This document shows positions 1 through 37,237 of a stretch of 37,237 nt of DNA, one piece after another (positions within the stretch are counted from its first letter, which is position 1; each line of letters starts with the position of its first letter). A model generated the notes under the pieces. It saw only the letters and a list, made by a program, of their open reading frames with translations, ran no database searches and had not been told where the DNA came from. Source of the DNA: a virus. The stretch lies in the IMG/VR virus record IMGVR_UViG_3300017719_005758, positions 1 through 37,237 of that record; one strand, written 5' to 3'. Both the position numbers and the translations under genes were made by a program.

Positions 1-534
1 AAACAATTAGAATTATTTAGCAAAGCCGACGTGCCCTTTGTTAATGAAGTAGAAACTTTTAACCGCACGTTCGGAAAACCAAACAATTATGAACCGACAA
101 TACCAGAAAAAAAGGAGTGGGAATTCGTATACGACTTTGTACTTGAAGAATTGGAAGAATATAGACAGGCTTGCGAAAACGGAGACATCGTGGAAGTTTT
201 GGATGCTCTGTGTGATATTGCTTACGTTTCCCTTGGGAACGGTACTATGTTACACGGCCTTAAAGATAAGATATGGCCTGCATATCAAGAAGTACAAGGA
301 AGCAATATGTCGAAGTCTTGTAGCACTAAAGAGGAAGCCATGGAAACTGTCACCCTCCGCTCTAAAGAACAAGATGAGCCATGTCACTTTGAACAGATCG
401 AAGACCGATTCGTAGTATACAGAACACGTGATCGTAAAGTAATGAAATCAATTAATTACTATAGACCAGATTTAAAACAATTCTTTACAGGAGATGAATT
501 ACAAAAATTCCATAAACCAGCAACCTTTATTTAA
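1..534 (+). CDS. MazG-like NTP pyrophosphohydrolase (5' end outside window)
   Basis: All-alpha NTP pyrophosphohydrolase of the MazG/HisE type, predicted to hydrolyse a nucleoside triphosphate to its monophosphate and PPi. The reading frame is open from base 1, so the gene starts upstream; the GTG at 31 is probably an internal valine. Counting from that GTG, the metal-binding pattern is visible as E39-E40-x2-E43, then E55, D58 and D62 in the second helix. The C-terminal ~70 residues after the domain match nothing I know. Its 5' two thirds are visibly richer in G+C than the genes that follow, which suggests recent acquisition, perhaps from the host. It ends in a TAATG overlap with the polymerase gene. 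The family call is good; the substrate is unknown. Confidence 0.72.
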   Translation, partial: KQLELFSKADVPFVNEVETFNRTFGKPNNYEPTIPEKKEWEFVYDFVLEELEEYRQACENGDIVEVLDALCDIAYVSLGNGTMLHGLKDKIWPAYQEVQGSNMSKSCSTKEEAMETVTLRSKEQDEPCHFEQIEDRFVVYRTRDRKVMKSINYYRPDLKQFFTGDELQKFHKPATFI

Positions 535-2285
535 TGTATAAAAAGTGTTATTTAGGAGATAAAATAAAACCTAATGTTTTTCAAATGCATCTTTGGGAAG
601 AAGATGGGGGACATCAAATTATTGAATATGAAAATGTAGCATATCAAGAATGTACTGAAGAAGAACATACACATAAAGGATTAAATGGAGAATTTTTAAA
701 ATCCCAACCTAAATGGTTTTATTCTAAAAATCCGGATTATAGTCATAAAAATACACCTGGTTTACATTTCCATGATATGAAACCTCATCAAAAATTTTTA
801 GTTGAGCGTTATGGTGTAAATGATGTTCCTTCTAAGGGACATAGAGAAGTATTTTTTGATATTGAGTGTGAAATAGGAGGAGCATTAACTGAAGAATATA
901 TTGAAGATGCTCCTATGCCTATTACTTCTATTGCTTGGTGGGATAAACAAAAAGATTATTGGTCTATACTTATTTTAGATAAAAAAAATCAACTATCACA
1001 TACTAAAACAGGAAAAAATAAAAATAAAGAAATTATTCCTTGTACTACAGAAAATGAATTGTTAGCTAAATTTATTGAAGCTATAAGAGAGATGGATCCC
1101 GATATACTAGTAGGTTACAACTCAGATTATTTTGATATACCTTATTTATATTATAGAATGTGTAGAACAATAGGTAAAGATTGGGCTGATCATTTATCTC
1201 CTATTGGTAAAGTAGTTTCTAAGAAAAATAATAAATATTTTTTTAAACAAAATCAATATGTAGATATTGTAGGTATTGAATCTTTAGATTATATTCGTTT
1301 ACATAAAAAATATAGTTGGAAAGATGAACCAAGTTGGAAATTAGATGCAATTGGGGCCAAATATGTAGGTATGAATAAAGTTGAATATGATGGAAATTTA
1401 GATCAACTATTTGAAACTGATATTCATAAATTTATTCAATATAACTTTGTTGATGTAGAAATTTTACAAAAGTTAGATGAAAAATTACAATATTTAGCTT
1501 TAACTAAAAACTTATCCCATAAAGGTAAGCATAATTATAGTGAAGTTTATTCTAATAGTATTACTCAAGATGGAGCAATTTCTGCTTATTTATTATCCCA
1601 AAATATAGTTCCACCTCCTAAAGAACCTTTCCCTCAAAAGAAAGATAGTTATGCAGGAGGATATCTTTTTTGCCCTAAAGCAGGATTATACAAATATATG
1701 TTTGATGAAGATTTAACATCGTTATACCCATCTATAATTATGTCAATTAACATTGGTAAAGAAACATTCGTGGGTCGTATTATAGATGCAGATGACCGTA
1801 ATAATAGATTGGGTCTTAACGATTTAAAAGAACGTGACCCCGAAGAAAAATTATTAGTAGAAAATGCAAAACGAAAACAAACCTATGTTAATGCTGGTAG
1901 GTTAGTTGAAATGATCAAACAAAATGATTTAGCAGTAGCGGCTAATGGTTCAATGTTTAGAACAGATAAAGAAGCAGTATTATCCACTATACTTAAAAAA
2001 TGGTTTAAGGAGCGTGTTATTTATAAAAATGCAATGAAAAAAGCATATAAAGAAGGAAACAAAGAATTAGGTGAATATAATCATTTAATGCAATACACAA
2101 TGAAAATTCTTTTAAATTCATTGTATGGTGCAACTGCATTACCTTCATTTAGGTATGGTATGAATTTCCAAACCCTAAGTGAAGCAATTACATTATCAGG
2201 ACACAGAATAATCCAAGAATCAGCCCTTTGTGCTAATAGACATATGAATAAAGTTATGCGAGGGGAATTAAAATTAGAAATATGA
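534..2285 (+). CDS. 43: DNA polymerase family B, N-terminal part (exonuclease, palm motifs A and B)
   Basis: First 583 residues of a T4 gp43-type replicative DNA polymerase. The 3'-5' exonuclease is complete: Exo I D109/E111 in FFDIECE, Exo II N196/D201 in GYNSDYFD, Exo III Y303/D307. The polymerase domain follows with motif A (D393 in DLTSLYPS) and motif B (K524 to G532, KILLNSLYG). The protein stops about 50 residues after motif B, before the essential motif C, which lies in the gene at 3620. The two parts total 894 residues against 898 for T4 gp43, so essentially nothing is missing. The stop overlaps the next start (ATGA). Activity would need both polypeptides to assemble. The family is certain; that the halves work together is inference. 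Confidence 0.95.
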   Translation: MYKKCYLGDKIKPNVFQMHLWEEDGGHQIIEYENVAYQECTEEEHTHKGLNGEFLKSQPKWFYSKNPDYSHKNTPGLHFHDMKPHQKFLVERYGVNDVPSKGHREVFFDIECEIGGALTEEYIEDAPMPITSIAWWDKQKDYWSILILDKKNQLSHTKTGKNKNKEIIPCTTENELLAKFIEAIREMDPDILVGYNSDYFDIPYLYYRMCRTIGKDWADHLSPIGKVVSKKNNKYFFKQNQYVDIVGIESLDYIRLHKKYSWKDEPSWKLDAIGAKYVGMNKVEYDGNLDQLFETDIHKFIQYNFVDVEILQKLDEKLQYLALTKNLSHKGKHNYSEVYSNSITQDGAISAYLLSQNIVPPPKEPFPQKKDSYAGGYLFCPKAGLYKYMFDEDLTSLYPSIIMSINIGKETFVGRIIDADDRNNRLGLNDLKERDPEEKLLVENAKRKQTYVNAGRLVEMIKQNDLAVAANGSMFRTDKEAVLSTILKKWFKERVIYKNAMKKAYKEGNKELGEYNHLMQYTMKILLNSLYGATALPSFRYGMNFQTLSEAITLSGHRIIQESALCANRHMNKVMRGELKLEI

Positions 2286-2545
2286 CATTAAAAAAACAAT
2301 CTATTAGAAAAAATCAACTAATTACTGTAGAAGGTAAACCTATATCTAAAGAAGAAATAATCACTAGAAGTGAAAAATGGAGTGAAATCCAAGAGAATTT
2401 TTTTAAAAAAATGCTTAAACAAGGGGGAACATTTAAAGTAGCGGGAATAAAATATAAAGTAGAATTAATTGAAAGAAGTGATTTAGACTCTAACGGAAAT
2501 AAACCAATAACTGTACCACCATTACCAGGTGAAAGAACATTTTAA
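2282..2545 (+). CDS. Hypothetical protein, first gene of the polymerase insert
   Basis: An 87-residue protein of unknown function and the first of three genes lying between the two polymerase fragments. It overlaps the polymerase stop by four bases (ATGA), so it is probably translated by coupling. It is basic at the N-terminus (several Lys/Arg in the first 12 residues), has a charged middle that could be helical, and ends in a Pro-rich tail (PPLPGERTF). No membrane segment, cysteine cluster or LAGLIDADG, GIY-YIG or HNH motif is visible, so it does not look like a homing endonuclease. It is kept as a gene because of the tight coupling and the codon use shared with its neighbours. Confidence 0.6.
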   Translation: MTLKKQSIRKNQLITVEGKPISKEEIITRSEKWSEIQENFFKKMLKQGGTFKVAGIKYKVELIERSDLDSNGNKPITVPPLPGERTF

Positions 2546-2547
2546 TT

Positions 2548-3243
2548 ATGATATTACAAGAGGCATTTAATTGGTATTTAAATTATAACCCAAATACTGA
2601 TTCTTTAAGATCTTCTCAATTAAATAAAGTAATTGGGGAAATAGAAGATGAATTTATTAGTAATTTTGATTCTTCTAAAAAAATAATTTGTATAGAAACA
2701 GGTGCTTCCCATAATTGGAATGATGGTTGTGTTGGAGCTTTTTTTGCAAAATTATGTGAATTAACAAATGGGAAATTCTATTCTGTAGATATAAATTCTG
2801 AATTAATTGATAATAGTAAAACATTATATAATAGCTTAGGATTTACTAATATAACTCATCATATTGATGACTCAGTAAATTATTTAAAGAATACAAAAGT
2901 TATTCCTAATATAGTTCATTTGGATTCATGGGATTTAAATCTTCGAGATCCTTTTCCTAGTGCATTACATGGGTGGAATGAATTTTTAGCTATTGAAGAT
3001 AAAATGCCTTTAGGGTCTCTTTTAATTATAGATGATAATTATTTTAATGGAACTTGGGTTAATTGGAAAGATAATCGTAATGATAAAGAATGGGATAGAG
3101 TAACAATTAATTATCCAATTGTAGGTAAAGGAAGTCATATTTACAGTTATGTTGAAAGTGGTAATAGTAATTGGATAAAATTAAGTAATGACCATGTTGG
3201 AACAAATGAAAAATTAGTTTATAAAAAAGTAAAATTATGTTAG
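2548..3243 (+). CDS. Class I SAM-dependent methyltransferase-like protein
   Basis: A 231-residue protein with the outline of a Rossmann-fold methyltransferase. Motif I is seen as an IETGAS-type strand-loop near residue 50, followed by an acidic strand end (SVDIN) expected to bind the SAM ribose, then a HLDSWD segment and a LLIIDD strand later in the fold. The glycine loop is degenerate, so the call is moderate. It resembles the Methyltransf_24-like proteins often found beside glycosyltransferases. It sits between the two polymerase fragments and overlaps the next gene by seven bases. Together with the DUF6165 gene it looks like material from a glycan cluster rather than a replication gene. 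The substrate is unknown. Confidence 0.55.
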   Translation: MILQEAFNWYLNYNPNTDSLRSSQLNKVIGEIEDEFISNFDSSKKIICIETGASHNWNDGCVGAFFAKLCELTNGKFYSVDINSELIDNSKTLYNSLGFTNITHHIDDSVNYLKNTKVIPNIVHLDSWDLNLRDPFPSALHGWNEFLAIEDKMPLGSLLIIDDNYFNGTWVNWKDNRNDKEWDRVTINYPIVGKGSHIYSYVESGNSNWIKLSNDHVGTNEKLVYKKVKLC

Positions 3244-3620
3244 TAGAAATTTCAAACGGAGAATTATTAGATAAAATTTCAATTTTAGAGTTAAAATTAC
3301 TTAAAATTGAAGATGAAGAAAAACTAATAAATATTAAAAAAGAATTTGAAACATTAAACCCTTTAGTAATAGAACTATTTGAAAAGTATGATGGTCAATT
3401 ACAAAATCATTATCTTGAATTAGCTAAAATTAATGGTCAACTTTGGGATATAGAAGATTGGATTAGAGATTGTGAACGTGAAAAGAGATTTGATAAAGAA
3501 TTTGTAGAACTAGCCCGTTCTGTGTATATTACCAATGATAAAAGATGTGAAGTTAAAAAATTAATCAATTTAATGACCTCATCAGGATTAGTAGAAGAAA
3601 AATCATATAAAGAATATTAA
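3237..3620 (+). CDS. DUF6165 family protein
   Basis: A 127-residue, mostly helical, charged protein. The N-terminal pattern LVEISNGELLDKISILELK followed by a second helix with KIEDEEKLINIKKE matches my memory of the DUF6165 family, which occurs in glycan and lipopolysaccharide gene neighbourhoods and has no established function. It is the last of the three genes interrupting the polymerase. Its stop overlaps the start of the C-terminal polymerase gene (TAATG), and a promoter for that gene lies inside its 3' part. Family call moderately sure; function unknown. Confidence 0.6.
   Translation: MLVEISNGELLDKISILELKLLKIEDEEKLINIKKEFETLNPLVIELFEKYDGQLQNHYLELAKINGQLWDIEDWIRDCEREKRFDKEFVELARSVYITNDKRCEVKKLINLMTSSGLVEEKSYKEY
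3501..3532 (+). promoter_or_regulatory. Bacteroidota-type promoter inside the DUF6165 gene
   Basis: TTTG at 3501-3504, exactly 20 bases, then TATATTAC at 3525-3532. This equals the spacing and boxes of the promoters upstream of the clamp and in the glycan cluster. The predicted start near 3538 lies about 80 bases before the C-terminal polymerase gene, which would let that gene be expressed apart from the insert. Confidence 0.55.
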
Positions 3621-4555
3621 TGAAACATTTAGAAGAAACACCTTGGTGGATATGTGATACAGATGATGAAAATTATTGTGCCTACGTTGATACTGATTCT
3701 AATTATTTTAATGCTGAACCTTTACTTTTTAAGTTATATCCTAATTTTGAAGAATTATCTGCAGAAAAAAAAGATGATATTTTAGAAAAGGTAGCAATGA
3801 AATATCAAGATGTAATTAATGAAGATTATGATAGATTAGCTAAAGAGTGTTTTAATGTAACTGAACATCGACTTGAAATGAAAACTGAATGTGTTATTCG
3901 TTCAGCTTATTTTAGAGCAACTCGTCGTTATGCTCAATGGATTACTAAACAAGAAGGAATTGCTAAAGAATCTTTAGATATTAAAGGTTTGGAATTTATG
4001 AAAGCAAATTTTCCACCTATCTTAGGATCATTTTTTAATGACATACTTCAACAGGTACTAAAAGGTGAAGAAAAATCTAGTATTTTAGATCAAATTAAAA
4101 TATTTAAAAAACAAATCTTAGATGGTACAATACCACTTACTAAACTAGGTAATCCATCAGCAGTTAAAAAATTAGAAAAATACTCGGGTAAAAATGCTAG
4201 AGCAGGAGAAATGTTTACAGAAATACTTAAAGGAGCTCCTGCACCTGTACGTGCTACAATTCGTTATAATGATTTATTAAGGTTATGGCAATTAGATAAA
4301 AAATATAATTTAATTACACAAGCAGATAAAGTTAAATGGATTTATTTAAGAGATAACCCTTATAAAATAGAAGCATTAGCATTTCAAGATTTTGATGTGC
4401 CTGAAAAAATTAATGATTTTTTAAATGCTTATGCTGATAGACAAAAAGTATTTGATTCAATATTATTAAATAAATTAGAAGGATTCTTTAGTGACTTACA
4501 ATGGTCATTAGATTTAAATCCTTATACAAATGCATTAGCATCTTTTGAGATATAA
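3620..4555 (+). CDS. 43: DNA polymerase family B, C-terminal part (motif C, thumb)
   Basis: The remaining 311 residues of the gp43-type polymerase. Motif C is YVDTDS with catalytic D24 and D26, preceded by only 20 residues, so the break lies just before the motif C hairpin. Further on are a KxxxxR-type palm/thumb segment (MKTECVIRSAYF) and the helical thumb. Upstream, the frame is closed by a TAA at 3608-3610, so ATG 3620 is the only sensible start, in a TAATG overlap with the DUF6165 gene. The C-terminus ends ...ALASFEI, the place where T4-like polymerases carry the clamp-binding tail. It must pair with the 534-2285 product to be active, since each half lacks catalytic residues held by the other. 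Confidence 0.93.
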   Translation: MKHLEETPWWICDTDDENYCAYVDTDSNYFNAEPLLFKLYPNFEELSAEKKDDILEKVAMKYQDVINEDYDRLAKECFNVTEHRLEMKTECVIRSAYFRATRRYAQWITKQEGIAKESLDIKGLEFMKANFPPILGSFFNDILQQVLKGEEKSSILDQIKIFKKQILDGTIPLTKLGNPSAVKKLEKYSGKNARAGEMFTEILKGAPAPVRATIRYNDLLRLWQLDKKYNLITQADKVKWIYLRDNPYKIEALAFQDFDVPEKINDFLNAYADRQKVFDSILLNKLEGFFSDLQWSLDLNPYTNALASFEI

Positions 4556-4574
4556 AATAAACTTCGTATATTAC
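4544..4574 (+). promoter_or_regulatory. Promoter of the sliding clamp gene
   Basis: TTTG at 4544-4547, a 19-base spacer ending ACTTCG, then TATATTAC at 4567-4574. The clamp ATG begins at 4579, only five bases after the box. With the usual start distance of this promoter class the transcript would begin at or very near the ATG, giving a leaderless mRNA. The TTTG box overlaps the end of the polymerase gene. Confidence 0.6.
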
Positions 4575-4578
4575 AACT

Positions 4579-5301
4579 ATGGTAAATAAAACAACACTAA
4601 CATCAGTTATTTCAAAATATTATTTAAATGGTTTAAATAATCAAGTAAAATGGCGTATTAAAGATAACCAATTAACTGTTTATGCGGGTGAAAATGGTAG
4701 AGTATGTAAAGTAATACATAATAATTTTAACCTTGAAGACTCAGAATTAGGTGTATTTGATACTCATAAACTTAGTAAATTACTTTCTATCACCAACGGT
4801 GAATTAAATATTTCACTTGAAAAAATTAAAGCGGTTTATACTAAAATACATATCGCTGATTTAAACTTTGATTTAACTTATTCATTAGCTGATATTTTAA
4901 TTTTAGGTAAAAATACTTATTATGAAGATCCTGAAGAATTTGAAATACAAATTGATTTAACAAATGAAGATATTAATCATTTAATTAAAGCTAAAAGTGC
5001 TTTAGCTGATGTTAATAATATGTTAATCACAAGTACCACAGATATGGATGGGACTAATATATGTGAAATTATATTTGGTGATAATACAGGATTTTCAAAT
5101 AAAATTACTTATCAGCTTAGAGGTAATATTACTAAAGGAGATATTCAAATTCCTTTTGATTCAGATATATTTAAAGATATTTTAAATGCTAATAAAGATA
5201 TGGAAAGTGGTACACTGAAAATATCTGAAGTAGGAATGTTAAAATTAAATTTTTCAACAACAGAAACAGAAAGTGAATACTTTATTGCAAGAAATGAGTA
5301 A
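4579..5301 (+). CDS. 45: Sliding clamp (T4 gp45-like)
   Basis: A 240-residue protein matching the T4 gp45 sliding clamp (228 residues), the ring that holds the polymerase on DNA and, in T4, also activates late transcription. The N-terminal pattern, with alternating strands containing LNGLNNQVKWRIKDNQL, a central FDTHKLSKLLSI and the acidic strands that follow, fits the two-domain processivity fold. Its place directly after the polymerase and before gp44/gp62 is T4-like synteny, although chaperone genes have been inserted between. It has its own promoter immediately upstream. Good confidence from fold pattern plus synteny. Confidence 0.85.
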   Translation: MVNKTTLTSVISKYYLNGLNNQVKWRIKDNQLTVYAGENGRVCKVIHNNFNLEDSELGVFDTHKLSKLLSITNGELNISLEKIKAVYTKIHIADLNFDLTYSLADILILGKNTYYEDPEEFEIQIDLTNEDINHLIKAKSALADVNNMLITSTTDMDGTNICEIIFGDNTGFSNKITYQLRGNITKGDIQIPFDSDIFKDILNANKDMESGTLKISEVGMLKLNFSTTETESEYFIARNE

Positions 5302-5396
5302 ACACATATGTATAATAGAACATAAAATGGAGCTAGGGCACGTGTTATGTTTAAATTAAATTAACCGAGAGCTACGGCCTCACAAAACTAAATGAT

Positions 5397-5813
5397 ATGA
5401 GTACATTATTCAATGAACGTACACCGTTCGACTTACTATTCCGTAACTTTTTTAAAGCAGACGGATCTTTTCAACCAACAACGTTTGACAACAAACAACC
5501 TCACCCACTAGATATTTTTTACGACGAAGAAGGGCTTCACTTTGAGATTGCCTGTACTGGTCTAACTAAAAAAGATATTCAACTAGAAATAGATGGAGAT
5601 CTTTTAAAAATTATCTATGATAAACCAAAAGAAGAAGAAGATTATTCTGGTTATATCTATAAAGGATTAGCTAAACGATCTTTTAATCTAGGTTATAAAG
5701 TAGCAGCTAAATTTGAACTTGAAAGTTTAACTGCTGGAATGAAAGATGGCTTACTTCATATTTTTATTCCAATAGCTGAATCTAAGAAGCCAAAAACAAT
5801 TAAAATTCAATAA
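5397..5813 (+). CDS. Small heat shock protein Hsp20 (alpha-crystallin domain)
   Basis: A 138-residue Hsp20-type ATP-independent holdase. After a short hydrophobic N-terminus (FDLLFRNFF) the alpha-crystallin domain spans about residues 37-128, with the characteristic MKDGLLHIFIP strand near the end. The C-terminus carries the I-x-I motif (I135-K-I137) that docks into neighbouring subunits. It is the first of a phage chaperone set with GroES and GroEL. The 95 bases upstream hold no clear promoter; they contain a 10-base near-repeat (GAGCTAGGGC / GAGCTACGGC). The first ~150 bases of the gene are more GC-rich than the rest. Confidence 0.92.
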   Translation: MSTLFNERTPFDLLFRNFFKADGSFQPTTFDNKQPHPLDIFYDEEGLHFEIACTGLTKKDIQLEIDGDLLKIIYDKPKEEEDYSGYIYKGLAKRSFNLGYKVAAKFELESLTAGMKDGLLHIFIPIAESKKPKTIKIQ

Positions 5814-5831
5814 TAAGTTTTATTAAAAAAG

Positions 5832-5863
5832 CGTGTCCTAGCGCATTTTATTTCGTATATTAA
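5832..5863 (+). promoter_or_regulatory. Weak promoter candidate before the 105-residue gene
   Basis: A TTTCGTATATTAA box (TATATT at 5856-5861) matches the phage promoter box, including the preceding TTCG. The sequence 20 bases upstream is CGTG rather than TTTG, so the -33 element is poor. It lies 22 bases before the ATG at 5884 and would serve the unknown gene, groES and groEL. Confidence 0.35.
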
Positions 5864-5883
5864 CGTCTAAATAAATAAGTTAT

Positions 5884-6201
5884 ATGATAAAAAAAAGAAA
5901 GTCTATTCAGACTATTACCGATCCCTTACTAGAACCATTCTTTATTACTAAGGACGAATACAGTTATACTGTAAAACAAAATGTGACATCTGATGCCAAT
6001 CATTTTAGGGCTAAAGGTAAAGCAAAAACTTATGAAAAATCCCTATATTATTATGCTAATTTTGAACAGGCTTTACAAAAAATAGCTAAATTACAAGCTG
6101 ATATTGAAGATTTTGATAGTTTAGATGAATATATTAACAATTATACAAAAATAAGTACTAACATTAAAAATTATACAAATGGAATTAGAAGCATTGTTTG
6201 A
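5884..6201 (+). CDS. Hypothetical protein before groES
   Basis: A 105-residue protein I do not recognise. It starts with a Lys-rich stretch (MIKKRKS) and the rest is predicted mainly helical with many Lys, Tyr and Asn. No cysteine pairs, signal peptide or membrane segment is seen. It overlaps the start of groES by 23 bases and is preceded by a promoter-like box, so it probably heads the transcript carrying the chaperonin genes. Confidence 0.6.
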   Translation: MIKKRKSIQTITDPLLEPFFITKDEYSYTVKQNVTSDANHFRAKGKAKTYEKSLYYYANFEQALQKIAKLQADIEDFDSLDEYINNYTKISTNIKNYTNGIRSIV

Positions 6202-6490
6202 TGCCGTTATTGTAAAACCCCAAGAAGTTGAAGAAACTACTTATGGGTCAATTATTGTGCCTGATTTAGGTAAAGATAGAAATGAGCATGGAACTGTAGT
6301 AGCAGTAGGTCCTGGTAAACCAACTGTAACTGGAACTTTTTTACCAACAACTGTAAAGGTTGGGGATAAAGTAGTTTTACCAACAGTAGGTTTTACTAAA
6401 TTACAACATTTAGGAGATGAATATTATATTGGCCCCGAAAATCAAATTTTAGCAAAAATTAACCAAACAGAGAAAAAAGAAGATGAATAA
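6179..6490 (+). CDS. groES: Co-chaperonin GroES
   Basis: A 103-residue GroES, the heptameric lid of the GroEL chamber, with the role T4 gp31 plays for capsid protein folding. Visible are the N-terminal strand LFDAVIVKPQEVEETTYGSIIVPD with the mobile loop at about residues 18-34, the GTVVAVGPG turn, and VKVGDKVVLP at the base of the barrel. The stretch GKPTVTGTFLPTT is a little longer than in E. coli GroES. It overlaps the upstream gene by 23 bases and groEL by eight, consistent with coupled translation of both chaperonin parts. Confidence 0.93.
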   Translation: MELEALFDAVIVKPQEVEETTYGSIIVPDLGKDRNEHGTVVAVGPGKPTVTGTFLPTTVKVGDKVVLPTVGFTKLQHLGDEYYIGPENQILAKINQTEKKEDE

Positions 6491-8102
6491 ACAAGTTACA
6501 TTAGGTTCAAAAGCTAGAACCAATTTAGTAAAAGGAATTGATACCTTAGCTGATGCTGTAGTATCAACACTAGGACCAAATGGTCGAAATGTAGTAATAG
6601 CAAACGAAATGGGAGTTCCACAATCAACAAAAGATGGAGTTACAGTTGCTAAATCAATTAAACTAAAAGATCCTGAACAAGAATTAGGAGTACAATTAGT
6701 AAAACAAGCTGCAATTAAAACAGCTGAAAAAGCAGGTGATGGTACAACTACATCTACTTTATTAGCTCGTGAAATGGTAAAAGCAGGATTAAATGCTTTA
6801 AATAATAATGAAAATGCAGTCCAAATTAAACGTGATATTGATTCTACAGTTGAAAAAGTAGTTAACAATCTTAGAAACAATATTTCAGAAGATATCTCAG
6901 GAGAAGAACAATTAGAACAAATTGCAACTATATCAGCAAATAATGATCCAGAAACCGGAAAATTAATTGCTACTGCTATTGACAAAGTAGGAATGGAAGG
7001 AGTTGTTCATATAGAAGAATCCCGAACAGGAGAAACATATTTGGAAACAGTAGAAGGTATGCAATTTGATAGAGGTTATAAATCCCCGTATTTTGTAACT
7101 GATAATAATACAATGACTGCTACTTTAGATAATCCACTTATATTAATTGCGGATAGTAAAATTACTCAAGTAAAAGAATTATTACCTATTCTTGAAAGTG
7201 TTTCTTCACAAGCAAAATCATTACTTATTATAGCAGAAGATATTGATCAAGAAGCATTAGCAACTCTTATTGTTAATAAAATGAGAGGTACTATGAAAGT
7301 ATGTGCTGTAAAAGCCCCAGATTTTGGTGATAGACGTAAATTAGTTTTAGAAGATATTGCAGTCACAACAGGTGGTGTAGTATTTGATAAACAAAAAGGA
7401 ATGAAAATGGATAAATTTAGTTGGGAATGGTTTGGAGAAGCTAGAACCGCAACTATAGATAAAGAAAAGACAACACTGGTAGATGGAAAAGGAACAATTG
7501 AATCAATTGAAACACGTATTGAAGAACTACAACAACAAATTGACAAAGCAGACTCACCGTTCGAAATCGAAAAACTCCAAGAAAGACTTGCAAAATTTGT
7601 CGGAGGAGTAGCAGTTATTCATGTAGGTGGAAATACTGAAACTGAAATGAAAGAGAAAAAAGATAGGGTTGATGATGCTTTACATGCAACAAAAGCCGCT
7701 ATTGAAGAAGGTATAGTACCTGGTGGTGGAACAGCATTATTATATGCATCATCAGGATTAGAAGCTAAAACAACAGGAGCAGCTATTGTAATAGAAGCTT
7801 GTGCTAAACCCTTTAATCAAATTTTAGTTAATGCTGGGTTTGATGAAGTTAAGGGGCAAATTTTAGCTGATAATTTAGTTAACTCTGGTAATGATACTTG
7901 GGCTGGATTTAATATTAAAAATGAAAAAACAGTTAATATGAAAGAAGCTGGTATTATCGATCCAACTAAAGTAGCAAGAACTGCATTGCAAAATGCGGCA
8001 TCTGTTGCTGGTACAGTATTACTAACAGAATGTACTGTAGTAAATGAAATTACTGAGGAAAATCCTCAACAACAAGTTGATCCATCAATGATGGGTTATT
8101 AA
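6483..8102 (+). CDS. groEL: Chaperonin GroEL
   Basis: A full-length 539-residue group I chaperonin. The ATP-binding DGTTT motif is at 86-90, and the catalytic aspartate of VDDALHATKAA falls at residue 398, the same number as in E. coli. Apical and intermediate domains follow the bacterial pattern. The C-terminus lacks the repeated GGM tail and ends QQQVDPSMMGY, so the flexible tail in the chamber is unusual. With its own GroES this should form an independent folding machine for phage proteins. It starts inside the end of groES. The minus-strand reading frames in this region are shadows. Confidence 0.96.
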   Translation: MNKQVTLGSKARTNLVKGIDTLADAVVSTLGPNGRNVVIANEMGVPQSTKDGVTVAKSIKLKDPEQELGVQLVKQAAIKTAEKAGDGTTTSTLLAREMVKAGLNALNNNENAVQIKRDIDSTVEKVVNNLRNNISEDISGEEQLEQIATISANNDPETGKLIATAIDKVGMEGVVHIEESRTGETYLETVEGMQFDRGYKSPYFVTDNNTMTATLDNPLILIADSKITQVKELLPILESVSSQAKSLLIIAEDIDQEALATLIVNKMRGTMKVCAVKAPDFGDRRKLVLEDIAVTTGGVVFDKQKGMKMDKFSWEWFGEARTATIDKEKTTLVDGKGTIESIETRIEELQQQIDKADSPFEIEKLQERLAKFVGGVAVIHVGGNTETEMKEKKDRVDDALHATKAAIEEGIVPGGGTALLYASSGLEAKTTGAAIVIEACAKPFNQILVNAGFDEVKGQILADNLVNSGNDTWAGFNIKNEKTVNMKEAGIIDPTKVARTALQNAASVAGTVLLTECTVVNEITEENPQQQVDPSMMGY

Positions 8103-8120
8103 CCAATAAATAATAAAAAA

Positions 8121-8288
8121 ATGACAAAACAAGAAATTTTTGAGATTATTGAAACAAATTTCAATATCTTAGCAGCAGAAAACGATGGAACTACTAAGGC
8201 AAGTCAAGCACGAGCTAGAAAAGCAGCCCAAGCTATTAAACGAGTAATCACAGATTATAAAAAAGCATCTGTGGCTGAGTCAAAATAG
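8121..8288 (+). CDS. Histone H1-like small basic protein
   Basis: A 55-residue protein from ATG 8121. After an acidic N-terminal helix comes the basic, alanine-rich segment KASQARARKAAQAIKRVITD, which resembles the small histone H1/Hc1-like nucleoid proteins of Flavobacteria. It may bind phage or host DNA. It follows groEL by 18 bases, and its 3' end overlaps the promoter-like element before the next gene. Confidence 0.55.
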   Translation: MTKQEIFEIIETNFNILAAENDGTTKASQARARKAAQAIKRVITDYKKASVAESK

Positions 8289-8301
8289 TTTCGTATATTA
8301 T
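8270..8301 (+). promoter_or_regulatory. Promoter candidate overlapping the start codon at 8300
   Basis: TGTG at 8270-8273, 20 bases, then TATATTAT at 8294-8301, preceded by TTTCG. The ATG at 8300 is part of the box. Transcription from here would begin a few bases inside that gene, so the promoter may really serve gp44 at 8550, or the gene start may be wrong. Confidence 0.4.
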
Positions 8302-8569
8302 GGCTACAAAGATTGAAGAAAAAAATATCCTAATCGCTCGGAGAGTTCCTCCGGGCGACAAATGGAGATTAGTTGCAAATGAACCAGATGGTCCTGTACA
8401 TAAAACTTTAACTGATGCCTTAGAAGCATACATGGTCAAAACAGGATTTAAAGGTCACTACAGGTTAGAACCACTTAAAAGTAGTTTATATGCAATTGAT
8501 TCTAAAGAAACAGAAGTAATACCAGAACCAGAAAAGAAATATTCAATATATGGCGAATACGGAGAATAG
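8300..8569 (+). CDS. Hypothetical protein upstream of the clamp loader
   Basis: An 89-residue protein of unknown function, probably one compact alpha/beta domain: a strand (NILIARRVP), a PGDKWRLVANEPDGPV turn, a helix (TLTDALEAYMVKTG), and a Glu/Lys tail. It overlaps the gp44 gene by 20 bases, and a promoter-like box abuts its ATG. Nothing in it indicates an enzyme. Confidence 0.55.
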   Translation: MATKIEEKNILIARRVPPGDKWRLVANEPDGPVHKTLTDALEAYMVKTGFKGHYRLEPLKSSLYAIDSKETEVIPEPEKKYSIYGEYGE

Positions 8570-9485
8570 TTTATTAGTAGAAAAATATAGACCTAAAACA
8601 TTAAATAATTATGTTGGAAATGAAAATATAAAAAAATCTATATCTGCCTATTTAAACCAAAATGATATTCAAAATTTTATATTTTATGGTCCTGCAGGAA
8701 CTGGTAAAACAACGTTAGCAAAAATTATTGTTAATAGTCTAGACTGTGATCATCTATATATTAATGCTTCTGATGAACGTGGTATTGAAACCATTAGAGA
8801 TAAAGTTTCTAGTTTTGCATCTGTTGCTTCGTTTAAACCACTTAAAGTGGTTATTTTAGATGAAGCAGATTTTCTTACAATTCAAGCTCAAGCATCACTT
8901 AGAAATATAATTGAAACATTTTCTCGTACTACAAGATTTATTATGACTTGTAATTTTGTAGAACGTATTATTGATCCCCTACAATCTAGATGTCAAGTAC
9001 TTAAAATTGTACCTCCAACCAAAAAAGATGTTGCTAAACATTTAAATTGGATTTGTAATGAAGAATCAATTACACATGAAATAAATGATTTAGTACCTCT
9101 AGTTAATCAATATTATCCCGATTTACGTAAGTGTATTAATACTATACAATTATCAACTGTAGATGGTGGGGCAAATGATTTATATCTTAGGTTAGATCAA
9201 TCCATACTAGTATCATCTAATTATATAGACAAGGTTATTACTGAATTATCTAAAGGTAATAAAGTATCATCATTTAATACCATACGTCAAATTATAGCAG
9301 ATGCTAATGTAGATGACTTTGATGGGTTATTTAGAGCACTTTATGATCGTTCATCTGAATATTATAAAGATAAAGAAGGCACAGCAACACTAGCAATAAA
9401 CGAACACCAATATAAAGCAAATTTCCGTATTGACAAGGAAATAAATATAATGTCATTAATTCAAACTTTAATAAAATATAAATAA
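8550..9485 (+). CDS. 44: Clamp loader large subunit (T4 gp44-like AAA+ ATPase)
   Basis: A 311-residue AAA+ ATPase that opens and loads the sliding clamp. Walker A is GPAGTGKTT (47-55), Walker B is VILDEAD (DEAD at 104-107), sensor 1 is in FIMTCNF, and the arginine-finger SRC motif is at 146-148. T4 gp44 is 319 residues, so this is full length. It is followed after seven bases by a small gene and then by the gp62-like subunit, preserving the T4 order 45-44-62 with insertions. Confidence 0.95.
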   Translation: MANTENSLLVEKYRPKTLNNYVGNENIKKSISAYLNQNDIQNFIFYGPAGTGKTTLAKIIVNSLDCDHLYINASDERGIETIRDKVSSFASVASFKPLKVVILDEADFLTIQAQASLRNIIETFSRTTRFIMTCNFVERIIDPLQSRCQVLKIVPPTKKDVAKHLNWICNEESITHEINDLVPLVNQYYPDLRKCINTIQLSTVDGGANDLYLRLDQSILVSSNYIDKVITELSKGNKVSSFNTIRQIIADANVDDFDGLFRALYDRSSEYYKDKEGTATLAINEHQYKANFRIDKEINIMSLIQTLIKYK

Positions 9486-9492
9486 TTAAACT

Positions 9493-9735
9493 ATGGAACA
9501 ACCAGTTCAACAACCCAAAATCGATTTATCCAACACTACTGCATTAAAAAACTTTGATGGAGGGGATACATTTACTCAACAATTTATCATTCGTAAAGTT
9601 TCTAGATTTGTAACAGGTACTGATGAAGATGCTATGATGCCTATTCCAGTATTTGTATGTACAGAATCAGGTAAAATTGTAGGAGAAGGATTACCTCCTG
9701 AATTAAGAGAAGAATATAAAGATCAACTTCTTTAA
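9493..9735 (+). CDS. Hypothetical protein between gp44 and gp62
   Basis: An 80-residue protein I do not recognise. The first ~20 residues are polar and probably disordered (MEQPVQQPKIDLSNTTALK), followed by strands (TQQFIIRKVSRFVTG, PIPVFVCTESGKIVGEG) and a Glu-rich helix. It overlaps the gp62 start by one base (TAATG), so it belongs to the clamp-loader operon and could be a partner of that complex. Confidence 0.6.
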   Translation: MEQPVQQPKIDLSNTTALKNFDGGDTFTQQFIIRKVSRFVTGTDEDAMMPIPVFVCTESGKIVGEGLPPELREEYKDQLL

Positions 9736-10148
9736 TGAAAAATATTTTTGATTGGTTAAAAGCAATTAATAATACCAAACCCCCAGCTGAGTCTTTTACA
9801 GACAAAGATTGGGAGGTTTGGAACAGTTATATGATACATAGATTTTTATCTATGAATCCTGATTATTTAGAAATTGTAAATTATGTTCAAGATTTTCCCC
9901 CACAGGAAAAAAGAATGATTTATAATATTTATAGAGAATTTATTCCAAAAAATAATAAATGGAGTAAATATATTAAATCTAAAGTAAAACAACCAAATAA
10001 AGATTTAATTATTAATATTAAAAATTATTTCCAATGTTCATCAAAAGAAGCAAAAGAATATATAAATATATTGGATTCTACAGACGTAGGTCGTATATTA
10101 TCTAGTATAGGATTAGAAAAAAAAGAAATTAAACAATTATTAAAATGA
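9735..10148 (+). CDS. 62: Clamp loader small subunit (T4 gp62-like)
   Basis: A 137-residue all-helical protein following gp44. The N-terminal FDWLKAINNTK segment and the middle YMIHRFLSMNPDYLEIVNYV, rich in aromatic and Met residues, match the gp62-like clamp-loader subunit of T4-like cyanophages as I remember it. T4 gp62 itself is longer (187). It would complete the gp44(4):gp62(1) loader. The assignment leans on this pattern and on synteny. It overlaps the next gene by four bases. Confidence 0.78.
   Translation: MKNIFDWLKAINNTKPPAESFTDKDWEVWNSYMIHRFLSMNPDYLEIVNYVQDFPPQEKRMIYNIYREFIPKNNKWSKYIKSKVKQPNKDLIINIKNYFQCSSKEAKEYINILDSTDVGRILSSIGLEKKEIKQLLK
10070..10101 (+). promoter_or_regulatory. 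Promoter candidate within gp62
   Basis: ATTG at 10070-10073, 20 bases, then TATATTAT at 10094-10101, preceded by GGTCG. Three of four -33 bases fit. It lies about 45 bases upstream of the gene at 10145 and could drive that gene, the nucleotide-modification gene and the nuclease. Confidence 0.35.
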
Positions 10149-10375
10149 CAAAAGAATTATATAATATGTTAAAAACATCTGCTGAGGCAGATAAAGCTAA
10201 AGCATTATTATCACTTGAATTACTTGGTAATAAAGCAGTAGGAATTGGAGATCACTCTACAGAAGATTTTTATAAAAATGCTGAAGAAGCACTTATAAAT
10301 CTAGTTGATGCTGATGATAGATTAGCAGCACTAAATACTTATTTTCTAGATAGTAAAGAACAAATCAATGGGTGA
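10145..10375 (+). CDS. Hypothetical helical protein
   Basis: A 76-residue protein of unknown function, predicted almost wholly helical and acidic, with Ala/Leu-rich heptad-like stretches (AEADKAKALLSLELLG, EEALINLVDADDRLAALN). It overlaps gp62 by four bases and the next gene by eight. T4 has regA at this place, but at 76 residues and with no visible similarity this is not a convincing RegA. Confidence 0.6.
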   Translation: MTKELYNMLKTSAEADKAKALLSLELLGNKAVGIGDHSTEDFYKNAEEALINLVDADDRLAALNTYFLDSKEQING

Positions 10376-10847
10376 TTCAGTTAAAAAATACATGGAGAGT
10401 TTAGAAAATAAAATTAATAGCGGGGGACATTTTGCTTCCAACGCCATCCAATTATCAAAATTTATGAGTGATAGAGAAATTATGAATGCTAAAAACGGGG
10501 TATCAACAAAATTAAGTGTACAAGTATTCGAAAAAGAATACCCTGAATTATCTAAGGAATTTAAAAAAATCCAAAAAGAAATGTATGAAATGTTTGCCCG
10601 TAAACATATGGATTATGGTTTAAATAACATTGCTTTAGGTGGAGATATCGTTAATAACAGCGATGATAAACAATTTTCATTAACTGGGTTATGTATTAGA
10701 TTAACTGACAAAATATCACGTTTAAAAAATTTACTAATTAATGGTAGATCATTTGTTGAAGGTGAAGGTATGCAAGATACATTTATAGATATTGCTAATT
10801 ATGGAATAATCGGTCTTTTAGTAGGTCGAGATAAATGGAAAAAATAG
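10368..10847 (+). CDS. Nucleotide modification-associated protein (Nmad1/DUF1599-like)
   Basis: A 159-residue all-helical protein of the DUF1599/Nmad1 type, related to MazG-like pyrophosphohydrolases and associated with phage modified-nucleotide systems. The diagnostic parts are ARKHMDYGLNN near residue 77, then LCIRLTDKISRLKNLL, and the C-terminal GMQDTFIDIANYGIIG. Catalytic acids are expected in the D81, D113 and D136-D140 regions. It may sanitise or hydrolyse a particular nucleotide. Whether this phage has modified DNA cannot be told from the sequence. It sits between the clamp-loader genes and a recombination-type nuclease. Confidence 0.75.
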   Translation: MGDSVKKYMESLENKINSGGHFASNAIQLSKFMSDREIMNAKNGVSTKLSVQVFEKEYPELSKEFKKIQKEMYEMFARKHMDYGLNNIALGGDIVNNSDDKQFSLTGLCIRLTDKISRLKNLLINGRSFVEGEGMQDTFIDIANYGIIGLLVGRDKWKK

Positions 10848-10848
10848 T

Positions 10849-11823
10849 TTGGCTAAAAAACTTCCAAAAATAGTAAAAGAGATTAGAAATAATCCCCCAC
10901 CACCTATTAATTATGCATATCAAAAGAATATATCATATTCTCAGATGTCTATATTTAGAGGATGTCCTCATAGATGGAAACTTCAGTATAAAGATAAAAT
11001 TAAACGATTTACATCTTCTATCCATACTGTATTTGGAACTGCTATGCATGAATCAATGCAATATTATCTAGATTATGCTTATGAAAAATCATTTGCTGCT
11101 GCTGATAGAGATATTGATTTAAAAGAAGATTTTCAAGGTCGATATATAAGTGAATATCAAGTACAATATAGAAAGAATAATGATTCTCATTTTTCTGATG
11201 CCGTTGAAATGAGAGAATTTTTTGAAGATGGGGTAGCTATTTTAGAATGGTTTAAGAAAAAGCGTAATAGATATTTTAGTAAAAAGGGTACATATTTAGT
11301 TGGATGTGAAATACCAATTGTAGTAGCACCAAATAAAATGTTAAATAACGTATTATATGTGGGGTATCTTGATGTTGTAACATATTGTGAAACAACAGAT
11401 ACATTTAAAATAATCGATATAAAAACAAGTACTAATGGGTGGAATGATTATTCTAAAAAAGATGAAAATAAACAATTCCAACTATTACTCTATAAACAAT
11501 ACTTTTCAGAACAATATAATATACCTTTAAATAAAATTGAAATTGAGTTTTTTATTCTTAAAAGAAAGGTATTAGATCCTAATGATGAAAAGCTTATGTC
11601 ACCTTATCAAGCTTATAGGGTACAACAATTTGCACCACCAAGTGGTAAAATTAAACTATCAAGAGCAAAAAATGCTATTAATGATTTTATTAATGAATGT
11701 TTTAATTCAAGTGGTAAAATAAAAGAAGCAGATTATCCAAAATCTCCTTCTAAATGGAATTGTAATTTTTGTCCTTATGGAGAAGATAAAGAATTATGTG
11801 GAGCTAAACAACATTTTTCGTAG
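10849..11823 (+). CDS. PD-(D/E)XK nuclease with Cas4/AddB-like cysteine cluster
   Basis: A 324-residue RecB/Cas4-type nuclease. The catalytic core is GYLDVV (D175), FKIIDIKTS (D190, K192) and Q209 in QFQLLLY; upstream GTAMHESM supplies the H67 of the family. Four cysteines, C39 (RGCPHRW) and C305-x2-C308-x8-C317, match the split arrangement that binds a 4Fe-4S cluster in Cas4 and AddB. It probably degrades or resects DNA ends in recombination or host DNA breakdown. The start is a TTG at 10849, one base after the previous stop; no upstream ATG is available. Confidence 0.85.
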   Translation: MAKKLPKIVKEIRNNPPPPINYAYQKNISYSQMSIFRGCPHRWKLQYKDKIKRFTSSIHTVFGTAMHESMQYYLDYAYEKSFAAADRDIDLKEDFQGRYISEYQVQYRKNNDSHFSDAVEMREFFEDGVAILEWFKKKRNRYFSKKGTYLVGCEIPIVVAPNKMLNNVLYVGYLDVVTYCETTDTFKIIDIKTSTNGWNDYSKKDENKQFQLLLYKQYFSEQYNIPLNKIEIEFFILKRKVLDPNDEKLMSPYQAYRVQQFAPPSGKIKLSRAKNAINDFINECFNSSGKIKEADYPKSPSKWNCNFCPYGEDKELCGAKQHFS

Positions 11824-11844
11824 GTTTCCACATACGTATATATA
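11813..11844 (+). promoter_or_regulatory. Weak promoter candidate before the glycan cluster
   Basis: ATTT at 11813-11816, 20 bases, then TATATATA at 11837-11844, preceded by TACG. The -7 box departs from the common TATATT form, so support is modest. It lies in the only gap (48 bases) before the glycan genes, 27 bases ahead of the ATG at 11872. Confidence 0.3.
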
Positions 11845-11871
11845 TAAATAATGTTTTAATAAATAAAGACT

Positions 11872-12072
11872 ATGAGTTCAACAAAAAACCAAACACTAAC
11901 TAGTGTTAAAGTCCAAACCCCTTTATTTGAGGAATTTAAAATTGAATGTGTAAAGCGTAAATTTTCATTTCAAAAACTTGCTGATCGTGCTTTGTTTTTG
12001 TATCTTACAGATGAAGATTTTCGTAAAAAAATTACAAATCAAATTAACCTCCAAATAAAAAAGAATGGATAG
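11872..12072 (+). CDS. Possible ribbon-helix-helix regulator
   Basis: A 66-residue protein. A short strand (LTSVKVQTPLFEEFKI) is followed by two helices (ECVKRKFSFQKLADRALFLYL), the outline of a MetJ/Arc ribbon-helix-helix DNA-binding protein; similar short proteins occur in T4-like marine phages. It precedes the glycan cluster and overlaps the first glycosyltransferase by eight bases, so it may regulate that cluster. There is no direct evidence of DNA binding. Confidence 0.5.
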   Translation: MSSTKNQTLTSVKVQTPLFEEFKIECVKRKFSFQKLADRALFLYLTDEDFRKKITNQINLQIKKNG

Positions 12073-13513
12073 AAAATTTAGTTATATTCCCAAAGATAAA
12101 CGTAAAAAAATACTTTTAATTTGTGATGATATCAGAGTACATTCAGGTGTTGCTACTGTTGCTAAAGAAATTGTAGTACATACTGCAAATCATTTTAATT
12201 GGTGTCAAATAGCAGGTGCTATTAGACATCCTGAAAAAGGAAAACAACTAGATCTATCAGATGAAACTAATAAAGTAGCAAAAATTGAAGATTCTTATGT
12301 AAAATTATTCCCTGTAGATGGTTATGGTAATGAACAGATTTTAAGAGAAATTTTAAAATTTGAAAAACCAGATGCCGTAATGTTGTTTACAGATCCAAGA
12401 TATTTTGAGTTTGTTTTTAGAATGGAGGCTGAAATTAGAAAAATTTGTCCTATTATGTATCTTAATATTTGGGATGATTTACCTGCTCCTATGTATAACA
12501 GTGCTTACTATGAAGCTTGTGATTTATTAATGGGAATTTCAAAACAAACTGTAAATATTAATAAGTTAGTTTTAAAAGGAAAAGAAAAAAATAGACTATT
12601 TAAATATTTACCTCATGGTAAAAATGAAAATATCTATTACCCTTTAACACAAGAAGAAAAATCATCAAAAGATTTTATTAACTTTAAAAAAAGTATATTT
12701 AAAAATAAAAACCCTAAATTTGTTGGTTTCTTTAACTCTAGGAATATTAGGAGAAAACAAATCCCTGATACTTTATTAGCTTTTAGAGAATTTTTATATT
12801 CATTACCTAAAGAAGAAGCTAAAGAATGTTTTCTAATATTACATACAGAAGCAGTAACTGATCATGGTACAGATCTATATAAAGTAAGAGAATATTTATT
12901 TGGAGAAGATTTTGAAGATCAAATTATATTTTCCCACCAAAAATATGATGATAGAATATTAAATTGGTTATATAATATAGCTGATGTACAACTATTAATT
13001 ACATCAAATGAAGGATGGGGATTAACAATTACTGAGGCTATTTTAGCAGGTACTCCTATTATAGCTAATACTACAGGTGGGATGCAAGATCAAATGAGAT
13101 TTGTAGATAATGAAGGTAAATGGTTTGAACCGGATGAGAATGTGCCTTCTAATCATAGGGGTACATATAAAGAACATGGTGAATGGGCATTTCCAGTTTA
13201 TCCAACTTCAAATTCAATACAAGGTTCTCCTCCTACTCCTTACATTTATGATGATAGATGTTCATGGGAAGATGTTAGTAAAAGATTAAAAGAAGTATAT
13301 CTTATGAATAAAGAGGAACTTCAATCTAGAGGGTTAAAAGGTAGAGAATGGGCTATAAGTAATGAAGCTGGTTTTACATCAAAACACCAGGCTGAAAGAT
13401 TTGTAGAATATGTAAATGAACTATTTGATACTTGGGAACCAAGAGAAAAATATGAAATAGTAAATGCAAATGAATATAAAGGAAAATTTTTAAACCATAA
13501 AATAATTTATTAA
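12065..13513 (+). CDS. Glycosyltransferase, GT4-like (GT-B fold)
   Basis: A 482-residue GT-B glycosyltransferase. The C-terminal domain carries the retaining E-x7-E motif (E316 and E324 in NEGWGLTITEAILAG) with a TTGGMQD loop beyond it, the standard donor-binding site for a nucleotide-activated sugar. The N-terminal acceptor domain starts with a strand and a glycine turn (ILLICDDIRVHSGVATV). It is cytoplasmic, with no membrane segment. It is the first of the sugar-transfer enzymes and overlaps the next gene by one base. Donor and acceptor are unknown. Confidence 0.85.
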   Translation: MDRKFSYIPKDKRKKILLICDDIRVHSGVATVAKEIVVHTANHFNWCQIAGAIRHPEKGKQLDLSDETNKVAKIEDSYVKLFPVDGYGNEQILREILKFEKPDAVMLFTDPRYFEFVFRMEAEIRKICPIMYLNIWDDLPAPMYNSAYYEACDLLMGISKQTVNINKLVLKGKEKNRLFKYLPHGKNENIYYPLTQEEKSSKDFINFKKSIFKNKNPKFVGFFNSRNIRRKQIPDTLLAFREFLYSLPKEEAKECFLILHTEAVTDHGTDLYKVREYLFGEDFEDQIIFSHQKYDDRILNWLYNIADVQLLITSNEGWGLTITEAILAGTPIIANTTGGMQDQMRFVDNEGKWFEPDENVPSNHRGTYKEHGEWAFPVYPTSNSIQGSPPTPYIYDDRCSWEDVSKRLKEVYLMNKEELQSRGLKGREWAISNEAGFTSKHQAERFVEYVNELFDTWEPREKYEIVNANEYKGKFLNHKIIY

Positions 13514-14787
13514 TGAGTAAAACAAGTTTTGTAATAAGTTGCCCATTTGACACTTATAGTGGATATGGAGCTAGATCAAGAGATATAGTTAAAGCTATAA
13601 TACAATCTGGAAAATATGATGTAATGTTATTACCCCAGAGATGGGGATCAACTTCTTGGGGTTTTTGTGATGCACACCCTGAATGGAAGTTTTTAAATGA
13701 TTTAAAAATTAATAGATTAACTAAACGTCCTGATATTTGGATGCAAATTACAATACCTAATGAATTTCAACCAGTTGGGAGATATAATATTGGATGTACC
13801 GCAGGTATTGAAGCTGATAAATGCAAACCAGAATGGATTGCTGGTTTAAATAAAATGGATAGGAATTTTGTGTCTTCTAAATTCACAAAAAAGATGTTTG
13901 AAGAACAAATATTTGATCAAAAAGATAAAAAAACAAACCAAGTTATAGGAAGTATTAAATTAGAAAAACCTATAGATGTTGTATTTGAAGGTGTAGATTT
14001 AGATACATATAAACCTCTAAAAAGTACTGAATTAACTACTTTTGATTTTAGTAAAATTAAAGAATCATTTTGTTATTTATTTGTAGGACATTGGATGAAA
14101 GCAGATTTTGGTCATGATAGAAAAAATGTTAGTTTATTAGTAAAAGCATTTTATGAAACATTTAAAAATAAAAAGAAAAAACCTGCTTTAATATTAAAAT
14201 CATCTACTGGAGTAGCAGGATATATGAGTAGAGATGAAATTTTAGATAAAATTAACAAAATTAAAAAATCAGTAGATTCTAAAATTTTACCTAATATTTA
14301 TGTTTTAAATGGAGAATTTAGTGATTCTGAAATGAATGAATTATATAACCATCCTAAAGTAAAAGCAATGGTTAGTTTAACTAAAGGAGAAGGGTTTGGT
14401 AGACCATTACTAGAATTTACTACAACAGGTAAACCTGTAATAGCTTCAGGTTGGTCTGGTCATACAGATTTTTTACATAATCAATTTTCAGTTTTAATAC
14501 CTGGAGAATTAGAACCTGTACACGCCTCTGCTGCTAATAATTGGTTAATTACTGAAGCTAAATGGTTTAAACCTGATACTAGATATGTTGGAGGTTCTTT
14601 TAAAAATGTATTTGAGAAATATAAAGATTTTAGAACAAAAAGTAAAAGACAAAAATATTATACACAACAAAATTATAGTTGGAAACATATGGAAAAATTA
14701 GTTAATGAAATTTTAGATAATAATCTTCCAGAGTTTCCTAAAGAAATGGAGCTAAAACTCCCAGAATTAAATATACCAAAATTATGA
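13513..14787 (+). CDS. Glycosyltransferase, GT4-like (GT-B fold)
   Basis: A 424-residue second GT-B enzyme. The E-x7-E motif is E293/E301 in KGEGFGRPLLEF, followed by GKPVIASGWSGHTDFL. The N-terminus has a GYGARSRDI glycine-rich loop after the first strand. It differs enough from the preceding transferase that it is probably not a recent duplicate. It overlaps the upstream stop by one base and the downstream gene by four, so the three genes are translationally linked. Confidence 0.83.
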   Translation: MSKTSFVISCPFDTYSGYGARSRDIVKAIIQSGKYDVMLLPQRWGSTSWGFCDAHPEWKFLNDLKINRLTKRPDIWMQITIPNEFQPVGRYNIGCTAGIEADKCKPEWIAGLNKMDRNFVSSKFTKKMFEEQIFDQKDKKTNQVIGSIKLEKPIDVVFEGVDLDTYKPLKSTELTTFDFSKIKESFCYLFVGHWMKADFGHDRKNVSLLVKAFYETFKNKKKKPALILKSSTGVAGYMSRDEILDKINKIKKSVDSKILPNIYVLNGEFSDSEMNELYNHPKVKAMVSLTKGEGFGRPLLEFTTTGKPVIASGWSGHTDFLHNQFSVLIPGELEPVHASAANNWLITEAKWFKPDTRYVGGSFKNVFEKYKDFRTKSKRQKYYTQQNYSWKHMEKLVNEILDNNLPEFPKEMELKLPELNIPKL

Positions 14788-15227
14788 AACATGACTCACT
14801 AAAAATATGCACCAGATGTGGTTCAGATGCTTGTTATACCCAAGAAGTAACTAAAGATATTAATATAGAAATGTGTTATGGATGTGGTTTTCAAAGTAAC
14901 AGTATAATTAAAAAAGGAAATGAATTCTTTAATCAACAATTTGAAAATCTTCCAGAATTATATAAAGAATTAATGGATGAAGAAGAAGAAACAGGTAAAA
15001 TATGGATGCCCACTATTATTAACTTAAAAGATAAGGGTATGGTTTTTGCTGATGGAACTGGAAGAAATAATTGGAGATGGGCTGCAGTCAAAGCAGTAGA
15101 AATACCTAAGGAAGAACAAGAAAAATTTAAAGGAGAAAAACATAAAGCTGATATGTCTACTATAAAACATTTTGTAGAACGTGAATTTATAGAAGCACTT
15201 TCATATATTGGCGTATTACCAGAATAA
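14784..15227 (+). CDS. Zinc-ribbon protein of unknown function
   Basis: A 147-residue protein with two CxxC pairs, CTRCGS near residue 9 and CYGCGF near residue 31, that can hold a zinc ion. The rest is a mixed domain with a conserved-looking WMPTIINLKDKGMVFADG strand and W-R-W residues (NNWRWAAVKAVEIP). Similar small zinc-ribbon proteins occur in T4-like marine phages, but I know no function. Lying among glycosyltransferases, it may still be a separate phage function. Confidence 0.6.
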   Translation: MKHDSLKICTRCGSDACYTQEVTKDINIEMCYGCGFQSNSIIKKGNEFFNQQFENLPELYKELMDEEEETGKIWMPTIINLKDKGMVFADGTGRNNWRWAAVKAVEIPKEEQEKFKGEKHKADMSTIKHFVEREFIEALSYIGVLPE

Positions 15228-16082
15228 ATGAAAATATTAGTTACAGGTGGAGTTGGATTTGTAGGAACAGCTCTAATTAAAAAATTGTTAACCGAGGGAC
15301 ATAATGTTCACTCATTAGATAATTATGAAATTGGTGTTATTGAAAATGAAATAGCTGGTTGTAATTATCATATTGGGGATATAGAAAATATAAGTTTAAT
15401 GGATAAAGATTTTGATCTAATATTTCATTTAGCTGCTCTATCTAGAATACAACCTTCATTTAATAATCCAAATGAAACCTACAGAGTTAATACAATTGGA
15501 ACACAAAGGGTATGTGAATTTGCTAGATTAACGGGAGCTAAAGTTGTATATGCTGGTTCCTCTTCTAGATGGCATGATCCATATCAATCACCTTATGCTG
15601 CGTGTAAACACATGGGAGAAGAAGCATGTAAAATGTATAAAAAAACCTATGGTATGAATATTGAAATAGTTAGGTTTTATAATGTTTATGGTCCTGGTGA
15701 AATAGTAGATGGAGATTGGGCTGCGGTTATAGGAAAATGGAGACGTCAAGTTAGAGATGGAGAACCAATAACCATTGTAGGTAATGGTGAACAAAGAAGA
15801 GATTTTACCTATATAGATGACATTATAGATGGACTATGGAAAATTGGAATGAAGGAATTAACACATGAAGATGCCTGGGAATTAGGAACGGGTATGAATT
15901 ATTCTATTAATGATGTTTATTTAATGTTTAAGGAAAGATTTGGAGTTGATTTTATTAACTTACCAGACCAATCAGGCAATTATAGAGCTACTTTAAGAGA
16001 AAATGATGATAGTTTAGATAAATTAAATTGGAAACCTTCAGATAAATTAAGAGATTATATCTTAAGTTTAAACAAAAATTAA
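15228..16082 (+). CDS. NAD-dependent sugar epimerase/dehydratase
   Basis: A 284-residue extended SDR enzyme acting on nucleotide sugars. The Rossmann motif is TGGVGFVG (6-13), the NAD-binding LAALSR comes next, and the catalytic pair is Y123-x3-K127 (SPYAACK) with an upstream Ser cluster (AGSSSRW). The length and the VRFYNVYGPGE segment fit UDP-glucose 4-epimerase-like or dehydratase-like members. The substrate cannot be told from sequence. It starts immediately after the preceding stop. Confidence 0.85.
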   Translation: MKILVTGGVGFVGTALIKKLLTEGHNVHSLDNYEIGVIENEIAGCNYHIGDIENISLMDKDFDLIFHLAALSRIQPSFNNPNETYRVNTIGTQRVCEFARLTGAKVVYAGSSSRWHDPYQSPYAACKHMGEEACKMYKKTYGMNIEIVRFYNVYGPGEIVDGDWAAVIGKWRRQVRDGEPITIVGNGEQRRDFTYIDDIIDGLWKIGMKELTHEDAWELGTGMNYSINDVYLMFKERFGVDFINLPDQSGNYRATLRENDDSLDKLNWKPSDKLRDYILSLNKN

Positions 16083-16084
16083 AT

Positions 16085-16714
16085 ATGAAAATAAGTTATG
16101 CAATAACCGTATGTGATGAGTTTCTTGAAATACAAAAACTTCTCTCACTATTATTAAATAATAAAAGACAACAGGATGAAATTGTAGTATTAGTTGATTT
16201 AAGTAAAAATGAACCTACATCTGAACTCTTAAGTTATCTTCATGAACTAAGTTCTGAAGATTGTATTAAGTTAGTTGAAGACAATTTTAAAGGACATTTT
16301 GCTAATTGGAAGAATTTATTAACTAATCATTGTTCTGGAGATTTTATATTTCAAATAGATGCTGATGAAACCCCCCATGAAGTATTATTAGGTTATCTTC
16401 CTGAAATATTAGGAAATAATCCTAATAATGAAGTATATTTAGTTCCTAGAGTTAATACTGTAGAAGGATTAACAGATGAACATATTAAAAAATGGGGATG
16501 GAGAGTTAACGATGCCGGTTGGGTAAATTGGCCTGATTATCAATGGCGTATTTGGAAAAATAAACCAGAAATTAAATGGGTAAATAAAGTACATGAAAAA
16601 CTAGAAGGTTTTAAAACATATGCTACCATTCCTTTAACTGAACAATTATCTTTATACCACCCTAAAAATATTAATCGTCAAGAAAAACAAAACGCTTATT
16701 ACGATACATTATGA
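16085..16714 (+). CDS. Glycosyltransferase family 2 (GT-A fold)
   Basis: A 209-residue GT-A transferase. The N-terminus SYAITVCDEFLEIQKLL is the first nucleotide-binding strand, and DADE at 92-95 (FQIDADETP) is the metal-binding DxD motif. The C-terminal WRIWKNKPEIKWVNKVHEKLEG segment is typical of GT2 enzymes related to WaaE/KdtX-type lipopolysaccharide transferases. It is short for the family but appears complete. It overlaps the next gene by four bases. Confidence 0.8.
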   Translation: MKISYAITVCDEFLEIQKLLSLLLNNKRQQDEIVVLVDLSKNEPTSELLSYLHELSSEDCIKLVEDNFKGHFANWKNLLTNHCSGDFIFQIDADETPHEVLLGYLPEILGNNPNNEVYLVPRVNTVEGLTDEHIKKWGWRVNDAGWVNWPDYQWRIWKNKPEIKWVNKVHEKLEGFKTYATIPLTEQLSLYHPKNINRQEKQNAYYDTL

Positions 16715-17586
16715 AAATATTATATGTAACAAATCATAATGATATTTTTGATTTTACTAAAGGGGTTATTAATGATTACCAAAATGATTTAGTATTTCAT
16801 GGTTTAAGAGAATTATTTGGAGATGATGTTGTAGATAGTACACAAATAATATCTTTATATAAAGAATTTGAAGGTAAGATTTTGCCTCAAAACTTATGGG
16901 GACGTATGACTCTTTTTTGGTTAATAGGTGATAATAATATAGATAGAACTAATATTGAAGATAAAATTAAAGATAAATATTATGATTTAATTATTTATGG
17001 GTCAATTAAACGTTGTAGAAATTATTATAATCTAGTTTCTAAAGTATACCCACCTGATAGAGTTATACTAATTGATGGAAATGATGAAGAAACTTTAGAT
17101 CCTTTACATACTAAACATCTATATTTTAAAAGAGAATTTTTACCTGGCTATGAACATAAAAATATCCATCCTATAACTTTTGGTATTCCTTCTTCTAAAA
17201 TAGCCAAATTGCCTATAACAAAAACACAACAATATGCAACTAACATCCCAGGTAAACCTGAAACTTATATTTTTAAAGATGAAAAAAGTTACTATGAAGA
17301 TTACCAAAAATCATATTATGGAGTAACTACTAAAAAAGCAGGATGGGATTGTATGAGACACTATGAGATATTAGGTAATTATTGTATGCCTTATTTTCCA
17401 GAATTAGAAAAATGTCCTAAGAATACTTTATCTTTACTACCAAAAGAATTACTTATAGAAGGAAGAGAGTTAACGAAAAATTTTAATATTGAAAGATATT
17501 ATAATATTTTAGATGAACTATTTGATTATACTAAACAAAATCTTACTACAAAAAATGTAGCTGAGTATATATTATCTAAAATATGA
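16711..17586 (+). CDS. Probable glycosyltransferase (CgeB-like GT-B)
   Basis: A 291-residue protein. The N-terminal strand MKILYVTNHND and the YDLIIYGSIKR segment look like a GT-B acceptor half. The C-terminal stretch GWDCMRHYEILGNYCMPYFP (211-230) resembles the donor loop of CgeB/Glyco_trans_1_2 proteins, where a conserved RHYE helix precedes the P/F residues. No E-x7-E is present. It overlaps its neighbours by four bases each side in a run of sugar-transfer genes. Moderate confidence in the class, none in the substrate. Confidence 0.55.
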   Translation: MKILYVTNHNDIFDFTKGVINDYQNDLVFHGLRELFGDDVVDSTQIISLYKEFEGKILPQNLWGRMTLFWLIGDNNIDRTNIEDKIKDKYYDLIIYGSIKRCRNYYNLVSKVYPPDRVILIDGNDEETLDPLHTKHLYFKREFLPGYEHKNIHPITFGIPSSKIAKLPITKTQQYATNIPGKPETYIFKDEKSYYEDYQKSYYGVTTKKAGWDCMRHYEILGNYCMPYFPELEKCPKNTLSLLPKELLIEGRELTKNFNIERYYNILDELFDYTKQNLTTKNVAEYILSKI

Positions 17587-18374
17587 TATTAAAGGAAATT
17601 ATAAATAAATCATATTATGGTACCTGTAATTATATTGGTAATCTTAATGATCTTAAAAGATTAGAACAACTTATTTTATATAATTTTAATGTACTAAAAG
17701 AATATAAAGGTATTATAGTAGCCACTAACTATGGAAATCTAGATTTATCCTCCCAAAATTCAGAAATGTGGTTAAAGTATTTCCCTAATTGTCATATAAT
17801 TGATTTAAATGAAAATAGAGGACATAATTTTGGGACTGCTGATTTAGACAATGTCTTATTTGATTATTGTAAACAAAATAATATAGAATGGTTATGTAAA
17901 TCATCAGGAGATACTATTTTAGAAATAGAAGTACTTAATAATAGAATTGAAGAAAGTGATTTTTATTACTTAAATGGAATTGGTTATGGTGGAATGGTTA
18001 AATATAATTTTAATTTAGATGTAATAATTAAAGAAGATTTTTATCCACAAACTAATTTTTATTTTATAAATGTATCAAAAACAGATTATTTAAATGATAA
18101 AGATTACATTAATAAAACATATGACACTATTAAAAATAATTCTGAATATAATGGAAAAATTTGGGAATATTTTAGTGGGTGGAGTTGTGAAGATTTCTTA
18201 AAAAATTGTGTTATTAGAAATAATCTTTCCAAATTTCATTTGGTTACTCCAAAAAATTATCGTATATTACTTCAATATATAAAAGATTCTCAAATACATG
18301 ACTGTAGTCATAAACAAATAATGATTGAAAATATTTGTCATTTACATGAGGGTAATAATATAATAAAACTTTAA
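17583..18374 (+). CDS. Possible GT-A-like glycosyltransferase
   Basis: A 263-residue protein. The order of elements is GT-A-like: a strand IIVATNYG, then LNENRGHNFGTADL (76-89), which resembles the NxGxxxGxN loop before the DxD motif, then WLCKSSGDT with SGD at 108-110 where a DxD would be. The motif is degenerate, so it may be an unusual or inactive transferase. It is co-directional and overlapping with the glycan genes. A promoter for the next gene lies inside its 3' part. Confidence 0.45.
   Translation: MILKEIINKSYYGTCNYIGNLNDLKRLEQLILYNFNVLKEYKGIIVATNYGNLDLSSQNSEMWLKYFPNCHIIDLNENRGHNFGTADLDNVLFDYCKQNNIEWLCKSSGDTILEIEVLNNRIEESDFYYLNGIGYGGMVKYNFNLDVIIKEDFYPQTNFYFINVSKTDYLNDKDYINKTYDTIKNNSEYNGKIWEYFSGWSCEDFLKNCVIRNNLSKFHLVTPKNYRILLQYIKDSQIHDCSHKQIMIENICHLHEGNNIIKL
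18239..18270 (+). promoter_or_regulatory. Internal promoter for the second half of the glycan cluster
   Basis: TTTG at 18239-18242, exactly 20 bases, then TATATTAC at 18263-18270 preceded by ATCG. It is inside the 3' end of the 17583 gene and about 105 bases upstream of the dehydratase gene at 18376, giving a ~100-base leader. Both boxes and spacing match the clamp and polymerase C-part promoters. Confidence 0.5.
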
Positions 18375-18375
18375 T

Positions 18376-19527
18376 ATGAAACAAACAAAAAAAATTTGGT
18401 ATGCTCCTTATAAGCATGAAGCTTATGGTCAAGAAGAAATTGATGCCGTAGTTGAATCACTAAAATCAGGTTGGTTAGGAGGACAAGGTCCTAAATCAGT
18501 TGAATTTGAAGAAAAAATTGCTAAAACATTTGGTAAAAAATATGGTGTATTTGTTAACTCGGGTTCATCAGCATGTTTATTAGCTATTGCTGCTTTAGAC
18601 TTACCTAAAGGAACTAAAATTATTACACCTGCTTGTACATTTGCTACCACATTAGCTCCTATTATCCAATTAGGATATGTACCTGTATTTGTAGATGTAG
18701 ATTTAACTACATATTGTGCAAATATAGATCAAGTTATAGCTAAAGTAACAGATGATACATCAGCAATTATGTTGCCAAATTTAATTGGTAATAAACCAGA
18801 TTGGCCTAGACTTAAAAAGGCATTAGTTGATATGGGTAGAGAAGATATTTATTTAATTGAAGATTCAGCTGATACTTTAACTCAAACACCTGAAACAGAT
18901 GTTGCCACTACTAGTTTTTACGCTTCACACGTTATTACAGCTGGTGGAGTAGGTGGAATGGTAATGTATAATGATAAAAAACATGTTACTAAATGTTTAC
19001 AATATAGAGATTGGGGTAGATTAGGTGATGATTCTGAGATTATGGATGATAGATTTAATCATATAGTAGATGGGATTCCTTATGATCATAAATTTTTATA
19101 TTCAGTATTAGGTTATCATATGAAAGCTAGTGAAATGAATGCCGCATTTGGTATTGTTCAATTAGAAAGATTTGGTGTTAATAGTAAAATTAGAAGAGAT
19201 AATGTTGAACGTTATTTAGAAAATTTAAAAGGGGTTGGGGATCTAATTTTACCTGATGATAGTATTAAACCTAATTGGTTAGCAATACCCTTACAAACAG
19301 AAAAAAGATTTGAATTATTAAACTTTTTAGAGGATAATAACATCCAAACTAGAGTAACATTTGCCGGTAATGTAACTAGACACCCAGTTTATCGTGAGTA
19401 TTTAGAAGACTTTGAAAATTCAGATACTATTATGAAAAATGGATTTTTACTAGGAGCTCATCACGGGATGACTGTTGAAGATGTAGATATTGTATGTGAT
19501 AAAGTTAAAGAATTTTTTAATAAATAG
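18376..19527 (+). CDS. PLP-dependent sugar 3-dehydratase-like enzyme (DegT/ColD type)
   Basis: A 383-residue DegT/DnrJ/EryC1/StrS-fold enzyme. The PLP pocket is visible: NSGSSA (61-66), VPVFVDVDL, and IEDSAD with D163. The expected Schiff-base lysine is missing: the segment SFYASHVIT has His185 where aminotransferases have Lys (SFHAIKNIT in ArnB). The same His is found in ColD (GDP-4-keto-6-deoxymannose 3-dehydratase) and in the E1 3-dehydrase of CDP-sugars, which remove the 3-hydroxyl instead of adding an amino group. The length is ColD-like; no extra cysteine cluster for a Fe-S centre is obvious. Predicted product: a 3-deoxy-4-keto sugar. The His is seen; the substrate is inference. Confidence 0.8.
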   Translation: MKQTKKIWYAPYKHEAYGQEEIDAVVESLKSGWLGGQGPKSVEFEEKIAKTFGKKYGVFVNSGSSACLLAIAALDLPKGTKIITPACTFATTLAPIIQLGYVPVFVDVDLTTYCANIDQVIAKVTDDTSAIMLPNLIGNKPDWPRLKKALVDMGREDIYLIEDSADTLTQTPETDVATTSFYASHVITAGGVGGMVMYNDKKHVTKCLQYRDWGRLGDDSEIMDDRFNHIVDGIPYDHKFLYSVLGYHMKASEMNAAFGIVQLERFGVNSKIRRDNVERYLENLKGVGDLILPDDSIKPNWLAIPLQTEKRFELLNFLEDNNIQTRVTFAGNVTRHPVYREYLEDFENSDTIMKNGFLLGAHHGMTVEDVDIVCDKVKEFFNK

Positions 19528-20211
19528 ATGAAAGTAGCTATATTAGGGGATGGATTACTAGGAACAGAATTATCAAAACAAACTAATTGGGATATTATTA
19601 GTAGAAATTCTCATGGTCATGATTTTAATGATATATCATCTTGGTATCAATATTTAGTTAAATATGATGTAATTATTAATTGTATAGCTAACACTGATTC
19701 ATACTCCAAAGATAAAACCCAACATTGGAACATAAATTATAAATCAGTAGTAAGACTATGTAATTGGTGTAATGAATATGATAAAAAATTAGTACATATA
19801 TCTACTGAATTTGTTTATGCTAATAATGAAAAACCACCTACAGAAGAAGATATTCCATCCCCTGATAATACTTGGTATGCTTATACTAAATTATTAGCAG
19901 ATGAATATATTAAACTTACTAGTTTTAATTATCTAATTTGTAGAGAATTACATAAACCAAATCCATTCCTATATGATGAGGTTTGGAAAGTCCAAACATC
20001 AGGAGATACAGTTGATAAAATAGCTAATTTAATAATACAATTAATAAATAAAAATGCTAGTGGAGTTTTTAATGTTGGTACTGGGGATAAATGGTTAAAA
20101 GAACTTGCACCTAAAACAAGTAAAGTAATACCACCTCCATTTAAAACCCCATTTGATACTAGAATGGACTTAACTAAACTTAATAACTTTTTAAATGAGA
20201 ATAATATATAG
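19528..20211 (+). CDS. RmlD-like NAD(P)H-dependent sugar reductase
   Basis: A 227-residue short SDR protein resembling dTDP-4-dehydrorhamnose reductase (RmlD). The N-terminal GDGLLGTEL (7-15) replaces the usual GxxGxxG, INCIANTDSY matches the RmlD NCAAYTxVD region, STEFVYA follows, and the catalytic Y117-x3-K121 is in TWYAYTKLLADE. It is about 60 residues shorter than RmlD. It follows the dehydratase directly, so it may reduce that enzyme's 4-keto product. It overlaps the next gene by 17 bases. Confidence 0.72.
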   Translation: MKVAILGDGLLGTELSKQTNWDIISRNSHGHDFNDISSWYQYLVKYDVIINCIANTDSYSKDKTQHWNINYKSVVRLCNWCNEYDKKLVHISTEFVYANNEKPPTEEDIPSPDNTWYAYTKLLADEYIKLTSFNYLICRELHKPNPFLYDEVWKVQTSGDTVDKIANLIIQLINKNASGVFNVGTGDKWLKELAPKTSKVIPPPFKTPFDTRMDLTKLNNFLNENNI

Positions 20212-20890
20212 AATATCAGATGCTGGTTATAATAAAGTCAAACCAGAATATATTAATAATGAAAATTGTTTAGCTAATGCTACTAAGGTATTTGATAATT
20301 CAACCTGGAGTGTTATAGCAGATAATGTATCCCCAGATACTAATAATATGATTCAAAAATATGTAACACGTAATTGTATTTTATATGCTGAAAAAGGTAA
20401 TGGGGCTGCAACATTTAATTTAGCATTGGATGAAGCCTTAACTTATGATGATGAAGAAATAATATATTTTATAGAGAATGATTATTTGCATAAACCTGAA
20501 TCTGAAAAAATAATAGAAGAAGGATTTAAATTAGGAGCATCATTTGTATCATTATATGACCATCCAGATAAATACATTACACCTGAAAATGGTGGTAATC
20601 CTTATTGTCAAGGTGGAGCTGAAGACACAAGAGTATATTTAACTGATTCTTGCCATTGGAAAATAACTAATAGTACTACTATGACTTTTGCTGCTAAAGT
20701 AAAAACATTAAAAAAAGTAGAACCTACACTTAGAGCTTATACTACTGGAACCTACCCTCAGGATTTTAAAATGTTTTTGGATTTAAGAAAACAAGGACAT
20801 TTGTTAGTAACACCTTTACCTGGATATTCTACTCATGGAGAAACTGCTTGGTTAACTCCTTTAACTAAATGGGAACAATATATAAAATGA
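20195..20890 (+). CDS. Probable GT-A glycosyltransferase
   Basis: A 231-residue protein with a GT-A-like core: GNGAATFNLALDEAL (68-82), then an acidic motif YFIENDYLH with END at 94-96 in the DxD position. The rest is rich in Thr/Tyr and ends after LTPLTKWEQYIK. It starts at ATG 20195 inside the upstream gene and ends with an ATGA overlap with the next transferase. Family assignment is by motif pattern only. Confidence 0.55.
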   Translation: MRIIYRISDAGYNKVKPEYINNENCLANATKVFDNSTWSVIADNVSPDTNNMIQKYVTRNCILYAEKGNGAATFNLALDEALTYDDEEIIYFIENDYLHKPESEKIIEEGFKLGASFVSLYDHPDKYITPENGGNPYCQGGAEDTRVYLTDSCHWKITNSTTMTFAAKVKTLKKVEPTLRAYTTGTYPQDFKMFLDLRKQGHLLVTPLPGYSTHGETAWLTPLTKWEQYIK

Positions 20891-21651
20891 TAACAGTAGT
20901 AATTACAACATATAAAGAACCTAAGGCATTAGATATTTGTTTACAATCCGCTATTAAAGGACAAGTCCACGATAATCAGATTATTGTAGTAGTAGATGGT
21001 TATTATGACTTAAATAAAGAAGTACTAGATAAATATAAGGATAAAATAAATACCCTTAATTTAGAAAATAATTTAGGAATGATTAAGGCCATGAATTTAG
21101 GTCATTATAATGCCCATCATGATTTGGTATTTCATGTTCAAGATGATAATGTATTTCCAAATAAATGGGATGAAAAATTATTAGAACATTATAAAGAAGG
21201 ATCAGTTTTAACCCCAAACCAAATAGAACCTAATCCAAGTATGTTTCCTCAATTTAGTATAAAAGATTTAGGAACGGATTTAAATAACTTTAATTTATCT
21301 TCATTTTGGGATTACAATGAATTAATATCTAAAAATGAATTTGATGAATGTGGTTCAACTTTCCCTTTCTTAATATCTAAATCTGATTATCTAAAAATAG
21401 GTGGATTTGATGAATCATACCCAGGACCTTGGGTTGTTGATTGGGAATTTTTTATGAAATGTCAAATGAATGGATTAAAAATGATTAGAACTTATAACTG
21501 CCATTTTTACCATTTTGTATCATTAGGGACAAAATCACAAGAACAATTAGAGGAAGCAAAACAAAAAGAAAATTTATGTCATAAATTTGCCTTATACAAA
21601 TGGGGTTCGTATATTAAACATAACCCTAATAATAACATAAAATATATTTAA
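20887..21651 (+). CDS. Glycosyltransferase family 2
   Basis: A 254-residue GT2 enzyme. The start is taken at ATG 20887, which overlaps the previous stop as ATGA and places the first strand (ITVVITTYKEP) at the N-terminus; an in-frame ATG at 20869 would add only six residues. The nucleotide-binding loop NNLGMIKAMNLG precedes QDDN (85-88), the DxD-equivalent metal site, and WVVDWEFFMK supplies the later acidic pair. Its stop overlaps the cytidylyltransferase start by one base. Confidence 0.82.
   Translation: MITVVITTYKEPKALDICLQSAIKGQVHDNQIIVVVDGYYDLNKEVLDKYKDKINTLNLENNLGMIKAMNLGHYNAHHDLVFHVQDDNVFPNKWDEKLLEHYKEGSVLTPNQIEPNPSMFPQFSIKDLGTDLNNFNLSSFWDYNELISKNEFDECGSTFPFLISKSDYLKIGGFDESYPGPWVVDWEFFMKCQMNGLKMIRTYNCHFYHFVSLGTKSQEQLEEAKQKENLCHKFALYKWGSYIKHNPNNNIKYI
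21586..21617 (+). promoter_or_regulatory. Internal promoter for the nucleotide-sugar genes
   Basis: TTTG at 21586-21589, exactly 20 bases, then TATATTAA at 21610-21617, preceded by GGTTCG. It lies 33 bases upstream of the cytidylyltransferase ATG (21651), inside the end of the GT2 gene, and matches the TTCG-TATATT form of the phage promoters. Confidence 0.5.
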
Positions 21652-22091
21652 TGGAAAATATAATAGGATTTACAGCAGGTAACTTTGATCTAATCCATCC
21701 AGGATATATCTATACATTTGAAGAAGCAAAACGTCATTGTGATTATTTCATGGTGTTTTTACAACGTGATCCATCTGAAACTAGGTTTACTAAATACAAA
21801 CCTGTTATTCCTTTATATGAAAGGTATAAAACTTTAATGGCTATCGAATATGTAGATGAAGTAGTTACATATCAAACAGAAGAAGAATTAATAAGTCTAA
21901 TTGAATTTTATAAACCCGATATTAGAATTTTAGGAGACGATTACATTGGTAAAAGATTTACAGGGGATTATTTACCTCAAAAAGTAATTTATACTACCAG
22001 ATCACATGGTTGGTCAACTACTAAGTTGAAAAATATGATTACTAAACAAACAGTTTTACAAAATCCTGATGTTTTAAATGAAAAAAATTAG
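21651..22091 (+). CDS. Cytidylyltransferase-like nucleotidyltransferase (TagD type)
   Basis: A 146-residue nucleotidyltransferase of the TagD/GCT fold, which activates a phosphorylated sugar or polyol with CTP. The N-terminal FTAGNFDLIHPGYIYTFEEA contains the family HxGH motif as HPGY (16-19), with Tyr replacing the second His. The C-terminal RSHGWSTTKLK stands in for the ISSTxxR signature. The length is normal for TagD (about 130). It may supply a CDP-activated precursor for the glycan. It overlaps the RmlC-like gene by 14 bases. Confidence 0.75.
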   Translation: MENIIGFTAGNFDLIHPGYIYTFEEAKRHCDYFMVFLQRDPSETRFTKYKPVIPLYERYKTLMAIEYVDEVVTYQTEEELISLIEFYKPDIRILGDDYIGKRFTGDYLPQKVIYTTRSHGWSTTKLKNMITKQTVLQNPDVLNEKN

Positions 22092-22515
22092 TGACCATAG
22101 AGGATTATTTTTTTTAGATAATAATGCTAGATATGATCAAGTATTTATTGCAACTAATGAAGCTAGGCATACTTTTAGAGGTATGCATTTTCAAACTAAT
22201 CCTTATCAAATTAAAAATTTAACAATTATCCAAGGGGAAGTTTTAGATTTTTTATATAATATTAAAACAGGTGAAGTAAAAGAATATAATTTAAAAGTAG
22301 GAGATACACTTACTATTAGTGAAGAGTATGCTCATGGTTATTTAACATTAGTACCTGACACTATAGTATATTATGGAGTAAAAGGAAAATTTAATCCTGA
22401 TACATACAAAAGTATTGTATGGAATACAATTCCTAGTATAAAAAATACAATAGAAACAATTATAGGTGACTTAAATAGAATTACAATTTCAGAAAAAGAT
22501 AAATTAGGAAAATGA
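22078..22515 (+). CDS. rmlC: RmlC-like dTDP-sugar 3,5-epimerase
   Basis: A 145-residue cupin of the RmlC family. Recognisable are HTFRGMHFQ with the catalytic His37, IQGEVLDFLYNI with the barrel acid D57, and EYAHGYLTL matching the FAHGF segment. Canonical RmlC is about 180 residues, so the C-terminal part is short. It acts on a 4-keto-6-deoxy sugar nucleotide, the product of the RmlB-like enzyme encoded next. It overlaps that gene by four bases. Confidence 0.82.
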   Translation: MKKISDHRGLFFLDNNARYDQVFIATNEARHTFRGMHFQTNPYQIKNLTIIQGEVLDFLYNIKTGEVKEYNLKVGDTLTISEEYAHGYLTLVPDTIVYYGVKGKFNPDTYKSIVWNTIPSIKNTIETIIGDLNRITISEKDKLGK

Positions 22516-23399
22516 GAATAATAGTAACAGGAGGAGCAGGATTTATAGGATCCCATTTTATAAATTTTGTAGGTAAACAAAACCCAACAACTGAGATTGT
22601 ATTGGTAGATAAATTAACTTATGCTTCTAATTTGAACAATTTAGATGTTAAAGTTAAATTTATTAAAAAAGATATATGTGATATAACCCCAGAGGATTTA
22701 GGAATATATGATTATTTAATCAATTTTGCAGCTGAAAGTCATGTTGATAATTCAATTAAAAATGGAAAACCATTTGTAAAAACAAATGTTGAAGGTACTT
22801 TTAATTTATTAGAAGTAGCTAGACAAAATCCTAATCTAAAAAAATTCGTTCAAATATCTACTGATGAAGTTTATGGTGATATGGATGATTATGGTCCTGG
22901 TGTTTTAGCTGATGAAAAATTTAGTTTAATTGGATCATCATATTATTCATCAACTAAGGCGTCTGCTGATTTATTAGTTCAAGCAGCAGGTAGAACATAT
23001 GGATTACCCTATTTAATAACTCGTACGTGTAATAATTACGGAAAAAACCAACATCAAGAAAAATTATTGCCTACAATAATAAATTGTGTTAAAAATAATC
23101 TTAAAATTCCTATCTATGGAGATGGTCAAAATATAAGAGAATGGATACATGCTGATGATAATTCAATGATAATATTCAATTTATTAAATTCAGATAAAAC
23201 AGGAGTACATAACATAGGTTCAGGTGAAAGATATACTAATTTACAAATAATTGAAACTATAGAAAAAATATTAGGTTATCAATTAGATTTAAAGTTTGTA
23301 GAAGATAGAAAAGGCCATGATAGAGCTTATGGTTTATTAACTAATTATACACCTGTATTACAAAATAACTTGACAAAATATTTAACAGAACAATTATGA
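22512..23399 (+). CDS. rmlB: RmlB-like nucleotide-sugar 4,6-dehydratase
   Basis: A 295-residue extended SDR. The NAD motif is TGGAGFIG (6-13), the catalytic acids are D118/E119 in STDEVYG, and Y145-x3-K149 is in YYSSTKAS; AAESHVDNSI and RTCNNYGKNQHQEKLLP are typical of dTDP-glucose 4,6-dehydratase. Slightly shorter than RmlB (about 350). It gives the 4-keto-6-deoxy intermediate used by the RmlC-like, RmlD-like and ColD-like enzymes of the cluster. No RmlA (thymidylyltransferase) is present in the window, so activated hexose would come from the host. Confidence 0.88.
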   Translation: MRIIVTGGAGFIGSHFINFVGKQNPTTEIVLVDKLTYASNLNNLDVKVKFIKKDICDITPEDLGIYDYLINFAAESHVDNSIKNGKPFVKTNVEGTFNLLEVARQNPNLKKFVQISTDEVYGDMDDYGPGVLADEKFSLIGSSYYSSTKASADLLVQAAGRTYGLPYLITRTCNNYGKNQHQEKLLPTIINCVKNNLKIPIYGDGQNIREWIHADDNSMIIFNLLNSDKTGVHNIGSGERYTNLQIIETIEKILGYQLDLKFVEDRKGHDRAYGLLTNYTPVLQNNLTKYLTEQL

Positions 23400-24226
23400 A
23401 AATAGGAATTATAGGACAAGGATTTGTAGGTAATGCTATATACCAAAAGTTTAAAAATTATTATAATGTAATAACTTATGATTTAAAACCAAATTTATGT
23501 AATTCTACATTTGAAGAAGTAGCTAAACAATTAGTTATATTTGTTTGTCTTCCTACTCCAATGAATATGGATGGAAGTTGTAATATTGATTTAATTGAAA
23601 AAACTCTTTTAAAAATATCTCAATCTCCATCTCCAAATTTATTTAGAACAATAGTAATTAAATCAACAATCCCCCCAGGTACAACTGATAAATTAAATGC
23701 TAAATATGATAATCTTCATATTATGTTTAATCCTGAATTTTTAACTGAAGCTAATGCTATAGAAGACTTTAATAATCAAAATAGAATAATTTTAGGAGGT
23801 CATAAAGATGTTACATCCTACCTTAAAACTATATACATTAAAGTATTTCCACAAGCACGTATAATTAAAACTGATTCAACTCATGCAGAAATGGTAAAGT
23901 ATCTAATAAATACATTTCTTTCAACCAAAGTATCTTTTGCAAATGAGATGTACGAAATAAGTAAATCATTAGGTATTGATTATGATAAGGTTATTGAGTA
24001 TGCAACATTAGATGATAGATTAGGAAAATCACATTGGAATGTACCAGGACCAGATGGGGATTTTGGATTTGGTGGACATTGTTTTCCAAAAGACCTCCAG
24101 GCATTGATATCATTAGCACACGATTTAAATGTATCCCCAAGAATATTAACAGCAGTTGATTGTAAAAACAATGATGTTAGAAAAAACAAAGATTGGAAAC
24201 AAATGAGAGGGAGAGCTGTAATATAG
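23396..24226 (+). CDS. UDP-glucose/GDP-mannose dehydrogenase-like protein, short form
   Basis: A 276-residue member of the NAD-dependent nucleotide-sugar 6-dehydrogenase family. It has the N-terminal Rossmann motif GQGFVG (7-12), STIPPGTT, NPEFLTEANAIEDF (E115), K168 in EMVKYLINTFLS, and the catalytic cysteine C229 in GFGGHCFPKDLQAL. The family is usually 390-450 residues; the C-terminal nucleotide-binding domain is missing, and the protein ends about 45 residues after the cysteine. It may be a truncated enzyme, or use a different substrate. It is the last gene of the glycan cluster. Confidence 0.8.
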   Translation: MKIGIIGQGFVGNAIYQKFKNYYNVITYDLKPNLCNSTFEEVAKQLVIFVCLPTPMNMDGSCNIDLIEKTLLKISQSPSPNLFRTIVIKSTIPPGTTDKLNAKYDNLHIMFNPEFLTEANAIEDFNNQNRIILGGHKDVTSYLKTIYIKVFPQARIIKTDSTHAEMVKYLINTFLSTKVSFANEMYEISKSLGIDYDKVIEYATLDDRLGKSHWNVPGPDGDFGFGGHCFPKDLQALISLAHDLNVSPRILTAVDCKNNDVRKNKDWKQMRGRAVI

Positions 24227-24257
24227 TTGTTTACCTAATCTCTTTTTCATATATTTA
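24226..24257 (+). promoter_or_regulatory. Promoter candidate after the glycan cluster
   Basis: GTTG at 24226-24229, 20 bases, then TATATTTA at 24250-24257. It lies in the 62-base gap that follows the dehydrogenase, about 32 bases upstream of the small gene at 24289. The -33 box has one mismatch. Confidence 0.45.
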
Positions 24258-24288
24258 TATATTGCAATTTAAATTTAAATAATAGTTA

Positions 24289-24435
24289 ATGACAACAACT
24301 CAACAATCAAACAATGGGCAAACTCAAGTCAATAGTACTAGAGAAACGTTCAATGCAAAGGTATCCCGATTAAGTATGTTAGGGAGATCTAAAAAAGTTG
24401 CCTGGGACAATGTAAGAAGAAACAGGTCAATTTAA
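24289..24435 (+). CDS. Small hypothetical protein
   Basis: A 48-residue gene from ATG 24289. The N-terminal half is Gln/Thr/Asn-rich and probably disordered; the C-terminal half is basic (RLSMLGRSKKVAWDNVRRN) and could be a nucleic-acid-binding helix. It follows the promoter at 24226. Unknown function. Confidence 0.45.
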   Translation: MTTTQQSNNGQTQVNSTRETFNAKVSRLSMLGRSKKVAWDNVRRNRSI

Positions 24436-24455
24436 CACTTAAAAAGTAATAAAAA

Positions 24456-24707
24456 ATGAAAATGATTCCTTGTATTAAATGTAAGGCAGATATGCCTGAA
24501 TTAAGGTTAACTCAATATGGTTATAAAGTATGTGTTAATTGTTCTAGTGTAAGCACTAAACGTGGCATCCCAGTAACAAGGGGTTCAGGTGATCATACTT
24601 GGACTGAAACCGTAATAATGGAAGAAGATCAATATCAGTCTTTTGTAAACTCAACTTCTAAAGAAAGAGGTAGCAGTGGTGATACAGTAACCTTTAAATT
24701 AAATTAA
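24456..24707 (+). CDS. Small zinc-ribbon protein
   Basis: An 83-residue protein with CIKCKADMP and KVCVNCSS, two CxxC pairs about 18 residues apart, a typical zinc knuckle. The remainder is polar (GSGDHTWTETVIMEEDQYQSF) and unassigned. It overlaps the HNH-like gene by one base. It could be a transcription-associated small protein, but nothing in the sequence fixes its role. Confidence 0.6.
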   Translation: MKMIPCIKCKADMPELRLTQYGYKVCVNCSSVSTKRGIPVTRGSGDHTWTETVIMEEDQYQSFVNSTSKERGSSGDTVTFKLN

Positions 24708-25324
24708 TGCCTAAGGCAAAACCTTTATCTAAAGAACAAATAGTAGCGGCTCAAGCGAAAACAAAATCTAATATGGCTGCTGCTCGTTATCTTCATGTGT
24801 CATATCAACACTATAAGAAGTGGGCTAAGTTATATAAATTATTTGATGGACATAAAAATCAAAGTGGTAAAGGTATACCTAAGTTTTTAAAGGGGCCTAA
24901 AAAAATGCCTCATATGTTAGAAATAATTGAGGGTAGGATAGCTGCATCTTCATTTGATCCAAATAAACTTAAATATGCTCTAATAGAACAGGGATATTTA
25001 TCAGAGGAATGTTCTATATGTTCATTTAAAGAAAGAAGGGTATTAGATTACAAGATTCCTTTATTACTTCATTTCAAAGATAATAATAGTAATAATTATA
25101 GTTTAGATAATGTACAGTTATTATGTTATAATCATTATTTTCTAACTGTAGGAGATGTTTTTAATGCTAAAGATGTAAAACAAATTGAATCAAAACAAGA
25201 ACATTTTGGTACAAGTGAAAAAGTAGAATGGGAAGTTGATGATTATCATTTACAACGTTTAAAAGAATTAGGATTAGGAGATGATGATGAAGATGATATT
25301 AATCAATATATTTCAAGAATATGA
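24707..25324 (+). CDS. HNH endonuclease-like protein
   Basis: A 205-residue protein. The N-terminal ~55 residues look like a helix-turn-helix (SKEQIVAAQAKTKSNMAAARYLHVSYQHYKKW, shown here only in part by key residues A23-A26 and Y34). The C-terminal part has zinc ligands C102/C105, then LLLHFKDNNSNNYSLDNVQLL with H122, N130 and N135, and C140/H143 in CYNHYF, an HNH-like arrangement. The first His-Asn pairing is slightly non-canonical, so catalytic activity is uncertain. It may nick DNA at specific sites. It ends with an ATGA overlap with the next small gene. Confidence 0.6.
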   Translation: MPKAKPLSKEQIVAAQAKTKSNMAAARYLHVSYQHYKKWAKLYKLFDGHKNQSGKGIPKFLKGPKKMPHMLEIIEGRIAASSFDPNKLKYALIEQGYLSEECSICSFKERRVLDYKIPLLLHFKDNNSNNYSLDNVQLLCYNHYFLTVGDVFNAKDVKQIESKQEHFGTSEKVEWEVDDYHLQRLKELGLGDDDEDDINQYISRI

Positions 25325-25500
25325 AAAAATCTAGACGAGCTAAATCATTAGAAAAAAAACATCATAAAATTACTAAGGATTACGATAAACAAAAAGAACG
25401 TCATTTAGAAAAACTTGCATCAAAAACTTTGGCTAATGACGAAAAGTTTCGTAAATTACATGATAAGAAAATCAAGGGTGATTTCTTAAAAAATTTTTAA
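25321..25500 (+). CDS. Small basic Lys-rich protein
   Basis: A 59-residue gene overlapping the HNH-like stop as ATGA. It is very rich in Lys/Arg/His throughout (KKSRRAKSLEKKHHKITKDY) and predicted helical. It may bind nucleic acid or be a small host-takeover protein; this is inference from charge alone. Confidence 0.5.
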   Translation: MKKSRRAKSLEKKHHKITKDYDKQKERHLEKLASKTLANDEKFRKLHDKKIKGDFLKNF

Positions 25501-25502
25501 TT

Positions 25503-25808
25503 ATGGAATTTGCACACAAATGGGAATTTGATAGTGAAGATGAATTAAATAATATCTTTACTGACGGTAAAAAAGAATTAAATGATCTAATTGTAGATAT
25601 AGCATTAGATAATTTGCATACTAAAATTAATGATATACCTGTACTATCAATCTATACTAAAGATACAGATATGTTTTATGATATTATGATTGAACGTCCT
25701 GATATGGTAGAAACATTAGAACAAAATCTTACAGCAATGGAGGAATATGAGGATTATGAACGTTGTTCTAAGATTATTAAAGCAATAGATTATCTTAAAA
25801 ATCAATAA
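25503..25808 (+). CDS. Hypothetical acidic protein
   Basis: A 101-residue, acidic, helical protein of unknown function. Its C-terminal 30 residues (a helix with EQNLTAMEEYEDYERCSKII) faintly resemble the UVR-type helical hairpin of UvrB/UvrC and Clp adaptors, which often mediates protein contacts. It follows the small basic gene by two bases and precedes the lysozyme-like gene by one. Confidence 0.55.
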   Translation: MEFAHKWEFDSEDELNNIFTDGKKELNDLIVDIALDNLHTKINDIPVLSIYTKDTDMFYDIMIERPDMVETLEQNLTAMEEYEDYERCSKIIKAIDYLKNQ

Positions 25809-25809
25809 T

Positions 25810-26397
25810 ATGAAAACTACGTTAAAAATTGGAATTATAGGAATATCAATTTTTTTACTAGCATTTAAAGATTATAGAGAAAAACTACTCCCAGTTACTC
25901 CAGTATTAGATTTACCCGTTAAAGGTATAAATAATATTGAAGTTACACCATTAACGGTACCTCATATTGAATTAAAATCAAATTCCCATGAAGAATTTTT
26001 AAAAGCTATTGGATTTAAAGAATCAGGTAATAGATATGATGTTGTAAATCGTTTTGGTTATATGGGTAAATATCAATTTGGAAAACGAACACTCAGAGGT
26101 TTAGGATTTAAAGTAAGTAAAGAAGAATTTTTAAATTCCCCTGAAATTCAAGAAGCTGCTATGAGAAAATTACTCCAAACTAATAAAAAATATTTACAAA
26201 AATATATAGATGAGTTTGAGGGAAAAGTAGTAAATGATATTCTAGTAACAGAATCAGGATTATTAGCTGCTGCACATTTAGGAGGTGCTGGGAGTGTTAA
26301 AAAATGGTTCCGTACTGGTAAAGTTAAAAAAGATGGTAATGGAGTTAAAATAACTACATATATGGAGCGTTTTTCTGGATATGATTTATATTTATAA
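25810..26397 (+). CDS. Lysozyme/transglycosylase-like cell-wall enzyme
   Basis: A 195-residue protein with an N-terminal hydrophobic segment at residues 5-19 (LKIGIIGISIFLLAF), either a signal peptide or a signal-anchor. A Pro-rich linker follows, then a goose-lysozyme/SLT-like region: IGFKESGNRYDVVNRFGYMG with the probable catalytic Glu71, YQFGKRTL, and AAHLGGAGSVKKWF. It probably cleaves peptidoglycan. It could be an endolysin exported by the host machinery or a virion-associated enzyme; no holin is identified next to it. Confidence 0.7.
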   Translation: MKTTLKIGIIGISIFLLAFKDYREKLLPVTPVLDLPVKGINNIEVTPLTVPHIELKSNSHEEFLKAIGFKESGNRYDVVNRFGYMGKYQFGKRTLRGLGFKVSKEEFLNSPEIQEAAMRKLLQTNKKYLQKYIDEFEGKVVNDILVTESGLLAAAHLGGAGSVKKWFRTGKVKKDGNGVKITTYMERFSGYDLYL

Positions 26398-26410
26398 GCA
26401 AAAATAGATT

Positions 26411-26545
26411 ATGGCAAGGATAGTTGTAAATAATTACACCCCAAATAGTAGAAAAAAACGCCCTGGGGTACATGCTAAAAGCAAAACTAGTAAATTAAAA
26501 AAAAGTAAAAATTATGTCAAAGCGTATCGTGGTCAAGGGAGATAG
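26411..26545 (+). CDS. Small basic conserved-looking phage protein
   Basis: A 44-residue gene starting 13 bases after the lysozyme-like gene. Very basic, with a Lys/Ser centre and the C-terminal signature KAYRGQGR, which I associate with small phage proteins ending in YRGQG. Function unknown. It overlaps the next gene by 32 bases in another frame. Confidence 0.5.
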   Translation: MARIVVNNYTPNSRKKRPGVHAKSKTSKLKKSKNYVKAYRGQGR

Positions 26546-26708
26546 TATGGATTTAAGTACTATATCTTTATTTAACCATATGACAGATGATGATTTTCTA
26601 GCTGTACATAATGCTGGACAATTAAAAAACTTATGTACGGCTTTATCATTAGATTTACAATCAATTAAAGATGAAAAAATTAAAACAAATAACACTTACA
26701 CAGCATGA
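26514..26708 (+). CDS. Small hypothetical protein
   Basis: A 64-residue protein from ATG 26514. One basic N-terminal strand (SKRIVVKGDSMDL) is followed by helices (NHMTDDDFLAVHNAGQLKNLCTAL shown only partly as DDDFLAVHNAG). It overlaps the genes on both sides by 32 and 38 bases. I do not recognise it; it is kept because the frame uses the phage's ordinary codons. Confidence 0.45.
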   Translation: MSKRIVVKGDSMDLSTISLFNHMTDDDFLAVHNAGQLKNLCTALSLDLQSIKDEKIKTNNTYTA

Positions 26709-26829
26709 ATGGATTGATGCTATGAAACTTCCTACACCTCATAGGAATAAAAAGAAATACTATAGAAAAGAAAAACACAGAGCTGCTTGGAAAAGCGGCT
26801 CTTCTTCATTATATTTACATAGTAAATAA
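26671..26829 (+). CDS. Small basic protein overlapping a terminator hairpin
   Basis: A 52-residue gene, basic in its second half (RNKKKYYRKEKHRAAWKS). Its last 17 codons cover a strong RNA hairpin at 26779-26802, so the end of this protein doubles as a transcription signal. It is followed six bases later by the SWIM-finger gene. The function is unknown; the gene is plausible but not certain. Confidence 0.4.
   Translation: MKKLKQITLTQHEWIDAMKLPTPHRNKKKYYRKEKHRAAWKSGSSSLYLHSK
26779..26812 (+). terminator. Probable intrinsic terminator inside the end of a small gene
   Basis: A 10-base-pair stem (AGAGCTGCTT 26779-26788 with AAGCGGCTCT 26793-26802, one T:G pair) closed by a GGAA tetraloop of the stable GNRA class and followed by the T-rich TCTTCATTAT. 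The tail is interrupted by C and A, so termination may be partial. A promoter for the next gene overlaps it. Confidence 0.55.
26786..26817 (+). promoter_or_regulatory. Promoter candidate before the SWIM-finger gene
   Basis: CTTG at 26786-26789, 20 bases, then TATATTTA at 26810-26817, followed by a short leader with AATAAAGGTTATG, the same start context as at 30822 and 36932. The -33 box lies within the terminator stem. Confidence 0.4.
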
Positions 26830-26834
26830 AGGTT

Positions 26835-27275
26835 ATGTTATACGAATTTAAAAATTATAATAAACACGGTAATGTAAGGACAAGGATAGTACCTGGTCCC
26901 AAGGGTAAAGCATTTAGTGTTAATCCAAAAGGTTTAGGTAATTATATTGGTGTTAGAGTATTCAAATATGAATATAAACATGAACTATTACCTCCAAGTT
27001 TATTAAGTATAGGTGGTAAAAGATATATTGTTCCTACTTGGCAAGAAGTACTACCAGAAACTGAATTGAGTGATATAAAATGGATCAAACCAAAACCAAA
27101 GGTTAAACAAGAACCAATTATTGAGACCCATACTAGCAGTAGCAACGCAAATAAAACGTATAAAACAATATACTACCCAGAATCAGGTAAATTCCATTGC
27201 GATTGTCCAGGTAGATGGAGAGCGTTTGATAACCGTTGTAAACACATAAAATCATTAGAAAAAAAAGTAAAGTAA
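26835..27275 (+). CDS. SWIM zinc-finger protein
   Basis: A 146-residue protein ending in a SWIM-type zinc finger: C122-x-C124 and C135-x-H137 in FHCDCPGRWRAFDNRCKHI. The preceding ~100 residues are basic, with GPKGKAFSVNPKGLGNYIGVRVF, and may form a nucleic-acid-binding beta domain. SWIM fingers bind DNA or proteins in recombination-related and other contexts. It has its own promoter and the AAGGTTATG start context. It lacks any helicase or transposase domain. Confidence 0.7.
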   Translation: MLYEFKNYNKHGNVRTRIVPGPKGKAFSVNPKGLGNYIGVRVFKYEYKHELLPPSLLSIGGKRYIVPTWQEVLPETELSDIKWIKPKPKVKQEPIIETHTSSSNANKTYKTIYYPESGKFHCDCPGRWRAFDNRCKHIKSLEKKVK

Positions 27276-27287
27276 TGCGCGGGAAAT

Positions 27288-27362
27288 TTTGATACCCGGG
27301 CTAGGGTTCGTATATTTACCACGTTGATGCAGTTAAGCATCACGTTAAAACCAATAAGAGTT
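27288..27362 (+). promoter_or_regulatory. Promoter plus leader cassette, copy 1
   Basis: TTTG at 27288-27291, 19 bases containing TACCCGGGCTAGGGTTCG, TATATTTACC at 27311-27320, then a leader starting ACGTTGATGCAGTTAAGCAT and running to the ATG at 27363. It is nearly identical to the cassette at 30747 and clearly related to those at 30009 and 36694. The TTG at 27324 that opens the longer frame lies inside the leader, so it is not the start. Confidence 0.75.
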
Positions 27363-27581
27363 ATGTATATTCAAGTCAAAAACACAACAAAGAAAAGAAA
27401 CAACCAATTTAGAGTTCAAACAATGTCTGCTGGATTAAAAGAAATTAAATCTAGAGGATGGATTGTTAATGACTGTAAATTTGAGCAATTAAGAGATGAA
27501 TTAGTTACTAATAAGTACAAAGAATTAGATGGTAGAATGAATACCAGAGGTAAACAATTTGCACAAAGAGCTGGATTATAA
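27363..27581 (+). CDS. Hypothetical basic protein
   Basis: A 72-residue basic protein. The start is ATG 27363, placed at the end of the leader like the other cassette-driven genes; an in-frame TTG further upstream is rejected. Residues 1-30 are Lys/Asn/Arg-rich, then GLKEIKSRGWIVNDCKFEQLRDEL, a strand-helix unit (shown partly), and a basic tail. Unknown function. Confidence 0.55.
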   Translation: MYIQVKNTTKKRNNQFRVQTMSAGLKEIKSRGWIVNDCKFEQLRDELVTNKYKELDGRMNTRGKQFAQRAGL

Positions 27582-27599
27582 ATTTAAAATAAATAGGTT

Positions 27600-28094
27600 A
27601 TGAAATTATCACCAACAAGAGAAATGCTTAGACCATATTCAGATTTGATTTTGGCATCATTAGATGTAAATCAAGTAGCAACTAGAGTAGGTGCTGTGGC
27701 TGAATTTATTTTAATGAACCATTATGGTTGGTTAAAAAATGGAGATATAGGTAACGAAAAAGGATATGATGCTACTGACAAAGATGGCAATAAACATGAA
27801 ATAAAAGGTATGTCATATGAAACTAAAACACACTATGTTGCTTATAAACATGCTGTAAAAGGGGATAGATATGATTATTTAAGCATTCTTCATTTTAATG
27901 AAAAAAGGGTAGCACATATTCCTAGAGAAGAAATAAATAAATTTATTGAAGAAAATACATTACCAGGTAGAAAAACTAAATCATTACGTTTATGTTTTAG
28001 TGATCCTATTTTAACTAAACTTGGGAAACCAAGAAAAAAGTCATTATTTTTAGCATTATTTTTAAAATACGAAGATAAACAATTTACATTTTAA
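27600..28094 (+). CDS. PD-(D/E)XK nuclease-like protein
   Basis: A 164-residue protein with a plausible restriction-endonuclease-type core: E35 in GAVAEFILMN, D57 in GYDATDKDGNKHEIKG, and E67-I-K69 nine residues later, the D-x9-ExK arrangement. The region after it (YVAYKHAVKGDRYDYLSILHF) gives the strand order of such folds. There is no companion methylase. It may cut host DNA or act in recombination. It starts with the AAATAGGTTATG context and precedes the next gene by one base. Confidence 0.55.
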   Translation: MKLSPTREMLRPYSDLILASLDVNQVATRVGAVAEFILMNHYGWLKNGDIGNEKGYDATDKDGNKHEIKGMSYETKTHYVAYKHAVKGDRYDYLSILHFNEKRVAHIPREEINKFIEENTLPGRKTKSLRLCFSDPILTKLGKPRKKSLFLALFLKYEDKQFTF

Positions 28095-28095
28095 T

Positions 28096-28488
28096 ATGAG
28101 TAGAGGTAGACCAAGTGAACAAGTAGAAAGATTAGATAAATGGACTATAGACAGTACTGATTATGATGGATCTAGATCAATTATTAAATTTGATAGATCC
28201 AAATCAGCAAATGGTCCTTATTCATGGGAAAATATCCCACCTAAAGGGTTTAGACAACCTAAACCAAAAATTGATCAACGAATGTATGGTAACAATCCTG
28301 TAGTTGTAGTATTTAAAACATCAAATCGTTCTAATGCCAAAACTAAAATGAAAGTAATTAACAAAAATATTGATTATGTCCTATCAGCTAAAAAAATACC
28401 AGGAATACCTGCTATTGCTGAATGGCTTGATGTTGGTGTTGGTAAATCATTTGTAAATAAATATAAACAAAAATATAATTTAGCTTAG
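28096..28488 (+). CDS. Hypothetical protein
   Basis: A 130-residue basic protein not recognised. Two parts are visible: a Ser/Asp-rich N-terminal half with DKWTIDSTDYDGSRSIIKFD, and a C-terminal half with a basic strand (NPVVVVFKTS) and KMKVINKNIDYVLSAKK. The final segment PGIPAIAEWLDVGVGKSFV could be a winged-helix-like DNA-binding element, but this is weak. Confidence 0.5.
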   Translation: MSRGRPSEQVERLDKWTIDSTDYDGSRSIIKFDRSKSANGPYSWENIPPKGFRQPKPKIDQRMYGNNPVVVVFKTSNRSNAKTKMKVINKNIDYVLSAKKIPGIPAIAEWLDVGVGKSFVNKYKQKYNLA

Positions 28489-28530
28489 TCTTTATATATT
28501 TATAACAAAATATTAATTAATAAATTTATT

Positions 28531-28833
28531 ATGTTAAAAATTATAGGTCTTATAGTAGTAATTTTAGTAATCGGAGCAGCTGTTTACTATTTTGGTTTTT
28601 ATAGAAAAGGTAAAATCAACGATAGAGATGGAGATTATATTCCTGATGAAATCGAAGATGCAGTTGAAGATGTTAAAGAAGTAGTTAAAGAAACTAAACG
28701 CAGAGCTAAAGCAGTAAAAAAAGAACTTAAGGATGTTGCTGATGCAGCAAAAGAAGTTGTTAATCAAGCTGGTGATGTAGCCGCGGCTGCAAAAGGAAAA
28801 CCAAGAAGAGGAAGAAAACCAAAGAAAAAATAA
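28531..28833 (+). CDS. Membrane-anchored Lys/Ala-rich protein with an acidic calcium-like loop
   Basis: A 100-residue protein. One N-terminal membrane helix (residues 2-24, IIGLIVVILVIGAAVYYFGF) is followed by DRDGDYIPDEIED, which matches the DxDGDxxPDxxE thrombospondin type 3-like calcium-binding pattern. Then come a charged helix and a Lys/Ala-rich tail ending RRGRKPKKK, resembling the C-terminal tails of H1-like proteins. It would sit in the inner membrane with its tail free. The 43 bases upstream contain TATATTTATAAC but no good -33 element. Confidence 0.55.
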   Translation: MLKIIGLIVVILVIGAAVYYFGFYRKGKINDRDGDYIPDEIEDAVEDVKEVVKETKRRAKAVKKELKDVADAAKEVVNQAGDVAAAAKGKPRRGRKPKKK

Positions 28834-28837
28834 AAAT

Positions 28838-29842
28838 ATGAGCAAATATAATTTAATAGATATTTACGAGCAATATCAAATTGGTTCAGGTTGGACTAGA
28901 GACTTTGATTATGATGGAATGTTAAAAGCCGGACTTAAAACAGGAGTTGATACTGATATTGAGCTTTTAAAGAAAATGGCTGAAGATTATACTGATGTTA
29001 ATTATCACAGAGAAGCATCTCATTTATATAACGCTATTGAAGCATTAGAAGAGAATGCTATTAAAGAAGCAAGTATGTTCTTTGGAGATTTTCATGCTGA
29101 AATTGAAGAAACTATGAAAAGCCAAGGTATGGATATTGAACCAACATTAGGTAAATTTATGGCTTCTAAAATGGAAGAAGATAAAGATAAAGAACCTAAA
29201 GATAAAGAACCTAGAGATGGAGTTAAAAGTGCTGCATCTAAACTAGGAATAAAACCAAAGCACGTAAAAGAAGTATCTTTACGTGAAGGATATAGTATTG
29301 AAGGTTTACTTAGTATTCCTTTAAAAGCTAAATTCTTAGAAGCATTTCAAGATTTATATTTTGATTTAGTTGAAGAAGATCCATTTATGGCTGAGGATGT
29401 AGTTGATCATTTAAGTGTTGAAATGTTAAAACATTTAGATGCTATTCAAGCTCAAGGTGATAAATTAGCTGGTATAGAACAAGAAGAATTTATAGCTATT
29501 GATGAATTAGATAATACTTTAAACATTGATAAAGTAGCATCTCCAGATGCTAAAGCACATGATTATGGGGATGAAATTAAAGGTATATCTGATGAAGATG
29601 ATACTGAAGAAAAATATGCTCATGGAATGGTATTGCCTCTAGAAGAAATGTTTGGTCCTGTTAAGTTCCTTAAGTCTAAAGGTATCGATGATGATATAAT
29701 TGCAGATTTTATGAAAACCCACGCCGAAGATATTGTAGGTGCTAGTGAAGATGAAATCATGGATGAATTTGAAAACTTTAGATCAGTAAACTATGATTAT
29801 ATAGATGAAGATTTAAGGACACATTTTAAAAGGTTTATATAA
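28838..29842 (+). CDS. Large acidic hypothetical protein
   Basis: A 334-residue, strongly acidic, helical protein and the longest unknown in the window. It contains a short in-frame tandem repeat (KDKEPKDKEPRD near residue 118) and Asp/Glu-rich stretches (ISDEDDTEEKYA). No catalytic motif, cysteine pair or membrane segment is seen. It may be a virion or DNA-mimic-type protein, but this is speculation. Its stop is followed after ten bases by a GC-rich structured RNA candidate. Confidence 0.6.
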   Translation: MSKYNLIDIYEQYQIGSGWTRDFDYDGMLKAGLKTGVDTDIELLKKMAEDYTDVNYHREASHLYNAIEALEENAIKEASMFFGDFHAEIEETMKSQGMDIEPTLGKFMASKMEEDKDKEPKDKEPRDGVKSAASKLGIKPKHVKEVSLREGYSIEGLLSIPLKAKFLEAFQDLYFDLVEEDPFMAEDVVDHLSVEMLKHLDAIQAQGDKLAGIEQEEFIAIDELDNTLNIDKVASPDAKAHDYGDEIKGISDEDDTEEKYAHGMVLPLEEMFGPVKFLKSKGIDDDIIADFMKTHAEDIVGASEDEIMDEFENFRSVNYDYIDEDLRTHFKRFI

Positions 29843-29852
29843 ACGCTTTCCC

Positions 29853-29951
29853 GGGAGGGCATGGCTGGGGTATTGGAGAGGAAATCCCGTCTCTTGGCAT
29901 TAATTTGGCAACGCGGTGGCATTCTTACGCCCTTTCGTTTGACGCCCTCCC
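29853..29951 (+). ncRNA. GC-rich structured RNA candidate
   Basis: A 99-base segment closed by a perfect 8-base-pair stem, GGGAGGGC (29853-29860) with GCCCTCCC (29944-29951), in an otherwise very AT-rich genome. Inside are further short pairings: GAGAG/CTCTT around 29876-29895, and a GGC/GCC hairpin at about 29918-29931 with TTGGCA repeated nearby. It lies between the stop of the acidic protein and a terminator, so it would be the 3' end of that transcript or a small RNA processed from it. The 62-codon frame across it is not a gene. Confidence 0.45.
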
Positions 29952-29964
29952 TCATATACAGAAA

Positions 29965-29999
29965 AAGGAGCTATCTAGCTCCTTCTTTTGTCTTTTTAT
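29965..29999 (+). terminator. Intrinsic transcription terminator
   Basis: An 8-base-pair stem, AAGGAGCT (29965-29972) with AGCTCCTT (29977-29984), loop ATCT, and a T-rich tail CTTTTGTCTTTTTAT. This is a classical rho-independent terminator, ending the preceding transcript just before the promoter at 30009. Confidence 0.75.
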
Positions 30000-30008
30000 A
30001 TGTAAAAA

Positions 30009-30083
30009 TTTGGTTACCTGGGATATCTTTCGTATATTTACCCTGTTGATAATTAAGTCAACGCATTAAATAGAGGTTATATT
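30009..30083 (+). promoter_or_regulatory. Promoter plus leader cassette, copy 2
   Basis: TTTG at 30009-30012, 20 bases (GTTACCTGGGATATCTTTCG), TATATTTACC at 30033-30042, then a leader TGTTGATAATTAAGTCAACG and TAGAGGTTATATT before the ATG at 30084. It is the most diverged of the four cassettes but keeps the boxes, spacing, TACC and GTTGA start of the leader and the GGTTAT end. Confidence 0.75.
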
Positions 30084-30371
30084 ATGAAAACATTTGACGA
30101 TTTAGAATTTACAAAACATAGTGTTACTAAAAAAGCTATTATGGCATCACTTGAACTTAAACCTAATGTGTTTATATCAGTAGTTGCAGGTGAAGGAATG
30201 TACAGTACATCTAGAAAAGGTGTTAAAGCCGAATGTACTAAAGTTGAAGATGCTTCTTCATTTGAAGTTGCCATTATAGATGAAAATTTACCTGATGACC
30301 AACAACAATGGGATGTTAATGGTTGGCAGACAAGAGAAGATATTAATAAATTAATAATTGAGAACTCATGA
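30084..30371 (+). CDS. Hypothetical protein
   Basis: A 95-residue protein with mixed strands and helices and no recognised motif (EFTKHSVTKKAIMASLE at the start, then IDENLPDDQQQWDVNGWQ near the end). It is the first gene after a cassette promoter and overlaps the next gene by four bases. It is probably an early or host-takeover protein by position; this is inference. Confidence 0.55.
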   Translation: MKTFDDLEFTKHSVTKKAIMASLELKPNVFISVVAGEGMYSTSRKGVKAECTKVEDASSFEVAIIDENLPDDQQQWDVNGWQTREDINKLIIENS

Positions 30372-30604
30372 GTAAAGAAAAAAGATATGTAGTGACAATG
30401 GATATGTACGTTTATGCTGATAACGATTATATGGCTAAAAAACGAGCTAATGATTTAAGATTATCAATAGAAAATAGACGACATTCAGGTGATGTTAAAA
30501 TAACTGAAATTGGTGAACAACCATTTGCTAGTTTTAATTATCGTAAATTAGATGATCCAACATTCACACCTAAAGATTTGTCTAACGAACCGTTACCATT
30601 TTAA
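30368..30604 (+). CDS. Hypothetical protein
   Basis: A 78-residue protein. The order strand (KRYVVTMDMYVYADN), helix (YMAKKRANDLRLSIENR), strand (DVKITEIGEQPF) resembles a ferredoxin-like half. I recognise no family. It overlaps its neighbour with ATGA and is separated from the next gene by one base. Confidence 0.55.
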   Translation: MSKEKRYVVTMDMYVYADNDYMAKKRANDLRLSIENRRHSGDVKITEIGEQPFASFNYRKLDDPTFTPKDLSNEPLPF

Positions 30605-30605
30605 T

Positions 30606-30743
30606 ATGAAAAAAGGAGATTGGATATTATATAATAATAAACGCAAAAAGTGCTTTGGTATACACCATAATGGTAATATTCTAATTAAGATGAATGGTAC
30701 TATAGTTCAAGTACATAAAGAAAAAATAAGAACTCCCGCGTAA
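30606..30743 (+). CDS. Small hypothetical protein
   Basis: A 45-residue basic, beta-rich protein (KGDWILYNNKRKKCFGIHHN...ILIKMNG), possibly a small SH3-like fold. Start chosen at ATG 30606, one base after the previous stop; the longer frame opening at 30552 lies inside the preceding gene and is rejected. Function unknown. Confidence 0.5.
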   Translation: MKKGDWILYNNKRKKCFGIHHNGNILIKMNGTIVQVHKEKIRTPA

Positions 30744-30746
30744 AAA

Positions 30747-30821
30747 TTTGGTTACCCGGGCTAGAGTTCGTATATTTACCACGTTGATGCAGTTAAGCAC
30801 AACATTAAATTAATTAAGGTT
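30747..30821 (+). promoter_or_regulatory. Promoter plus leader cassette, copy 3
   Basis: TTTG at 30747-30750, 20 bases (GTTACCCGGGCTAGAGTTCG), TATATTTACC at 30771-30780, leader ACGTTGATGCAGTTAAGCAC, and AATTAAGGTTATG at the gene start. From TACCCGGG to AAGCA it is identical to copy 1 except for one base. The CCCGGG palindrome between the boxes could be an operator. Confidence 0.8.
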
Positions 30822-31568
30822 ATGACAAATACAGAAACAATGCAATTAGATTTATTTCATGGAGTAGTATTAACTACTGAACAACAAAAAGAAGTTAATA
30901 CATTTATTAAAAGACAAGCTGAAAGAGCAGTTGATAGTCAAAATGATGTTAATAGAAAAATGTTATTATTGGATGAAGCAGGTTTTGTTCAAGGAGTTGA
31001 TTATGATAGTAATTTTGAAGTTTACGAGGTTACTAAAGAAGTAACATTTGGTTATTCTTATAATAATACAAATTATGAGTATGAAGTTACTTATATGAAT
31101 GCTGTAGGTGGTGTTTATCTTAAAGTTAATACCATTAAAGAGGGTGAAATAAAAGAATACAAAGCTTCAGTTGATAGAGAAGGTGATAAATTAATGTGTA
31201 CCAATATTACTCAACAATATAGATATTATAAGCCAAGTTCATTGCTTACTAAATTTAATGAGCATAATGAGCGTAAAATAAATGAGTTGTTACATAATAA
31301 TAAGCAAAAAATTGCTTTAGATATTATAGTTGCTAAGTACCAGAAATTATATCCTAAAGCTGAGGTTAAAATTAGTTCTGATTATTATAGAAGATCTTAT
31401 CATAGTTTTCCAACTGTTAAAGTTACATTTGAATCAGGTAGTTCAGTTGAATTTACTTTGGGTTATAGTGATGAAATGGAAAAAGAACGATTTCATAAAA
31501 AATATGATGCTCAAACTGAAACAACAAAAGATTTATTAGATAGATTTAATAATCAAAAAGCTAAGTAA
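30822..31568 (+). CDS. Hypothetical protein with strong promoter
   Basis: A 248-residue protein I do not recognise. The middle is beta-rich (EVTFGYSYNNTNYEYEVTY, KVNTIKEGEIKEYKAS) and the C-terminal part is helix-strand with charged residues. It has no signal peptide and no zinc or nucleotide motif. It is the largest gene driven by a cassette promoter, so it is probably made in quantity. It is followed by a small tail-anchored protein. Confidence 0.6.
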   Translation: MTNTETMQLDLFHGVVLTTEQQKEVNTFIKRQAERAVDSQNDVNRKMLLLDEAGFVQGVDYDSNFEVYEVTKEVTFGYSYNNTNYEYEVTYMNAVGGVYLKVNTIKEGEIKEYKASVDREGDKLMCTNITQQYRYYKPSSLLTKFNEHNERKINELLHNNKQKIALDIIVAKYQKLYPKAEVKISSDYYRRSYHSFPTVKVTFESGSSVEFTLGYSDEMEKERFHKKYDAQTETTKDLLDRFNNQKAK

Positions 31569-31569
31569 T

Positions 31570-31710
31570 ATGAAAAATGAAAATTGGGATCCAGAAAAAT
31601 TTCAGGGTAAATCTAAAAAACAAGTAGAGTCTTCCACAATAGGATGTTTTATAGGAAGTATAGGTATATTTTTAGTTTTATTATGGTTATTAATGTTAAA
31701 AAATTTATAA
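31570..31710 (+). CDS. Small C-terminal membrane-anchored protein
   Basis: A 46-residue gene starting one base after the preceding stop. The N-terminal 20 residues are charged and polar (MKNENWDPEKFQGKSKKQVE); residues 23-43 are a single hydrophobic helix (STIGCFIGSIGIFLVLLWLL), so it is tail-anchored or a small membrane protein. Confidence 0.5.
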   Translation: MKNENWDPEKFQGKSKKQVESSTIGCFIGSIGIFLVLLWLLMLKNL

Positions 31711-31711
31711 T

Positions 31712-32020
31712 ATGGTAAGGTATAGAAATAGATACGGTGATGAATACACATTTACTAAACAAAAAGATGGTAATGTATTATGGGAAGGTGATTTTGAATA
31801 CATAAGAGCTGGGGATGACTTTATAGATCCATCAGGTGGACCATTTATTAGAGTAGGTCAAATGTTATCTCATATTATACATGGGGATGAAATGAATGTA
31901 ATAGTAGAAGGTTTTACTAATACAGAAAAAGGTATATTAATTAATACAAAACCTCATGATTATGATCCTAAAGACTTTAGTCATTTAGAAGATAGGGGTA
32001 TAATTGGAGGTATAATTTAA
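31712..32020 (+). CDS. Hypothetical protein
   Basis: A 102-residue beta-rich protein (RNRYGDEYTFTKQKDGNVLW, YIRAGDDFIDPSGGPFIRVG) ending in Gly/Ile (GIIGGII). The strands with Gly/Asp turns suggest a small beta-barrel. No family is recognised. It lies one base after the preceding small gene. Confidence 0.55.
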   Translation: MVRYRNRYGDEYTFTKQKDGNVLWEGDFEYIRAGDDFIDPSGGPFIRVGQMLSHIIHGDEMNVIVEGFTNTEKGILINTKPHDYDPKDFSHLEDRGIIGGII

Positions 32021-32029
32021 ATTAAATAT

Positions 32030-32257
32030 ATGAAAGTAGAAAGACAAGTTTTACATAATTGCTTGGATAAGGCAAAAAGTTTTTATAAATTAGGGGAACG
32101 AGATAAGGCAAGAGACTATTGTGATATGGGAATTGGTTATGTTGCTGCTAAAAAAGAAGATGGTGCTGATGGGGAAGACTTAATTGAAGGAGTTAGAATC
32201 AATTTATGGTTAGAACGTTTTTGGATGTTTTTAGAAAATAAAAATTTAATGTTATAA
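32030..32257 (+). CDS. Hypothetical helical protein
   Basis: A 75-residue helical protein with a TPR-like pair: CLDKAKSFYKLGERDKARDY followed by an acidic turn and EGVRINLWLERFWMFLEN. A single TPR-like unit would be a protein-protein contact. Function unknown. Confidence 0.5.
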   Translation: MKVERQVLHNCLDKAKSFYKLGERDKARDYCDMGIGYVAAKKEDGADGEDLIEGVRINLWLERFWMFLENKNLML

Positions 32258-32258
32258 T

Positions 32259-32447
32259 ATGGAAAACGAAGCAAATAAATGGTGGGAAATTTCAGTAGCA
32301 TGGAAATGGCCACATGAAGGATTTACAGTTGGTTATGATTTAATTGAACCAATAGAAGAAGATGAAGCTAAATATTTTAGTTTTAATTTATATTTAGGAT
32401 TATTATCTGTACTTATTAATTGGGGAAAACATAGTTGGAATGAGTAG
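32259..32447 (+). CDS. Small hypothetical protein
   Basis: A 62-residue protein, Trp-rich (six Trp, e.g. KWWEISVAWKWPHEGF), with a hydrophobic segment YFSFNLYLGLLSVLI in the C-terminal half. It overlaps the next gene by eight bases. It could sit at a membrane surface. Unknown. Confidence 0.5.
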   Translation: MENEANKWWEISVAWKWPHEGFTVGYDLIEPIEEDEAKYFSFNLYLGLLSVLINWGKHSWNE

Positions 32448-32592
32448 AATAGAAGAATTAGTATATAGTGCTCATGAATATGGTAAACGAGCTCAATTGT
32501 TTGATGAGGTTTCTAAGATAAAATTAGAATCTCCAACAATGCAATTAGAAGAAGTTTATGATAAAGCATATCAAAATGTAATGAATACTTAA
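32440..32592 (+). CDS. Small hypothetical helical protein
   Basis: A 50-residue gene from ATG 32440, predicted as two charged helices (RIEELVYSAHEYGKRAQLFD and MQLEEVYDKAYQNVMN). It sits directly before fabH (two bases) and is probably translated with it. Unknown function. Confidence 0.45.
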   Translation: MSRIEELVYSAHEYGKRAQLFDEVSKIKLESPTMQLEEVYDKAYQNVMNT

Positions 32593-32594
32593 AT

Positions 32595-33614
32595 ATGAGT
32601 AATTCTAAAATTATAGGATTAGGACATTATGTCCCAAATAATATTATTACTAACAACGATTTATCTGAAATGTTAAATACATCAGATAAATGGATTCAAA
32701 GTCGTACTGGAATTAAAGAACGTAGATGGGTTACTAAAGAAAGTGGTGATACAGCTGCTACAATGGGAACTAAAGCAGCAAAAATAGCTATTGAAAATGC
32801 TGGTCTAAAAAAAGATGATATTGATTTCATTATATTTGCTACTATGACACCTGATTATTACTTTCCTGGTTGTGGTGTTCAAGTCCAGAATGAATTAGGT
32901 ATTAAAAATATAGGTGCTTTAGATGTTAGAAACCAATGTTCAGGTTTTATTTATGCCTTATCTGTTGCTGATAAGTTTATTAAAACAGGTACTTATAAAA
33001 ATATATTAGTAATAGGAGCAGAATTACATTCAGGTGGATTAGATAAAACACCAAGAGGTAGAGATGTAAGTGTAATATTTGGAGATGGAGCGGGTGCTTT
33101 AGTATTATCTAGAACAGACAAAAACAAAGGTATATTATCTACTCATTTACACTCAGATGGAAAATACGCTGAAGAATTAGCTGTAGTAGGACCTTCACCT
33201 AGACATGGTGTTGGAAAAGATAATCATTGGATCAAAAGTGTTCAAGATAAACCTGAGGAAACATTTTATTTTCCTTATATGAATGGGAAATCAGTATTTA
33301 AACATGCCGTTTTTAGATTTAGTGATGTAATTACTGAAGGATTATCTGTAAATCAATTAAACCCATCTAATGTTGATCTATTTATTCCACATCAGGCAAA
33401 CTTAAGAATATCTGAATTTGTGCAAAAGCAATTTGACTTCAGAGATGACCAAGTATTTAACAACATACAAAAATATGGTAATACAACTGCAGCATCAATT
33501 CCTATAGCATTAAGTGAAGCATTTAAACAGGGTAAAATTAAAGATAATAATATAATAGTATTAGCTTCATTTGGTAGTGGTTACACTTGGGGTAGTATAA
33601 TAATAAAGTGGTAA
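32595..33614 (+). CDS. fabH: Beta-ketoacyl-ACP synthase III (FabH)
   Basis: A complete 339-residue KAS III, the enzyme that condenses an acyl-CoA with malonyl-ACP to start fatty-acid synthesis. The catalytic triad is intact: C115 in NQCSGFIYAL, H266 in IPHQANLRI and N296 in YGNTTAAS. Other signatures are RTGIKERRW (37-45) for CoA binding and FGDGAGALVLSRT. Length is normal (E. coli FabH 317). Bacteroidota FabH-type proteins often prefer branched or unusual primers, so this could adjust host membrane lipids or make a special acyl chain. Its codons are as AT-rich as its neighbours, so it has been resident long enough to adapt. It overlaps the next membrane gene by one base. Confidence 0.95.
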   Translation: MSNSKIIGLGHYVPNNIITNNDLSEMLNTSDKWIQSRTGIKERRWVTKESGDTAATMGTKAAKIAIENAGLKKDDIDFIIFATMTPDYYFPGCGVQVQNELGIKNIGALDVRNQCSGFIYALSVADKFIKTGTYKNILVIGAELHSGGLDKTPRGRDVSVIFGDGAGALVLSRTDKNKGILSTHLHSDGKYAEELAVVGPSPRHGVGKDNHWIKSVQDKPEETFYFPYMNGKSVFKHAVFRFSDVITEGLSVNQLNPSNVDLFIPHQANLRISEFVQKQFDFRDDQVFNNIQKYGNTTAASIPIALSEAFKQGKIKDNNIIVLASFGSGYTWGSIIIKW

Positions 33615-33967
33615 TGAATATAGAAAAATTATTAATAGGTATATTTTGGTTTATTTTGGGTCATGTAGCAGTGTTTTTTCAATTAAACGGTCAATTTAAA
33701 TGGGAATGGTTTAAAAAAAATGAATTCATATTAGCATTAGCTGGTCTTATAATATCATATTTTTATATATGGGGTACAAAACATACCGTAGAAGGGTTTA
33801 ATGGTTTATTATGGCCTGCTAGATTTATAGGATTTAGTATAGGAATATCCGTTTATGCTTTGGGTGTTGGATATTTCTTTAAAGAGGGTATTACAAATAA
33901 AACATTTGTAAGTTTACTATTATGTGTTATATTAGTAGCAATTCAAGTATTATGGAAAACTAAATAA
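33614..33967 (+). CDS. Four-helix membrane protein after fabH
   Basis: A 117-residue protein with about four membrane helices: LLIGIFWFILGHVAVFFQL, LALAGLIISYFYIWG, FIGFSIGISVYALGVGYFF and VSLLLCVILVAIQVLW. Start taken at ATG 33614 in a TAATG overlap with fabH, in preference to an in-frame GTG two codons upstream. Polar loops are short. It could act on lipids or pore formation; no family was recognised. Confidence 0.65.
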   Translation: MNIEKLLIGIFWFILGHVAVFFQLNGQFKWEWFKKNEFILALAGLIISYFYIWGTKHTVEGFNGLLWPARFIGFSIGISVYALGVGYFFKEGITNKTFVSLLLCVILVAIQVLWKTK

Positions 33968-33968
33968 A

Positions 33969-34241
33969 ATGGCAGCAAGAAAAAAAATTACATTTAAACG
34001 ATGGCTACTCAGAAGATTAGTATATGTAAATAAACTCACCCCATATCAGAAATTTGCTTCACGAGTAGGTTATATGGGTAGTGGGTTTTTAATAGCAGCA
34101 CAATGGACAATTGAACCATATTTATACGTGATAGGGTTTTGTTTTGTTATAGTACAAACATCATCAAGAAAACAATGGAACTTAGTTGCATTAAATATAA
34201 ATGGATTAATAGCTTGGATTACACACCTCTTAAATACATAA
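33969..34241 (+). CDS. Small membrane protein
   Basis: A 90-residue protein. The first ~25 residues are basic (AARKKITFKRWLLRRLVY), followed by two hydrophobic segments (MGSGFLIAAQWTI and PYLYVIGFCFVIV) and a possible third (LNINGLIAWITHLL). It is the second small membrane protein after fabH and may act with it. Unknown. Confidence 0.5.
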   Translation: MAARKKITFKRWLLRRLVYVNKLTPYQKFASRVGYMGSGFLIAAQWTIEPYLYVIGFCFVIVQTSSRKQWNLVALNINGLIAWITHLLNT

Positions 34242-34243
34242 AA

Positions 34244-34381
34244 ATGGACCTACAAGAAAGAACAAACAAAATTAAAGAATTAAGTAGCATGATAGTGGAT
34301 CTAAAAAAGAATAGAACAGTAGATTCTAAAAAAACCATTCAAAAACTACAACAAGAAATAGATAAGCTAATATATGATTAA
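34244..34381 (+). CDS. Small coiled-coil protein
   Basis: A 45-residue charged helix (ERTNKIKELSSMIVDLKKNR ... KTIQKLQQEIDKLI) with heptad-like Leu/Ile spacing. The start is ATG 34244, two bases after the previous stop; a longer frame from 34139 overlaps the membrane gene and is rejected. It overlaps the next gene by eight bases. Confidence 0.5.
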   Translation: MDLQERTNKIKELSSMIVDLKKNRTVDSKKTIQKLQQEIDKLIYD

Positions 34382-34583
34382 TAGAGAATTAATAACTAAG
34401 GATAATAAAATGTATGAAGTAGTATCATCTGTTTCTTCACATATGTTTCTTAATAAAGATAAATCTCTAAACCAACAAGTATTAGGATTGTATGTTAATG
34501 AATATAAAGGAGATAGAGTGTTACAACGTGAAGATAAATTCTTAATATGTAAGCAAATAGAAGAAGCACAAATAATAGAATAA
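34374..34583 (+). CDS. Small hypothetical protein
   Basis: A 69-residue protein, alpha/beta in outline with a strand at KMYEVVSSVSSHMF and charged turns (EYKGDRVLQREDKFLICK). No known family. A promoter for the next small gene begins three bases after its stop. Confidence 0.5.
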   Translation: MINRELITKDNKMYEVVSSVSSHMFLNKDKSLNQQVLGLYVNEYKGDRVLQREDKFLICKQIEEAQIIE

Positions 34584-34586
34584 CAA

Positions 34587-34618
34587 TTTGGATAAGTAAA
34601 AAAATAATTGTATATTAT
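34587..34618 (+). promoter_or_regulatory. Promoter abutting the start codon at 34617
   Basis: TTTG at 34587-34590, exactly 20 bases, then TATATTAT at 34611-34618, whose last two bases are the first of the ATG. As at 8300, transcription would begin a few bases inside the frame, so the first downstream gene may be the true target or the start may be at the in-frame ATG at 34647. Confidence 0.5.
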
Positions 34619-34724
34619 GATTAATATAGGTAAAGAATGGCGTTGGATGGATGATGAGTTGTTAGAACAAGGTGTAGATGATTTTATATCATATTCAACA
34701 GGTAGTGGAGCAGTAGAAGATTAG
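34617..34724 (+). CDS. Very small hypothetical protein
   Basis: A 35-residue frame, acidic with a WRWMDDELL core. It overlaps the promoter box and is only two bases from the next gene. It may not be a real gene, but it is given because the spacing is tight and no other frame fits. Confidence 0.3.
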   Translation: MINIGKEWRWMDDELLEQGVDDFISYSTGSGAVED

Positions 34725-34726
34725 TT

Positions 34727-34867
34727 ATGAGAAAAAAAAGAGAATATAGAGGTTGTGAATGGGAAAGTCCAATATTTAGAGAAATAATGAGAGAAAAATG
34801 GGCTAAAGAAGGTAAAACGAAAATAAACGAATATAAAACAAAAAGAGGCAAACGAAGCTCTTTATAA
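34727..34867 (+). CDS. Small basic protein
   Basis: A 46-residue gene, highly basic with acidic breaks (RKKREYRGCEWESPIFREIM, then KGKTKINEYKTKRGKRS in outline). Probably a single helix with a basic tail. Unknown. Confidence 0.45.
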   Translation: MRKKREYRGCEWESPIFREIMREKWAKEGKTKINEYKTKRGKRSSL

Positions 34868-34900
34868 CACCACACAATAACCTAATACGTATATACAAAC

Positions 34901-35029
34901 ATGAGTAAATCTATAAATAACTTAATAAAGATATTAGAACAAGATATCAAATTAAATGATGATCAACCACTTACTACTAAAAAATTAAAACGTATATTGG
35001 AGGTAGCAGTAGAAAATAAATCAGAATAA
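34901..35029 (+). CDS. Small hypothetical helical protein
   Basis: A 42-residue gene, helical and charged (INNLIKILEQDIKLND...KLKRILEVAVEN). A TACGTATATACAAAC box lies 7-20 bases upstream without a -33 match. The next gene starts one base after its stop. Confidence 0.45.
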   Translation: MSKSINNLIKILEQDIKLNDDQPLTTKKLKRILEVAVENKSE

Positions 35030-35030
35030 T

Positions 35031-35195
35031 ATGTTGGTAGGAGTAGGTATAGCAATATTTATTGTAGTTTGGATTTGGATAATTTGGGAACTTTATACTG
35101 CTCCACTTATTGATGATGTTGGAAATATTGATGTTACAGATGTTGACATTGAAGATGACTTGTGGGATAAGAACCACATTGAAGATATGGATTAA
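35031..35195 (+). CDS. Small membrane protein with acidic tail
   Basis: A 54-residue protein. Residues 2-22 are one hydrophobic helix rich in Ile/Val/Trp (LVGVGIAIFIVVWIWIIWEL). The remainder is acidic with six D/E-pairs (VTDVDIEDDLWD). Probably an inner-membrane protein with a cytoplasmic acidic tail. Function unknown. Confidence 0.5.
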   Translation: MLVGVGIAIFIVVWIWIIWELYTAPLIDDVGNIDVTDVDIEDDLWDKNHIEDMD

Positions 35196-35208
35196 AAAAT
35201 AAATTAAA

Positions 35209-35367
35209 ATGCCGTTATATAAAATAGGAATTACCCCAGTAGATAGTGAAATTGAACCTTATGTAGTTAAAATTGAGACAGACGACATTGAATGGTCTAT
35301 GGAACAATATCAACGTAATAGAGAACCACTTGAGTGGGAGATGTTGAATTGGAATATTAGAGTATAA
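35209..35367 (+). CDS. Small hypothetical protein
   Basis: A 52-residue gene with a strand-turn-strand start (YKIGITPVDSEIEPYVVKI) and an acidic Trp-rich end (EWSMEQYQRN, EWEMLNWN). It ends in a TAATG overlap with the next gene. Confidence 0.5.
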   Translation: MPLYKIGITPVDSEIEPYVVKIETDDIEWSMEQYQRNREPLEWEMLNWNIRV

Positions 35368-35564
35368 TGTCGTGTTCAAAACATGACATAGAAGAAGAAT
35401 ATGTATTTGAGTTTAAAGGTAAACGATATGAATGCATAGGTGAAGATAGGGAATTTCAAATTACACAATTCAGATTTGCAATAAAGGATAAACAATGGCT
35501 AACGGTCAGTAATCGAATAATAAATCAACTTAAATGGGGTCCAAACATAAGGATAGTAAATTAA
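35367..35564 (+). CDS. Small hypothetical protein
   Basis: A 65-residue protein with a compact beta outline (EEYVFEFKGKRYECIGEDRE, then a helix-strand). It overlaps the next gene by 31 bases, which is long for this genome, so the downstream start may be later. Unknown. Confidence 0.45.
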   Translation: MSCSKHDIEEEYVFEFKGKRYECIGEDREFQITQFRFAIKDKQWLTVSNRIINQLKWGPNIRIVN

Positions 35565-35905
35565 ATTATTGTGAGTGGTGTGGTAATAAAACACCATTAG
35601 GTAGGACAATGCAAGCGGAAACACCAATATTGGAATTTATGGAGGAAAAGATTGATTTGATTGGTAGGGAAGATATTTGGGGTGTTCATGGTGATTGGAG
35701 TACGGTTGATATTGATAGTGATCTGGAAGCTGAGTTGTTGATATATGATGAGATGTTGAATACGGTTAGTAAACGAACTGTATGTGAAGTGTGTTTAGTA
35801 CAAGATAATAAAATGTATAAAAAATATTATAGCGGAATGATAGGGGAGGTAAATAACGATTCAGATGACGACGATGAAGATCATTATATAATAGAGTTAG
35901 AGTAG
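35534..35905 (+). CDS. Zinc-ribbon hypothetical protein
   Basis: A 123-residue protein with CEWCGNKTP and CEVCLVQD pairs (about 70 residues apart) that could bind zinc, flanked by a Trp/Asp-rich middle (WGVHGDWSTVDIDSDLEA) and an acidic tail. The G+C content and codon choice look slightly different from the neighbours. Function unknown. Confidence 0.55.
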   Translation: MGSKHKDSKLNYCEWCGNKTPLGRTMQAETPILEFMEEKIDLIGREDIWGVHGDWSTVDIDSDLEAELLIYDEMLNTVSKRTVCEVCLVQDNKMYKKYYSGMIGEVNNDSDDDDEDHYIIELE

Positions 35906-35929
35906 AAACAATCAACAATAAAATAATAT

Positions 35930-36103
35930 ATGGGTAAAAATGGAGGAATATTTCGATTTAAGTATACTGAATTATTAAGTAATGGTGTTGAACAGGAAGG
36001 ATCATTGATTATAGAAACAAAAGATGTGGTTCGTTCAATTGGAAGATTTGGTGAGAGTAGACAATTAATAGATTTAGATGTAAAACAATTAAACAATAAA
36101 TAA
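35930..36103 (+). CDS. Small hypothetical protein
   Basis: A 57-residue gene, beta-rich (GGIFRFKYTELLSNGVEQEG, RQLIDLDVKQ). The longer minus-strand frame over this place is a shadow. Unknown function. Confidence 0.45.
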   Translation: MGKNGGIFRFKYTELLSNGVEQEGSLIIETKDVVRSIGRFGESRQLIDLDVKQLNNK

Positions 36104-36104
36104 C

Positions 36105-36263
36105 ATGAGTAAAAACAGTCACAAAGCGTTGTACGAGCAGTTGATGCAATGGTTACCAACGTTGAAAACTAAACGTAAAAAACCGGTTAAACGAGGCAAT
36201 ACACAACCTAGGTTTATCGATTATAATGTTAAAATTAAAAATGGATCAAATGCGAGACGATAA
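36105..36263 (+). CDS. Small basic protein
   Basis: A 52-residue gene, rich in Lys/Arg around TKRKKPVKRGN, with a helical start (HKALYEQLMQWLPTL). It may bind nucleic acid. It overlaps the next gene by 23 bases in another frame. Confidence 0.4.
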   Translation: MSKNSHKALYEQLMQWLPTLKTKRKKPVKRGNTQPRFIDYNVKIKNGSNARR

Positions 36264-36387
36264 TAAACAATTGTATAAACAAATTGGTAGTATGTTTGGG
36301 GATCTTGTAATGGCCTTGGTTGTTGGTATGTTAGGAGTGGTTGCTTTGTTTGGAATCGTGAGTGCAATATGGAGCTTGATTGCCTAA
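36241..36387 (+). CDS. Small membrane protein
   Basis: A 48-residue gene. Residues 1-16 are charged (MRDDNKQLYKQIGS region), and residues 19-46 form one long hydrophobic helix (FGDLVMALVVGMLGVVALFG onward). It is holin-sized, but a role in lysis is not shown. Confidence 0.4.
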   Translation: MDQMRDDNKQLYKQIGSMFGDLVMALVVGMLGVVALFGIVSAIWSLIA

Positions 36388-36693
36388 GTGTGACAAACCA
36401 TATACAAAGTATGGAATATGGATATTGAGATATTTAAACATCCGTATATTTGGTTATAGTAGGTGACAAATAGTTAATGTGTTGTGTGGGTTGAGATGAA
36501 GGTGGTGTTAACCCATTCACATAGGCAACCACGCCTCTTCGACTTACCTTAAAGTATATACGTCGAATTGCATTATCCGCAATTGGCACACGTGTACATT
36601 CTTTTTATTCACAATGGCCTGGCATTAAAAATGAGGATATGACAAAGCCAAATACATTTGTAATAAGGTATGAACACATTGTTCACGAATAAA
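36388..36693 (+). ncRNA. Non-coding stretch with several hairpins; small RNA candidate
   Basis: About 300 bases with no credible gene. An exact TAnnTTTG box (TATATTTG, 36445-36452) would start a transcript near 36459, though no TTTG lies 20 bases before it. That RNA can fold as consecutive hairpins: TGGGTT/AACCCA (36487-36492 and 36510-36515), AGGC/GCCT (36523-36536), TCGAC/GTCGA (36539-36566), and AATTGC/GCAATT (36566-36571 and 36579-36584), followed by an ACACGTGT palindrome and CTTTTTATT. This pattern suggests a small structured RNA or leader. Confidence 0.35.
36671..36685. repeat. Inverted repeat upstream of promoter copy 4
   Basis: TGAACA at 36671-36676 and TGTTCA at 36680-36685 form a perfect 6-base inverted repeat with a 3-base centre, nine bases before the TTTG box at 36694. 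It could be an operator half-site pair; there is no copy before the other cassettes. Confidence 0.35.
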
Positions 36694-36766
36694 TTTGGAT
36701 ACACGGGATAGAGTTCGTATATTTACCATGTTGAGCAATTAAGCATCAGCAATAAATAAAGGTTAT
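36694..36766 (+). promoter_or_regulatory. Promoter plus leader cassette, copy 4
   Basis: TTTG at 36694-36697, 20 bases (GATACACGGGATAGAGTTCG), TATATTTACC at 36718-36727, then the leader ATGTTGAGCAATTAAGCATC and AATAAAGGTTAT before the ATG at 36767. Same order and spacing as copies 1-3. Confidence 0.8.
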
Positions 36767-36916
36767 ATGTCAACAATGCACTCGTACACACTATTAGAAT
36801 CAATCGTTTATGAATTACAATCAAAAGGCGCTATCGTCGATCCATGTGTTGTAGATGATTTAATTACCTGTATCACCACTACTAAAAAAGTTGAATACAA
36901 TAAAATAAAATTATAA
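36767..36916 (+). CDS. Small hypothetical protein
   Basis: A 49-residue gene led by the fourth cassette. Mixed helix and strand (LLESIVYELQSKGAIVDPCV, then TCITTTKKVEYN). Unknown. Its start, like the next gene's, has the GGTTAT(ATG) context. Confidence 0.5.
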   Translation: MSTMHSYTLLESIVYELQSKGAIVDPCVVDDLITCITTTKKVEYNKIKL

Positions 36917-36931
36917 TATTAAATAAAGGTT

Positions 36932-37108
36932 ATGAAAAGTATAATTAAAGGCAGTGAACCAATCCCAAAGTATGTGTTAACAGTTGATATAAACATTGGC
37001 TATGAAAACATATGGCGTGGAGATGACATTAGTGAGGGTATACATTACAGAGATATCGCAATTAAACATTGGGGCAAAGACGCGGTAGCATTATTGCCAG
37101 CCGAATAA
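36932..37108 (+). CDS. Small hypothetical protein
   Basis: A 58-residue gene preceded by AATAAAGGTTATG. Outline: strand (PKYVLTVDINIGYENIWRGD) with an acidic turn, then a short helix (ISEGIHYRDIAIKHWG). Function unknown. A strong GC hairpin follows its stop. Confidence 0.5.
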   Translation: MKSIIKGSEPIPKYVLTVDINIGYENIWRGDDISEGIHYRDIAIKHWGKDAVALLPAE

Positions 37109-37131
37109 CATTGTAACAAACATATTATTTA

Positions 37132-37158
37132 CCACCGTGGTACTCCTTACCGCGGTGG
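37132..37158 (+). terminator. GC-rich hairpin, possible terminator
   Basis: An 11-base-pair stem, CCACCGTGGTA (37132-37142) with TACCGCGGTGG (37148-37158), one T:G pair and loop CTCCT. The stem is strong, but the following CACTTCTGTAC is not a T-tract, so it may be a pause, a processing site or an RNA 3' stabiliser rather than an intrinsic terminator. Confidence 0.5.
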
Positions 37159-37223
37159 CACTTCTGTACACCGTACTTACTACCTTACCCGTACATACTG
37201 ATTATATACTTAATACATAAGTT

Positions 37224-37237
37224 ATGCCGGCGTACCG
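37224..37237 (+). CDS. Possible gene start cut by the window end
   Basis: ATG at 37224 after AATACATAAGTT opens a frame (M-P-A-Y) running off the window. Nothing can be said of the product. Confidence 0.15.

Follow-up and report, generated by a model that had tools for sequence, protein, structure and literature searches.

A T4-Type DNA Polymerase Gene Divided Ahead of Motif C in a Clade of Uncultured Phages

Introduction

Few split replicative DNA polymerases turned up in print, and in most of them the split goes with an intron, intein, or endonuclease. The Aeromonas phages 44RR, 25, and 65 resemble the locus described here in having a T4-type family B polymerase (PolB) as two neighboring genes, and phage 25 has a group I intron. 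The gp43A and gp43B products of phage 25 are reported to co-purify and to have polymerase activity, and the halves of the gene to be separated by an untranslated spacer in 44RR and by a seg endonuclease gene in phage 25 (PMC2988022). In the OM43 phages MEP401 and MEP402, a replicative polymerase is reported to lie in two open reading frames with a small unknown open reading frame between them (PMC10580990). Among the literature matches listed, the titles, abstract openings, and passages of open-licence papers do not describe any PolB divided within the loop that precedes motif C. Here we analyze such a gene in the virus record IMGVR_UViG_3300017719_005758 of IMG/VR, positions 1 to 37,237 of which are the whole stretch of DNA under study (37,237 nucleotides; hereafter the window).

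Results

A Polymerase in Two Reading Frames

Two reading frames of the window together encode a single T4-type family B polymerase, each supplying one part of it (Table 1). Chain A carries the Pfam domains DNA_pol_B and DNA_pol_B_exo1 (polymerase and exonuclease) and matches positions 23–567 of PHROG 262 (E 1.5e-112); chain B matches positions 565–842 of the same family (E 9.2e-47), so that together they amount to one full polymerase. The Pfam DNA_pol_B score of chain B is 15.7, under the cut-off of 23. An initial annotation, made from the sequence, had given both frames exactly, and its placement of the break after motif B (K524–G532) and ahead of YVDTDS is borne out, with 21 residues lying between the break and YVDTDS. 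The loop preceding motif C is where chain A stops, and chain B opens with a conserved head of 23 residues, MKHLEETPWWIC.

We mapped the joint onto RB69 gp43, as the initial annotation had suggested. Chain A aligns as far as its residue 575, the counterpart of residue 609 in RB69 gp43, which places the joint in the loop before motif C. In an alignment with a single-chain relative, L148, the joint corresponds to residue 576. A model of this relative matches RB69 gp43 (Z 41.2, 3.8 Å over 783 residues), and in it an irregular stretch, residues 569–591, lies between a helix (539–568) and the motif-C hairpin. The break is in the loop that joins the long post-fingers palm helix to the β-strand leading into motif C.

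Table 1. Polymerase parts, motifs, and intervening genes in the window
Feature	Size or residues	Coordinates	Strand	Remarks
Polymerase chain A (gp43A)	583 aa	534..2285	+	Exonuclease, first palm part, fingers
Motif A, DLTSLYPS	Chain A 393-400	1710..1733	+	Sequence and RB69 alignment
Motif B, KILLNSLYG	Chain A 524-532	2103..2129	+	Sequence and RB69 alignment
87-aa gene	87 aa	2282..2545	+	No family match; start overlaps chain A stop (ATGA)
Methyltransferase-like gene	231 aa	2548..3243	+	Weak PF13847, E 0.0094; phrog_24975, E 1.2e-11
DUF6165 gene	127 aa	3237..3620	+	PF19662, E 5.3e-14
Polymerase chain B (gp43B)	311 aa	3620..4555	+	23-residue head, motif C, remaining palm, thumb
Motif C, YVDTDS	Chain B 22-27	3683..3700	+	Sequence

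A Joint Shared by a Phage Clade

Relatives were collected in four protein scans of IMG/VR, as the best 80 of 248, 552, at least 539, and 285, respectively. Merging loci whose matched second-part DNA was identical reduced 312 loci to 214 distinct relatives, among which near-copies remain; two split loci from MAG contigs (L329 and L330) stand outside the counts given here. Nearly all of the surveyed sequences are of metagenomic origin. Among these best matches, 132 of the 214 have the same split as the window, 5 that are more distant are broken near the window joint, and 17 lack the first part on their contig. The remaining 60 are single-chain polymerases, the unsplit relatives for which the initial annotation had proposed to search. 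Two loci (L144 and L154) were scored as split solely through a stop codon in motif C; in L144 the motif is divided as YIDT/MDS.

The position of the joint is constant: wherever it was measured among the matches listed (123 of 123), chain B starts 23 residues before DTDS. With 132 distinct sequences sharing it, the joint is not the product of chance or of faulty assembly, and division of the polymerase is the norm across a diverse, uncultured phage clade. That so many sequences share it also supports the original contention that this is a genuinely split replicative polymerase, divided at an unusual point.

Genes at the Joint

Of the three genes between the polymerase parts of the window, the DUF6165 gene alone passes a curated cut-off; it overlaps both the 231-aa gene upstream and the start of chain B (TAATG). 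The PF13847 match of the 231-aa gene is under the Pfam cut-off. Thus, the assignment of DUF6165 in the initial annotation holds, as does the lack of a family for the 87-aa gene, and the methyltransferase call is weak. Because of that weak match and of the lack of a family for the 87-aa gene, the term "glycan-type" is unproven for the insert of the window; it does suit some relatives, which have clear sugar genes there. None of the three genes has a nuclease match above cut-off in Pfam, PHROGs, or NCBIfam, in agreement with the earlier view that the insert is neither an intein nor a homing endonuclease. A role as defense genes was also considered, and PADLOC returned no match for any of the three. 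Repeats at the edges of the insert are limited to weak two-copy matches. Separate promoters inside the insert are possible; promoter-like sites are no commoner there than in shuffled sequences.

Cargo at the joint varies across the clade. Among the matches listed, 20 of the 132 split sequences have no insert at all, with stop and start codons that just overlap or abut; in L162, for example, chains A and B overlap by ATGA. The insert-bearing sequences hold a changing cargo of about 0.2–4.3 kb, which nearly always includes a homologue of the 87-aa gene and often DUF6165-type or sugar genes. A NUMOD3 gene stands at the joint in L130 and L131, and a T5orf172 gene in L174. Our catalog of this cargo comprises 25 clusters, with Pfam run on representatives of 13 and with L082, L242, and L312 left out; sulfotransferase-, epimerase-, and cysteine-synthase-like cargo was named by eye. 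The top Pfam row of a Smr-like cargo protein was far under the cut-off and was taken for chance. Because some relatives are split at the same point without holding any insert, the insert genes are not the cause of the break, and the insert is secondary to the split. The initial picture of a polymerase split by three genes is therefore correct in that the genes lie between the parts and incorrect in making them responsible for the break.

Origin of the Break

The break is old and probably of a single origin in the clade, and the order of events would be a break without the present insert, followed by insertion. A tree with all split ingroup rows as one clade is not rejected (p-AU 0.691). The unconstrained trees place the single-chain sisters alongside the L162-type split sequences, and two independent splits or a re-fusion are thus possible. 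Both trees come from quick searches with SH-aLRT support only; the both-parts tree holds the 46 of 72 rows that have both parts, L144, L082, L130, and L163 having been excluded beforehand.

How the gene broke can be pictured tentatively as follows: a split intein with a homing endonuclease interrupted the gene near motif C, and the endonuclease and splicing parts then disappeared, so that two chains with a vacant slot between them remained. In its favor, Pseudomonas phage MIJ3 has a split intein and an HNH gene at YGDTD/S, and the NUMOD3 and T5orf172 genes at the joint of three relatives point the same way, as does the sequence LR756508, whose break is at the loop and whose motif C holds an apparent intein. 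Against this history, the window chains bear no intein trace, insert-free members resemble simple stop-restart overlaps, and the tails of L133, L131, and LR756508, searched for intein remnants, gave nothing convincing and matched no intein in PDB or Pfam. An intein origin is compatible with a polymerase of two subunits; otherwise, a simple stop-and-restart mutation within the loop would account for the break. As a lead, the tail of L133 has a weak pairwise likeness to the MIJ3 intein (28% over 43 residues). The same tail was also matched by tblastn to polymerases of Klebsiella phages, but this match turned out to consist of the motif-B stretch and a spurious run-on.

A Proposed Polymerase of Two Chains

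Both halves of the polymerase are under purifying selection, with dN/dS in 16 pairs of 0.03–0.19 for chain A and 0.02–0.22 for chain B. Pattern searches found an intact motif C in 129 of the 132 split sequences. Among the 97 with a full first part, they found motif B intact in 96 but failed to pick up motif A in 5 and exonuclease motif I in 6. L313 has a stop codon in motif C, the second-part match is truncated in L242 and L312, and the first part of L226 failed every motif pattern. Within the head of chain B, conservation over 124 sequences is 100% at P8, 93% at W9, 99% at I11, and 100% at C12. Of 124 sequences, 83 have a chain B that overlaps the gene before it and 30 have one that follows within 15 nt; in the other 11, chain B starts 16–268 nt behind that gene.

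We propose, at a probability of roughly 0.85 and on the strength of the sequences, that the working replicative polymerase of the phage would be two chains from one operon that come together without splicing, with their joint acting as a slot for cargo. In detail, gp43A and gp43B would be made from one tightly packed operon and, as neighboring genes overlap or nearly abut, ribosomes could read on from A across the insert into B in putatively coupled translation. The chains would then fold together without covalent joining and act jointly, chain A giving motifs A and B and chain B giving motif C and the thumb. The joint would later have become a slot for insertions, with the 87-aa gene as its most stable occupant.

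Could the 87-aa protein be a third subunit, keeping A and B bound to each other? Homologues of its gene lie in the gap of 104 of the 132 sequences with this split (among the matches listed) and its dN/dS is 0.08–0.43 (11 pairs), both in favor of such a role. We nonetheless consider it improbable: in 12 insert-free split contigs (11–110 kb) the gene was missing every time, and L152, whose polymerase gene is unbroken, has a shorter homologue about 7 kb away from it. The model of the protein (pLDDT 69.9, pTM 0.48) has no match in PDB by Foldseek at E ≤ 0.001, and the best match in a profile search of PDB is at E 0.027. Searches of Pfam and PHROG gave scattered weak rows only, and there was no match among INPHARED phages.

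The initial annotation had itself named the other alternatives to a two-chain enzyme, and all of them fail. That the split gene is a decaying copy, with a working polymerase elsewhere in the genome, is very unlikely: although none of the contigs has been demonstrated to be a complete genome, both parts are under purifying selection, and a second PolB match is lacking on all 14 split contigs of 51–170 kb. Splicing of the message or the protein, by an intron or a split intein, into one final chain is just as hard to credit. Group I introns and split inteins do occur in phage PolB genes (PMC2988022, PMC6892783, PMC11923092). Positions 1–9000 of the window, however, have no Rfam match to an intron RNA up to E 1, and no window protein, either chain included, has an intein match in Pfam. 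Moreover, motif B and DTDS are separated by 51 + 23 residues in the window, against 68 in L148 and 52 in the single-chain polymerase of Microcystis phage Mel-JY01, which leaves no room for an intein of about 130–150 aa (size from PMC11923092). The insert genes also overlap both polymerase parts. Finally, an assembly error or frameshift separating two parts of one gene can be set aside for the clade, for even though the sequences are nearly all metagenomic, whole genes stand between the parts in the window, and 132 distinct sequences, drawn from many IMG/VR records, have the identical joint.

Discussion

The polymerases of this clade are natural two-part PolBs that can be offered for enzymology, and the locus is a test case for gene accumulation inside an essential gene. 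One speculative generalization is that the stretch from the loop to the motif-C turn may be a repeated fracture point of phage PolBs, fixed in the window clade as a cargo slot and elsewhere broken through YxDT/MDS. If so, cargo lying between A and B, both of them essential, would be hard to lose and would travel with the polymerase by recombination, and a break through motif C would put its two aspartates on different chains.

How does the window compare with other phages? Related single-chain polymerases include those of the L147/L148 group, which are unbroken at the loop; L148-type sequences are 51%–57% identical to the window in part A and 47%–50% in part B. The homologous enzyme of Mel-JY01 is likewise a single chain, unbroken at the loop and about 33% identical, with a clamp-loader-type gene downstream. 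The divided polymerase of MEP401 and MEP402 belongs to family A and is unrelated to that of the window. LR756508, from an uncultured phage of 484 kb, is broken in the same loop, with about 3 kb between the parts, but it is only 31%–34% identical to the window chains in matched pieces, has a different insert and apparent inteins, and sits in the tree on a long branch far from the window clade. MIJ3 resembles the window in that its PolB is encoded by two genes, another gene lies between these, and the break is at motif C. In MIJ3, however, the break is inside the motif, at the split intein, whereas in the window it is 23 residues before DTDS, and the window has neither the intein nor the HNH endonuclease gene. 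The precedent of Aeromonas 43A/43B that the initial annotation had invoked is sound as to a two-gene split and not as to its position: the joints of 44RR and 65 correspond to window residue 509, in the fingers and before motif B, whereas the window is broken after residue 583, beyond motif B, and with coding cargo. No mobile element is visible in the window insert, and no other PolB was found on the 14 large split contigs. Split PolBs are known, but those of the Aeromonas phages and MIJ3 are broken elsewhere or carry an intein, and the window type is divided at another point.

A Conserved Two-Gene Polymerase

The five open reading frames of the initial annotation were confirmed as given. The 583-residue product (chain A) matches positions 23–567 of PHROG 262, the T4-type polymerase, and contains the Pfam exonuclease and polymerase domains; the 311-residue product (chain B) matches positions 565–842. 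As had been claimed, the break lies between motifs B and C, with motif B at residues 524–532 of chain A and YVDTDS beginning at residue 22 of chain B. Residue 575, the last of chain A to be aligned to RB69 gp43, corresponds to RB69 residue 609, and the joint maps to residue 576 of a single-chain relative (L148), the model of which (pLDDT 85.1, pTM 0.74, 25 sequences) shows a long helix (539–568), a mostly irregular stretch (569–591), and the motif-C hairpin (592–603). The break thus falls in a loop ahead of the motif-C strand, where the two chains could plausibly still fold together. The L148 model matches RB69 gp43 with a Z score of 41.2 (3.8 Å over 783 residues).

Protein scans of IMG/VR (the best 80 of 248, 552, 539, and 285 relatives), together with two phage records, yielded at least 312 loci with a second part, of which 214 were distinct. 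Among the distinct loci listed, 137 are split, 60 are single-chain, and 17 have no first part on the contig; 132 of the split loci share the joint of the window (the window's type) and 5 come from more distant lineages. In all 123 measured cases of the window's type, 23 residues of chain B precede DTDS, and the tail of chain A beyond NSLYG ranges in length between 45 and 90 residues. The head of chain B is conserved among 124 sequences (P8, 100%; W9, 93%; I11, 99%; C12, 100%). A pattern search recovered an intact motif C from 129 of 132 sequences and an intact motif B from 96 of 97. For 16 pairs, dN/dS was 0.03–0.19 for chain A and 0.02–0.22 for chain B, a few dS values being greater than 1. 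Nor was the possibility borne out that a single-chain polymerase resides elsewhere: 14 split contigs of 51–170 kb, some of them near-copies, had no PolB match beyond the two parts, except for an exonuclease piece of the same polymerase gene in L163 that is separated by an apparent intein (by eye). Two single-chain contigs had one match each. We conclude with high confidence that this is a conserved two-gene polymerase and, with moderate confidence, that its chains act as a putative unspliced pair.

Among the relatives, only L329–L332 come from genome bins of bacteria; of these four contigs, three belong to Flavobacteriaceae MAGs, which hints weakly at the host.

Origin of the Split

In trees of 94 rows (second part) and 46 rows (both parts), the window lies inside an all-split clade (58 and 29 rows, respectively, each with support of 98). 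In both free trees single-chain sisters group with split sequences of the L162 type (support 91 and 93), as a second origin of the split or a re-fusion, each of which is possible, would produce. But constraining all 35 split ingroup rows together gave a tree that exceeded the free one by 12 log-likelihood units and was not rejected (p-AU 0.691), and a single origin is the simpler reading.

The Insert Is Secondary to the Split

None of the insert genes had been judged to look like a homing endonuclease or intein, and indeed no intron, intein, or endonuclease was recognised there. No insert at all is present in 20 of the 132 loci of the window's type. In L162 the stop codon of A overlaps the start codon of B (ATGA); its relative L159 (with identities of 96% and 94% for the two parts) has an 88-residue homologue of the window's 87-residue gene between the parts. 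The insert is therefore secondary to the split.

Inserts measure approximately 0.2 to 4.3 kb. Our catalogue covers 112 gap loci, of which two belong to distant lineages; their 230 open reading frames fall into 25 clusters and occur in 29 different orders. The 87-residue gene occurs in 99 of these loci, the DUF6165 cluster is found in 54, and a mannose-6-phosphate isomerase-type cupin in 18; DegT aminotransferase, DXD glycosyltransferase, formyltransferase, and acetyltransferase genes are among the less common cargo. Two cases of nuclease-type cargo were recognised: the distant lineage L130/L131 carries NUMOD3, and L174, itself of the window's type, carries T5orf172. Chain B overlaps the preceding gene in 83 of 124 cases, follows within 15 nt in 30, and lies 16–268 nt behind in 11, and the window has no terminator-like site between A and B on the coding strand, a pattern that fits one operon with presumptive translational coupling.

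Pfam, PHROGs, and NCBIfam gave no above-cut-off family match for the 87-residue gene, whose product yielded a poor structure model and no fold match. In a search of 20 contigs, including two single-chain ones, the gene was present in 6 with a gap copy and missing from all 12 insert-free split contigs (11–110 kb), and a 73-residue homologue was found approximately 7 kb from the unbroken polymerase gene of L152, which is one of the two single-chain contigs. These findings indicate a separate gene that resides mostly in the gap rather than an obligate subunit; a helper role is possible.

Repeated Breakage at the Loop and Motif C

The site breaks repeatedly. The same loop is broken among Mel-JY01-type relatives (L130/L131, L133, and the 484-kb uncultured phage LR756508, our L082), which are scattered among single-chain rows in the tree. 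LR756508 additionally carries an apparent motif-C intein (PF14890, E = 1.6e-5, below cut-off; junction by eye), and the split intein of Pseudomonas phage MIJ3 lies at YGDTD|S. A stop codon and a new start codon separate the T and D of motif C (YxDTDS) in three lineages, such that the next chain would begin MDS; in L313 a TGA stands at the same spot. The conserved end shared by the first-part tails of three distant split polymerases, which weakly resemble the N-intein of MIJ3, is possibly a leftover used for docking.

Features of the window and of related polymerase loci
Locus	Position	Strand	Feature
Window	4579–5301		240-residue gene matching no known family, immediately after chain B; by position a sliding clamp might be expected
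Window	5397–8102		Hsp20, GroES, and GroEL genes, consecutive, within replication cluster
Window	12065–24226		Sugar-gene run: glycosyltransferases, epimerases, DegT aminotransferase, UDP-glucose/GDP-mannose dehydrogenase
Window	32595–33614		3-oxoacyl-ACP synthase III gene (PF08541, PF08545), odd in a phage
L082 (LR756508.1 256000–272000)	3364–6417 and 9423–11288		PolB parts broken in same loop; apparent inteins at motif B and C sites (by eye)
L130	3832		TAATG between T and D of motif C
L131	7983		TAATG between T and D of motif C
L144/L146/L154	8189		TAGATG between T and D of motif C
L319	9780–9802	minus	TAAATG between T and D of motif C
L324	465–487	minus	TAAATG between T and D of motif C
L313	5357–5400		Window-type split; in-frame TGA within motif C (YSDT*SDSIY), no restart codon there
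L163	5337–8156		Intein-like insert in exonuclease domain (by eye); joint without insert
L133	7133–7276		First-part tail, common conserved end (VKxSELLETDEI-like)
L131	6742–6894		First-part tail, same end
L082	6259–6414		First-part tail, same end

Comparison with Known Split Polymerases

Our literature search of open-licence papers found, among the matches listed, no published account of this arrangement. In Aeromonas phages 44RR and 65 the break comes ahead of motif B, at the position corresponding to window residue 509, and a review reports co-purification of the two phage 25 products and their polymerase activity (PMC2988022). The window differs from the Aeromonas phages in the position of its break, in its coding cargo, and in having no recognised intron, intein, or endonuclease. 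What we regard as new relative to known split PolBs is the position of the joint, its fixation across a clade, and the cargo slot.

Follow-up and report, generated by a model that had tools for sequence, protein, structure and literature searches.

FabH sets the start of fatty-acid synthesis and the choice of primer, so a copy carried by a phage gives direct access to the ways in which phages may steer lipid metabolism. We asked what such a gene does in a virus and whether it works with the two small genes behind it, as a sequence-only reading of the DNA had suggested. The window (the whole stretch analysed) is a linear virus record of 37.2 kb from IMG/VR with 28.8% GC. Its proteins include a family-B DNA polymerase, a clamp-loader-like AAA protein, GroES, and Hsp20, recognised by Pfam, and GroEL, identified by sequence. 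The chaperone genes for Hsp20, GroES, and GroEL are grouped at 5397-8102, with 44% relatives of the GroEL in related contigs. The polymerase is apparently split: an ORF at 534-2285 carries the exonuclease and the first part of the palm, another at 3620-4555 begins at the YVDTDS motif, and three small genes, one encoding a DUF6165 protein, lie between the halves. A split gp43 occurs in some Aeromonas phages. By Pfam, a plus-strand sugar and glycosyltransferase cluster (12065..24226) encodes glycosyltransferases, epimerases, a DegT aminotransferase, and RmlC/RmlD-like, cytidylyltransferase-like, and UDP-glucose dehydrogenase-like proteins. The virus appears to be a large T4-like phage, and the origin of its FabH (see below) together with its kinship to other flavobacterial phages points to a marine Flavobacteriaceae host.

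The gene itself (fabH; 32595..33614, plus strand) encodes a beta-ketoacyl-ACP synthase III (KAS III) of 339 aa and, as the ORF listing agrees, sits among very small ORFs. The protein matches NCBIfam TIGR00747 as a full-length KAS III (382.6 bits; cut-off 292.1) and also exceeds the cut-off of PRK09352 and the Pfam cut-offs for ACP_syn_III and ACP_syn_III_C. An intact Cys115-His266-Asn296 triad had been claimed, and active-site mapping placed all three residues (C115, H266, and N296) at exactly those positions. Phage residues W33, R37, T38, F90, C115, R154, and F162 correspond to W32, R36, T37, F87, C112, R151, and F157 of E. coli FabH, and M229, H266, N269, R271, N296, and F326 correspond to M207, H244, N247, R249, N274, and F304. 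No catalytic or CoA/ACP position is changed in this mapping; W33, R37, R154, and R271, which bind CoA or dock ACP, are kept (E. coli W32, R36, R151, and R249). Among the mapped positions, E. coli Phe87 shuts the tunnel for long acyl chains, and because Phe90 stands at this position in the phage enzyme, a short acyl primer would be favoured over long acyl-CoA. We then considered an AlphaFold2 model built from a 22-sequence alignment (the window and fetched-locus rows), which has a mean pLDDT of 86.9 and a pTM of 0.89. The model shows the thiolase fold of solved FabH structures, and its top PDB match is E. coli FabH (6x7r; TMt 0.96, E 8e-45). Only residues 200-217 and 222-224, where there are ~7 extra residues, fall below a pLDDT of 50. 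Sequence and model both suggest that the enzyme is probably active.

To place the protein among those of hosts, a comparison that the sequence-only reading had proposed, we turned to a phylogenetic tree. The best 80 cellular FabH loci are nearly all from Flavobacteriaceae (65-70% identity), and the phage protein falls inside a Flavobacteriaceae-dominated group (SH-aLRT 99; the branching order within the group is not fixed). This group is enclosed in a Bacteroidota paralogue clade (SH-aLRT 100), which the tree separates from the rpmF-linked housekeeping FabH. The genomes checked hold a second FabH at 36-40% identity, next to rpmF in the two loci inspected, as well as other, distant KAS III proteins. 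The orthologue of the phage gene is the stand-alone host paralogue, which has htpG nearby in 66 of 80 loci and a CoA-binding-protein-like gene close to it in 58 of 80. Its branch is long (0.53 versus a median of 0.088), which could reflect a changed substrate or relaxed constraint. Codon use is that of the phage: GC3 is 0.124 in fabH and 0.115 on average in the long genes of the phage (SD 0.017), versus 0.27 in bacterial homologues. The pN/pS ratio is 0.24-0.32, although with pS at 0.65-0.86, near saturation, it is only a rough indicator of constraint. Taken together, the clade position, the long branch, the phage-like codon use, and pN/pS identify fabH as an old flavobacterial acquisition that has adapted to the phage and is not contamination. 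Contamination, which the sequence-only reading had set out as a way for its claim to fail, and a chimera are both rejected on the phage-like codon use and the conserved synteny of the flanks.

How, then, is the gene embedded among its neighbours? All of them lie on the plus strand. Upstream are backbone gene G (32030..32257; 75 aa), found in 32 IMG/VR loci and in synteny with M1, backbone gene H (32259..32447; 62 aa), assigned by synteny, and gene I (32440..32592; 50 aa), which comparison of junctions with relatives defines as the left edge of the fabH insertion. Downstream are the two small genes M1 (33614..33967) and M2 (33969..34241), both backbone, and backbone gene K (34374..34583), where by synteny the variable region ends on the right. 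Some 30 related IMG/VR contigs repeat the order G, (H), (I), M1, M2, J, K with differing genes between. A tblastn search found fabH in none of the 127 phage loci fetched around its neighbour genes, and in the collections searched only one contig has it in the slot. The slot is empty, with gene I directly adjoining M1, in loci L100, L149, and L154. In the close relative L144, a gene with an MGS domain (methylglyoxal-synthase-like) stands exactly in the place of fabH, 2 nt after gene I. Since the slot is empty or otherwise filled in relatives, and M1 and M2 occur without fabH, we read fabH as cargo inserted at a hotspot that backbone genes I and M1 border. The claim that FabH and the two small proteins form a functional set does not hold, as M1 and M2 are found without FabH in all related loci, across dozens to hundreds of contigs. 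A hotspot with such conserved edges is useful for surveying the metabolic genes that flavophages exchange.

The cargo of relatives is varied and includes 2OG-Fe oxygenases, cupin-like proteins, sulfotransferases, radical SAM and flavodoxin-fold proteins, and a 4HBT thioesterase. MGS-domain genes occupy L138 10380-10754, L141 10377-10751, L144 10855-11229, and L145 13327-13707. Sugar genes are frequent in the slot, KdsA/KdsB-like ones included; in L145 (11991-13330) the cargo is a KdsB-like cytidylyltransferase with a KdsA-like protein of the DAHP/KDO8P-synthase type. Genes resembling 4HBT acyl-CoA thioesterases adjoin the M1 homologue in L143 (6385-6738) and lie near it, two genes upstream, in Immutovirus (L097, 11308-11736).

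M1 starts at ATG 33614 rather than at GTG 33608, since the alignment of its relatives begins at 'MNIEKLL', and the start codon and the fabH stop overlap in the sequence TAATG. A translational link between the two genes had been claimed. The overlap is real, but it is no evidence of a special link, since such spacing is routine in the window genome (47 of 64 adjacent gene pairs are no more than 5 nt apart, and there are 30 overlaps) and M1 abuts other upstream genes in L149 and L154, relatives that lack FabH. Homologues of M1 were found in Immutovirus and at 16 IMG/VR loci, and we also examined the protein by alignment, modelling, Foldseek, and VIA. Neither M1 nor M2 has a Pfam match, and PHROGs returned nothing meaningful for either. 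The AlphaFold2 model of M1 has four long helices, as predicted, and compares with the small multidrug resistance (SMR) transporters Gdx-Clo at Z 11.7 and EmrE at 8.7-9.9, values to be set against the 13 that helical bundles often reach by chance; Foldseek matched SMR transporters with an E of only 0.16. The essential helix-1 Glu of SMR transporters was not found in the M1 alignment: the invariant residue in the core of helix 1 is His17, and its sole acidic residue, Glu5, lies at the start and is not conserved. By its model, M1 may at most be called SMR-like in topology. M2, described as a second membrane protein, is a small conserved phage protein with relatives in at least 263 IMG/VR stretches. 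None of its 19-residue windows reaches the hydropathy value of 1.6 that is customarily required; membrane association is plausible. Neither small protein occurs at any of the 80 host FabH loci, a search in which phage loci served as positive controls, and the refuting condition named in the sequence-only reading, the same trio in the host genome, therefore did not refute its claim. A search for M1 in 100 Flavobacteriaceae genomes also gave no match, but it had no positive control and is uninformative.

The rarity of FabH in phages, stated in the sequence-only reading, was borne out. The protein has no meaningful match among PHROG families, and a single-protein scan of IMG/VR found no close relatives, although near-identical records may have been missed. 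Most matches in phage databases look bacterial. We treated them as probably bacterial and left them out, since all but a few are unannotated contigs named as phages; the records inspected bear an UNVERIFIED mark, and the few annotated ones are from Helicobacter and Acinetobacter. Four further loci were discarded: in L088, rpmF precedes FabH, the mark of a host locus at the edge of a prophage; in L093, the gene that follows is, judged by eye, probably a host gene of the FabK type; and L095 and L096 are fragments. An IMG/VR profile scan did reveal a second phage FabH clade (SH-aLRT 100) in five large contigs: L089 (5076-6020), L090 (9989-10933), L091 (9079-10023), L092 (9989-10930), and L094 (9992-10933). 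All three of the members tested score above the TIGR00747 cut-off. These genes lie within sugar clusters, where most adjoin hexapeptide-acetyltransferase-like, DegT-like, and GDP-mannose-dehydratase-like genes and three also an SDR reductase. L092 additionally carries a head-maturation-protease-like gene, a thymidylate synthase, and a 48% relative of the window gene at 24707-25324. Flavobacterium psychrophilum has ketoacyl-ACP synthases in its O-antigen clusters, together with a reductase, an ACP, and an acyltransferase, all serving a dihydroxyhexanoyl group, and the synthases are proposed to build the acyl group of an amino sugar (PMC6519341). Given this precedent and the sugar-cluster setting, glycan acylation is the natural reading for the second clade, which seems likely to supply acyl groups for glycan decoration, and it is the main rival for the FabH of the window. 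A broader proposal, that large Bacteroidota phages acquired FabH on two or more occasions and retain acyl-thioester enzymes (FabH and 4HBT thioesterases) by the SMR-like M1 as a flexible acyl-supply module altering lipid or glycan acylation, strikes us as rather improbable.

Applied to the window, the glycan reading holds that FabH makes acetoacetyl- or hydroxyacyl-ACP for N-acylation of an amino sugar in a phage-modified surface glycan, drawing on the sugar cluster of the phage, with its DegT aminotransferase and dehydratases, and on FabG and ACP of the host. The independent second clade in its sugar clusters, the F. psychrophilum precedent (PMC6519341), and the frequency of sugar genes in the cargo slot of relatives all favour such a role. 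However, the FabH of the window belongs to the htpG-linked stand-alone clade and not to that of the sugar clusters, its gene lies 8 kb from the window's own sugar cluster, and the window proteins scanned included no recognisable ACP, acyltransferase, or N-acyltransferase. Acylation of a glycan by FabH is thus possible, but as an account of this gene we consider it unlikely.

We give still less credit to a fabH that is a neutral or degrading passenger, a host fragment, chimera, or contamination with no role in the phage. Its full-length ORF has kept all key residues after ~30% divergence, its codon use is wholly phage-like, pN/pS is about 0.25-0.3, and its neighbours to either side are conserved phage genes; against this stand a single occurrence in the collections searched and the long branch in the tree, and we regard such a passenger as very unlikely. 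The idea that fabH, M1, and M2 constitute a dedicated membrane-remodelling module for lysis, entry exclusion, or acylation appears very unlikely too. It draws on the tight TAATG spacing of fabH and M1 and on the acyl-thioester enzymes near M1 in three lineages (fabH in the window and 4HBT genes in L143 and Immutovirus), but tight spacing is found genome-wide, M1 and M2 are kept in loci that lack FabH, and many unrelated genes fill the slot in relatives. No evidence ties FabH to lysis or to entry exclusion, the roles that had been put forward.

The explanation that we favour, with moderate confidence, is that fabH reached a T4-like phage of marine Flavobacteriaceae by horizontal transfer and functions there as an auxiliary metabolic gene; we infer both its activity and its benefit. 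It has the attributes of an auxiliary gene, lying in a viral genome with viral genes on both flanks, having a cellular origin, and being optional among relatives. We suggest that a phage ancestor captured an accessory host FabH paralogue, which was inserted in the hotspot between I and M1. During infection, FabH would join a short acyl-CoA primer to malonyl-ACP by condensation, and the resulting 3-ketoacyl-ACP would feed the FabG/FabZ/FabI cycle of the host. The Pfam scan of window proteins, which took in some but not all of the small ORFs, recognised neither a further fatty-acid gene nor an acyl carrier protein, and for this reason the FabH product would have to enter the host pathway. Fatty-acid initiation might in this way be sustained or shifted, and with it the supply of membrane or LPS lipids during host shutdown. 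Of the earlier proposal that fatty-acid initiation is redirected, what survives is an intact phage FabH that could do so, without the three-gene set.

Compared with known systems, the phage protein shares with E. coli FabH (PDB 1hn9 and 6x7r) the fold, the catalytic triad, and the residues that contact CoA and ACP, but the two are only ~42% identical and the phage protein has a longer loop at residues 196-228. Its closest kin, the accessory FabH paralogue of Bacteroidota, is about 65-71% identical and shares its clade and active-site signature, including His145 at the position of E. coli Leu142, whereas the phage copy differs in its long branch, a loop longer by 7 residues near 201-208, and phage codon use. 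The second phage clade is likewise of the FabH family and carried by large phage contigs, but it is 33-36% identical, forms a separate clade, and is marked by PHQP(S/N)IN and YANIAG-type motifs and by its sugar-cluster setting. In rumen viral contigs, fabH and fabF are listed as viral auxiliary metabolic genes; these are fatty-acid condensing enzymes as here and, in the part of that paper that lists them, are known from metagenome annotation only (PMC5704599). Prophages of Rhodobacteraceae carry a fabG-acpP-fabF set, and the same study states that fabH was not found (PMC8224337); fatty-acid synthesis is phage-borne as in our case, but the genes are those of elongation and the carriers are prophages (PMC8224337). 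Phage FabH is an uncommon passenger gene, of a type already known.
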